The notes under the pieces: generated by a model
What the model was told of the DNA's origin: nothing
The model's database searches: none
The model's input: the letters and a program-made list of their open reading frames with translations, nothing else
Translations under genes and position numbers: made by a program
Assembly (NCBI GenBank): GCA_001466705.2
Contig: LATX02000100.1
Location: 744,001-808,000 of the forward strand
DNA length: 64,000 bases
Reading direction: 5' to 3'
DNA from: Moniliophthora roreri
Lineage: Eukaryota; Basidiomycota; Agaricomycetes; Agaricales; Marasmiaceae
Shown here: positions 1-64,000 of the stretch, piece by piece
Layout: every line of letters starts with the position of its first letter
Numbering within the stretch: position 1 is the first letter of the stretch

Positions 1-1982
1 AGGATTGAAGTGGCATCACCGAGCAAGCCGCTATTGGATGCAGCCTGTTCGAGGTTGATACCGTGTATGGGCTGATAACGGTACTCCCAGCTACTAGAGA
101 TTAGCGTTCCTTGCAATGCTTCCCAGGATGCGAGCCTCCTGCGCACCGGCGGGTCTGCCCGAATGCCTCAATACACCAGCCCTTGATAAAGACCTTCCTG
201 CCATAATTCCAGTTTTGTCTATCCCGCTAAGGCCGGATAGGTGACGAGCTCCTTCCGATAATACCGCAGCTCCTCTCTCGTTCACGGCACTTCCGTTGTG
301 AAAGCCACAGTTATGTGCTAGCAGCGCGTATTTCGCGGCGTTGAATATCGCCAAACACCGCTTTGGCGGTCTTGCTTATGAAGCCAGGCACTATTCCTCG
401 CGTCACATCGGTACTTTCTCATGTGCCTCACCGATTTCGTTCTGGGCCATGGTGAATAATCCCGCTCACCTGCTACTGCCGGTCCCGGTCGGCGTACTGC
501 CGCGACTTGCTTCGTTGTCACTGCCAGCATTTCTCCTGTTGAAAAGTCACTGTAGTTTTGGCGTCGTGGTCGAGCCTAGATCACGAAGTCTTAAACTCAT
601 GGCGCCAACGAGCTAGCGGTTGGGTCGCCTAGGAGTGACTAGACTGGGTTCTTTTACTTCTGTCCACAACATTGTGGAGTCAGGACCTGCATTCACATTC
701 GCACGTATGACATTTTCATGTCACAGATCGGAATATCCTGGCCTGGGTCGCGGAGCATATGGACCACACGCCCTCTCGGTGACACGACGGCAGAAGTTCG
801 AAGCTGTTCTCGCATTCAGCTACCTCTTCTTGGTCCCAATCGCTGGACCGGACTACTCGGGCCCTATTTTTCTCAATTGGCTTTACGTTGGATAGCAGGC
901 TTCCTTCTTGTAAGAGACAGAAAGCTCGCGTCTAGAACATTACGCCAGTAGTAGCTGTTTCAATAACATCAACCAGCTTCTCGGCTCATGAGCTATACTA
1001 GGCTCGCCTTGTCCTGGACCATTTATCATTATTTCATTCCTGCACTTGGTGAATAAATCCCGCTCTCGCTCGTGAGACACGGATATGGGTGGATGCACGA
1101 ATCAGGCGGCTTTCTACCCTATTCAATACTTCCAGAAAGTTGGATTGGGCTTGTCGTGGTCATTGGATCCGTCCGCGTGCTACGGTTCCCGTTCCCGAAG
1201 CAGCAAAAAGTCGTTCCTTGACGGCGAGCCACGTACACTGATCGGTTTTATTGGTAATTGCTGTATGTTTTCCGTTCGTTGAATGACCTGGAACCTTCGG
1301 CGTCCAGAACAAAGCCAGCAGATCTAGTATGGCTGCCAACCCGTGGTCATGGGAGTTGCTGGTAATGAAAGGTGTGGAGCACGATGAGCGACAACCCAAT
1401 GGAAGGAATGACGCCTTGCCTCCTTGGTTATTTCGGGACTTAGCGTCACGCTTTTGATTTCTACCGGGCAGTTCGAGATGAGGTGGAGATGTGCTAGATG
1501 CTCACGCCGGTGGCCCGGTACGATAGCATTCCCAATTTCCTGGAGGCGGGTCTTCCCCTAGTATTAGGCGCTCGTTAGCAGATTAACAAAGAGTGCTTCT
1601 TTTCAATACCGAAAATAACCCGTTTTAGCCTTACCCAACAAACCCATTGCAAGGTACCTAACGATGGGTACGGAAAACTTGAAGTCAGGCACCGATCCCT
1701 ACCTATATCGCCCAACCGTTGCCACATCCAAGTGCGACCCTGTCTAAGTGGTTGTCGCACTTTGCAGTCGGCGTCTCAGCTCTTTGATAGCACGCAATCG
1801 TTCCTTCTATCAGTGCTGTCAATCTAGATCTAGGCCTCCATCTATTCATGCCTGTTTGGACACGGTGATGTGCAGGCCCGATTGCTGACTGACTTCTTGC
1901 TATTTTAAAATGTTCACGGCTTACCGCTTCGCCTTCCCGTCATGCCACCCCGTACCTGGGAGCCTGCTGCTCCATCGACCCC

Positions 1983-1983
<1 letters not shown>

Positions 1984-2013
<30 letters not shown>
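1984..2013. repeat. (TCA)10 microsatellite
   Basis: Ten perfect TCA units are visible. Depending on frame they would code poly-His or poly-Ser, but no surrounding gene supports translation. Confidence 0.9.
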
Positions 2014-2460
2014 GTTGCAGAACCTCACGGATCGCATTCAAGTTGGCGGGTATATTCAGTCCAGGTATGGATGTGGGAATATAGGCTCGGCTTTCATTCA
2101 TTTTCGCCGAACGATGAAATCGGAGCCAGGTGCTGTGTTTCGTACGCCATCGGCCAATCAGCCAACAGTAGCGCTACACCGAGACTGGAACAAAGGAGGT
2201 TATCACAAAAACGTTATACGCTACCCAATTAAGGTTTGGGGTGTGTTGTCCGCTGCTAATGGATGACGCCGCACCTACCGTAGGCTTTTTGTCCACTGTC
2301 TGCGTATGCAGTTAACTAGAGCGTTCCGCAACCAAGTTTTTGGTGTGTAGACCCAATCACAAGGCTGCCTTCCCTTTTTGAGTAACGGCGGTGCAACGCA
2401 TCGCAGTTCCCACTCGGAGATGCCCCTTGCCAATCAAGTTTTTGGAGATGTCAATTATAC

Positions 2461-2480
2461 TTTTTTTTTTTTTTTTTTTT
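2461..2480. repeat. Poly(T) tract, 20 bases
   Basis: An uninterrupted run of 20 T is visible. Nothing around it suggests a retroposed poly(A) tail. Confidence 0.85.
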
Positions 2481-3488
2481 CCAATTTGTGCTCATCGGCC
2501 TTGATGTCTAGACGGCTCTCGCCCCTCCGTTTTTCTTTTTCTTTTCTGAAGCTTGTCGCAATCGTTACTCATCGTATCGGCGATATCCTCTTTCCATGAA
2601 TGTATTCAGGGGATGATGCCATATTCCCATCCACCATTACGAATTCTTTCTTTTTTTTTTCTATTTTTCTATTCTTCACGGAGTTTCTCGACTGGACTAG
2701 AACCTTTTTAACATTCACCCTCTCTCTCTCTCTCGAGTTGTACTCTGCTCCTTCCTTCTTTTTCACTTTATCCTTCTTGTTCCCACTCCACAACCCTATG
2801 CACAAAGCACGATAACCTGCCATTGACCATACGGTTTAGCTTGGCCTGGAGGCCCAGGGGGTTCTTGGAGGGGATACCACAGAGTCACGTTTCGAGCCTT
2901 GGAAATTTGACTGGTGTTGGCAATTATGTAGTTAATCGGGAGATATCTGGCGGCGTTCCCCCTCCCCCCCCCCGGTGTCTAATTCATTTCCAAGAAAGAC
3001 ATGTACAAGCGAGGCGTGAAGCCCCTAATTAGCGGATGACGCTGCAGGTGACATACGGAAAAAAACTCTTGCAGTCCTGAAACCACTAAAGCAAGTTAGA
3101 AAAGAGGGACGCACATTACCTTATCTATACAACTAGAACAATGTCTTAGAACTGCGAATGAACGACCAAGTGCGTGTGCGTGTGTGTATGTGCGTGTGGC
3201 GTAGTGATTTGGGTAATTGAAGAGCTAGCTAGATGACAAAACATTGGGGTAGCAGTTGTACAACAAGTGCGTGCGCGTGCGGATGCAGATGCGGATGAAC
3301 GACAATTAAAAAAAAAAAAAAGAAGAGAAAAAAAAAAAGTGAGGAAGAGAAACAAAAAAAAAAAACGCACAAAGCGAGACAAGAAATATCGATACAAAAG
3401 AGCAGCAAAAAAACGTCGCATAAAGAAATCTGTCGTCGTCATGTAAGAAGGGGGAGAAAGAAAAAAAAGAAATAATAAAAATGGGCTG

Positions 3489-5575
3489 CTACACCTCATC
3501 AACGTCCATCACACCCTCACCATCTCCAACAGCTACACCCAAACCTTCAACTCTGGTATACATCTCTTCTCGCTTGGTCTCATCCACCGTCAAATTCGCC
3601 AACGTCAAAAGCGCCTCTGCCAAGAGTTGTCTCACGTCCTCCGCTTCCTCCTCATCCCTATCGCCATCACGCGAAGCAGAAAGGTGACTCTCAAAATACC
3701 CAACAGCCTCACCCAACGCATCCCTCGCTTCTTCCGCCTCTTCAGATCCCAACACTTGAGGCGAAAGATCATCCCCATCTTCAAGCGTTTCGGCAATAGC
3801 AGACCCAATAATCAAATTACATCTACCTCTCGAAAGCGAAAGCGCTAGCGAATACGGTGGTGGTGGTGGTGGTGGTGGTGGTAGCATCTCCATCTGCTTC
3901 ACAGACACAGACGTAGTAAATGGAATTTGACCAAATACGGAATCGGCCCAAGAACCCCAGTATCTTCTTTCTTCTGCGAGATCCATCTTTTCGGCGACGT
4001 TCAAGACTTCGGTGGCGATTGTGAAGAGTTCTTTTTCTCTACTGAAGGATGATGGGGTTGATGCCGTCGTCGTTGTCGTGGTGGTGGTGGTAGTGGTGGG
4101 AGAGGAATGTGGCATGTGAAAGATACCTCGACTAAACTGATCCATGGCCATCTTCATCAACTCGTTCAAAGATGCTGTAGAGAGTGTAGTGCGTGAAGTG
4201 ATGGGGGGTCTGAGACGCGTTATTAATGGGAATGGGTCGTCTTGTTGTTGTGGGTGTGGGTGTAGGTGTGGTTGTGGTTGGTGTTGTTGCTTGCTCTCGT
4301 GTTTAGATGCAGATGCGGAAGAGAGACGTTCATCAACGAGTGCGACTAGGGTACGTCCCCAAACGATAGCCATTCTCCAATCCTCCTTTTCTTCTGCAGC
4401 GTCACCGTGACTTCGGCCATGTGTCCGAGAGGGAAGGTTCTCGCCCATTTCGAAGGCGTCTATTGAGGCGAGCCAGTATGTCGTTGGATCGGGTGGTTCA
4501 CCCGCTAGTAGGAGCGTGCTGTCTCCTTGTGAAGAGGTCGAGTGCGAGTGCGAGGAGATGAGGGATCCAAAAAGGAAAAGGGCGGTGCCAAAGAGAGAAT
4601 GGAACGATGTTGGGAGGTCGGGTTCGTCCTCGTCGTCTAGTTCTGTGCTAGGTGGTTGTCCTTTTGGAGCCGAGCTGTATATATTGGTGAGTACGCGTCG
4701 TAAGAAGAAAAGAAATTTGTAACAACATCAACTTTGAGGACGATCCGCCACTACGAACGCTACCACCACTACTCGAATTGGGACTTAGACTCCCCCCTGC
4801 TCCATTACCAACTCCAGTGCTCTGCGTCGCGAATAGGAGACTAGGGTCATTGTATAGTGATAGACAGCGATGGCATTCGTGTATAACACCTCTCAGGAGA
4901 GGTAATGCTTCGTCCGCTGATTTCGCTGGGTAAAAAATGTGTTACCACAAAAATTGTCCAACACAGGAAGAAAAAAAAAACAAAACAACACACACCATCA
5001 TACGCCTCTGCAGCTCTCGCAAACAGCTCTTTCAAATCCAACCAATCCTGTTTATCAAACGCTTCATTAATCTCTTCCTGTCCCTGCTGCCCAGCCATAC
5101 TTCGCTTTCCTTTTCCTTTCCCTTTCCCTTTCCCTTTTCCTGTCCCACTACAACAACTAAGACTAGCAATAGAAGTTGTATTGAGTTGCCTCTTTTCCCG
5201 TGTCGAAGTCGAAGAGGAATGCACGAGCGATGGCGATAGAGGGGGTGTCGTCGATGGTGATGGTGTAAATGCCGAATAGTCCCAGAGATAGATATCCTCT
5301 CCCACGTCGGAGAATTCTTCCTCTTCTTCTTCTTCCTCTGAAGACCAATAAGACCAACAAGATATACTCGGCGAAGGGGAACGCGAAAGTCTTCTTCTCT
5401 TGGTTTCCCTCGTAGAGTCGTCGTCGAGTTGCGTCGACTTTGAAGGACCTGGTAAAGTGTCACGCGTGACGAGGACTTTTTGCCGCTGACGCCATAACCC
5501 CTTTGGCTTGCCTGGTGTTGGCGTTGTTGTTGTTGTCGCTGTCGTCGATGGCTGAGGACGTCGTGCATAAAACAT
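3489..5575 (-). CDS. ETT1: Ett1/Nro1-like nuclear TPR-type protein (enhancer of translation termination)
   Basis: The minus-strand gene has three exons: 5575-4996, 4925-4695 and 4642-3489, with introns of 70 bp (4926-4995) and 52 bp (4643-4694). Spliced, it gives 655 codons including the stop with both phases agreeing. The ATG at 5575 is chosen because it starts the continuous coding frame. Residues about 58-70 form a basic Lys/Arg-Ser-Pro stretch resembling a nuclear signal. An acidic Glu run follows near 80-87 and a Gly-Lys repeat near 146-158. The conserved core begins at about 178 with DWLDLKELFARAAEAYD and continues across the first splice into ADEALPLLRGVIHECHR, typical of the Ett1/Nro1 family, which in yeasts links translation termination and oxygen-dependent Ofd1 control. 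Poly-Thr and poly-Pro runs interrupt the C-terminal half, making it longer than yeast relatives. Family assignment rests on remembered sequence character. The second intron is short and less certain. Confidence 0.72.
4926..4995 (-). other. Intron 1 of the Ett1-like gene
   Basis: On the minus strand it starts GTGTGTG and ends TTACCCAG. Removing it restores the frame as AYD-A-KSADEALPLLRG, a conserved stretch, so the junction is well supported. Confidence 0.8.
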
Positions 5576-7410
5576 GATGTAGAGAGGAAAAGAGGAAAAA
5601 AAGAAAAGGAAAAGGGGAAACAAAGGAACAGCCGGAGTGGCTTGTGTGTGTGTGGGTTGGGTGGGTGGAAAAAAAGGAATTTTAGACGACCAACTTGGGT
5701 AGATAATATATCCAACAAGTGTCAAAAGTCTAGCCAATTGGTCGAGACCTTGACGATCTGTTCCCATTGGTCAGTTGGTCTAGACTCTCCATCCATCTAT
5801 AAAACGTTTAAACGTTGAATTGTTCAGTAACCAATAGCATTTATCTATGAAATAAAAATGAAATAATACATCCCATCCTCCGCTCTATGGCTGGCAGGTC
5901 GACCTAGTATCAAAGCAAGAATTATAGGATTTCTTCCAAGACAAAAATAAAGTTCCATCCGTTTCAATATCGGAGAAAGAAGAATGCTTGCTGTACATGT
6001 TGTGGAGTGGGAACAGGAACATCAAAAGGAAAAAGGAAAAATAAAAAAAAAAAAACAAGTAGTAACGCTGGTCCAGAACTCGACACTGCAAATCTCAAAA
6101 GCGTATATGGGACCAGCCAATCCCAACAAAGGTCCAGAGCGTTCCGGAGATCCCTCTGATCATTGGTTGGTTGATTGCGGATCGGCAAAAAGGGCACAAG
6201 CTATATTTCAACTGTTGAATCGCCGAGACAGCCCCTAGTCCGTAGTTTTCTAGTCCAGCCGCTTCCGATTATAATACGCCTTTTCCAGAGTTTCAGCTTA
6301 GTCCGTCTTGTTCCAGTTCATTCTAGGCTGTAGATGCTAGAACTATAAATGGTAATTCAACATCCAAAATAGTCGCAAGTCGCTTGGTAAAAAAAAAAAA
6401 AAGGTAGACAAAGGGTCATCAGCATGTTTACAAGGCACAATAACAACAAGGGCGCTGATGCGGGGGCCATGTGTACCATTGGCCACATAGCTATCTAGTC
6501 CCCCGCTGGCATGCCAACCCCATCAGGCGACTTTGGCGAGGGTTAAAGTGCTATGAGCAACGAACGACCTGCTTCGCTTCAGCGCTGATAGTGTAAGAGC
6601 CCGGGACCGGACGGAACTCGTTTATTATCTCTCCCTCCCCTTGCCATAAACAGTCGGGCAGGTCTGGAAATGGAAATGAAATCCATGATAGATAGAAGAG
6701 AAGAAATCAAGGGCCTAGTCCAACAAAAAGAATTAAATCTGCCAATTGACTCGAATGGCTTCGTTGCGAGAAAGAAGAAAGAAAATGTTTACGCGAGTTA
6801 TGTATGCATCAAAGTTCTGACGAAGATGGAATTAAAAAGATTAACGAAAGCAGGCCAGAACTGCCCAGACAAAAAAAAAAGAACATAACGAATCTCTTCC
6901 CCTATCTCGACAATGATCGACGAATAACGAGAAGGGTGGGTGGGTGGCGACGGGAATGGGTTTACGGAGGCAAGCACTGATTGGACACCGTCCTGGTTCG
7001 GACTTTGAATCTAGAACCACTTTTGCTCATGGGGGTAGCATGGGTTTAGGCCGTAGGCGTTGTTGTAAACCGCCTTGGCGTTCCGGAATCCGAATGGAAA
7101 GCGTGTTTTTTTGGGTCTACAACGAGCTCGACTCGGAGCATCATGATAACAGACGCCACGTCATACCTGAATACCTAGACCTAGACCCAGTTATACGAAA
7201 AAAGAGTTGGGATCTAAACCCCCAACGACCTGATTGGACCACCCAAAAGGTACTAGAACGGTAATAGATCTGCGGCGAATAGCGCTGATTAGCAATTTCG
7301 GGTCGCTGCGTTGTGCCATTATAACCATACATTTCAAGCCTTAAAGTTTGACTGCGTAAACTGTTCCCGGATGGAAGAAGTACACATTCCCGGCGCCACA
7401 GAGAGCGAGT

Positions 7411-7430
7411 GTGTGTGTGTGTGTGTGTGT
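7411..7430. repeat. (GT)n microsatellite
   Basis: About ten GT dinucleotides in a row are visible, followed by a short T run. Confidence 0.85.
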
Positions 7431-10059
7431 CCTTTTTTTTGCGAAATGAAAAGAAGAGGGCTAGACCCATGTCATTGGTACTAGCATCACCGCCGATCGA
7501 CGATGAGCTGTGGAGGGTGCGTCAGGACACACACAAGTATTCCACGTAGCGGACTTGTGTGTGTGTCACCAACTATGTACCCTTCCTTTGACAAGAAGGA
7601 CTGATTGGACGAACGCGCACACGCCGCAAGCGAACAACTCCAACCCTCGGTAATAAACGCTGAGTAAGATGCTTACTCGGCGGTTTAGGGCGTCGGCGTT
7701 TGTAAGGGCAATATTGGTACTCCCCAGCCTACACACGCACACTACAGGAGCGAGGAAAAAAAGAAAAAAGGTGTAAAGAGGCCCTAGGGATGAAAATCGA
7801 CCGGTCCAGCCTCGTAACATGTGAAGCCAATATCGAGCCAGATCCGTACGTCCTTCTCTCACGAAACGAGGGAGAGGCTGTATGGGGTTAGCACATGCCT
7901 ACATAGAAAAAGCAGCAGCAGCAGGGCGGATGAATGAACGAAGATATGGGGGGGGGGCGGTTTAGGCCCAGTATACTCTAGCCTCGGGAGATGAAGAGGG
8001 GTATAGAGGGACGACGGAAAGCAATATAGTCACAGGCCCCCGAGATCGAAATTTTTTTCTTGTCAGGTGCTTCCCATCTTCTCTCTCACACACACCAATG
8101 TAAAAAAGCTCGTGCGTGGGCTCGTAATCTGAGCGGCGTGCGTAACCGATGAAGGAAGGGGGCGTATGGGAGATGAGATGAGTGCCTGACACGTAGACTA
8201 TATTACAAGGCACGTGTTGCGATTAGCGAGTGAAGGAACGCGCCGTTTTTTTTTTTTTGCAGAGAGGAGAGCCGATAACGATGATTTCTCAGTTTCTCGA
8301 AAGACATCTTCGCGAAGCAACTCGCTGACTGCTGACAATGTCATATCGAATAATGTCATTGATAACGAGAAACATCTGATCATAATCAATGGAATTGTGG
8401 AGAAATCTTTGCCTTGCGCAAGACCAAGATCGTGGAGTGCTCCAGAAGATGGATATAACATCCAGCAATCCAGCTGACCCAACATGTTATACGGTATTCA
8501 ATATCATCCGGGAAGGCTGATAGTAGTCGCAATCGTCAAAAGAATACATTCCGCCACTTCAGGAACAGAGATACGCGGTCCGCACTCATGCGGCGGGCCT
8601 AGTCTCGCCTAGAAGCAAGGATAGGGAGCGCCTTATTCGTGCCTTCATGTATGTTACATATCCGCCAACTGCGAGCATAACAGAAATGCCTGAAACGGTA
8701 AAATGTGAGGGTGGCAGGCAAGGTGAATGAATGGGTGTGGAGCGAGCCTGGTGTGCAAGTCATGCCCCCCTGCCACAGCTGATCATTGGTATGAATGTCC
8801 CAACTGAGTTCTGTAACATCTCATACGTGAAAGGAAGAGCCAGCTGCTTATACCCAACCACACTCATTAGCCAATCCACCTTGTGCTGCGCCGAAACCGG
8901 GAACCAATATGGAAAGAGGTGGTTAGAAGAGGGGTGGGGGAGAGAGAGGGGAGCAAAGATCGTTGAGGTAACTCCCACAGTGCGGCTTGATCATGAACGA
9001 GGAAGCGGACTCATAGCCCTTTGACCCAGGCTACTCCGACGATACGTAGCATGAAAACGTCACGTACATGGTCACCAGATGGTCATAGATGCAGGATCCG
9101 ACTCAATGGTGCCCAAGTCTTAGCCGCCACGCAAGGGAGCTTGGGTTATCCCTGAAAGCGGGAGCTTCATGACGCCAAATTACCAATCCATTTGGCCCGC
9201 ATCGCCATCGAGTCTCTGTGGTCTAGGCCCCCAAAAATGATTCCACACACCCACACCAAGAGGCCCACAGGCCACCCGACGATGCCAACAAAACACTGAA
9301 CAGGTCCAGGTCCCGATGGTGTGCCAACCAGGGCTAGCAGCAGATGGAACGAAGTATTCATCATTGGGCCCAGAATGAGCGGGTACGTGAGAATATGGAG
9401 TTGTGAGAAACAGTGCCTGACTTCGCAGGCAACACCGCTACAGCGGTGTCCAGCACTGCCAGGTACGCGTTACTGACAACAGCAGACAGCGAGAATGGGA
9501 ATAGGTGTCGGCGGGTAGTAAGAGCTGTTACATCGGGTTGATGCAGTCACCCAAGTCGAAGAGGGGAGTACAGCATGCCGCACGAAGAGATGGCATGGCG
9601 AGTGCCAAGAATCCGAGCAGTCAAATTGACATCATCGGGTCCTCGATGTGATGTACACGGTGAAGACTAAAGCGATAGCCTTGTCCAAAAGAAAGAAAAA
9701 AAAACACTGCTTGAAGGGTTGTGTCAGGCGAATAAGCACGTTGAAACGGGAAATAAAAACACACATGGTTTGCCTGCCAGCTGTCCTTCAACTGCGATAA
9801 TGTTGCGGTTGAGCCGTCGCCTTTCGCTCATGCAATTCAACTCGGTGCTGACCGTTAGGTGTAGCCAATGATGCATCCCTGAACGCGGGAGGTTTCGAAT
9901 CCCTTGTCGACATCGTCATTGCGGGCCGGCAATGTCAACCTGTTATAATATGGCAGGTCCCAACCAGGGCCAGTGATGGTGGGCAAACAGAATATCCCCC
10001 ACAAACCCGGAAGAACGAGTGGGACACATTGGAAGGAACAGGTGTAGTGATGTCGGGGG

Positions 10060-10160
10060 CTCAGCTCGAGCTCTGAAGCCAGACCTGACCGAGCCAGGAC
10101 TCACAAAGCCGAGCCGAGCCCTACTGTAGGGCTTTGACAGGGCTCAGGGCTCGGGCTTGC
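10060..10160. repeat. GAGCC-rich palindromic patch
   Basis: Repeated GAGCC and GGCTC blocks occur in both orientations, including an inverted pair around AGCCCTACTGTAGGGCT and further GGGCTC copies to the right. The patch could fold into a cruciform. No gene function is assigned. Confidence 0.5.
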
Positions 10161-11300
10161 ATTTCTGAAAGCCCTAGGAGATCTGATGGAAGGTACAACC
10201 CGTGGCGGTACGCAAGTGATACCCAAAAGCCCTGGCCTAAGTCGGGCCCTGCCTACATCTCGGGCTTCTGGCGAGGCAACTTCACTAAACAGGTGTGGCG
10301 TTGCGAGGAGCAGTGTGCTTGACTTTACAGACAGCACCGTCAGGGAGACGTTGACGCAGAGATGAGCCGCCGCTAGTTGCAGCAGACGGAAATGACAGGA
10401 AAATCCTGGCATAGGCTCGCAAGTATGTAGTCTCATATTCTGAGACCTTTTTGCGGAATTGCGGGAATAACGATTTGGAAAACGTCGGAAGACTGTCATC
10501 CATCCGCAGCCTGGAACACGGCTCATGAATCTGTATCCACGATGACATGTAAATGAGCCGTGGGCAAGTGCCGGGTCACGTAGACTTGATAAAATCGCCG
10601 CCGTACAGTACCGGCCTGGAAGTCAGTATTGCACAATTCACAGCACCAGAGAGAAATACACACCCAGTTTCATTGCCACTGCTCCCTTACTGCGATACTC
10701 TTTCACCCGACCCTTGACTGCTCCCGGAGGTAAATCTATTTTCTGTCTCTTGAACTGACGGGCGTTGAGATAGTGCAGTAGCCCAAATTTCGGCCTGTAT
10801 GGATGCTTTCATGGCGTATTTTTTTCCTCGAAAGGCTGACTGGATCTTCTTGAAGGACTACTGAACAGCAAGATACGTCCAACACGGACCTATTTCGAGC
10901 AAAACGTCATGATTAGTTGGACCAAAAACGACAAAACGTACCCATGTTAGCTGCAACCCATTACTCCATCAGTCCAAATGGACTCCAATCGTCCATCCCA
11001 TCGACAGGAACTAGACTTTGAAGAAACACGCTGGTCAGAAAAAAATCGTTTTCATAAAGGAGACCCGTACGCACGAATCAATCCACGTCGACGTTTGGCC
11101 TCAAAACAAGTTCAAGGTAAATAAAAACTCCAATCCGAGGGGAAAAATGCAGCATCGACTTGGTGCGCAAGCGTCCAGACTGAGCTCGAAACGATGATGA
11201 TGGTCGGCAGTCAAGTTACAAACTGCCGCGGCAACCTAGTCTGCTTCAAAAACCGGGTCCGTACCTTCAAATTTCAAATCATGTGCAGATCATGTGTCGA

Positions 11301-12400
11301 TATAGATAGATAGATTACTAATGAGATTTGACGCGTTCCATGAACGTAGAAGAGAGTAATCCCCCTCAGATCGCTTACAGTTCACCTCAAGGGTTAAGGA
11401 CCCTACTCGAAACTGCTCAAGACCATCTTCCTTTTATACCCTGTGACTTCTCGATTGAAGTCGCTGCCCAGATCCTTGACCAGCGTGTAGAGATTGATAT
11501 GCGGTCCATTGAGACCAGTTTGGGAACGGCTTCACGAGAAACTGGGCCAAGAGTAGAGATACCTGATGTGGTATTTACACTTAGAGGTGCCGCAGAAGGT
11601 TGGGAAGGGGAACAAGGTGTGACTGGTGTAAAGGGTAGGGAGGTTGAGGCATGTGCATTATAAGAGTCTATAATCCTAAAAACATCTTGATTTTCATGGT
11701 CTGGATCAACATTGCAACTGGAATTGACAGTAACATGCTTGGTGCATTGAGGTAAAGTAAGAGGGTGTTGGAATGCAGTATCTGCAAATGATATAGGTGA
11801 AAGAGTGTGTTGAAGTCAAAGCAACCTGTTCAGTGTCAAAGGAACATGGGTTTCGCTCATTACAGAGACATACTGTAGGATACAGATTTCAAGGGTGCGC
11901 TCACTTGAAAGTGACCTGGAGACTGAGATGGGCTAAGAGGAATGGACTGGAATCCTAAACTTGCAGCCTAAGGTGGGCTCAATGTTGGAACGCTGACATG
12001 GGGATGCCGGAATCTGGGCAAAGGTGATGACTACCCAGCTCAGAAGAACACTATGGACTGGCTCGTCATCAGTCTCAACTGGATGGCATCCCATCACAAG
12101 GAAGCCAGGGAGTGGGGAGCTTCAGGCCACTTGGCTGCAGTCCTATTTGGATCTATGTCTACTAAAGTATGTACAGTGTTGTATCAGGTGTATTGTGAGT
12201 TGAGCTCTAGTAATATCTCTGTGTATGTGGAGTGGATAAACTGAGAAAAGGTAATACATAACCAAGATTGGTATACAGGTGTTGCGAGTTATGAGAAAGA
12301 AATGCGAGAAAGGATTGGTATGGGAACATAGAGGGGAGAGGCAATGTATTGTGGTTTAAGGAAGTTGTGAGCAGAGGTGGCCATCTCTGGCTGTGAGGTT
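11301..12400. other. Unassigned flank of the recombinase remnant
   Basis: There is one 111-codon plus-strand open frame at 11328-11663, but it has no recognisable domain and no codon-level support. The minus-strand continuation of the neighbouring recombinase frame carries several stops. This may be the decayed 3' part of the same mobile element. Confidence 0.3.
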
Positions 12401-13318
12401 GGTGATGTGGTAAGGGCCTATCTGGTTGACATTATGCTAGTATTTCCTGTGTGCATTCGATCTCCACCTGCCAAGTGCTTTCACAGCTTCTGGGTTTACT
12501 CCAGAAGTAAGGTAGAAGGTGGTGCCTCCTATGCAGAATGAGTGTCCTGTGAACCTGGGGTGGCCAAGGGGACCCCAGATTTTGTTACATCTAATCATGA
12601 AGCGTTGCCTGGTAAGGACCTTCAGAGTGCCCTGTTTGTCCCTGTAGGAGCAGAGAGGGGAGTCTGGAAGGAGGTGGTTGTGTTTGACATGTCTGTGTGT
12701 CAAAATGACAGAGCATGTACAGTTTCCATCTTGGCATGGAATGAATATGTCATTGCCAATGAACTCTTCTGTCTTTGTGAATGGGAGGTGTAGGAGGTAG
12801 GATGTCTTGGAAGAGTCAGAGGAAAGGCAGTTTACTGTAGGAAGCTTGGTTGGGTCAAAATTGTCTGGATTCTCTGATTCTGGAAGGATCTCTCCCAGGC
12901 AGAGTTGACTGTAGAATGTGGCAGTTGCTGCTTGATGAATAGCCTGGTCCTTGCCTGAAGAATTTGATGGGGAAAGGTCTAGGTGGTCTGTGAGGTCCTG
13001 CATCATGGTAAGGGTGACAGGAGGCCTTTGGCCCCTCTTTGAGGAGGGTGGAGCATTGTGCTTTACAGACTTGAGTGCCATCCTTGTCCTTTCTCCTCCC
13101 AGCCAATTCCAGCTCTTGTGAATGAAGTATTTTCTTAGAGTTCTGATGTGAGTTGATGCAGTGTCCTCTGCAACCCTTCCTAGGTAGTGTTTTTTAATGA
13201 AGTTGATAATGGTGTCTTTGTTGATGTTGGCGAGTGACCCCATGTAAGGCCCCCCTCCATATTGAACCAGTGGATGAATTTTCCTTTGACTGCCATGACC
13301 CTCTTTGCAATGTTAATT
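12380..13318 (-). pseudogene. Tyrosine recombinase remnant (Crypton/DIRS-like mobile element)
   Basis: The minus-strand frame of at least 268 residues matches the C-terminal catalytic region of fungal tyrosine recombinases. It reads HPLVQYGGGPYMGSLANINK near its start and ends with FTGHSFCIGGTTFYLTSG, EAVKALGRWRS and a final Tyr. In this family the HSF motif is normally followed by the second catalytic Arg (HxxR). Here that position is Cys, so catalysis would be lost. The terminal Tyr at about 12437 is followed at once by TAG where a Trp (TGG) is usual, and the frame then reads on as HNVNQIGPYHITNL, so the stop looks secondary. The 5' part is cut where the LTR at 13319 begins. The element is therefore dead on at least three counts. 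Crypton versus DIRS origin cannot be settled without the missing flanks. Confidence 0.7.
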
Positions 13319-14461
13319 TGTCTAAGATAAGACTAGTGGAGAACTATCCAAAAGATAACCTCCAAAAGTCTAACTCAGGTTGTTGTACAAGTGTGGATCG
13401 ACATGATCAGAGTTGCTGCACTTAGAATGCCAACAAAACTCTTAGCTAGGTTGATTCTCTCTTATTGAAGTGTTCAACTTCAAAGTGTTCACCTCCAGAG
13501 GAGTATATATGGTTTTAAAATGGTTTATATCACAAACACACACACAAAACACAAAGAACATGGTGCACAAAGCACAAACACAAGAGCTACAGTTCTGTAC
13601 AAAGACTCAATAGCCAATATAGTCTGACCCCATGGAGTTTAAGACTTCTTTAAGACTACTACAGCACACAGTGTACTGGAAAAGGTCCTACACCAATTTC
13701 TACAAAGAGCTCAGTGCAGGCACACCTCTTGCTAAGACTCTAAGTGTGTCAAAACCTGATACCCAACACAGGCCACACTTCAAGTGCCCAAGGCTCCTTC
13801 TTGGTGTAAAGTGTCTCTTAGAAAATACATGCTCAGTCTTAATTAGAACTTCTTATGCATCTCATTCTATCTGTCTGTAGGTAGTGGATGTCCTTTGGAA
13901 GTGATTTCCTTCTTTCCAAGATGACTTTGTATCTAGTTAGTTTATCTCATATTGTTTAGCTGCCGGCAACTCTTTATTAAGAGATTGCCTGCTTTGACTT
14001 TGATCTGTATATTGACTTTGGAGGAGGATTGTTCTGTGATTGTTCCTGTTCTACATTGTCTTTCTGTTTTGATGTCTCCTCTAAGTACCTCTGTACTGTT
14101 TGACTGCATGTTGCACCTTGCAGATGTTATAGAAAGGCAAAATAGAAATTAAAATCCCATTGATAGCACTTCAAGAGCTTGGTTAACTAGCCAATGTGTT
14201 CATTGGGCTATACTTAGGTTCCCTACAGGTTTCAGGAGTGATCTGCTTTGGATCTGATACATAGATAAGTCAGAAAGTACAGCTTAGACACCTCTGTATA
14301 CCATATTATATAGCTCTTTGTACTTTCCAAGGTACCATAGCTTCTCTAAGGCAATAACTAGCAGACTGGGCTCACTCTAGTCCTTATTACTTATTATCTT
14401 GTGTCATACTAAAGTGTTCCAAATCAAAATGAATAAAAGTGGGTCTTTTCTAGGCTTGACA
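13319..14461 (-). repeat. LTR copy 1 of an LTR retrotransposon (element orientation minus)
   Basis: The segment starts TGTCTAAG and ends CTTGACA, giving TG...CA ends in either reading, and matches most of 15774-17875. To its right lies a pyrimidine tract with a C run, which on the minus strand is a polypurine tract. That places this copy as the 3' LTR of an element whose internal part lies at higher coordinates. It interrupts the tyrosine recombinase frame on its left. Relative to copy 2 it lacks about 540 bp around 13835. Confidence 0.65.
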
Positions 14462-14484
14462 TATTATCTCCCCCCAACTAAAAG
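14462..14484 (-). other. Polypurine tract of the minus-oriented LTR element
   Basis: Read on the minus strand this is CTTTTAGTTGGGGGGAGATA followed by ATA and the LTR start TGTCAAGC. The same core TTAGTTGGGGGGAG occurs just before the LTR at 27200 and, with a different continuation, near 23120. Confidence 0.6.
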
Positions 14485-14919
14485 AGGATTGTCCCCAATC
14501 CACTCCTTGCTAAGAGATCACAACATGGGATTCTTTAAGAAAGGACTTTCTGGGTACAAACTAACCACCCATGAAAAGGAAATTTGATTCTGAGTGCAAC
14601 TGGGTTATCTCTGGGTACTACTACATCACAGTCTTAATGACTTAGTCGTTTCATCAATTCTTTCACAGTCCCATCAAAATGTGTAGGTGTTAGTGCACAA
14701 CATGTTTGATTAGTGCCAATGCTATTTCCAGTAATCTACAGCATCAGTATGCTTCTTTCATAGATCTTTGCCGATTGGAGAATCCTCTTTAACACAGCTA
14801 CTCTTCTTTTGGTAAAAGTATGTTCATTTTCTTTTATCTGAATACAATCACTCATATATAAGGGCTACCCTACTCAGAGTCACCTAGTTTCTTTCTGTCT
14901 TTTCCCCCATCTTTGCTCT

Positions 14920-15773
14920 ATGGCCAGTGCAACTTGAACCAAACTTTCCAGGACTTCCCAAGCTGACAACAAGATGGAAGTCTCTTCTGTAACTCTATCT
15001 ATTATCCAGGCTTTGTATTCTATAGGGGAACAGATTCTGGCTGCTTTTGAAGACCTTTGTGATTCATTGGAGGAGATAGGTGATGCTAATTCTCACTCTC
15101 TCAGGCTCCTGTTCCTCTGCAAGTTGAACAAGGCTCTGGGTGATAACATAGTACATCACATCCCCTCCTTTTCACTGTTGTGCTCATTCTTCTTTTTATA
15201 GGCCAATTTTGCTGAACATGCAGATGAGACTTGGTTCCCAGCCTCATATGTGGAACTTCTTTTAACAATTGCTCCTGTTTGAGACTCATTTGAAGAATCC
15301 TTCCTGACCTTGTCCCTGCCCAAGAACATTTTTTCTCATATCCCAGATATTGATAAACATCATGGCTGGGAGATGGAGCTCAGGCTCAAGGTATGTTCTT
15401 TAGTTCTTTAATTCTTCATTCTTATTTAATTTCATTTTGTTCTAAGGCTTTCAAGGCCTTCTCTTTTCCTGAAACCCTTGATAATGTCCTGGACAAGTAC
15501 ACTGTAGCCAAAAAGTCCTCAGCAGCTCCCAAAACTAAGGTTTCTTGCAAGGTATGCAATCATCCTGTTTGTTCTGACACTTCCTCATTTCTTTGGTACA
15601 GCACAGTCCTTCTCTGGCCACCACTGCTAAGAGTGCTAGTGCTCCAGTGCCTAAAAAGGTAACATCATTGCTTTTCTATTATTACTTCTTGCTAACGTTT
15701 ATCTTTGCTAGCCTAAGGTTGACAATTCTTCTTCTGAAGTCACCTCACAGCATCATCCAAAGCCTTGATAATT
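14920..15773 (+). pseudogene. Antisense-gene fragment inside an LTR element, same family as the gene at 23937-26747
   Basis: A plus-strand, intron-containing coding remnant lies between the polypurine tract and the next LTR, antisense to its host element. The start ATG at 14920 is followed by an in-frame TGA at 14935. Exon 1 reads MEVSSVTLSIIQALYSI and on to FEDLCDSLEE. The exon at 15202-15390 contains ETWFPASYVELLL, a TGA at 15280, then SLPKNIFSHIPDI and ends ELRLK before a GTATGT donor. The corresponding exon of the gene at 26258-26442 has WFPHTFMRLLLLAL, SIPNNLYSAF and ends LGLK before GTATGTTC, so the two are homologous and share an intron site. Later exons read AFKAFSFPETLDNVLDKY and a Ser/Lys-rich stretch. 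The gene is cut off where the LTR copy at 15774 begins. Function unknown. Confidence 0.6.
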
Positions 15774-17875
15774 TGTCTAAGAATAAGACTAGTGGAAAGC
15801 TACCCAAAAGATAACCTCCAAAAAGTCTAACTCAGTTTGTTGTGCAAGTGTGGATTGACATGATCAGAGTTACTGCACTTAGAATGCCAACAAAACCCTT
15901 AGCTAGGTTGATTCTCTCTCTTATGGAAGCAATCTACTTCAAAGTGTTCACCTCCAGAGGAGTATATATGGGTTTTTAAAAAGAGTTTATATCCAAACAC
16001 ACAAACACACACACAAGAACACAGTGCACAAAACACAAAACACAAGAGCTACAGTCCTGTACAAAGACTCAATAGCCGATATAGTCTGACCCTATGAAGT
16101 TCAAGACTTCTTCAAGATAACTACAGCACACAGTGTACTGGAAAAGGTCCTAGACCAATTTCTACAAAGAGTTCAGTGCAGGCACACCCCTTGCTAATAC
16201 TCTAAGTGTGTNAAGTCTAACTCAGTTTGTTGTGCAAGTGTGGATCAACATGATCAGAGTTACTGCACTTAGAATGCCAACAAAACTCTTAGCTAGGTTG
16301 ATTCTCTCTTATGGAAGTGTTCTACTTCAAAGTGTTCACCCCCAGAGGAGTATATATGGGTTTTAAAAGGTTTTATATCCAAACACACAAACACACACAC
16401 AAGAACACGGTGCACAAAGCACAAAACACAAGAGCTACAGTCCCATACAAAGACTCGGTAGCCGATATAGTCTGACCCTACAGAGTTCAAGACTTCTTCA
16501 AGATAACTACAGCACACAGTGTACTGGAAAAGGTCCTAGACCAATTTCTACAAAGAGTTCAGTGCAGGCACACCCTTTGCTAAGACTCTAAGTGTGTCAC
16601 AACCTGATACACACACAGGCCACACTCCAAGTGCCCAAGGCTCCTTCTTGGTGTAAAGTTTCTCTTAGAAAAGCATGACACAAGTTCATTATCAGATGTC
16701 TATCTCTCTGGAGTCACTCAGGACCAATCTCCAGGGCCTGTAGTGAGGAAGCAAAACTGGAATGGCACACAAATTTATACACCAAACAAACTTGTCATGT
16801 ATTCACAATCAGAGGGGGCAGAGTTACTTGAGTATGTACAAATATCTAACTGTCCTTATATATGGTCCAGGAATATATCTACAGAAAATTATAAATAATG
16901 TCCGATAATTCAGGAAATGACAAATGAGTGACTGAGATACTAAAAGAGGGATTATTCAGATGTCACGGAGTCTGGCCACTAGGGTATCCGACCATATCTG
17001 CACAGGTATCTACACCTCCAGGCATTCTAGACTCTATAATTTGTATTTTCTCTTTTCTAGGTCAGGTATCTACGAGTGGATGGCTGTATCCGTCCTGTCT
17101 TTTGACAGCATTTCCCCTTTTCTAGTATCCGCACATCGGCAGAAGCCTAGATGCCAAAGTTTCCAAGGTTGGAACACGCTGTTATTGTCCCTATCTCCTT
17201 TGACAATGCATGCTCAGTCTTATTTAGGATTTCTTGCACATTAGACATTCTTCATATGTCTCATTGTATCTGTCTATAGGTAGTAATTGTCCTTTCAGAA
17301 GTGATTTCTGTCTTTCTGAGCAGTCTTTGTACCTAGTTTGCTTATCACATATTGTTTAGCTGCCAGTGAATTCTTTATTAAGAGATCACCTGCTTTGACT
17401 CTGATCCATGTATTGACTTCGGAGGAGGATTGTTCTATGATTGTTCCTGTTCTAAGCTGTCTTTCTGTTTTGATGTCTCCTCTAAGTACCTCTGTACTGT
17501 TTGACTCCAGCTTGCACTTTGCAGATGTCATAGAAAAGTAAAGTAGAAGTTAAAATCCCATTGATAGCACTTTTGAGAGCTTGGTTCACTAGCCAATGTG
17601 TTCATTGGGCCATAGTTAGATTCCCTACAGGTTTTGGAAGTGATCTGCTTTGGATCTGATACATAGATAGGTCAGAAAGTACAGCTTAGACACCTCTGTA
17701 TAGCATATCATATAGCTCTTTGTACTTTCCCAGGTACCACAGCTTCTCTAAGGCAATGACTAGCAGACTGGGCTCACTCTAGTCCTTATTACCCATTATC
17801 TCATGTCATATTCAAGTGTTCCAATTCAGAAATAGTGTAAAAATGAATAAAAGTGGGTCTTTTCTAGGTTTGACA
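15774..17875 (-). repeat. LTR copy 2, with an assembly-type duplication at an N
   Basis: Starts TGTCTAAG and ends TTTGACA like copy 1. It contains a single N at 16212, after which about 390 bp restart from the position equivalent to 15820, so part of the repeat is present twice. A further ~540 bp (about 16670-17205) is absent from copy 1. The shared homology with copy 1 runs to TATTA at 17880 and then switches to Gypsy pol, so the right edge is a junction, not a clean insertion site. Confidence 0.6.
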
Positions 17876-17880
17876 TATTA

Positions 17881-20800
17881 ACATTACCACAGGAATTTCA
17901 TGTTAAGAGACAGATTTTTGGGGATCCATTAGAAGGGATGCCCATACTTCCAGTACATCCACCAGAATTTACACCTGGAGAAAGATATACTCAAGAAAGA
18001 AAGGATATTATTAATAAGAACCACCCAGAGGGATTTCTATGGTTAGAAGAAAGAAAACTATTACATGAATTGATGAAATTACAAGAGATGGCATTTGCAT
18101 GGAATGCAGCAGAGGGAGGAAATTTTAGAACAGATTTCTTTCCACCAGTAAAGTTCCCAGTATTACCACATGTGCCATGGATAGAGAGAAATATTCCCAT
18201 TCCACCAGGTATATACAAGGAAGTTTGTGGGATAATAAAAGACAAGATAGATGCAGGAGTTTATGAACCATCTAGTTTGTCGTATCGATCTAAATGGTTC
18301 TGCATATTAAAGAAAGATAGAAAAAGTTTGAGAATAGTGCATAGCTTGGAGCTATTGAACAAAGTTATGATTTAGTATTCAGGCGTACCACCTGCGACAG
18401 CTAAAGTATCAAGTCATTTCTCAGGCAGAGCATGCATAGGACTCTTAGACATATGGGTTGGATATGATAAAAGATTAATAGATGAAGAGTCAAGAGATTT
18501 GACAACATTTCAGACACTGTTTGGACCACATAGGTTGGTAAAGTTGCCGATGGGATGGACCAATTTGGTACCAATATTTCATGATGATGTTTGTTATATA
18601 TTTAGAGATGAGATACCAGAGATTACAATGCCATACGTGGATGATGTATCAGCAAGAGGACCAGCATCTCAATACAGATTAGAAGATAGAAGTTATAAAA
18701 CCATACCAGAGAACCCAGGAATTAGAAAATTTGTATGGGAACATATGAATAATATGAACAGATTGATGCAGAGGCTGAAATATGTTGGAGGAACATTTTC
18801 AGGGCCTAAAGCATTTATATGTTTAGAAAGGGGAGTGGTATTAGGTTTTCAAGTAGGACCAGAGGGTCAAGAGATAAATGAGAAATTTGCGAAAGTAGTA
18901 TTGGACTGGGATCCAAATACGTTTGAATCAAAGACAGATATAAAGTTGTTATTGGGTCCAGCAGTACAGATGCATACTTTCATTAAGGACTATGCGAAGA
19001 TAACCAGACCATTGAATAAGATAACTGTAGCAAATGCAATCTTCCAGATGGGAGAAGAAGAGAAACAAGCAGTTAGAAATCTGCAGGAAGCTATTAGAAA
19101 TGCACCTTGTTTGAAACCAGTAGATTATAGGAAACCATTAATATTAGCAGTCCATACGTCTTAGCAAGCAGTAGGCTTCTACTTGTATCAAAGAGATGAG
19201 AATGATTCAAAGAGAAAATATTTTAACTATTTCAGATCAGTTGGTCTGAATGAGAGAGAAGCAAGATTTTCACAGCCCAAGAGGGAGCTGTATGGATTAA
19301 AGATGGCTTTAGAAGCTACCTATTATACAACATATGGTTGTAGAGAGTTAATAGTGGAAACAGATGCTAGTTATATTAAGAGAATGCTAGACAATCCAAG
19401 TGCAGGCCCTAATGCAACTATCAATCTTTGGATAGAAGCTATCAGAAAATATCACTTTGAATTAGTGCATATAAAAGGAATTAAGCATGGACCAGATGGT
19501 TTATCTAGACCATCTGAAAATGAAGAAGATTATTTAGATAATGATGATGGAGAACCTGTGAAGTTTAAGATGGGAGAGAATGAGACTGATCCACCCTATC
19601 CTTTTGAAGATTTCAGGGAAGAGATCAATACTAGAGGTGGATATTATTTAGAAAGAGCAGTATGTGTAGAAGATTTTACACAGGATCTAGAAGCAGCAGC
19701 AGAAGAATCGAGGATGAATAATTTGGTTTTGGGATGGCCAATATATGAGTCATTCACACAAATCAAGATATTTCCGCCTGCATTAACAGCTAAATGGCAG
19801 GAAAAGAATCTCTATGTGAAATCCCACTGTACGATGCTAGGGAAAAAGTTAGATGAAGCTTTACCAGATATAATCAGTTATCTGACAGATGAAGATTGGA
19901 TTAGACAAAAAGATCCAGACAAGGATCATGAGAAATTTATAAAGAAACAAGCCCANCAGTTGAATATGATTAAGATTCCACCTACTCGGACACATACACC
20001 ATCTTTATTCCAGAAGATTCATATAGATATATTTAAGCTATCACCAGCTAGCAACGGTTGTAAGAACATGGCTCATGCTAGGTGTGTGTTATCGAATTGG
20101 TCAGAGGCCAGAGCAATAAGAGATGAGAAAGCAAAAACCATTGGAGAATGGATATTTGAAGATATTTTGTGTCATTGGGGACCAGTAGAAGAGATTGTCA
20201 CAGACAATGCTCCCCAACTAGAATTAGTGATGAAATGGTTAAATGGAAAATATGGAGTGAGGCATATTAAGATTTCACCCTATAATTCTCAAGCTAATGG
20301 GAAGATTGAGAGACCCTATTTTGATATAAGACAAGCCTTAGTGAAAGCTACAGGTGGAGATTTGGGAGGATGGTATTGGTATTTGAGACCAGTACTATGG
20401 GCAGATAGAGTTACGATTAGGAGAGGATTGGGATGTTCACCATACTTTTTAGTAACAGGAGCGGAGCCAATCTTACCTTTTGATATTGTGGAATGGACAT
20501 GGTTAGTACATATGCCAGATAGAATATTATTACACGAAGAATTAGTGGGATATAGAGTGTTGGCACTAGCTAAACATCGTACACATGTTAATGAAATGAT
20601 AGAGAGAGTAGATCAGATCAAGAGAGACAACTTGAGAAGATTTGAGAAAGAAAATAGACATAAGATCAAGGATTTTGATTTTAAGCCAGGACAGCTGGTA
20701 CAGATGCATAATTCTGGCATAGAGAAAGATTTGGATAGAAAGATGTACCCAAGGTACTTAGGACCAATGATAGTGGTTGGACGTATGAAAGGAGGATCTT

Positions 20801-21183
20801 ATATCTTGGCAGATATGAATGGCACAGTAAAGAAAGAGAAAGTAGCAGTGTTTAGGGTAATACCACACGTAGTGAGATATGAGCCTATTTCTCTACCAGA
20901 AAATATTTATGAAATGATAGATATGACAAGAGAACAGATAGACAAAATGGTTGAAAATGAAGAGAGTAGACAGTATGTTGGAGAAGACTTTATGTTTCCA
21001 AACATACCTGAAATGAAAAGACCAGAACCAGGCAGAGAACTGGTAGATGATGATAATATTAAAGGAAAACAGCAAAGTGAAAATGAAGATATTGAAGATA
21101 TAGACTTAGATGAACCCAGACAGACTAGGCAACAGAAGATTCAGAGAGAATTAGAGGTCCTAATGGTTGGACTGGGAAACTAA
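17881..21183 (+). pseudogene. Ty3/Gypsy pol remnant (RT, RNase H, integrase)
   Basis: One reading frame runs through the whole segment, broken by TAG at 18373-18375 and TAG at 19162-19164. Order of domains: a pre-RT segment with LPHVPWIERNIPIPPGIY; reverse transcriptase with EESRDLTTFQT, LPMGWTN and the catalytic YVDD near 18640; RNase H with the acidic stretch around ELIVETDASY; then, after an N at 19956, an integrase core with HIDIFKLSP, VTDNAPQ and NGKIERPYFD (the D, D, E triad) and a C-terminal region to 21183. The His/Cys zinc-binding part of integrase expected before the core is missing at the N. Gag, protease and a 5' LTR are absent: the frame begins abruptly next to the LTR copy on the left. 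The wording of RT motifs matches Gypsy elements of mushroom genomes. Confidence 0.88.
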
Positions 21184-21595
21184 AGAAAATATTTTGGAGT
21201 TGGGCAGTCATACTTTATGATTGTAAGACCCTCTTCATTTGTAATAAAAGAGATGAATATTGAAAAGTTGACTTGGTCACACAAGATAAGAGACATAACA
21301 CACAACTACATGCAGCTGGAATTGAAAGAGTGACTGGCTACATGGAAGATATACAGAGTTATAGTAGAGTTACAGAGAGTGGAGTATCAGAGATAACAAC
21401 TGTAAGAGTTGAGTCTCAGAAAGAATATTTTTATAGAGACGTTTTAAGAGTGAGAGGTGATGTTTGATACGAAGGTTACGAAGAGGAATGGGAATATAAC
21501 GAAATCTGGTATCTAGCTCGAACAAGGTTAACTGAAGTTGAGCCTTTGCATGAGCAAGGAACTGAAGTATGCTTCCTAAACCTTGAGAAAAGGCT
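21184..21595. other. Pol to antisense-gene interval
   Basis: About 410 bases between two convergent coding ends. There is an AATAAAAG near 21242 that could act as a polyadenylation signal for the pol transcript. No other feature is seen. Confidence 0.35.
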
Positions 21596-22914
21596 CTAAG
21601 TATCAACTGGAGCAGGGACTGTTCCAACCTCGACAAGAGAATGAACGGGTTGAGCTTCTCCCATTTGTTCATCTTGGATAGCAACTTTGGAGAGACGGAT
21701 ATGATTGACCTCTTCAAGACTCTTAGCAGAGACCTGGTATTGGCCAATGTAGAAGTGAATATTGTGTTCCAAGGAAGAGAGTTCAGCATGAAGGAAGTTT
21801 GAGACTGACAAGAGGACTTTGGATGAAGCCTTTTCAAGGTCAAGGAAAGGAATCAATGCTGATTTCTTAGCAATTGATTCAAATGCGAGGGCACGGAGTG
21901 CTTGTTCGTCTAAAGAGATAGAATATTAACGTCTATAAACGGTATTGAGACAGAGAATAACAAACCAGTTGTTTCTTGGCGACAATCCACAACTGATGAA
22001 GAGACCTTACTCTTCTTGGAAGCAGAAGAAGTCGGTTTGGCCTCAGAAGCAGTGGAGGTAACCTATTAGAGAGCAAATATTAAGAAAATTGAGGGGTTAA
22101 AGGGGTGAGAGAAGGACTCACGTCGAGAGATTTATTCGGAACATTTTTGTCCTTTTCCTTTTTATCTGCCTTGAAAGAAGTGAAAGATTGGAGAGAGACA
22201 GAGCTTGATAATAAATAGAGAAACATACAGCATTATTTTTAGTGAAATGGACTTTCTGCACAGGATCGTTCGTGGAACCAGACTTAGGAGCATGGACAGA
22301 GGTAGAAAGGGACCTGGCATCCTGCATCTGTTGATATAAGCAGATGAATATGTGGTTAATATTAATGAAATGAGGGGAATCGTACTTCCAGATCATCATT
22401 CGTATTGTTGACGATTTGTACTTCCTCCTCATCTGATGAATCCACAGATACTTTTGAGGCCTTGCGCTTTCCTAGAAACGATATTTATAATGTCAGAGCA
22501 TGAATAAAGAAGAACTAAGAACTGACGATTTTTGGATGCAGCTGCATGGGCACAAAAGGCATGCATTTCATGTGTAAAAGCCTCGAGTGAATCCAGGACG
22601 AATGGAGCTTTGGCACCAGTCAAGATCTGAGAATTGATAAACTCGATGCAAGCACAATAGAGTTTGTAGGCTTCATCGTGAGTGGCGACATGCTTAAAAT
22701 TAAGTCGTCCTTTCTAGAAACAGAAATAATATTTAGAAGTAAATAAAAGAGAAGATAGAATATTAAGAAGTACCAGATGCTCCGCAAGTTGTGCAACCAA
22801 AAGGCTATGAATAGTAGGGTTGCTACCGTTTGTGGAACGCTTAATGAAGTTGAACAGCTTGTTTGTGTTGTGAAGCCATGTCTGGCAATCAGGCCAAGAG
22901 TTGGATGGAGGCAT
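21596..22914 (-). CDS. Intact multi-exon gene antisense to the Gypsy pol; unknown function
   Basis: I do not recognise this family. Seven exons on the minus strand: 22914-22774, 22713-22527, 22471-22386, 22327-22229, 22169-22122, 22062-21966 and 21909-21596. The introns are 55-60 bp, all GT-AG, and the lengths sum to exactly 324 codons including the stop with every phase agreeing. The ATG at 22914 is the first in frame. The protein (323 residues) begins MPPSNSWPDCQTWLHNTNKL, has a helical N-terminal part (to about 105), a basic KNRKRKASK stretch followed by an acidic DSSDEEEVQ stretch, a low-complexity Ser/Lys-rich middle, and a helical C-terminal part starting about 218 with DEQALRALAFESIAKKSALI. 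No signal peptide or membrane span. It lies between dead pol and the LTR in antisense orientation. That the frame is clean while pol has stops suggests recent capture, selection, or a younger insertion. Confidence 0.65.
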
Positions 22915-23104
22915 TGAAGCAGTACTCAAAATATTAGACAACAAATGTTGAGATGAGAGAGACAGAGGGTAAAAGTATGAAGATCTATTGTTTGAGCACA
23001 CAGAATTTATAGGTATAGCCTATAAATCGTGCACGTTCACGATAATATGTGTTGGAAATTGTTGGAAGAGAGTTTTGGAAAATGTGTACCTGCCTGAACA
23101 ACGG

Positions 23105-23140
23105 GGACATTGTTATTATTTAGTTGGGGGGAGGAATACA
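23105..23140 (+). other. Polypurine-tract-like sequence upstream of the antisense gene
   Basis: TTTAGTTGGGGGGAGGAATA occurs here on the plus strand, the same core as the two tracts beside recognised LTRs at 14462 and 27180. It may mark the end of one element, a second internal tract, or a fossil LTR boundary. No clear TG start follows directly, so I cannot place an LTR. Confidence 0.4.
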
Positions 23141-23936
23141 CACTGGAAATTTCAACAATTTTCAACATTTCAAAAGGATTGAATAGAGATTGGCATATGG
23201 AAGTTTCAGAAACCCACTAAAACATGTGAATAGTGGATGGAACAACTATCGGCCGGAAAAAGAGAAGCATATGTAGACAGGGAAACTATTCAAGGAAATG
23301 GAATGTGGCACAAGAGGAACTTTGTTGAGATAAAAGGAGTCCCGATGCCGCAACCAAGAAAATAAGAAATAGGAACAATAGTTTCAATTCAGTTCCGAAG
23401 ACGAAAGAGTATTTGATTGGGTCACTAAATATAGAGCACTTATGCATACATATGGAGAATGACACGTACAGAAAGGCTTAGAGATTGGCAATAGATAAGA
23501 AAGAGAAATTTCAGGATAGACTTATCTACATGATTAGAGAGATAAGAAAGGATGATAAAAGCATGGGATAGCGATATACAAACGTGCTTGACTCAGAGAT
23601 GTTGAAGTCCAAAATGGATTGGGACTTATAATATTTTATGTGTTGGTTTAGAATATGAATATGAGATGTAATATGATTCTTCAGTATGCAAATAGTAATG
23701 AAACTATAGCTACTGAAGTAAAGTCCAATTGGATAGAAAATATCTAAGTACTTGAGATGAATGTACTTATGATATTTCTACAGCAGAGATATGAGATATA
23801 AAGAATATTTAAGTATGCATGATGAATGTACTTTAAATATTCCCGCAGCAAGACAGTATAGTAGGCAATAATATTGTGTCCGAGAGTGATACAAGAGCCC
23901 AACCAGTGCCAACCAAGAGAAGAACACGACAAAGTC
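23141..23936. other. Non-coding interval between two antisense genes
   Basis: Roughly 800 AT-rich bases without a coding frame. A GAGCACTTATGCATACATAT segment near 23430 loosely resembles GAGCTTATGCATACAC near 27748, so it may be internal or LTR sequence of the same element family. Confidence 0.35.
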
Positions 23937-26747
23937 CTATGTCGGAAGGGTATACAGTACCTCGTCCTCGTCCTCATCAGTTGACTCAGGAGCAGTCAAA
24001 AGGTGAGGCAGGCCGAAAAACGTGATACTATCCGAAGCAGACAACGGTGTCAGCAAAGACACAGGTTGTGGCACATCCACCAGCTTACTAGGAAGTAGTT
24101 GGTTAGTGAGATAATAAAATAATAATAAAGAGTAGAAGAGAAATGTACCAAGGGATTAGCATTTTCAGCTACCGTAGCACTGGCTTGGTTAGTCAAGTCA
24201 ATGGTATTTGTAGGACTAGCGGCACGAGGGGTAGCAGAGGAAGGCCCAGTGTCAGCAGTCTATAAGACAAAGAAAATATTAATGGAAAGAAGATTGAATG
24301 AGAGATAGTAGACTTACAGAATTGGATGGACCAGCTTCGTTATCGACGGTGAGACCTTCGAAATGTGGGGCTTTGGACCCATTGACCATGACGACCTTGT
24401 TGTCGACGATCATGTACGAACCAGACTTTAGACCAGTGACGTCAAAGTCAGTACCCTTCAAAATGACCTGTACGTCGCTAAGAGAAGCAGAGAACGGATC
24501 CACGGGGCAAATGACTTCGAATTCATAGCTGTCTGGAACACCCATATCCCTAGCGATCCAACCCAGAGAAGTACAGAGGATGTTGAGTTGTTTCTCTGAA
24601 GGAGTAAAGTTGGGATCGTGCCAGAATAGATATTTCAAGATGACACAAGGATCAGCGCAGCTGGCTCGAAGGAGCTCTCGACATTGTTGAAGCGCACTTT
24701 TGACAGATTCCTCTTCAACACGGAGCAAGAAGATCTGTTGTCAAATGCAAAAGGACAAGACCATTAAGTCGAAGATGGCGGACATCTGGAAAGCAAGACC
24801 TGAAAGAATATTTAGATTAGAATGAGATTAATAAGGAAAGAAAGAATAATATTACCGGCAAGACTACTCAGCGATTGGACAAAGTGCTGATTGTTCACAG
24901 TGAAGGCATCAAAGAAGTACATCCCGAATGAGCATCGCAATTGAAGACGAGTGCATCGTTGACAGCAGGTGGATGTTCCTGAGCCAGTTTCACAACGAGC
25001 ATTGGCCGAGTCGCATTGAGTGCACGAAAGCTTATTGCTGATATCTGCATCGGCCTATAGAAAGAAGAATATTTAGAAAGATATTAAAGATAAGATGAAG
25101 AAACAAGAATATTACCCCGGGATGAGTGGTCAGAGTGGACACGATCTTGTGCACAGGCCAGAAAGTGTCGCTATAACCAAGATTTAGTAGTCCAGGGTGA
25201 GCTAGAGAGAGAAGAATTAGAGAGCATAAGGGTAGATAGTGGGTAAACGACTTACATCGGAGTACCTCCATGGCCTTAGTTCAGCCAAGAGCTTGGAGAA
25301 GCCGGAGGACATTCGAAGTGTTTTCCTTTGCAGGACAACCTTGGCCCACTCCACCGACTATGTCTTCCAAATTTAGGTCTTGGATGGACTTAGCAGCAGA
25401 TGGTTGCGAAGGGTCCAGCTCATCGATATCCATATCCTCAGCACCCTAGAAACAGAATATTAATGAAGAATGATGAATGTTGTAAGAAGAAGGAGACTTA
25501 CGTTCTTCTCGCCTTCATCAGGAGGAGGGTCGACGGCACGTTTCTTACCTTTAGGGTCAGAACTCTAAATGGATGACGTATTAGGAACATGAAAGATATA
25601 ATATTAAAGAGAGTAATACCTTATCTGCAGCCTTGGTAACATTATGAGCACGTTTTCTGGCAGGAGGCTACAGCAAAGGTTAATAAGAAAGAGATTTAAC
25701 GAGAAATTTACAAGACGAACCTGAGGCAGAGAGGTATCGCAGGCCTTGCACTTTGAAGAGGATGGTTCCATCTTGATATTTACTTGAGAAGAAGAAGCAG
25801 CAGCTGGTCGAGACTACCGAGGGGTAAATATTAAGTTTAGAGAGGGTTCCATAGAGGATGGAACTCACCTTCTGCTTAGTTTTACTAGAGCCACTGGAGT
25901 GGACCAGCTATGAAGAGAAAAGAATATGAGAAATAGAAAGAGAATATTATTATTAGAATGAGTACACGTACCACTTCGACGATAGGAGTAGCATGAGCGG
26001 GAGGCTTAATAGAACGAACAGGATGTTTGGAGGGCTTCACTTCGACAATGTCTTCGTCACCAGAGCCATCTTCATTGCTGCTGTCGGAGTCTTCGTGGTC
26101 TGAGATTTCAATGTCATTGTTGATATCAGGAACATTTTGGTCAGGATCGTATTCGGCCAATATCTCCTCATTTGAAGGGAAGTTTTCCAAAGGATTGAGT
26201 GGCTGGAGGATAATAATATTAATAAGAGAAGAAGAACGATTGGATAAGAGAACATACCTTAAGCCCCAAAGTATGCTTCCAGAAATGGAACTGAGATTTG
26301 GAGGGGAAAGCACTGTAGAGGTTGTTGGGGATAGAAATGGAAAAACAAGATTCGAGGCATTTCAGAAGTTGAAGGGCCAGCAGGAGCAGACGCATGAAAG
26401 TATGGGGGAACCAGAACTTTCCGCAGTACTTGTTGAGTGGGACTTTAGAGAATAATAATTAGAGAAGGGAATCATGAACAGAAAACAAGAAGGGGACCTA
26501 CCAGAGGGATTTTCATAGCTGGGAAGGCGTAATTTGCCAAAGCGGACGCGCTGGTGAAGAGAGAAGACTGCCCTTCGAGGTGTCTCCAGATGTTACGACA
26601 AGTATCGAATAGCATCATGCAATGAAGGTGGAGGATGCTAAGAGTGGTGGCATTGATGGAGGAGAGTTGAGGGAGAGAGACATCCTTCGACTTCGAGAAA
26701 GAGGCGATGGGAGTGGCAGTGGACTTGCTCTTAACCTTGCAAGTCAT
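23937..26747 (-). pseudogene. Thirteen-exon antisense gene with Zn2Cys6-like cysteine cluster, lightly broken
   Basis: Unknown family, homologous to the fragment at 14920-15773. The minus-strand ATG at 26747 (MTCKVKSKSTATPI) starts exon 1 (26747-26502) and the last exon stops at 23937. About 12 introns of mostly 52-65 bp, nearly all phase 0, can be placed. Segments in order: helical N-terminus with SILHLHCMMLFDTCRNIW; exon 26442-26258 with YCGKFWFPHTFMRLL; NPLENFPSNEEILAEYD; acidic HEDSDSSNEDGSGDED; basic linkers with ARKRAHN and GKKRAV; a LEDIVGGVGQG block; SDTFWPVHKIVSTLTTHPG; a cluster C-x2-C-x6-C-x9-C-x2-C-x6-C at about 24936-25034; then a 150-residue region ending near 24320 and an acidic tail. 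Defects: TGA at 24741-24743, a frameshift in the exon near 25290-25310 and a phase mismatch after exon 1. It sits antisense between pol and the polypurine tract at 27180. The cluster matches the spacing of fungal Zn2Cys6 DNA-binding domains, but lacks the usual basic residues, so DNA binding is only a possibility. Confidence 0.6.
24936..25034 (-). other. Cysteine cluster spaced like Zn2Cys6 within the antisense gene
   Basis: The translated minus strand has six cysteines spaced C-x2-C-x6-C-x9-C-x2-C-x6-C, plus one extra Cys directly before the fourth. It is encoded within one exon. The spacing is the classic fungal binuclear zinc pattern; the intervening residues are not strongly basic. Confidence 0.5.
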
Positions 26748-27167
26748 GTCGAGTAAGAGGAGAGGAAGAAAGAGGAAAAGATAATCCAAGTTTGAAATGG
26801 ACTCTACTTAAATATTTGTCGAAGATCGATCTGAAAATATTTAAGTGAATAGAACGAGAAGAATATAGAAGAAAATGAACTTACCGAATTTGGCTACGAG
26901 AAGCCTGATGGTAACAGAAGAACAACCTAACACCGAGTATCAGAAGTAGACTTCGAACGCATGGCTATGGAGATCATCTGATGTTACGGAAAAGGCAAGA
27001 GAAATTGATGCAGAAGAGATAAAGATAAGATAAAGAAATCCCAGAGAGAGATTTTAGTATCATTGGAAAGAGCTTGAAAAGGCCTACAAGAAGGTGGTTA
27101 TTTCATATCAGGAGATGCAGTATTAAGAGAATCCCGTGTTTCACCCATAATATTAACAGATTGGGGA

Positions 27168-27199
27168 TAATCCTTTTCTTTAGTTGGGGGGAGATGATA
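27168..27199 (+). other. Polypurine tract before the 3' LTR
   Basis: TTTAGTTGGGGGGAGATGAT precedes TGCATAAC. Position and sequence match the tract at 14462 on the other strand, so the plus-oriented element carrying the antisense gene(s) ends here. Confidence 0.6.
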
Positions 27200-28807
27200 T
27201 GCATAACTTTTGCCTTTTATTTCACACACAAATAGAGAATATTTTGCACTTTTATGGTTGAAAATGACATATACAAGGGAATTGAGGACTAGTGTGAGCT
27301 CTGAGCAGCTAGTCAAAGTGAGTAGTAGAGAAGGGTACAAAATATTAGCAGAGTAATGGTTGACGGTAGGCCATACAAGGGTACCCGGCCACTGCTAGTA
27401 TGAAAATAGACAGCGAATCTGAACACAGAGGAGCATTCCGAAACCTGTAGGGAAACACACCACATCACACCTCTCTATTGAAAGCATACCAAAGGGAATA
27501 TTTTAACTTTTAACAATATTTTCAATCCATACCTGACTTGAAAGAAGAATAAAAGCCTTCGATGATACACCAACTAGAATATTACCGAGAAATGGATATG
27601 AAACAGAGAATGACAAATTATCGGCAGGGGATACTCGAGATACCGATAATCAAATTAGGGGAATGAAATAGATGATTGGTTACTGAAAAGGTGCCTGTAT
27701 CACAGAAAGTGGAAGACAAAGCTGTATGACGAGAAGATAGCATGGCTGAGCTTATGCATACACTTTAGAGGAGATATGGAAGCATATTACGTGTCCACAG
27801 AGCAGATGACAATAGACAGAGAAGGAAGGAACCATGCGGAGTGGCATGGAAGTATAATATTTTCAAATGGAGTCGGAAGGAGAGCTGTTTGATTGAAGAA
27901 ATTGCAAACAATTAGTGTCAGGAGACTGCACAATCGTCATGGAAAAAGAATAAAAGAGATTATGGCTACGAAGCTTGACTACAATTGGACACTGTGACAG
28001 AGAAATTACCAAACACTGCTCAGTTTATATAATATTTAGCACCCAACTCAGTTTTATTTGTATGTGTGACAGACATATTAGATTATTTATGTTGTAGGGT
28101 ATAAAAGGGGACGTGTTTTGTAGGTGGAAAGCAGGAGAGATACTGCCCACCGATTACCAGAGTGTATGACGTTGTTGCTCAGGTAGAAGAGCTACCGGCA
28201 ATCAGTATTTTTCAACCACTTCGGGCTCTAGCTTATTTAGTTGTGCAAGAGGCACAGGCTAGTTGAGACCTGAGATTGTAACCCAAACCAGAGATATAAA
28301 TAAAAGCTAGGAAGAGCTTAGTTTTTAGCGCAAGAGGCATGTTTTCTGATAAGAAGAATATTGTATCAGTTTACCAAGAGGGTAACTGACATGCATCAGT
28401 ATAGTCTGGTGTTTCAATGTGAATCAGAGAGGGTTTCAGGCTAGCAGTGTCTAGAAGATTTGTCCTCTTGAGAATCATTGCAGAACATAGCTAAGAGGGC
28501 TATATTCAGGTACAAGAGGTACCTTTATTCTTGCTTAGAAGAAGTTTATTCTTTGGGCAGCTTCTGGTCGAAAATCTATACCAGTATTTTCTTTCGAAGT
28601 GATAATAAACCCACATAACCAATAAATATTATACAAAAAGAACACCAATCTCAATCTGAGAAGTTGTTTTGAAGGCATTCATCTCTGAACTACCGAGTGA
28701 GACATTGAGAAATTATTCTTGACGTTGCAGTAACAGTGAACCACACCAAACCAACTCACAAACAAAACTGAGAATCAAGAACTTATATATACCTTTTTCA
28801 GGGGTAT
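27200..28807 (+). repeat. Putative LTR, about 1.6 kb, with TATA box and polyadenylation signal
   Basis: It begins TGCATAAC right after the polypurine tract and may end CTTTTTCA just before GGGGTATTTTGGCACCACAG, which looks like an LTR edge followed by a primer-binding site. Inside are TATAAAAG at 28100 and AATAAAAG near 28302, in the order expected for U3-R-U5. The right boundary is an inference. From 27945 onward the sequence belongs to the block duplicated at 33809. Confidence 0.5.
28100..28107 (+). promoter_or_regulatory. TATA box of the putative LTR
   Basis: GGGTATAAAAGGGGACG is a strong core-promoter TATA context, about 200 bases upstream of the AATAAA-type signal. An identical copy sits at 33964. 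Confidence 0.55.
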
Positions 28808-28848
28808 TTTGGCACCACAGGCCTCGTGTTTTCATAGTAGAGGCATAG

Positions 28849-31314
28849 GTTTTTGAGCATCTTCAGCAGATCCAGTCAGAGACACAGACAGGGAACAAAC
28901 TCAAGAGAATTAGGAGTGATAACACACCCGAGCTCCATTCCGACCTCGCAAAATCCTGGTTCCAGAAACATGGTATAACCCATGAGTTCACTATCCCCTA
29001 CTCTTCGGCATCTAATGGTGCAGGAGAACGCACCATCGGTGTGGTGCTTCAGTCTGTTCAGTCCATGCTGCTAGATTCTCAACTGTCAGCCAAGTGGTGG
29101 GCTCATGCAATGGCCACAGCAACTCACACAATAAACCTGTTCCCATCGGCTCAAACTCCATCAAAAGTTCCTGAGGAGGCATGGACCAGCCAATGACAGA
29201 CAGCACAGTACCTGGTGCCCTTTGGCAGCATCGGATTCACACACATTCCCAAGGAAACTGGCAGAGGGAAATTGGACCCTCGAGGTGAGAAGGTTGTCAT
29301 GTTGGGCTACGATGGACATGGTGTTTACCTCGCAAAGCTGTGGGACTCAGACAAGGTCTTGAGGGTAAGAGACGTTGTATGGTTGAAGGATGGGGGACAC
29401 TGGGTTGAGAATGATAATCATGATGTTCAAGAAGACCTATCATTCCTGGAATTTGAAGATAACGAGTTCGTTGATCATGATGCCATAACGCCAACAACTC
29501 TGTGTTCCAAGCCGATGGAGTCTACCCCTCAAATCTCCAAGCCGCTGGCCAATTCACTCCGAGATGATCAACGTCGATGTCATAGGTGTACTCAGGAAGA
29601 AATCTGGGGAACTGAGGCAACTAGACACACTACGAGAGATCCTGTGCCTAGCAGAAGAACCCTGGATGCCATGAATTCCGAGCTACCTCCCGTCCCAGAA
29701 CCTGACAACAACTGGGTACCTGACACATACAAGAAGGCGGCTACCAGGCTTGACCTGTAGGGACCAGCTATGGAGAAGGAGTTAAAGAAAATGGATGATC
29801 GAAAGGCGTTCACACCCATGCCGAGGCCTCCAAACACACCTATGGTCATGTTGAAATGGCATTACACACTCCGGAAGGATGGGGAAGGAAGGATAACAGA
29901 GAGGCGGGCAAGGTTGGTTGTAAGAGGGTTCACCCAAGTCAAAGGAGTACATTATGAGGATACTTGGGCCATGGTTGCAAGGTATGAGTCTTTACAGTTC
30001 GTTATTGCCATTGCTGCCTATTACGGCTTGAATCTCTGGTCTGGGGACTTCACTGCCACCTACCTGAACACAAAGCCACAGGGAGTCAATTATCTCAACC
30101 TTCCTCCAGGGTATGAGAGTCGATATGACTTATGGGACGGGGCCAAAACGGTACTCCGCATGGACATCAATATCTACAGCACAAAAGATGCAGGAAACAA
30201 CTGGTTCCGAATGCTGGATGAAACGTACTGAGAACTAGGCCACTTCCCCATATCAGCCAACCTCTGTGTACAAACAAAGACCACCGAACTTGGCAATACC
30301 ATCACAGTCACTTACACAGACAATGTCATTGGAGTATCAGACACTGAGGAGGCCAAGGAAGTGTCGGTAAAAGAAATTGGAGCTGCATATGACTTCAGGT
30401 TTTATAGAGAACCCAATGTCGCTCTGGGAATAACCATCCAACAAAATCTGGAGACAGGCAATGTCAGCATCCACCAGCGTCCTCTCATTGAAAAGGTCAT
30501 TGAAGGCCATGGATTACAAAACACTATGCCCAAATTTACTCCTCTTCCATCAAATCTCACCCTCATTGACAGTCAACTGATCCCTATTCCATTGGAGGAC
30601 TCAGATTACATGCGGAGTAAAGACTACTGTAGGCTTGTAGGATCACTAAATCACATTTCCCAGGGTACATGTCCCGACATATCGTATGCAGTCATGTTAT
30701 TGCAGCGCTATGCAAATGACCCATGGCCCGTGCATTGGAATGCCGCAATACATGTTGTAACCTATCTCAAGGGCACCATTTCCTATCAGCTCACGTACCA
30801 GCGTCGCCAAGGGGGAGAAGATCTCTTGAAGCCAGATGGATATGCCGACGCATCACATGCCAATATACAAGAAGAGAACGGGGAACCTACCAGAAAGTCA
30901 ACGATGGGGTATGTTTTCAAGGTAGCAGGGGGAGTGGTGAGTTGGTGCTCAGTGAAGCAAAGGGTAGTGGCGCTGTCGACAACCGAAGCCGAATACATCG
31001 CCATGGTCAATGCTGGGAAGCAAACAATCTGGATGTGGAAATTTCTTGATGGGGTAGGGCATCGCCATGAGTACCCCTTTGCAATCAAGGTCGACAATAC
31101 CAGCACAATAGCATTATCAGATGAAACGACTAAACACAGGCAAATGAAGCACTTTGACACCAACTGGTCATGGCTCTGGGACATGGTTCATGCGAAGGAA
31201 CTCGAGTTCAATTATGTTCCATCCAGTGATAACTTAGCCAACCTCTTTACCAAACAACTCACTCGAAGCAAGACCGAGCAGTTTTCACTCAAAATTGGAC
31301 TTCGAGACAACTGA
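28849..31314 (+). pseudogene. Ty1/Copia pol remnant (integrase C-part, RT, RNase H), copy 1
   Basis: A single frame with three in-frame stops: TGA 29194-29196, TAG 29758-29760 and TGA 30229-30231. The integrase end shows ETQTGNKLKRIRSDN and PYSSASNGAGERTIGV with the catalytic Glu. A linker carries PFGSIGFTHIPKETG. RT has ARLVVRGFTQVKGVHYEDT and, where YVDD is expected, YTDNVIGVSD, so one catalytic Asp is Asn. RNase H shows DGYADASHA, LSTTEAEYIAM and KHRQMKHF. Gag, protease and the integrase N-terminal part are absent; the frame is cut by stops just upstream of 28849, next to the putative LTR. Both stops and the catalytic change make it inactive. Confidence 0.88.
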
Positions 31315-31336
31315 TCGCGTGCCAATTCAGAGGGAG

Positions 31337-31517
31337 TGTCAAAGATTGCGGGTGATACATGAATTGCCACCTGATCATACATTTCTACTCTGTACTCTAT
31401 TTCTTGTTCCCACTTCCCGACTACGATACACATTCTATATAATATACATCCGACTCGTCTTACCTATTAATCAAATTCCCCAGTTTAGTATTTATTAGCT
31501 ATGTATGCATTGTAACA
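31337..31517 (+). repeat. Possible short Copia 3' LTR, copy 1
   Basis: AGAGGGAGTGTCAAAG after the pol stop has the purine tract plus TG start typical of Copia 3' LTRs, and TGTAACA at 31517 is a possible end. No matching 5' LTR is seen, so this is tentative. Confidence 0.35.
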
Positions 31518-31708
31518 CCTCAGCCGTTCACACATCTAGTGAGACTGTCTGAGGTAAGATACATTATTTCTTTCATATATTTCTCTTACTCACAACCAAT
31601 CCCTACAGTACTTATTCTGCTATTTACAACAGGTACTGTAGAGGCATCAATACAGCCATTCACACATCTAGTGAGACTGTCTGAGTACTTATTCTGCTAT
31701 TTACAACA
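31518..31708 (+). repeat. 132-bp minisatellite, about 1.3 units (copy 1)
   Basis: One full unit containing CACATCTAGTGAGACTGTCT and a partial second unit. The equivalent array in the duplicated block at 37382 has one more full unit. Confidence 0.75.
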
Positions 31709-32500
31709 CCTTTGATTGTCACGATTAACAGCTCTTCTTGAGTACAAGGTAATGTCCCACTATATCGGCCTGGAGCATTGATTGACTCCTCACTTCAGTG
31801 CATTCTCGCAATTTTGATCAGGAACTTTGAGTTTTCGGACACAGGGGCCAAAATTGAGACCAAGTTCAGTGCGACCATGCAGCCTAGAGTGGTTGGAAAG
31901 GAAGCAGAGGGAGCGCAGTTACTATTGAAAGTTACCTTGGTAGAGAATTAATACCAGCAAGTTTGAATGATGTAGATTTACACTAATATTATCTGGCATT
32001 GAAAAGACTGCGACTCAAGGCTTATCATTAACATTCTATGACAAGAATAGGTTAATGTCCTGTCAGCCACTGTATTCTTCAGCAGAGATATACCTGCTCT
32101 TCTAGATCAATATAGGTAGAAACCTCTGTGCGATTGGTCAAGATTGAACCCAACCAGGTCACCTTTTGAGTCCTCAACAGGTCCCCTGAAAACTCATAGG
32201 GCATATAATTCACTTGGGGTACGATCCTTACTTATCATTTCGGGGCGGTTGTGGTGGGATGCCTGTAAAACTTCAAAACTGATGACATGGACACACTTGT
32301 ATCATCAGCGACCCAAGGTTTTGTTATTCATACCCAGGTATTCTACAGCATTTGGTACTAACAATAGTACAGGATTAACATCTGATAGAAGATCTGATTA
32401 GATGGGCAAGGGCCTTGTCAAATAATCCCTAACATACAATTATATCAAGGTGATTACCACTGCGGTGTTCATTAGGTCCACAACCAGAGAAGCTGAATCA
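31709..32500. other. Unassigned sequence in the duplicated block
   Basis: No coding frame or known repeat recognised. It contains two of the three blocks (31951-31978 and 32206-32251) that appear complemented in the second copy. Confidence 0.4.
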
Positions 32501-32559
32501 AACTTGAACTGAGCAAGCAGGCGGGTAGGAAATGGGCTTGACTTGCGCGTTACATATGG

Positions 32560-33395
32560 TATGTAAGAATTTGATGTGTGAATCTTGAGGGCAGCTTTGC
32601 AGAGAGGGTGAACTGGAGTAACTGCTCGAGAATGAAGTTGACAACATGTACCATGTCAAGGATGTCAAGTCACTGCCTTGATGGATTGAAATTGGGACTG
32701 AATAAAAAGAGCATGGATACCCATAGGAAATTCCCAAACTTGTCTAGGTTCCATGGACACCTCAGTTATGCGATTTTGAAAGGCTTGCTTTAATTTCTTG
32801 AGCTGGGCACAACACGATGACTGTCCTGACTGGAGAGCCATTTGCTTGAGATGCCTAAAAACAATCTCTCTGTCAGTATGTAACTGGAATGTATTGCTAT
32901 CACACGTCCCAGTCCACTTGTCCCAATACTCATACAATCGCAGTGTTTGGGGATCTGAATCTCATTACCAAAGGAGGCATTGAAGAGATAGTTTCCATTG
33001 GTAACAAAATCCTCGATGGCAAATGGGGGGAGCTTCATGGAAGGGTATCTAGAAAAGGTTTGAACCATTTGAGAACCAAAAACACAAGAGTAGTCACGTC
33101 TTGGAAAACCCCACGCATGTTTTCAGAACTGCAAGACCTCTACAAGTCGAGCAACCAAGCTTTCAGGTAGGTCAGGGATCTGATTCTCCTTCGTACCCAC
33201 AGGGTGTAGAAGGTAAGCCATCCTCGACATGGATGAAAAAGGATTCAGAGATCTACCAAGATGAAAGATGAAAGATATCGGGTGACCATAGTCTGAGTTG
33301 AACTCTGAAAGAATATTTCTGCATCGACTAGTCACGGTTTCTTGAGAAAGAATCCGAAGATCACGAATTAGGTTTACTTGGGTCGTTAGGATCAA
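32560..33395 (-). pseudogene. Decayed unknown gene, copy 1
   Basis: Minus-strand coding traces switch frame several times. Readable pieces in order are ILSQETVTSRCRNILSEF, KLPPFAIEDFVTNGNYLF with NASFGNEIQI, YEYWDKWTGTCDSNTFQL, then HTDREIVFRHLKQMALQSGQ and WEFPMGIHALFIQSQFQSI. The run of residues looks protein-like across the frame changes, so this is probably a gene broken by frameshifts. I do not recognise the family. Confidence 0.4.
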
Positions 33396-33416
33396 GGATC
33401 AGGGTCGCGATCGGCG

Positions 33417-33807
33417 TGATCGAAGTGGGCAACCCCACCAAAGTCCGACTATCCCGATCATCGGTTCTATGTACTTAAAGTCGTCTTTAACCTGGACCAT
33501 CACCACTCCACCATGTCCATGTCTCCAGTCAATCCATGGCCCGGACTTCAAACTCATATGAGGGCTCTCCAAAACAATGCTGCCAGTAGCAACGCAAAAA
33601 ACAGTGCCTGTAACGGCTACAGCCCTCTTCTCTTCCACCTTTTCCCATTGGATAAATTTGTTATCTATTCCCCAATCAATATTACCGCGTTCCCTCTCAC
33701 ATATGTCGTGTACACCCAACAGGAGCATGCTGTTTTGCTTTTCCAAGTTCGGGCGCCGGATGATCTTGCCTCAGAAGCTGCCAGAGGAATGGCTGATGAA
33801 GAGTTGA
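33417..33807. other. Unique spacer between the two 5.5-kb copies
   Basis: 391 bases found only once in the window. A 115-codon minus-strand frame (33399-33746) crosses it but has no recognisable domain. It ends at the N at 33808. Confidence 0.4.
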
Positions 33808-34712
33808 NAAAGAATAAAAGAGATTATGGCTACGAAGCTTGACTACAATTGGACACTGTGACAGAGAAATTACCAAACACTGCTCAGTTTATATAATATT
33901 TAGCACCCAACTCAGTTTTATTTGTATGTGTGACAGACATATTAGATTATTTATGTTGTAGGGTATAAAAGGGGACGTGTTTTGTAGGTGGAAAGCAGGA
34001 GAGATACTGCCCACCGATTACCAGAGTGTATGACGTTGTTGCTCAGGTAGAAGAGCTACCGGCAATCAGTATTTTTCAACCACTTCGGGCTCTAGCTTAT
34101 TTAGTTGTGCAAGAGGCACAGGCTAGTTGAGACCTGAGATTGTAACCCAAACCAGAGATATAAATAAAAGCTAGGAAGAGCTTAGTTTTTAGCGCAAGAG
34201 GCATGTTTTCTGATAAGAAGAATATTGTATCAGTTTACCAAGAGGGTAACTGACATGCATCAGTATAGTCTGGTGTTTCAATGTGAATCAGAGAGGGTTT
34301 CAGGCTAGCAGTGTCTAGAAGATTTGTCCTCTTGAGAATCATTGCAGAACATAGCTAAGAGGGCTATATTCAGGTACAAGAGGTACCTTTATTCTTGCTT
34401 AGAAGAAGTTTATTCTTTGGGCAGCTTCTGGTCGAAAATCTATACCAGTATTTTCTTTCGAAGTGATAATAAACCCACATAACCAATAAATATTATACAA
34501 AAAGAACACCAATCTCAATCTGAGAAGTTGTTTTGAAGGCATTCATCTCTGAACTACCGAGTGAGACATTGAGAAATTATTCTTGACGTTGCAGTAACAG
34601 TGAACCACACCAAACCAACTCACAAACAAAACTGAGAATCAAGAACTTATATATACCTTTTTCAGGGGTATTTTGGCACCACAGGCCTCGTGTTTTCATA
34701 GTAGAGGCATAG

Positions 34713-37178
34713 GTTTTTGAGCATCTTCAGCAGATCCAGTCAGAGACACAGACAGGGAACAAACTCAAGAGAATTAGGAGTGATAACACACCCGAGCTCC
34801 ATTCCGACCTCGCAAAATCCTGGTTCCAGAAACATGGTATAACCCATGAGTTCACTATCCCCTACTCTTCGGCATCTAATGGTGCAGGAGAACGCACCAT
34901 CGGTGTGGTGCTTCAGTCTGTTCAGTCCATGCTGCTAGATTCTCAACTGTCAGCCAAGTGGTGGGCTCATGCAATGGCCACAGCAACTCACACAATAAAC
35001 CTGTTCCCATCGGCTCAAACTCCATCAAAAGTTCCTGAGGAGGCATGGACCAGCCAATGACAGACAGCACAGTACCTGGTGCCCTTTGGCAGCATCGGAT
35101 TCACACACATTCCCAAGGAAACTGGCAGAGGGAAATTGGACCCTCGAGGTGAGAAGGTTGTCATGTTGGGCTACGATGGACATGGTGTTTACCTCGCAAA
35201 GCTGTGGGACTCAGACAAGGTCTTGAGGGTAAGAGACGTTGTATGGTTGAAGGATGGGGGACACTGGGTTGAGAATGATAATCATGATGTTCAAGAAGAC
35301 CTATCATTCCTGGAATTTGAAGATAACGAGTTCGTTGATCATGATGCCATAACGCCAACAACTCTGTGTTCCAAGCCGATGGAGTCTACCCCTCAAATCT
35401 CCAAGCCGCTGGCCAATTCACTCCGAGATGATCAACGTCGATGTCATAGGTGTACTCAGGAAGAAATCTGGGGAACTGAGGCAACTAGACACACTACGAG
35501 AGATCCTGTGCCTAGCAGAAGAACCCTGGATGCCATGAATTCCGAGCTACCTCCCGTCCCAGAACCTGACAACAACTGGGTACCTGACACATACAAGAAG
35601 GCGGCTACCAGGCTTGACCTGTAGGGACCAGCTATGGAGAAGGAGTTAAAGAAAATGGATGATCGAAAGGCGTTCACACCCATGCCGAGGCCTCCAAACA
35701 CACCTATGGTCATGTTGAAATGGCATTACACACTCCGGAAGGATGGGGAAGGAAGGATAACAGAGAGGCGGGCAAGGTTGGTTGTAAGAGGGTTCACCCA
35801 AGTCAAAGGAGTACATTATGAGGATACTTGGGCCATGGTTGCAAGGTATGAGTCTTTACAGTTCGTTATTGCCATTGCTGCCTATTACGGCTTGAATCTC
35901 TGGTCTGGGGACTTCACTGCCACCTACCTGAACACAAAGCCACAGGGAGTCAATTATCTCAACCTTCCTCCAGGGTATGAGAGTCGATATGACTTATGGG
36001 ACGGGGCCAAAACGGTACTCCGCATGGACATCAATATCTACAGCACAAAAGATGCAGGAAACAACTGGTTCCGAATGCTGGATGAAACGTACTGAGAACT
36101 AGGCCACTTCCCCATATCAGCCAACCTCTGTGTACAAACAAAGACCACCGAACTTGGCAATACCATCACAGTCACTTACACAGACAATGTCATTGGAGTA
36201 TCAGACACTGAGGAGGCCAAGGAAGTGTCGGTAAAAGAAATTGGAGCTGCATATGACTTCAGGTTTTATAGAGAACCCAATGTCGCTCTGGGAATAACCA
36301 TCCAACAAAATCTGGAGACAGGCAATGTCAGCATCCACCAGCGTCCTCTCATTGAAAAGGTCATTGAAGGCCATGGATTACAAAACACTATGCCCAAATT
36401 TACTCCTCTTCCATCAAATCTCACCCTCATTGACAGTCAACTGATCCCTATTCCATTGGAGGACTCAGATTACATGCGGAGTAAAGACTACTGTAGGCTT
36501 GTAGGATCACTAAATCACATTTCCCAGGGTACATGTCCCGACATATCGTATGCAGTCATGTTATTGCAGCGCTATGCAAATGACCCATGGCCCGTGCATT
36601 GGAATGCCGCAATACATGTTGTAACCTATCTCAAGGGCACCATTTCCTATCAGCTCACGTACCAGCGTCGCCAAGGGGGAGAAGATCTCTTGAAGCCAGA
36701 TGGATATGCCGACGCATCACATGCCAATATACAAGAAGAGAACGGGGAACCTACCAGAAAGTCAACGATGGGGTATGTTTTCAAGGTAGCAGGGGGAGTG
36801 GTGAGTTGGTGCTCAGTGAAGCAAAGGGTAGTGGCGCTGTCGACAACCGAAGCCGAATACATCGCCATGGTCAATGCTGGGAAGCAAACAATCTGGATGT
36901 GGAAATTTCTTGATGGGGTAGGGCATCGCCATGAGTACCCCTTTGCAATCAAGGTCGACAATACCAGCACAATAGCATTATCAGATGAAACGACTAAACA
37001 CAGGCAAATGAAGCACTTTGACACCAACTGGTCATGGCTCTGGGACATGGTTCATGCGAAGGAACTCGAGTTCAATTATGTTCCATCCAGTGATAACTTA
37101 GCCAACCTCTTTACCAAACAACTCACTCGAAGCAAGACCGAGCAGTTTTCACTCAAAATTGGACTTCGAGACAACTGA
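34713..37178 (+). pseudogene. Ty1/Copia pol remnant, copy 2
   Basis: The same frame as the remnant at 28849-31314, with the same three stops (35058, 35622 and 36093 starts) and the same YTDN in place of YVDD. Sharing all defects means the duplication came after the decay, or is an assembly repeat. Confidence 0.85.
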
Positions 37179-37200
37179 TCGCGTGCCAATTCAGAGGGAG

Positions 37201-37381
37201 TGTCAAAGATTGCGGGTGATACATGAATTGCCACCTGATCATACATTTCTACTCTGTACTCTATTTCTTGTTCCCACTTCCCGACTACGATACACATTCT
37301 ATATAATATACATCCGACTCGTCTTACCTATTAATCAAATTCCCCAGTTTAGTATTTATTAGCTATGTATGCATTGTAACA
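37201..37381 (+). repeat. Possible short Copia 3' LTR, copy 2
   Basis: Identical to 31337-31517. See that entry for the reasons and doubts. Confidence 0.3.
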
Positions 37382-37705
37382 CCTCAGCCGTTCACACATC
37401 TAGTGAGACTGTCTGAGGTAAGATACATTATTTCTTTCATATATTTCTCTTACTCACAACCAATCCCTACAGTACTTATTCTGCTATTTACAACAGGTAC
37501 TGTAGAGGCATCAATACAGCCATTCACACATCTAGTGAGACTGTCTGAGGTAAGATACATTATTTCTTTCATATATTTCTCTTACTCACAACCAATCCCT
37601 ACAGTACTTATTCTGCTATTTACAACAGGTACTGTAGAGGCATCAATACAGCCATTCACACATCTAGTGAGACTGTCTGAGTACTTATTCTGCTATTTAC
37701 AACAC
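37382..37705 (+). repeat. 132-bp minisatellite, about 2.3 units (copy 2)
   Basis: Two full units and a partial one. Read in one frame the unit is open and encodes 44 residues per repeat, starting RLSEVRYIISFIYFSYSQ, but nothing suggests it is translated. Confidence 0.8.
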
Positions 37706-37946
37706 CTTTGATTGTCACGATTAACAGCTCTTCTTGAGTACAAGGTAATGTCCCACTATATCGGCCTGGAGCATTGATTGACTCCTCACTTCAGTGCATT
37801 CTCGCAATTTTGATCAGGAACTTTGAGTTTTCGGACACAGGGGCCAAAATTGAGACCAAGTTCAGTGCGACCATGCAGCCTAGAGTGGTTGGAAAGGAAG
37901 CAGAGGGAGCGCAGTTACTATTGAAAGTTACCTTGGTAGAGAATTA

Positions 37947-37974
37947 TATGGTCGTTCAAACTTACTACATCTAA
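37947..37974. other. Block equal to the unreversed complement of 31951-31978
   Basis: All 28 bases are the Watson-Crick partner of the base at the same place in copy 1 (starting ATACCAGC versus TATGGTCG), while the bases just outside are identical. The order is not reversed. Confidence 0.95.
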
Positions 37975-38201
37975 TACACTAATATTATCTGGCATTGAAA
38001 AGACTGCGACTCAAGGCTTATCATTAACATTCTATGACAAGAATAGGTTAATGTCCTGTCAGCCACTGTATTCTTCAGCAGAGATATACCTGCTCTTCTA
38101 GATCAATATAGGTAGAAACCTCTGTGCGATTGGTCAAGATTGAACCCAACCAGGTCACCTTTTGAGTCCTCAACAGGTCCCCTGAAAACTCATAGGGCAT
38201 A

Positions 38202-38247
38202 ATTAAGTGAACCCCATGCTAGGAATGAATAGTAAAGCCCCGCCAAC
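38202..38247. other. Block equal to the unreversed complement of 32206-32251
   Basis: All 46 bases are complemented in place (for example TTCACTTGGGG versus AAGTGAACCCC) and flanked by identical sequence on both sides. Confidence 0.95.
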
Positions 38248-38555
38248 TGGTGGGATGCCTGTAAAACTTCAAAACTGATGACATGGACACACTTGTATCA
38301 TCAGCGACCCAAGGTTTTGTTATTCATACCCAGGTATTCTACAGCATTTGGTACTAACAATAGTACAGGATTAACATCTGATAGAAGATCTGATTAGATG
38401 GGCAAGGGCCTTGTCAAATAATCCCTAACATACAATTATATCAAGGTGATTACCACTGCGGTGTTCATTAGGTCCACAACCAGAGAAGCTGAATCAAACT
38501 TGAACTGAGCAAGCAGGCGGGTAGGAAATGGGCTTGACTTGCGCGTTACATATGG

Positions 38556-39391
38556 TATGTAAGAATTTGATGTGTGAATCTTGAGGGCAGCTTTGCAGAG
38601 AGGGTGAACTGGAGTAACTGCTCGAGAATGAAGTTGACAACATGTACCATGTCAAGGATGTCAAGTCACTGCCTTGATGGATTGAAATTGGGAGACTTAT
38701 TTTTCTCGTACCTATGGGTTAGGAAATTCCCAAACTTGTCTAGGTTCCATGGACACCTCAGTTATGCGATTTTGAAAGGCTTGCTTTAATTTCTTGAGCT
38801 GGGCACAACACGATGACTGTCCTGACTGGAGAGCCATTTGCTTGAGATGCCTAAAAACAATCTCTCTGTCAGTATGTAACTGGAATGTATTGCTATCACA
38901 CGTCCCAGTCCACTTGTCCCAATACTCATACAATCGCAGTGTTTGGGGATCTGAATCTCATTACCAAAGGAGGCATTGAAGAGATAGTTTCCATTGGTAA
39001 CAAAATCCTCGATGGCAAATGGGGGGAGCTTCATGGAAGGGTATCTAGAAAAGGTTTGAACCATTTGAGAACCAAAAACACAAGAGTAGTCACGTCTTGG
39101 AAAACCCCACGCATGTTTTCAGAACTGCAAGACCTCTACAAGTCGAGCAACCAAGCTTTCAGGTAGGTCAGGGATCTGATTCTCCTTCGTACCCACAGGG
39201 TGTAGAAGGTAAGCCATCCTCGACATGGATGAAAAAGGATTCAGAGATCTACCAAGATGAAAGATGAAAGATATCGGGTGACCATAGTCTGAGTTGAACT
39301 CTGAAAGAATATTTCTGCATCGACTAGTCACGGTTTCTTGAGAAAGAATCCGAAGATCACGAATTAGGTTTACTTGGGTCGTTAGGATCAA
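38556..39391 (-). pseudogene. Decayed unknown gene, copy 2
   Basis: The same traces as at 32560-33395, but its last readable segment is destroyed by the complemented block at 38694-38719. Confidence 0.35.
38694..38719. other. Block equal to the unreversed complement of 32698-32723
   Basis: All 26 bases are complemented in place (CTGAATAAAAAG versus GACTTATTTTTC). In copy 1 this block keeps a minus-strand protein-like frame open; in copy 2 it breaks that frame after WEFPNP. Confidence 0.95.
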
Positions 39392-39413
39392 GGATCAGGG
39401 TCGCGATCGGCGN

Positions 39414-41224
39414 GCAGACATTTAATTCCTAGACGTGGGAGCTCGTGATGTGTTCCAGTGTACTCAGATATTCATAACGAAGATAGCTGTGGAGGTGTTG
39501 AGTTGAGCGCCAATATCAACCATAAGAATAACAGATATATGATAATGGTAGAGAAAATCATAAATGCCATTACTGAAGGTGTATATCTTCCTAACTTAAG
39601 CCTCGTTGAGCAAGGGATTACCGAGAAAGCGCTGCAGACCATTGCCTCAGACATCTTGGGATCACACTCAAGACCCAAAGAAGTATTCACGTACCGTCTT
39701 GTTTTCATTGCAACATCTTCAAACTGTGAATATAAGCTCAGTGAGTGCCAACAATTATTTAACAATAACATCTTGCTGACCGAAAAGGTGAGAATTTTTG
39801 GCACTATAGATGGGCAGCTGTGTTAGCAGATCAACGTCCAGCAATAAGGTGTCTTACTTACCATTCAACCGAAATAAATTTGAGGTGGACAAAAGTGATA
39901 AGAACTATCAGATACTGGTCATAGTGGCTTTATGAAGCAGTTCAGCCCCATCCCAAAGGATGTGAGGTGAGTAATCGGTAAGTTGTCGACTGTGGTGATG
40001 TGTGGTGATCACAGCGTGGTGATCATCTAGAAAAGTTTCTCCTACTTTGTTCCATCAATGCACTATCCTAAACACTTAAAGAAATCACAAGGCTCTTCAA
40101 ATTGTATTAACAGCATTGATGAATATAGACTAGTTGTGATATTTAAAGGTAGATTCACTGAGATTGGGTAAAAGCTTCGTGTTTGTTCGTACAACTTTAA
40201 ATACAGAGAGTGCTATTGAAAAACAATCTGGAAATCAAGGCAATCAACTTGCTATGCTGGATAACAGTCATTTGGATCCAAAGCGAAATGTACATTGTGA
40301 ACATATACAACCTACATATAGGATGTGAAGTACTATCGCGGAGACACGGAATGATTTACCATGCCCAAAACTGTGGCCAGCAGTCCTGACAGAGATGTTG
40401 CCGTAAATGAGAACTAGAACTACGAAAAGATCGGAAATCAGGAAAAAAAAACACCTACCATTCTCTATCACAGCATATGGTCAAACTCACTGAGGGAGGA
40501 TTCTCCGAGCGAGAACATGAGTATGTATCCATGACATTATAGAAATTGACCCGGGATCAATGCCCTGGAGGAGTCTGGCATACTTAATGGTAAGATTTCA
40601 AGATGAGGAGACAAAACAGCTATCTGGATATGTACCATATACATTCCAGTCTTCGGACGGCCCTAGGAAACAGCTTGATCCACCTCTTGTTATGCTCGGC
40701 ATCTATTCCCAGCTGAAACAGTATTAGTCCAATCCCAAGATAAGCTTAAGAGTATTCTATTTGATAGTTGCTTTAGAGCAGGGACTCACTTCTAGTCCAG
40801 ACAGTACATGGACATTCCACCTAACACCTTGGCAATAAATCCAGAAAGGGGAGGGGACACTGGATGGGCATCATGGGCCTGAGGTGGCGGCATCATGGCA
40901 GTTTGATGTCAAGAGGCGGATGTTGATCTATATTTATGCAATTAATGGTTGGGACTCGGCGACGGGAACATGTGGTGATGGCAACAGCGACAAAAAGGAA
41001 ACAATGACAATATCGATAGAACGGGAAATGCCAGACTGAGAGGTCAGGAAGTTCAGCGAGAATTTCGACCTTGGAGTGAGCTCTTGGTGCAAAATTCAAA
41101 TTACCAGAATTAATGATGGGTTTTAACGATGGGCGCCCTCTCAGCCCAAAAACTCTTCATATTTGATGCCGAGATAGGCATAGCTTGCCATCAAACCCGT
41201 GGTATTTCTCGGGCACCATAGGTG
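39414..41224. mobile_element. Long-TIR element (CACCTATGG family), right half, copy a
   Basis: It starts after an N with GACATTTAATTCCTAGACG near 39418 and ends CACCATAGGTG, the inverted end of the family seen complete at 59641-63286. The terminal repeat occupies roughly 40830-41224 and contains ATAAATATAGATC on its inward-reading strand. No transposase is recognised. Beyond its end the flank AAATGTAGCGAAAGGGC is the same as that of copy c at 44115, so copies a and c probably represent one genomic insertion. Confidence 0.6.
39458..39826 (+). other. Conserved 122-codon frame inside the long-TIR element
   Basis: The frame begins with a TTG-type codon and reads YSDIHNEDSCGGVELSANI through FGTIDGQL. 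Copies at 60867 and 61335 keep the same length; the copy at 41741 has lost about 90 bases. An equally long frame is open on the opposite strand, so coding is doubtful. I do not recognise either product. Confidence 0.25.
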
Positions 41225-41695
41225 AAATGTAGCGAAAGGGCATATGTGCATGTCAACCAGCCAAAGAAATGCGTAGAGCGGCGGGAATTCAATAGGAACA
41301 GGCACAGACTATTGGGCTCAGCGAGAGCAGAGTGTCCAATGTGATGGTCATCGTCAACTCAAGGCGCATTGAATGAGGTACTACAAACCATGTGAATGTG
41401 ATTAGGTCGAGGAAGCTTCTTCAATGCGAATTTTTCTTGATTACAGTCAGAGACAAGCTGTAGCAACGTGCCTGGCGAGGAGTCATATAGCTGAGTATGG
41501 AAGCCACAAAGGGTTTGCTCAGGGCACACGGCATGGCGACTTGAAGAATAAGGGACACAGCCTGCCCTGAAGCTACTGCCAATCGTGATTGCCACACCGA
41601 TCTTCATTGCATTCACAGGTGAGTCATTTCATCTCAGAAGCTTGAATGGATAACAAGGGCGAAAATCGCCTAACTGGTAAGCACGCGTCTGTGCG
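41225..41695. other. Flank of the long-TIR element
   Basis: 471 bases holding an 85-codon minus-strand frame (41359-41616) with several cysteines and no recognised domain. It may be an exon of a gene hit by the element. It ends at the N at 41696. Confidence 0.3.
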
Positions 41696-41696
41696 N

Positions 41697-43365
41697 GCAG
41701 ACATTTAATTCCTAGACGTGGGAGCTTGTGATGTGTTCCAGTGTACTCAGATATTCATAACGAAGATAGCTGTGGAGGTGTTGAGTTGAGCGCCAATATC
41801 GACCATAAGAATAACAGATATATGATAATGGTAGAGAATATCATAAATGCCATTACTAAAGGTGTGTATCTTCCTAACTTAAGCCTCGTTGAGCGAGGGA
41901 TTACCGAGAAAGCGCTGCAGACCATTGCCTTGGACATCTTGGGATCACACTCAAGACCCAAAGAAGTATTCACGTACCGTCTTGTTTTCATTGCAACATC
42001 TTCAAACTGTGAATATAAGCTCAAGATCAATGTCCAGCAATAAGGTGTCTTACTTACCATTCAACCGAAATAAATTTGAGGTGGACAAAAGTGATAAGAA
42101 CTATCAGATACTGGTCATAGTGGCTTTATGAAGCAGTTCAGCCCCATCCCAAAGGATGTGGGGTGAGTAATTGGTAAGTTGTCGACTGTGGTAATGTGTG
42201 GTGATCACAGCGTGGTGATCATCTAGAAAGGTTTCTCCTACTTTGTTCCATCAACGCGCTATCCTAAACACTTAAAGAAATCACAAGGCTCTTCAAATTG
42301 TATTAACAGCATTGATGAATATAGACTAGTTGTGATATTTAAAGGTAGATTCACAGAGATTGGGTAAAAGCTTTGTGTTTGTTCGTACAACTTTAAATAC
42401 AGAAAGTGCTATCGAAAAACAATCTGGAAATCAAGGCAATCAACTTGCTATGCTGGATAACAGTCATTTGGATCCAAAGCGAAATGTACATTGTGAACAT
42501 ATACAACCTACATATAGGATGTGAAGTACTATCGCGGAGACACGGAATGATTTACCATGCCCAAAACTGTGGCCAGCAGTCCTGACAGAGATGTTGCCGT
42601 AAATGAGAACTAGAACTACGAAAAGATCGGAAATCAGGAAAAAAAAACACCTACCATTCTCTATCACAGCATATGGTCAAACTCACTGAGGGAGGATTCT
42701 CCGAGCGAGAACATGAGTATGTATCCATGACATTATAGAAATTGACCCGGGATCAATGCCCTGGAGGAGTCTGGCATACTTAATGGTAAGATTTCAAGAT
42801 GAGGAGACAAAACAGCTATCTGGATATGTACCATATACATTCCAGTCTTCGGACGGCCCTAGGAAACAGCTTGATCCACCTCTTGTTATGCTCGGCATCT
42901 ATTCCCAGCTGAAACAGTATTAGTCCAATCCCAAGATAAGCTTAAGAGTATTCTATTTGATAGTTGCTTTAGAGCAGCACTTAGGGACTCACTTCTAGTC
43001 CAGACAGTACATGGACATTCCACCTAACACCTTGGCAATAAATCCAGAAAGGGGAGGGGACACTGGATGGGCATCATGGGCCTGAGGTGGCGGCATCATG
43101 GCAGTTTGATGTCAAGAGGCGGATGTTGATCTATATTTATGCAATTAATGGTTGGGACTCGGCGACGGGAACATGTGGTGATGGCAACAGCGACAAAAAG
43201 GAAACAATGACAATATCGATAGAACGGGAAATGCCAGACTGAGAGGTCAGGAAGTTCAGCGAGAATTTCGACCTTGGAGTGAGCTCTTGGTGCAAAATTC
43301 AAATTACCAGAATTAATGATGGGTTTTAACGACGGGCACCCTCTCAGCCCAAAAACTCTTCATAT
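41697..43365. mobile_element. Long-TIR element, copy b
   Basis: It restarts at the same GCAGACATTTAATTCC as 39414 and runs into the terminal repeat, stopping at an N at 43366 inside it. It differs from copy a by scattered transitions and by a deletion of about 90 bases near 42020. Confidence 0.6.
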
Positions 43366-43366
43366 N

Positions 43367-44174
43367 GTCGAACTCACTGAGGGAGGATCCTCCGAGTGAG
43401 AACATGAGTGCGTATCCATGACATTATAGAAATTGACCCGGGATCAATGCCCTGGAGGAGTCTGGCATACTTAATGGTAAGATTTCAAGATGAGGAGATG
43501 AAACAGCTATCTGGATATGTACCATATACATTCCAGTCTTTGGACGGCCCTAGGAAACAGCTTGATCCACCTCTTGTTATGCTCGGCATCTATTCCCAGC
43601 TGAAACAGTATTAGTCCAATCAGAAGATAAGCTTAAGAGTATTCTATTTGATAGTTGCTTTAGAACAGCACTTGAGGGACCCACTTCTAGTCCAGACAGT
43701 ACATGGACATTCCACCTAACACCTTGGCGATAAATCCGGAAAGGGGAGGGGACACTGGATGGGCATCATGGGCCCAAGGTGGCGGCATCATGGCGGTTTG
43801 ATGTCAAGAGGCGGATGTTGATCTATATTTATGCAATTAATGGTCGGGACTCGGCGACAGGAACATGTGGTGATGGTGACAGCGACAAAAAGGAAACAAT
43901 GACAATATTGATAGAACAGGAAATGCCGGACTGAGAGGTCAGAAAGTTCAGCGAGAATTTCGACCTTGGAGCTCTTGGTGCAAAATTCAAATTACCAGAA
44001 TTAATGATGGGTTTTAACGACGGGCACCCTCTCAGCCCAAAAACTCTTCATATTTGATGCCGAGATAGGCATAGCTTGCCATCAAACCTGTGGTATTTCT
44101 CGGGCACCATAGGTGAAATGTAGCGAAAGGGCATATGTGCATGTCGACCAGCCAAAGAAATGTGTAGAGCAGCG
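43367..44174. mobile_element. Long-TIR element, copy c (3' part with terminal repeat and flank)
   Basis: It restarts after the N with the segment equivalent to 42674, continues through the terminal repeat to CACCATAGGTG at 44115 and into the flank shared with copy a. It ends at the N at 44175. Confidence 0.6.
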
Positions 44175-44175
44175 N

Positions 44176-44935
44176 ATGGACACCTAAATATATTGGAATA
44201 AAATGAGTGAAATACATTATAATGGCCAAAATACATTATAATCATTATGGTGTATTTTAATGTAATATAATTGTTGTTCCTTTATTTTAATGGATTAAAA
44301 TGAAGCAAAATGGTTATAATGTATTCTGGCTATTATAATGTATTTCAGCCATTATAATGCATTGGCCCCATCTGGGGGTCGGGGACAAAAAGAAATAATA
44401 TTTATTTGTTGCAACCTCTGTGAGTCAAACCCTTGACCTCAAGGTGGATTAGTCAGCATCCTGGACAGCCACTGGGCACTCAAGACCACTGTACCACTGT
44501 ACCACAGTGCTATATGCTTACCAGCACACATAGTGCAATATATCCCCTTACTCAAAAGACCTATCTCCACCCCCTTGCTGTTTCTATTGATCAAATCCCC
44601 AACCAAAAGCTTCCCTTCACTTTATAGAGTCCTCTCTCTGTCCTCTGGAAGGCATAAAAATGCACTATTTTGATTGCCTCTGTTACAATCTATTTTACTA
44701 CATTATAATAACCCTGTCTTATTTTATTGCATTTTAATATACTATAATAATACCATCCCATTTTATTGCATTTTAATGTACTATAATAATACCATCCTAT
44801 TTTATTGTATTTTAATGGATTATAATAACACCAGTCTCATTTTAATGCATTGTAATAGCATTGCTTGATTTTAATTTATTATAATGAACTAAAATCAGCA
44901 AAATACATTATAATTTATTATATTTAGGTGTCCAT
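44176..44935. mobile_element. AT-rich TIR element (MITE-like), 760 bp
   Basis: The ends are perfect 17-bp inverted repeats: ATGGACACCTAAATATA at 44176-44192 and its reverse complement at 44919-44935. The interior is AT-rich with repeated ATTATAATG/CATTATAAT blocks and a tandem of about 39 bp (core ATTTTATTGCATTTTAATG) around 44690-44850. No coding capacity. The left flank is lost at the N, so a target duplication cannot be checked. On the right it abuts the trichodiene-synthase-like remnant. Confidence 0.75.
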
Positions 44936-44936
44936 T

Positions 44937-45427
44937 TTGCTGATGCACGGCTAAAGTTCGAGACGTCTGACTTATTGTACTGGTCAATGACTTCACGAGC
45001 CTGTCATCATAGTTGATTTGAGACCTATAGTGTTCGTAGACGGCAAGCTCATTCAGATGAATAAACCCTCCCCTAGCAGGGCTCTGGTGCTCGTGCATCA
45101 TACCAAGTGCGTGTCCAAGCTCGTGCTAGTTGAACTCGTCTGTGGCATTGACCATTATCCAATAAGAGTAGAACCGCCGTGTACAACGTAATAAGGACCT
45201 GAACGTGGGTACTGTCTAGGTGAGCATATGCATTGAGAACCATGACAACACCACTCTCAAGGTAAGGACGGATCGAATATCGACCATCCATCGGGAAGCC
45301 TCATCGAATGGCTTCAGTATAGCGAATACCCTCAAAGTCAGGATCTGAGCCCGGAGATGCAGTCTGGGGTGTACCAAAGTGATTGAGAAATGATGCCAGG
45401 ATCTTTGGAAGAAAGTCGAGCTCTCCA
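44937..45427 (-). pseudogene. Trichodiene-synthase-like terpene cyclase remnant
   Basis: The minus strand reads LPKILASFLNHFGTPQTASP then SDPDFEGIRYTEAIR, a stop, then ESGVVMVLNAYAHLDSTHVQ and VLITLYTAVLLLLDN. This resembles the N-terminal third of TRI5-type sesquiterpene synthases of mushrooms, where the second segment is a conserved helix pair ending near the first Asp-rich metal-binding motif. Stops follow soon after, and the MITE-like element at 44935 cuts it off. Only this third is present, so no enzyme is made. Identification is from sequence character alone. Confidence 0.5.
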
Positions 45428-45646
45428 ATGCTACTTTTTATCCTGGGCTAGCAAGAACAGAACCCCCGACAATCGTCAATTAATAGCCTGTGAGTCCCGG
45501 CTGACGAGGCAAGCTGTCCGTTCGCATCGTCTATTCGGTTCTCTGAGCTTTTCCAACAGTTTGGCACCGTGGAGCACAAGGTTCCTTTTGATGCTCGAAA
45601 AATCGCGTTGCGGCCGACAATCATATCGTGGCTTGACAGTCTACTT

Positions 45647-46031
45647 CACCTTTGGTTCCCACCCAGAATGTCATATCTGATGGGCCAGAAGGGGGACACC
45701 GGTCCATCAGATTTGACGTTAGAATTTTTTTCTGGCCGCACGCAGAAACCACCCTCACATATCTCAAATAGTTTCGATAATTTTCCAGCTTGCTCACCAA
45801 GTCTTCGAGCTCTCACTGAAGTCCCTCTGCCCTCTCAGCTCGGCATTCCCCATACTGTATGTCGTCACCTTTCAAATTCTGTCGCCGTCGCCTCGGCGTT
45901 GTCCCAACCATCAACCGCACAGATATTCATCAACAGCCGCCTCTTGACATCGAACCATCATCATCTCGCCTCAGCCAGTCCCGAGCACCCTTCCCTTTCC
46001 GGATTTATTGCCGAGACGTCGAGTGTAGTCT
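45647..46031 (+). repeat. Left 385-bp terminal inverted repeat (CACCTTTGG family)
   Basis: It starts CACCTTTGGTTCCCACCCAG and is repeated in inverse orientation at 47946-48330 with the same length. It contains ACAGATATTCATCAACAGCC and GCCTCTTGACATCGAACC, also found in related form in the CACCTATGG family. Confidence 0.75.
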
Positions 46032-47945
46032 TCTGTTTGCCGTTTTCTAGGATCAGTAAGTCATCCTTCAACTATGTGATGTCCTCTGTGCTGAATTATT
46101 TCAAATAACAGTCCTTTGTCTTCAATAATTTATTTTAGGCATATGTCATAGGGATAGCACTAGTATGACACTGGATCAGACTGGTTGCCTTCAGAAGAGG
46201 AATCAGTTGGTTGGGTAAAGCCAGGGAATAATGCAGTATGCTCTACGCCCATGTGTTTTATGATTTGGTGCATATGCAATTACACTTAAAGCATCAAAGT
46301 TGTTCTGACGCTCCTCAAGTAGTGAAAGAAATGATCGTACCATAATTGAAGAGAAAAGGTTCATATTCACACCCACTCTCATCTCAAGAACCATCACACA
46401 TTGCCATGATAAAGATTTCAAAACCCGTCAATATACTGGAAATCCAGAGTAAGCACTGGGTTATGCTGCTACGTGGGCAGGGAGTTGTTTACATGATTCT
46501 TTGACAGTCCAGGCTTTGTGGACCAGTATAGCCTTTCCCCCAAGCGGCCGCGCGGCGCGCGCAATGACACTTTCAGGCGTGTGTACCATGCTCACTGGCG
46601 GTGTTTCCTGATTGCTCCTTGATGTAGGTCCACTGATCTAGACGCAAGTACATGACTGAATTCAGACAAGTTTACCTACTAACCATAGTGCTCAGCTCTG
46701 CATCTCGCAGTCTGGTCAACAAGGCCACCGCTCTTTCAGCCCTCTCGCAGGTACGTGTTCTTGATAAGTCCTGTGTACTGAAAGGCTCAATTCTCGGTAC
46801 ACAGCTAGATTCGTTCTCACAAGAATTGCAGTACCGTTTACTTCAGTCCAAATGTTTGAGTTGGATAAGTGATTGGGGAGGGAGACTTTGGAGTTTGGAC
46901 TGTAAGAATGAAGCGTCTTTAAGATAGAATAAGAATGAATGGGTAGGCGTTGGCAACATGTAGACATTTTAAATTGCATGCTCTACTATCTATTGTGGAA
47001 ACTTCGCCAGTTTGATTGGATCACATATGTGATATCACCACGCTCACCACATCGGAATCGCTTGAACACATATTATGTTGCCGCGCACTGGTAACAGTTT
47101 GCTTAAAAGTAGCGCGTGCACTATTTAAGTATGAACCAACCCTAATTCATGCAAGGGGACAAGATGCATACCTTCAAGAGTGTTAAGGCCTTAAGGACTT
47201 GATCACCATGGATCATCACCACGCATCACCACGCACCTCCCCGATAAATAATTCGCTCATTACACTCTTTGTATTTCTCGGAGAATGCTCTGAATGTCCT
47301 GAAAGACTTTTTCAAGTGTGTGTCAAATTTTTGGTGCTGCTTTGGTTCATTCCAAATAATGTCCCGCCTGTCGATGAGTAGGATCGTTTGATGTGCACTC
47401 AATAACATCGTTATGACTGGCCATTCATGGGACCAAAAATCCTTACCTTTTCAATTGACAAGATATTGCCACTAAGGGCTTGTCAGCACTCCCCGAGCTT
47501 ATATTCCGAGTTTCGAGGCATTACAATGACAGTCAGATGATAGGTGAATATTTCTTTAGATTTCGGGTATGATTCCGAGATGTCCGAGGTGAAGTTCTAC
47601 ATCTCAATACAGCAGGGCTTTGTCGTACGAAGCTCAATTTGATTCAATACATAATATTTATGATTTCCTCTTCATATATATGTGGATCTAAAGCCCTATA
47701 CTACAGTTCATTTTACATGCATTACTGTCTACGGCGACACTCGTGGTGTGATCTATGCCATGAGCTCCCGAATGCTCTAAGTAAATTCAACTGGTGTTTC
47801 TGCAAATCTATGGAGTGAGTGTCAGCCATATAACACTAAGAATATAGGTCAAGATGAATACATTTACGACTAAGTAACACCAAATTTCATTTGAAGTGGC
47901 TGTCTTGGCGTTGGACCACATCCGACGTAACCCAATAAATGCAAN
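46032..47945. mobile_element. Interior of the CACCTTTGG long-TIR element
   Basis: About 1.9 kb between two 385-bp inverted repeats. Open frames are short (for example 46652-46927, plus) and no transposase motif is recognised, so the element is probably non-autonomous or internally deleted. The N at 47945 sits exactly at the inner edge of the right repeat, so some interior may be missing. Confidence 0.5.
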
Positions 47946-48330
47946 AGACTACACTTGACGTCTCGGTGATAAATCCGGAAAGGGAAGGGTGCTCGGGACT
48001 GGCTGAGGCGAGATGATGATGGTTCGATGTCAAGAGGCGGCTGTTGATGAATATCTGTGCGGTTGATGGTTGGGACAACGCCGAGGCGACGGCGACAGAA
48101 TTTGAAAGGTGACGACATACAGTACGGGGAATGCCGAGCTGAGAGGGCAGAGGGACTTCAGTGAGAGCTCGAAGACTTGGTGAGCAAGCTGGAAAATTAT
48201 CGAAACTATTTGAGATATGCGAGGGTGGTTTCTGCGTGCGGCCAGAAAAAAATTCTAACGTCAAATCTGATGGACCGGTGTCCCCCTTCTGGCCCATCAG
48301 ATATGACGTTCTGGGTGGGAACCAAAGGTG
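47946..48330 (-). repeat. Right 385-bp terminal inverted repeat (CACCTTTGG family)
   Basis: The inverse of 45647-46031, ending GGGAACCAAAGGTG. Differences from the left copy include CpG to CpA/TpG changes such as GACGTCGAG versus GACGTCAAG. Confidence 0.75.
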
Positions 48331-51300
48331 ACCCGGAACACCTTCGAATTTGGCTGAAGATCATTGGCAGGAACCGAGGAGCAAAACAATTCCATAACAT
48401 GGAACACACTTGGAATGTTGTCAATAGTTGAGGCCTGATGGGGTCATTTGCGGGGCGGCAAGATTTGAAGACGATGACGGTGGGAGGCGCCGTGAGTGTG
48501 ACAGGCTGTGACGCAATCGACTTTTTTTCTTCTTTCGCTCTCATGTTTCGTCAGCGACATGGAGATTCCAAGGGACATCAATTCTATAAAGCTTGTCGGA
48601 TAACACTAGGACGTCGACGGTGAGGCAGCTAGTTATCCTTCTCAAGCCTGTTCTGACTCGAATCAGAATCAGCATCCTCCAGGTACACCGTACCTGTCCA
48701 AAGACTTTCGTTGAGGCAATCATGAAAAGACTTGACGACGACGATTGCAAGTAACGAGTGGTGGAGAAATAAACCAGAACGGACCAGAACAGCTTGAAGG
48801 TCTGCCCTGACAATATCATTATAAAATAGTTATTTCATCGACTGATTGCTCTTGTTCAGGCCTTGACCATCCGCTGCTCTTATCATCTACACGGTCGCAT
48901 ACGTAAAGGTTGGACGTCTATCCATTATCCACGGGGATCCTCCATCAGCCATATAAAGTCCGTCCTCCGAAAGCAGGACGGTGCTCGCTGGTCGACAACT
49001 ACAGGTCAACGCGAGGACCATTCCAGACACGTTTCCTTTTCTACACGTCGAGAAACGTGAGTGTATCGTCCACCCCAACCGATCCGAACACTGACTTACT
49101 CCTCAGCGAGAAACTTTGAATCGCACCCGAATTCATGATTCTAACACTCCTTCAACTACTCGACCTACATACCTTCCCCTCTCCGCTCACTCACTCTGTC
49201 CTACGCCGGACCAGATTCACGCGAAAGCTGTCGAAATTGACTAAAAACGCGTGTATTCGGTGTATCACCGCACCTTCCTCACGAAACAACCCTCGTGTCA
49301 TAGAATTGCACTCCCAGCTGCAAACGTGTCCACGTACATGGTACTCAGAGTATCCCGGAGCGCAAGCGCTTGTCTGGGACTCATACGCCGTTTATTCGTG
49401 ACCTTTCCCAGGCCCAGGCTCAGGCCCGCCGCCGAGGGAGGCAGCCATACCCGTACTTTATGCCATCGAATCGGAACCCAGCTGTTCCCAAAGTGCTGCT
49501 ACACAAAGAGCCACCCTTTCAGCCCCCCTTCACGCACGTATCGCCCATGACCACTGGTTCCTATACGATTTGCGTTGGGACATCTTTCTCAACATTCCCA
49601 GCGTATTAATGTTCTCCAACCTTCCTCGGCCGACTACTCGATCCGATTCGATGGTGTGTACGGATGTCGAGTCTTTCCTCTTATTGCCTATTCGGGATAT
49701 GAAATCTTGGATTTGGAGGTGTTCTTTCGGGGGTATGGTGTTAGGGTGATGGTGAGCATAGAAAGATGGCAATTCATTGGGCGGAGTCCGTGCAGGGGTG
49801 CCTGGAGACTTGGAGAAGATGAGGCGGAAATGGGGCGAGGGCATCGCAGTCGAGGGTTGATTTACAGTAAACGCACGACACGTTATTGCTGTCGCTCCTA
49901 ATGTAGAATGTGCGATTCTAAAACCCAAGTTATAATTATCGCGTTGGGAAAGGGTACCGGCCATTCTTTTTCCGTCTGATTCGGTAAACGTTCCTGAGCC
50001 TCTGACTAATCGACTGTTACCAGTCGGAGTGAGCTTCGTTCTCAGCTTGGCGGCATTATCAACTCCCTTACACGCGTCACCCAGCGGCGCAACGTGGATC
50101 TTTTTCTCGTACTTTGAGCTTCAAGGTTCAAGGAGGATGTCTCAGCCAGAACGTGAGTCGGTATCTGTTTATATCCAATATACTGTTGGTTTTTTTGCAC
50201 CATGAAGTATACCGTATGAAGATTCCGCTGAAAACCGCTGCCTGTGAATAGACTTGGGTATTGTGGCTCATTTAGTCACGCATGCGAGCTAACTATCGGT
50301 ATTATAAATTCCCCAGCGGGATTTTCTCGGCTTGAGAAAGACCGTGGATGAGGCCCAGTCTATGTCCCTTACATTTCACCCCAACTCGGACCCGCCGGAA
50401 CACAAAACAGTATCAATTGATTCCCCTATTCTAGTCTCTCGGTATGTTGGTTGCATCTATCTTCTGATACCAAGCCACTCACTTGAGCTGAAGGGACAAG
50501 GATATTTCAGCAGTCAAGTCAGATGGAATCCACATAATTCTGATCAAGTTCAAGTTCATTCCTCAGGCCTCCGGAGTCAGCGGGCCTTGGTTCACTACGT
50601 CTCCCTTTGCATTTGTGACCATCCACCATGTTCGATGAGCTAGGAGGCAGGCAAACTGGCAACCGATCCTGAAGATGAAACTCGGAGGACCGACCGACAA
50701 TCAGCGCTTCTCTTTTAGCCAGACTCTAGACTCGCGCAAATGAGTGGAGGTCTCAACAGTCATGATGGTGGTTACTACTACGGATCACGATCAGGACATT
50801 GCAGCTCAGAAGCCTCAAAACATGTGATAGACCGGTATGTACTACCTTCCATCACTCGAGCCCCAGAAAGGGCTGATGACCACACAATGTCATTACTTTG
50901 GAAGGTTCAAAGGATCTTTGTGCATGTCAGACTCATGCCCTATTTCCTTATTCTTGTTCTGGCCTGATCATTGTTCAGTTGTCCAGGGCCACAGCACAAC
51001 TTATGTGTTCTACAGAAGTCAACCCCCAATTCTGATAATTGACCCTTGGACTTGACTGAGTAACTGGTTTCCTTTGGAAAAGATGATTGCAAATACAACA
51101 GTTTCTGCCAAACATAGGTTCAGTTTTCCTATCTGTGTTCTCCCATTGTAATTCAGTATCATATGAGTTATCTTCAGATCACAAAGGCAGAATTAGGCCA
51201 GTAACAACTGCAAAGCAGAGGTTAAAAATATATCACAGAAGGCAGAGATGTGTAGAATCATATGAGTTGCGGGCTTCAGTGTACTAATGATACTGATCTT

Positions 51301-51508
51301 TGACCAGAGATGACAACCATCACATTAGTGACTTTCCAGATCCATGATCCATCTCAATGTGCATGCAATATCCATCTTATGTGACATCCTAATAGAGTTT
51401 AAACATAACTGCCCCTCCTACAGCATATTTTTGGTGCAAAGTAATTTAAATGAAGAGTATAAAAGTGAGCCTTGGTCCATTGCATGCCTCACTCTGTGAT
51501 TGTGTACC
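48331..51508. other. No gene recognised
   Basis: About 3.2 kb with short, conflicting frames only. A 79-codon plus-strand frame at 49370-49609 and a 144-codon minus-strand frame at 49530-49964 overlap, and neither shows a domain. The stretch 49100-49560 is C-rich with Pro/Arg-rich translations and might be a degraded coding region. The last 100 bases should hold the promoter of the next gene; TATAAAAG occurs at about 51458, 50 bases before the ATG. Confidence 0.4.
51457..51466 (+). promoter_or_regulatory. TATA-like box before the membrane-protein gene
   Basis: AGTATAAAAGTGAGCC lies about 50 bases upstream of the ATG at 51509, a plausible core promoter position. Confidence 0.4.
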
Positions 51509-53101
51509 ATGTCCAACTCCTCTGTAACAGAAGAAGATATTGCACCTTTTGATTCAATCACTACTATCCTGGTGCAGCCAATGGCAGATCTCACTGTATG
51601 TCTTCTCTTCCTGCCAGTTTCCATCCTCTCAGCACTCTGCCATTTCTCTAGGTTATGCTTTACATCTATGGTAAACTTAAACCCTTCAGCACAGTCACTA
51701 CAGGCATCTGACATGCAACCCATGCCAGGCATCTACACTGTCCTATTTATCATTTCACTCCATATTCTCATCCACCAACAGGATCGCCCAAACCGAGCAC
51801 TCTATATGTTGTTCACCATAGTGCTTTTTACTCTGACAAGTGCAAATAACATTGTGTGGATCTTTATCTCTGCCTACCAAGCAACCCTGGAGTTTACATT
51901 TATTAAAAATCGGGATTGGACATCATGGTTGGCATATTTGCAGCATGATAATGTGAAGACAATCTCATTGTATGTAGGAAGTTACTTACATCAACTCATT
52001 GTGACTAAGAGTATTCCTGCTCTATTTAGTAGCTTTGAATTGATTTTGCCACTATGCTTAGTGTAAGCCCACTTTCTTCATATATTTGGACTTACTAGCT
52101 AATCCACTTGAGATAGAATTACAGCAGACTTGATGCTAGTATGTCCCTTATGATAATTCTCTGTTATGGATTTCCATGCTCATTCTTAAAATTTCTCAGC
52201 TCCATCGCTGCTATATAATATGGGGCTCATCCAAATGGATTGCATTTCCAATAATCTTCCTTATGGCTTCACTAGCTAGTAAGTCTTCTCTTAATTTTGT
52301 TGCATTACCTACCTTATTTTGACACTGATACTAGTCTGTGAAATTGTTGCCTCTGCATTCATGGTCATTGGTCTTGACAACTTTGCTAATCCAGCAAGAT
52401 GGCAGCTATACCTCCAGGGTGCTACTATAGATGGAGCTTTCTTAATGGCAAACATGGGCATCAATACCATTTTGACACTACTCACAGGTCAGTCCTGTCT
52501 AATCTGTCTAATCTGTGGAAACCAAATAGGAACGAACTCACTTCCTTATAGCTGGTCGTATATGGTGGATCAGCCGTGAAGCACGGAAACATATGGGACC
52601 TGCTATTAAAACTAAGTATAACATGATTGTAGCTATTATGTATGTCTTTCAACTCTCCTTCAATTAAGAGGACTTGTCCTCACTTGTAGCTCATTAGCTT
52701 GGAGAGTGGGATCCTCTACCCCATCTTCCTTACTGCTGACATAATTGTCAAGACATTGGCTGATCCAGCTAATAATGGTTCATCACCTTTTTCATTTGAG
52801 GTTGTTGCATTTCAAGTTGCTGTATGTTCAATGTTTCTTTTTTTGTTGTCAAACTAACTTGAAACATAATTTATAGGGAATTGCCCCAACATTGATCATT
52901 ATAAGGGCAGCCAAAGGCAAAACTATTGAACATACAAGCACAAACCAAGTTGTGTCAAGTCTTCATTTTGCTGATGGTGCAGGTCCAAGATCTGGGAATT
53001 TGGATACCAGATCACAGGTACAGACAGTTGATATTGAGGCTAGCCTGTCAACAGAGAGGATACAAAACCCAGGGGAGGAAAGGCCATATAGGTTACCTTG
53101 A
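51509..53101 (+). CDS. Multi-exon polytopic membrane protein of a family common in Agaricomycetes
   Basis: Exons that fit: 51509-51595, 51652-51670, 51729 to about 52043, a short exon near 52122-52138, 52200-52278, 52335-52487, 52552-52639, 52698-52821 and 52877-53101 (TGA). Junctions from the exon at 52200 onward agree in phase, giving LHRCYIIWGSSKWIAFPIIF, CEIVASAFMVIGLDNFANPA, GRIWWISREARKHMGP, ESGILYPIFLTADIIVK and GIAPTLIIIRAAKGK. The order RCYIIW, GRIWWISREA, ESGILYP, QVAGIAPTLIIIRA is the signature of a widespread uncharacterised mushroom membrane protein family. I count six or seven hydrophobic helices, including IYTVLFIISLHILI and ALYMLFTIVLFTL. The tail after about 52940 is hydrophilic. 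The junctions between 51990 and 52200 are uncertain. Function unknown; probably plasma membrane or endomembrane. Confidence 0.68.
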
Positions 53102-53339
53102 CATCTGTTACTGTGTCATAGACTACCCTACATTTCACAATGCTCCTGTACTGCTTCAGCATCCTTTCCACTCAAAGAATTGAATTTCAGTAGTACAAGA
53201 ATCAACTAATTTATCAATGTTCAACTTGCCATAAACAAACTTGTATCCCATAGATACATAACTCATAACTGATACATGTATGTTTGGAGTACATATATAA
53301 AAGAGTGATCAGTAATTTAAAAAGGTGAAAAACAGAGAT

Positions 53340-54445
53340 AAATCAAAATGAGCATGCAAACCTCAACAACTGGCAACCTCAGCCACAACCAGCTCCTCAC
53401 CCCACTTCTCTCCCATCCACCCTTGCATAAGTGCTGTCCAAACCACCTTGTTCTGCTCAACCTTCCCTTTTGTCTCATCCTCCTGCTTTTGTGCCTCATC
53501 AGCACTCTTCCTTATCTCTTCTTTCCATGCCTTTGTCTCCATCTTCAAACGCTGTGCAACAACCTTACGTTCCAATGCCACTCTTTCTTTCCTCCAAGAT
53601 CAATGAACTGGATCTGAGTTTGAACATCCGTAATACCAGGGATCGGGGGATGCTTGTTCGATACCTTCCAAATTTGAGCTGTTCCATGAACAGCTTCTTT
53701 GGAAGGTGAGATTTCGTCGCCTGCTGTTACCGAAAGCTGAGGTGAGGAAGGCGCATTTGGTGGCTTCGTGGAGGTGTTGACAGAGAGTGTAATGAGGTGG
53801 TTGATGAGTGGTTTTGTGGGTATGGATACATAGCAAGCTCGGGCTGGAGTGACTCTAAGAGCCTGAGTCTGAGCCAGTGTTTGTTGTGAGATCCCGAACA
53901 AGCGGCATACAAACCTCCCAAACCGCAATTCTTCTATATCATTCACGAGGATCTAGACTATCATTCGTGCAACCAACATTGCCATTACCGAGGCGAAATT
54001 GAGCCAGTTGTAGGTACGTGCCTTTAAGAGGCTGTGATCCGGCAAGTCAAAACCGCTCAGTTGCAACTTCAAAAAAAAAAGCGTATCCCGTCCCAAAGTC
54101 AGACAATATCGCGGATTGAAAACTGCCTAGAACGTGTTTTAATATGTTGCAATCAGGCGAAAGAGTAGTATAAACTCACCGAAATGTCTTCTCATACAAG
54201 TGAATCCATCCCAGATATTTGTTATTCCGTTCTGTCTTCCCTTCGTTGATATCGCATAATTTCAGTTTCAACTCTTTCTTGTGATTTGAAAGATACCGTA
54301 GAGCGCCGTCGTCGTGGTTACTGATGATCAAGTGCCGCTCAAGTGCCGCCCCGGTACATTGTCGTCCTCCATCATAAGCCCAGCACTGCGACTCAAACCC
54401 ACCGGAAGTACTAAATCGTCTAATGTCTTGGTTGGCTGCTTTCAT
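53340..54445 (-). CDS. Unrecognised gene with coiled-coil-like C-terminus (structure uncertain)
   Basis: The minus strand shows a first open segment from 54445 (MKAANQDIRRFSTSGGF...) ending KTFR before a GTGAGT donor at about 54177. A second long frame runs 53946-53590 with RLFGISQQTLAQTQALRVTP and IPGITDVQTQIQFIDLGGKK. A third, shifted by one base, runs from 53581 (VALERKVVAQRLKMETKAW) to about 53363 with a charged helix and GWMGEKWGEELVVAEVA. The last two join naturally in sense but not in frame, so either a base is missing near 53582 or an unseen intron exists. Whether the first segment belongs to the same gene is unclear. No family recognised. Confidence 0.35.
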
Positions 54446-57193
54446 TTCTTCCGATACCAGGTCAACTCACTTGTATCACTTTCCTGAAGAAACAAGGATA
54501 TTCCGGCGGTGTTAAGCTTACTACAATGGACTCCTGATGAAATCCATTCCCTTTCGCACCTCGTTCGCACCTCACATTCGTTGCTACTATGAAAGGATCA
54601 GTGGGGTTTGATTCACTGCCCTTAACTTGTATTGCGACTATGTATCATGTTCGATTTGGGACTTCAAGCGTGTACGAATCCGGCACGTTCTTTCTCTGTT
54701 ACCACCACCATCGTGGGTGCTAGGCTCACCGGTACATCTTCTTTTATACATTCCTACATCTAATCGCTAAATTACTCATTATAGGATTGTTATAGGACCA
54801 TGTACTGGCGTTAGAGAGGTAGGAGGTGGGAAGAGAAGGAGGGAGAAAATTCGGGTATGGGATACCAGGTGCGTGCCTCATTTTCATTTTCCTCCGCTCT
54901 TCTTTTGACATATATCTCTTTTTTTCAGCTTCCATCGACCCAGTCTCGACACTTCCAGACCTCAAGCACATCATCATCGCTCCACCCAAATCTCCGCCAC
55001 TTCACCCGTAACTGCACCCGCCTTAACCACTGCCTCCAGCGTCATCTCCAGCGCCCAAAGACTCCAGACAGCTCTTCTAGGAGTTTTCAGGGTCGCTGAT
55101 TCCGAATCTTACCTCGCTATGACTTGGAGATGTCATTTTTCTGGTAGTTTGAAGGCCCTATATACCTAAAACCAAACTACCACCTTTTCCAGTGTACCCA
55201 TCTCCAACACAACGCTGAATTCCCGTTCTCAGGGTATGCGAGTAACGACAGTGACATCATCAGGTGCTTTTGTCACCGTCCGCGTCGCACGTTCAGCACT
55301 GGCAACGACATATGTCTCCCCGCCCCGACTCCAGCGCACCAAACACGCATTCGGCTCAGCTCAATTACCAGCAACTCTTGGCGAACTCTAACTCACGGCA
55401 ACATGTTCCATATTCAAATAATCCGATTCTCGTTCCATTCCGACTCTTGTCCGATTCCCTTTCCCTGCCCAACGCCAAGTCTCCTCCGTGCGACTCACGT
55501 TCCGCTTGTCAATTTCCTGAAATGGAACCCTGCAGTCACTGACAACTTTCTTTCTATTCTTCCTTCGTTACGGTTCACTTCTATCCTTTCGACAATATCT
55601 AGTTCCTACTCAACATGTTCCGCTCTCGCCTTCGCAGCCGCTATTTTCATCTCAGCATCCCTCATTCCTCGAAACGGCAACACCAACCAAGATAACGCTG
55701 TCCTCGTGGCTTCCGGTAACCTGAATTCCTTGGGCTCGATTGGAATTACCAACAGTCCCAACTAAGATACGGATACCGCTCCGTTTGGTGGTACGTGGCC
55801 GTCCCGTTACCGGACTGCTGCATAATAACTAACTAGGCCATGGCCTGCAGGAGAACTCGAAGGAGGAACAGCTGATTATGGTCTCGGTGGCGGATTCGCC
55901 ATTGGGATGAAGGATACAACTGTTGTATTTTGGTATCGGCGTGCTGAATAATGTTTCCGCAGAGTACGCGCCAGCGCTCCAAGTCTGATTTTCCCCTTAT
56001 TGACTGATATTCTTGTTAGTACCACTCTCATTATCACCAAGGACAGGCCCGTCAAGTTCACATTTGTATCTATCGTTAGTACCATCTGCCCCGAGACCAT
56101 TATAAACGAGAAGAAGGATGTCGAATGTGTTTCTGACAGCTACTAAGGCCGCGGACTTTGAATATTTGAATGAAGGGTACGTGAAACGCCACATCCTTTC
56201 TCACTCTCTGACTAATACCCTCGTCATCACAGACCCGTTTTTCCGAGACTTCTATTCGGGCTCTGGACATTCACAACCGACACTTACTCTGTCGTATCAA
56301 GGAAGACTTGCGATGCCGCTAAGTATTCATTCATACCTGTTGCTACCGTCGGTCCATCTTTACTCAAGTCGTTTAGACGCTTTATTCTTACCGTGTACCT
56401 CTGATTGTACTTGGAATATAGCGGTTTCTCCGGATCAGAGGAAATACTTATTGAAACATTATGTTCGACGTCAGAATGTTTCAATGCCTGAGCCCATTGA
56501 CACGCCACCGCTCTTTTTACTCCACTACCGAATCTCATTCTTGACCTCCTCGTTCACGTTATGTTTTCTATAGCTCATCGTAATTGAATGTGAGGGCTTT
56601 ACCGCACCTTTTGTTGGACATTCCCTCAGGAACCCTTTGGGCGACCCTCTTTTTGGAAAACCACAGCTTGGACCAGTGCCGTGGTATCCATCAAGTTTCA
56701 TCTCAGATCTTCCTCTCGGGCGGATCTAGTGTCGAGGACTGTCGTTCACAACATGTATATTCAGAAAGGGTTCAGGACGTGATTTCAGAGACTTTTGAGG
56801 CTTTACGTGCGTATCATACTCCATTTCCAAAATCTGATTCTGATTCTGCTCCGATCTTTGCTCAGCTGTTTACACATCCAACTCGTGGCTCCTGGATTTC
56901 CAACTAATCTGTAGAGCATCTCTGGCGTAGAACAAGGGTGGAAGATGGCACCTCTGTCGGCGCGAATGACCAAAACTCCCTGCACGAGCGACTTTACAGA
57001 TTCACTTCAGCGCCCATCTCATAAGACGCGACTCATCCACAAAAATCAATATGGGTTTCCCTTCCTCATTCTTGGCATACATTTGCCACTGTCGTAGTTC
57101 AGCCAAATCACGAATCTCACCGTTCGCTGAGTCAAAATCACAAATTGAGGATGCTCTGAATGAACGCAAAAAAAAAAAATGATATTGGACGAA
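54446..57193. other. No gene assigned; possible degraded coding DNA
   Basis: Short frames occur on both strands. Plus-strand segments 55264-55760 (TSGAFVTVRVARSALATTY in one frame, SSYSTCSALAFAAAIFISAS in another) and 56118-56573 look somewhat protein-like, but frames change often and no domain is recognised. An A run is present at about 57168-57179 just downstream of the D-amino-acid oxidase gene. Confidence 0.35.
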
Positions 57194-58642
57194 CTACATA
57201 TTTTCTTGGTCACTGCCACTAGAATCTACAGACATCTCGTAGGCACGAACTTGCTTGGCTACCACTTGACTTCCACTCTTGTCCTGCATCACAGGCCTCT
57301 CTTGGGCAATCGCTCCCGCCACGAGCAACTCGACCTCAAGCGCACAGCCAAAGGATAACGACCAGCCAGCGCCAGCGTGCCCATACGAATGCACGATGCA
57401 ACTATACCATTTCCCGGTGTTTGGAGTACGCAATTCGCGCTCTACACGGACGTCGCCTTTGCGTGCTGGACGCAGGCCTTTTGCAAGTGGATACGCACTA
57501 TCGATATAGGTTGGGTCGACCTTGTTCAGGAAGTCCTTGGCATTCTTCGCTATTCTCTTGACCTTGTCATGATTCTCGTCAAAGTGAAGATCTGCGTTAT
57601 CTGGCTCAGAGAAGCCGCCGACATACAAGATCTCATCATTGCGAGGGACGATAAAAATGAACCTGCAAACGACGTCAGAAGGTCGAACAGAAACAGCTCA
57701 GGCTGGGAATGGGAACGAGGAAGTTGATGGTGAACGTACTCTGTCTCTACATGTCCTTCCGCGGTCGCTGATACAACGAGGGCGTCATTAATCTTTCGCC
57801 AGCGCTTTCCGTTATTGAAGAGACGTAGAACGGCCCCCCGAAGCGGGTACACATTGTCATCTTGAGCGAGCTCCTTCGCACCTAGACCGGTAGCATTGAC
57901 AATGGCCTGTGCAGAATACTCTTCAAGGAGCTGCTTCTCCTGGCCGAGCAAGTCACCCTCGATACGCTTACCCTCGACGAATTTTGCCCCCTTGTCTCTA
58001 ACGAGCCTTGTAATCTCGATAAGTGCAGCATCCGTGTCAATGAGCGGCGAGAGGATCTGGTAAGCATCCTTCCACGTTTCCTCCGAGATGCCAATATTGT
58101 GAATAATGCTGGCGTCGTGGCAGAAACCACTCACACCGCTGCGTTGGATCTCCCGCATCTTGTGTAACTGGAGCTCATCGTCTTTAACGAGCTTGTCGAA
58201 GAAAAAGATAGTGTTGCGCATTTGGACGCTGAAATCCTTTGCGAGCACCGGGTCGGCAGCCATGTGCTTGAAGACGTGGTAGGAAACCATTGCCCAGCGT
58301 TTCGAACTCTCGAGTGTAGTTTGGTTAGAAGTATGTCCGCACACGGAGGGCGGATACTCCCATCTGTGGAACCATGGTTAAGTAAGTGGGTGTTGATGTC
58401 CTAGGGTTTGTAACAGTGAATACTCACAGTGCACCTGCAATCTGGGACGTCAACCGCTTGCCATCTCGTGTGGCAAAGTGCTCTGCTATCAAAGTGACAT
58501 GGTAGCCCCGGTCAAGCAGCGTCCAAGCTGTCGACATGCCAATGATGCCTGCGCCAATTACTAGGACGCGTGGTGAATTGGGTCTAGGTCGAATAGCAGG
58601 GCTACGATCAAAGTTGAGGAAGGTTTCTTGTTCTCCGGACAT
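57194..58642 (-). CDS. D-amino-acid oxidase family FAD enzyme
   Basis: Three exons on the minus strand: 58642-58428, 58363-57740 and 57662-57194, with introns of 64 and 77 bp, giving 436 codons including the stop with phases agreeing. The N-terminal dinucleotide-binding motif VLVIGAGIIGMSTAWTL begins at about residue 26. The C-terminal family signature SCIVHSYGHAGAGWSLSFGC is present, with the His-x-Tyr-Gly core seen in D-amino-acid and D-aspartate oxidases. The VNATGLGAKEL segment is the second FAD contact region. The reaction known for the family is oxidation of D-amino acids to 2-oxo acids with ammonia and hydrogen peroxide. At 435 residues it is longer than the usual 340-370. The C-terminus ends DQENM rather than a peroxisomal SKL-type signal, so a cytosolic location is possible. 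The start at 58642 is the first ATG in the frame. Confidence 0.88.
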
Positions 58643-59146
58643 GACGGGTCACCGGTCACTGCTAGTGTAAGATGCGACGAGAATGGAATGGCAAAGTTGG
58701 AGGTGTGCAAAGTGCAATAGACCAGGACCCTGGTTCCCGCGTATTTTATAACACATCGCACTCACGGATCACCCGCATAGAAATTGTGTAATCCTCCCTG
58801 CATTTGTAACCCAAGGACAGACAGGTTCGAAAAATCCGTGCGAGACGCAAGTGGCCTGGATCCGTAATCCATTTCTCCAATAGTTCTGCAACACCCCAAA
58901 TAGAACAAATCGTCTGGAACCCGTAGAAAAACTATATAGCACTATATAGCACAGATAGTCAAATAGTATGCATAGGCAACCTGGGTACTATACAGCAAGG
59001 CCTTCTACTACCCGAAGAAGTGATCGACTACCTGATACTATATTGTAGAACCTCGGCAAGCCTCAAAAATTGGGCGAAGACAGACAGTGACACCCGATCA
59101 TAGAAATTTTCTGAAAGACTAAGAAACACTCAGCCAATCCTGGAGT
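58643..59146. other. Upstream region of the oxidase gene
   Basis: About 500 bases. The part next to 58642 should contain the oxidase promoter; TATTTTATAA near 58742 is a candidate core element on the coding strand. The short direct repeat ACTATATAGC occurs twice near 58930-58950. No gene. Confidence 0.35.
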
Positions 59147-59530
59147 TCAGGTTAATTCAGGGTTCCGACCGATACCTCGGGTTTGACGTCGTGAAACGCT
59201 CATCACGGCCCAAATCTGAAGGGTCCTCGAGCTAGGAGGCCGCCCGTCGTTAAAGCCCACCGTCAATTCTGAGAGCGCTCCAAGTTCGACTTCAGTATTG
59301 AAGTCCCTCTGCCCTCTCAGTCTGGCACTTTCCGTCCCATCAAATATCGTCACTATTCCCATTTCGTCGACATTGCCGTGTGTTTCCGACGATCAGCCAC
59401 ACAGATAATGATCAACACCCGCCTCTTGACATCGGACCACCATCATCATCTCACGTCATTATCGCGTTCTCACTCAGTCCAGCATTCCTTCCCATTCCGG
59501 AATTATCGCGAGGCATGAAGTCCTTCCGTT
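59147..59530 (+). repeat. Solo terminal repeat of a third long-TIR variant
   Basis: The segment contains CCGCCCGTCGTTAAAGCCCA, CCCTCTGCCCTCTCAGTC and CCCGCCTCTTGACATCGGAC in the same order as the two long-TIR families, but with many differences. No partner in inverse orientation is seen nearby, so it is probably a solo or broken copy. Confidence 0.5.
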
Positions 59531-59640
59531 CTCTGTTCTGTTCGGTCAAAATGACTTCAACAGCCTGGTATTCATTTCTTCTATGTATGTTCTCGCAGAT
59601 CTAGTTGATCACCTCATCGAACCTTTCACTGCCTTTTCCG

Positions 59641-60044
59641 CACCTATGGTGCCCGAGAAATACCACGGGTTTGATGGCAAGCTACGCCTATCTTGGCATC
59701 AAATATGAAGAGTTTTTGGGCTGAGAGGGCGCCCGTCGTTAAAACCCATCATTAATTCTGGTAATTTGAATTTTGCACCGAGAGCTCACTCCAAGGTCGA
59801 AATTCTCGCTGAACTTCCTGACCTCTCAGTCCGGCACTTCCCGTTCTATCGATATCGTCATCATTTCCTTTTCGTCGCCGTCGCCATCACCGCATGTTCC
59901 CGTCACCGAGTCCCGACCATTAATTGCATAAATATAGATCAACATCCGCCTCTTGACATCAAACCGCCATGATGCCACCGCCTTGGGCCCATGATGCCCA
60001 TCCAGTGTCCCCTTCCCTTTCCAGATTTATTGCCGAAGTATCAA
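59641..60044 (+). repeat. Left terminal inverted repeat of the CACCTATGG element
   Basis: About 400 bp matching the right repeat in inverse orientation, including CATCATTAATTCTGGTAATT and CGCCTCTTGACATCAAACC. Confidence 0.7.
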
Positions 60045-60820
60045 ATGTGCCATATATTTTGTTCTAGGTAAGTCATTTCTCTATGTACTGACCCTTATTT
60101 TCTTTCACACGTCTCATTCAGGAGGCATGCCACACCATTACAACTCCACTTTCATCGTAGCTTCCGTTAGGCAGATAGCAGTTGGATGGGTCCTGTAAAG
60201 GACATCTTACTCATGGATGTATGGGAACTTGGATGAGGTGAGTTTTCACCTGATATTTTATCTCACCTTTTGCATTGACCTCCATGACGAGGCGGGTTCA
60301 TGTATAGACTCATGGAAACTAATGCCCAGCTTCAACGCTGTTCAATCAATAGCTTACCGCCAAGCTTTTGATGTCATCTGAGACATTTCTCATGTCGCCT
60401 ACAGTCAAGGTGACCCGCACTGGTCCCTACATCCCATCATGTCGGCTTTGCAGGGGGAATTTCCAAGCCGTCAAGACTAAATTTCAGCATACTAGTTTGG
60501 ATACAAACCATTGCTGAACACTTAGTACAAATCATGCTGGTGAGCATTCTGAATTGAGATGATCTTGCTTCTCAGATTATTGATTACATTTTCTTGCATC
60601 TGGAAATCATCTGGCCCCATCAAAACTGCAGATACACATCTCTCCAGGCTCATTTGACCCTGCACCCGTAGCAAATCCTCAAGTTCTACAAGAGGTGATC
60701 ATGTCCTATTGATTCCAGAATGCAGTAGTAAAAGACCAATCAACAGTGTTTTGGGGCTCTTTCAGCTCCCATAATTAGCGATACCTTGTACAGACACCTG
60801 CCTGAGCAACTGTAACCTGC
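60045..60820. other. Unique interior of the long-TIR element
   Basis: About 780 bases absent from the 39-44 kb copies, which start further inside. No open frame of note. It could be original element sequence or an insertion. Confidence 0.35.
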
Positions 60821-60866
60821 TAGCTGACATTTAATTCCTAGACGTGGGAGCTCGTGATGTGTTCCA

Positions 60867-61235
60867 GTGTACTCAGATATTCATAACGAAGATAGCTGTG
60901 GAGGTGTTGAGTTGAGCACCAATATTGACCATAAGAATAACAGATATATAATAATGGTAGAGAAAATCATAAATGCCATTACTGAAGGTGTGTATCTTCC
61001 TAACTTAAGCCTCGTTGAGCGAGGGATTACCAAGAAAGTGCTGCAGACTATTGCCTTGGACATCTTGGGATCACACTCAAGACCCAAAGAAGTATTCACA
61101 TACCGTCTTGTTTTCATTGCAACATCTTCAAACTGTGAATATAAGCTCAGTGAGTGCCAACAATTATTTAACAATAACATCTTGCTGACCGAAAAGGTGA
61201 GAATTTTTGGCACTATAGATGGGCAGCTGCGTTAG
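60867..61235 (+). other. Conserved 122-codon frame in the long-TIR element, copy d
   Basis: The same frame as 39458-39826 with a few substitutions, all explained by transitions. The sequence after the N at 61280 repeats it at 61335-61703. Coding status doubtful. Confidence 0.25.
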
Positions 61236-61334
61236 CAGATCAACGTCCGGCAATAAGGTGTCTTACTTACCATTCAACCNTAACCTGCTAGCTGACATTT
61301 AATTCCTAGACGTGGGAGCTCGTGATGTGTTCCA

Positions 61335-61703
61335 GTGTACTCAGATATTCATAACGAAGATAGCTGTGGAGGTGTTGAGTTGAGCACCAATATTGACCAT
61401 AAGAATAACAGATATATAATAATGGTAGAGAAAATCATAAATGCCATTACTGAAGGTGTGTATCTTCCTAACTTAAGCCTCGTTGAGCGAGGGATTACCG
61501 AGAAAGTGCTGCAGACCATTGCCTCAGACATCTCAGGATCACACTCAAGACCCAAAGAAGTATTCACATACTGTCTTGTTTTCATTGCAACATCTTCAAA
61601 CTGTGAATATAAGCTCAGTGAGTGCCAACAATTATTTAACAATAACATCTTGCTGACCGAAAAGGTGAGAATTTTTGGCACTATAGATGGGCAGCTGCGT
61701 TAG
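61335..61703 (+). other. Conserved 122-codon frame in the long-TIR element, copy e
   Basis: A near-identical repeat of copy d 468 bases upstream. The duplication starts exactly at an N, so it may not be real. Confidence 0.25.
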
Positions 61704-62297
61704 CAGATCAACGTCCAGCAATAAGGTGTCTTACTTACCATTCAACCGAAATAAATTTGAGGTGGACTGTGGTGATGTGTGGTGATCACAGCGTGGTGAT
61801 CATCTAGAAAAGTTTCTCCTACTTTGTTCCATCAACGCGCTATCCTAAACACTTAGAGAAATCACAAGGCTCTTCAAATTGTATTAACAGCATTGATGAA
61901 TATAGACTAGTTGTGATATTTAAAGGTAGATTCACGGAGATTGAGTAAAAGCTTCGTGTTTGTTCATACAACTTTAAATACAGAAAGTGCTATCAAAAAA
62001 CAATCTGGAAATCAAGGCAATCAACTCGCTATGCTGGATAACAGTCATTTGGATCCAAAGCGAAATGTACATTGTGAACATATACAACCTACATATAGGA
62101 TGTGAAGTNCTTTTGCGGAGACATGGAATGATTTACCATGCCCAAAACTGTGGCCAGCAGTCCTGACAGAGATGTTGCCGTAAATGAGAACTAGAACTAT
62201 GAAAAGATCGGAAATCAGGAAAAAAAAACACCTACCATTCTCTATCACAGCATATGGTCAAACTCACTGAGGGAGGATTCTCCGAGCGAGAACACGA

Positions 62298-62504
62298 GTG
62301 TGTATCCATGACATCATAGAAATTGACCTGGGATCAATGCCCTGGAGGAGTCTGGCATACTTAATGGTAAGATTTCAAGATGAGGAGATGAAACAGCTAT
62401 CTGGATACGTACCATATACGTTCCAGTCTTCGGACGGCCCTAGGAAACAGCTTGATCCACCTCTTGTTATGCTCGGCATCTATTCCCAGCTGAAACAGTA
62501 TTAG
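62298..62504 (+). other. Second conserved short frame in the long-TIR element
   Basis: A 68-codon frame reading HDIIEIDLGSMPWRSLAYLM and ending GIYSQLKQY. Copies at about 40531, 42728 and 43408 keep the same C-terminus. Possible exon of a lost element gene; family unknown. Confidence 0.25.
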
Positions 62505-63322
62505 TCCAATCAGAAGATAAGCTTAAGAGTATTCTATTTGATAGTTGCTTTAGAACAGCACTTGAGGGACTCACTTCTAGTCCAGACAGTACATGGACAT
62601 TCCACCTAACACCTCGGCGATAAATCCGGAAAGGGGAGGGGACACTGGATGGGCATCATGGGCCCGAGGTGGCGGCATCATGGCGGTTTGATGTCAAGAG
62701 GCGGATGTTGATCTATATTTATGCAATTAATGGTCGGGACTCGGCGACGGGAACATGCGGTGATGGCGACGGCGACGAAAAGGAAACGATGACGATATCG
62801 ATAGAACGGGAAATGCCGGACTGAGAGGTCAGGAAGTTCAGCGAGAATTTCGACCTTGGAGTGAGCTCTCGGTGCAAAATTCAAATTACCAGAATTAATG
62901 ATGGGTTTTANGGAGGGGACACTGGATGGGCATCATGGGCCTGAGGTGGCGGCATCATGGCGGTTTGATGTCAAGAGGCGGATGTTGATCTATATTTATG
63001 CAATTAATGGTCGGGACTCGGCGACGGGAACATGCGGTGATGGCGACGGCGACGAAAAGGAAATGATGACGATATCGATAGAACGGGAAGTGCCGGACTG
63101 AGAGGTCAGGAAGTTCAGCGAGAATTTCGACCTTGGAGTGAGCTCTCGGTGCAAAATTCAAATTACCAGAATTAATGATGGGTTTTAACGACGGGCGCCC
63201 TCTCAGCCCAAAAACTCTTCATATTTGATGCCGAGATAGGCGTAGCTTGCCATCAAACCCGTGGTATTTCTCGGGCACCATAGGTGGGCAGAGTCAAGCA
63301 CTGGTCAGGCTCGGTCAAGAGN

Positions 63323-64000
63323 AGCAGAATTGAATTGATAGCCCTGGTAATTTGTCTAAGAATAAGACTAATGGAAAACTGTTACACTTGTACACTCGCA
63401 GACTCTCTTTTTCTTTCATTCTTTCTTTTCTTATTCATTGCTTGGACACTTTAGCGCTCTTAGGCGCTATTTTCCTCTTTTCACCTATGCTTCTTATTAA
63501 CATCTGGACACATCCACATTCCCAGTTCCCTTTTCCAATCATATGCCTATCCCAGTATTTAAGACATCATCATTATGTCAATCACGACATCAAGTTAACG
63601 TCATTATTCTCTTCGATTCTATTCCCTTCTATTTATGATGCAATGTCATTTCTGACGTTGCTTATTGTATCATTATATTTATTTTCGTTTCCTCGACATC
63701 ACTTCTGATGTCATTTTCCTATTTATCATGTCGTCAAAGGTACACTCTATTTACTAAACAAACAATGTCGCACTAGCAATTTGTGTACAACTAGTAGACT
63801 ACAATCATTGTATAAGTAGATAGTTTGAAGGTCTAAGCTACCTCAGCTTGACCTAGTTAATCCTTCAAACATCTTGCTCATCTCGACCGAACTCTGAGAA
63901 CTTTAGCGCCAGCTGAGGAACTCAAAACTTGAACTTGCTCCTTTTGTCAACTTAGCGCCGCTACGTCATAGTGGTTGTTGAGTTGTTGTCGTTGCTGCGC
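63323..64000. repeat. LTR edge fragment and unassigned sequence
   Basis: After the N at 63322, TAATTTGTCTAAGAATAAGA at about 63351 matches the LTR start at 15774, but the match stops after some 30 bases. From 63378 (TGTTACACTTG) the sequence is AT-rich with CATCA/TGATGTC-type motifs and has no coding frame of note. It may be another LTR running out of the window. Confidence 0.35.

Follow-up and report, generated by a model that had tools for sequence, protein, structure and literature searches.

What kind of process leaves a stretch of DNA complemented but not reversed relative to its sister copy? The question is raised by a 64,000-nucleotide stretch of a Moniliophthora roreri assembly (hereafter the window), in which two copies of a 5.5-kb sequence lie next to each other. 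The original prediction, made from the letters of the window, had claimed that the two copies differ only by an additional 132-bp unit and by three blocks (28, 46 and 26 bp) within which every base of copy 2 is the complement of the base at the same position in copy 1, an arrangement referred to here as a parallel complement. The features concerned are the following.

Copy 1, 27945-33416, plus strand: the unaltered reference, within the N-free piece 19957-33807 (13,851 bp)
Copy 2, 33809-39412, plus strand: a 5,604-bp piece, likely redundant, with a single N at each end
Single N, 33808, no strand assigned: left end of copy 2
Single N, 39413, no strand assigned: right end of copy 2
132-bp tandem unit, 37385-37681, plus strand: 2.2 copies in copy 2; copy 1 has one unit fewer
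Block 1, 37947-37974, no strand assigned: 28 bp, parallel complement of 31951-31978; a shared stop codon is overwritten
Block 2, 38202-38247, no strand assigned: 46 bp, parallel complement of 32206-32251
Block 3, 38694-38719, no strand assigned: 26 bp, parallel complement of 32698-32723

Base-by-base comparison bore out both parts of this claim. Indeed, none of the 100 bases within the three block pairs is identical between the copies, the complement being exact over the full length of each block, and no base differs outside the blocks and the 132-bp unit, at which the register between the copies moves from 5864 to 5996 (a shift of 132). Copy 2 carries 100 complemented bases, yet not one ordinary substitution relative to copy 1. 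When the parallel-complement matches of the window were ranked by length, the top three were blocks 1 to 3, and the fourth was a 17-bp match consisting mostly of an A/T run. The aligned blocks turned out to be neither reverse complements of copy 1 (0 of 3) nor simple reversals of it (0 of 3) nor unrelated sequence. In their short length, sharp edges and unchanged flanks the blocks are like microinversions, but a microinversion yields the reverse complement, whereas here the order of the letters is kept and the bases are complemented only. The idea that ordinary small inversions had been misread earlier is thus contradicted by all three blocks, has nothing in its favour and can be regarded as vanishingly improbable.

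The window contains 12 single Ns, and those at 33808 and 39413, which the original prediction had not mentioned, coincide exactly with the ends of copy 2, so that copy 2 forms a single piece of 5,604 bp. As expected for a redundant placement, this piece is bounded by Ns and, leaving aside the extra 132-bp unit and the blocks, is contained in the neighbouring piece 19957-33807. Redundant repeat contigs in long-read scaffolds are similar, being N-bounded and near-exact duplicates of a neighbour, and we infer that copy 2 is such a contig placed by a scaffolder, in which case the second copy may not exist. Nevertheless, the placement of a duplicate alone alters no letters, and the complemented blocks require a second fault. 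Elsewhere in the window, the stretches 39414-44174 and 61281-63321 consist of short pieces (410-2,282 bp) chained by single Ns, which are partial copies of each other at about 93-99% identity, suggesting poorly resolved repeat arrays.

The identity of the altered copy was evaluated by aligning both copies to two paralogues, located on contigs C110 and C133 and sharing 91% and 90% identity, respectively, with the copy 1 region. At block 1 both paralogues exactly match the copy 1 version; at block 2 the C110 paralogue matches copy 1 exactly and the C133 paralogue follows it with single-base differences; at block 3 the C133 paralogue is again an exact match, while the C110 paralogue lacks 12 bases across the left edge, following copy 1 in the remainder. 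In addition, the stop codon beside block 1, which reads TAA in copy 1, TAA in C110 and TGA in C133, is overwritten in copy 2. Since the paralogues follow copy 1 and block 1 overwrites a common stop codon, the sequence comparison identifies copy 2 as the altered copy. The same conclusion had been proposed earlier on the ground that copy 1 keeps a protein-like frame open at block 3 whereas copy 2 breaks it. The conclusion stands, but this argument for it is weak, because the 90-residue frame is without a homologue in the protein collection searched. The overwritten stop codon at block 1 is a better sign than the open frame at block 3.

Regarding gene content, both copies carry a copia-type element, as indicated by a match to Pfam RVT_2 at 29770-30228 in copy 1. 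The element starts with a 0.92-kb high-copy repeat, which is taken as its long terminal repeat. What lies downstream of the element looks like the 3' end of a cytochrome P450 gene. Two pieces just upstream at the paralogous C110 locus match Pfam p450, and the final frame, which stops at a common position in copy 1, C110 and C133, probably belongs to the P450 gene. Three of the eight pieces scanned, including the C133 piece spanning a 34-bp block described below, gave no Pfam match. A third, near-identical copy of the repeat at 27945-28944 is found in reverse orientation at C133:201245-202244, with the P450 paralogue about 18 kb away. In other parts of the window, a retroelement polymerase frame at 18499-21183 runs on across the single N at 19956, and the part preceding this N shows an RNase H-like match that narrowly misses the Pfam cut-off (23.8 versus 24.8 bits). 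Moreover, a frame at 57550-58344 encodes an FAD-dependent oxidoreductase (D-amino-acid-oxidase-like) that shares 99% identity, across 77% of its length, with a protein of Moniliophthora roreri.

Blocks of the same kind are present beyond the window. A sample of 319 kb of the same assembly was scanned, comprising the window and stretches of C68, C110 and C133, with 108,324 bases having a paralogue inside the sample, and two blocks were found in addition to the three of the window.

55-bp block, C110:2059941-2059995: contradicted by one C133 copy over 55 of 55 bases and by a second over the 45 bases that it kept
34-bp block pair, C110:2051657-2051690 versus C133:220273-220306: only two copies listed

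The 34-bp pair looks to be part of the same P450 gene family as the 3' end carried by the copies of the window. In this pair C133 is probably the altered side, because C110 keeps a GTATGT, which we take to be an intron start, and C133 is without it. None of the five sample blocks is common to a second copy, bearing in mind that the listing for the 34-bp pair comprises only two copies. In particular, the altered state of copy 2 is private to it when compared with copy 1, C110 and C133, and that of the 55-bp block on C110 is contradicted by the two C133 copies. Among the 59,403 paralogue-covered bases of C68 outside the window no block was detected.

The specificity of the complement was assessed in the same sample with three control letter swaps (A-C/G-T, A-G/C-T and a cyclic shift), using 18-base seeds. 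With the complement, matches of 55, 46, 34, 28 and 26 bp were obtained, plus some of 18-19 bp, while none of the control swaps gave a match of more than 18 bp. Set against the 26-55 bp of the complement, control matches of this length in 319 kb leave chance similarity or convergent substitution, for which nothing speaks, with a probability close to nil. Plain mirror matches in the scan reached at most 22 bp and were mostly repetitive, although the mirror scan does not represent an independent control, as it views the same class on the other strand. A coding screen of the sample flagged one place, which was rejected as a block since both copies carry it identically; planted blocks were recovered by this screen in 24 of 600 cases (a sensitivity of 4%), making it uninformative on single-copy genes.

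A broader view was obtained by taking repeats from the window and searching the entire 59.4-Mb assembly for their parallel complements, with only first-look candidates being scored. Three repeats served as detectors.

Detector 1, 27945-28864, plus strand: the 0.92-kb high-copy repeat; 508 first-look candidates for 27945-28944 when searched in forward form, 40 scored; three blocks elsewhere
Detector 2, 13400-14300, plus strand: a high-copy repeat; 941 first-look candidates, 40 scored; four blocks elsewhere
Detector 3, 40000-40900, plus strand: a lower-copy repeat; 52 first-look candidates, 40 scored; no blocks

The parallel complement of detector 1 gave three matches (E of 6.5e-10 or less) on C78, C16 and C91, and that of detector 2 gave four (E of 9.3e-8 or less), on C129, C18 (two) and C110. 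For both detectors no weaker match appeared up to an E of 10, the first-look candidates of these complement searches numbering 3 and 4, and the parallel complement of detector 3 had neither matches nor first-look candidates across the assembly. The A-C/G-T swap of detector 1 had no match in the assembly either; this is a weak control because the swap alters base composition, and the swaps in the sample are stronger. For the seven repeat-family blocks the window copy is the sole reference for the altered state. Five of them (L038, L040, L041, L042 and L043) are flanked by normal repeat on both sides, while L037 reaches the repeat end and L039 starts 3 bases from an N, each having normal repeat on one side. 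The L037, L038 and L039 blocks all fall in the last quarter of the 0.92-kb repeat (positions 704-920).

In total, 12 blocks are found on eight contigs, namely the three of the window and nine on C110, C133, C78, C16, C91, C129 and C18, with normal sequence on both sides in 10 and on one side in 2. The original prediction had asked whether the fault is systematic and had pointed to contig joins as the place to look. The nine further blocks elsewhere in the assembly answer the first part positively; the second does not hold as a rule, as a single block of the 12 lies 3 bases from an N. In 7 of the 12 the distance to the closest N is roughly 565 to 2,865 bases, and 4 have no N within the roughly 100 bases read on each side.

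Could such blocks be written by the cell? On this account, DNA would be copied or joined in parallel orientation and thereby complemented without being reversed, and the exactness of the blocks and their spread over several scaffolds are in agreement with it. It would nevertheless need a polymerase that copies in parallel or 5'-5' and 3'-3' joins, and to our knowledge established enzymology provides neither. Furthermore, copy 2 would have undergone three such events and no ordinary substitution, and each of the five sample blocks is without a second copy that shares it (two copies being listed for the 34-bp pair). A real biological event is therefore highly improbable. The nearest thing to a biological route that was found is a 2014 paper claiming parallel synthesis by PCR (PMC4304224), which leaves unexplained how the blocks are joined to normal flanks. 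Likewise, we give very little credence to the more specific proposal that parallel-orientation copying in this fungus writes short unreversed complements into chromosomal repeat DNA.

The reading we favour, with a probability of roughly 85%, is that the three blocks are an assembly error in which stretches of the opposite strand were reversed without being complemented. When a minus strand is read backwards without complementing, the result is exactly the plus strand in parallel complement. If a contig was reversed for placement, the order of letters would be flipped everywhere and some letters could be left uncomplemented, for instance lower-case or specially marked bases passing through a case-sensitive translation table, which is the step that we infer and favour. 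Such a routine would produce sharp edges and preserve length, and it could have acted during assembly, scaffolding, polishing or gap closing. An error of strand handling in software appears most likely because the blocks recur on eight contigs, and it offers the best explanation because a faulty routine would yield exactly such blocks, while a molecule would need 5'-5' and 3'-3' junctions. The earlier attribution of the blocks to a data-handling fault is therefore strengthened by the paralogues, the N-bounded copy 2 and the nine further blocks. The letters of the window are all upper case, so a lower-case step would leave no visible trace. Counting against the strand-handling explanation are the location of most blocks away from any N, as well as the block-free detector 3 and the 59,403 block-free bases of C68, together with the pair of blocks on C18 described below, whose near-coincidence hints at a sequence-dependent trigger that this explanation does not supply.

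Strand-handling errors in sequence files, where only one of the two operations, reversal or complementing, is applied to a record, likewise give an exact parallel complement. They are familiar from general practice and usually hit whole records, whereas the blocks described here are stretches of just 26-55 bases within contigs. Among the matches listed by a literature phrase search, judged by title and abstract opening, no report of such blocks inside an assembly was found. As for the software involved, SSPACE-LongRead is described as placing repeated elements and writing one or more Ns per gap (PMC4076250), and the single-N joins and placed repeats of the window fit this behaviour. Falcon and Arrow were used in a 2023 study of M. 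roreri, as was SSPACE-LongRead for a single M. roreri isolate (PMC10468315). The assemblies of that study have 11-21 contigs and hence differ from the present one, which has 154. The portions available of the scaffolder and gap-filling papers (PMC4076250, PMC6733440) describe no comparable fault.

What sets the position of the blocks may be partly readable from their edges. The two blocks on C18, L041 (C18:34476-34508) and L043 (C18:33582-33613), occupy almost coincident positions of one repeat in opposite orientation, their edges, as judged by eye, being offset by about 1 and 5 bases. This coincidence suggests that sequence may govern block placement, possibly through a sequence-dependent trigger. 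It would also be expected in gap closing or polishing if breaks depend on sequence, a second account in which short gaps (26-55 bases) in repeat contigs were closed with sequence from minus-strand reads and the inserted substring was reversed uncomplemented. Short, sharp-edged blocks inside N-free pieces, in repeats or duplicated sequence, are in line with such filling. On the other hand, their location in repeats proves little, because block detection by the present approach is possible only in repeated sequence, and for each of the five exactly bounded blocks the fill would have to be of precisely the true length. Overall, gap filling is a possible but rather unlikely source; it shares the reversed-but-not-complemented step with the strand-handling error favoured above, so that confidence in one overlaps with confidence in the other.

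With respect to the flanks, all five exactly bounded blocks (window 37946/37975, 38201/38248 and 38693/38720; L007:5440/5496; L008:4272/4307) are bordered by a pair of complementary bases, one immediately to each side, this pair being A/T four times and T/A once. Among further blocks with usable edges this was the case in one of three, as judged by eye (L043, as opposed to L040 and L042). The complementarity is a post hoc observation and possibly due to chance. Two forms of masking were considered as triggers and rejected: low-complexity masking, as the DUST-like scores of the unaffected homologues of the five exactly bounded blocks are at the 9th-69th percentile of copy 1, and soft masking of whole repeats, which would complement entire repeat copies and not 26-55 bases.

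Any assembly can be checked at little cost by searching it with its own repeats in parallel-complement form, and the yield obtained here with detectors 1 and 2 was seven strong matches and none that were weak up to an E of 10. If the blocks were biology, the antiparallel rule of DNA copying would be broken, and nothing here calls for that. If they are an error, more of them are probably hidden wherever the sequence has no sister copy, and blocks within genes would garble the predicted proteins while leaving their length unchanged.
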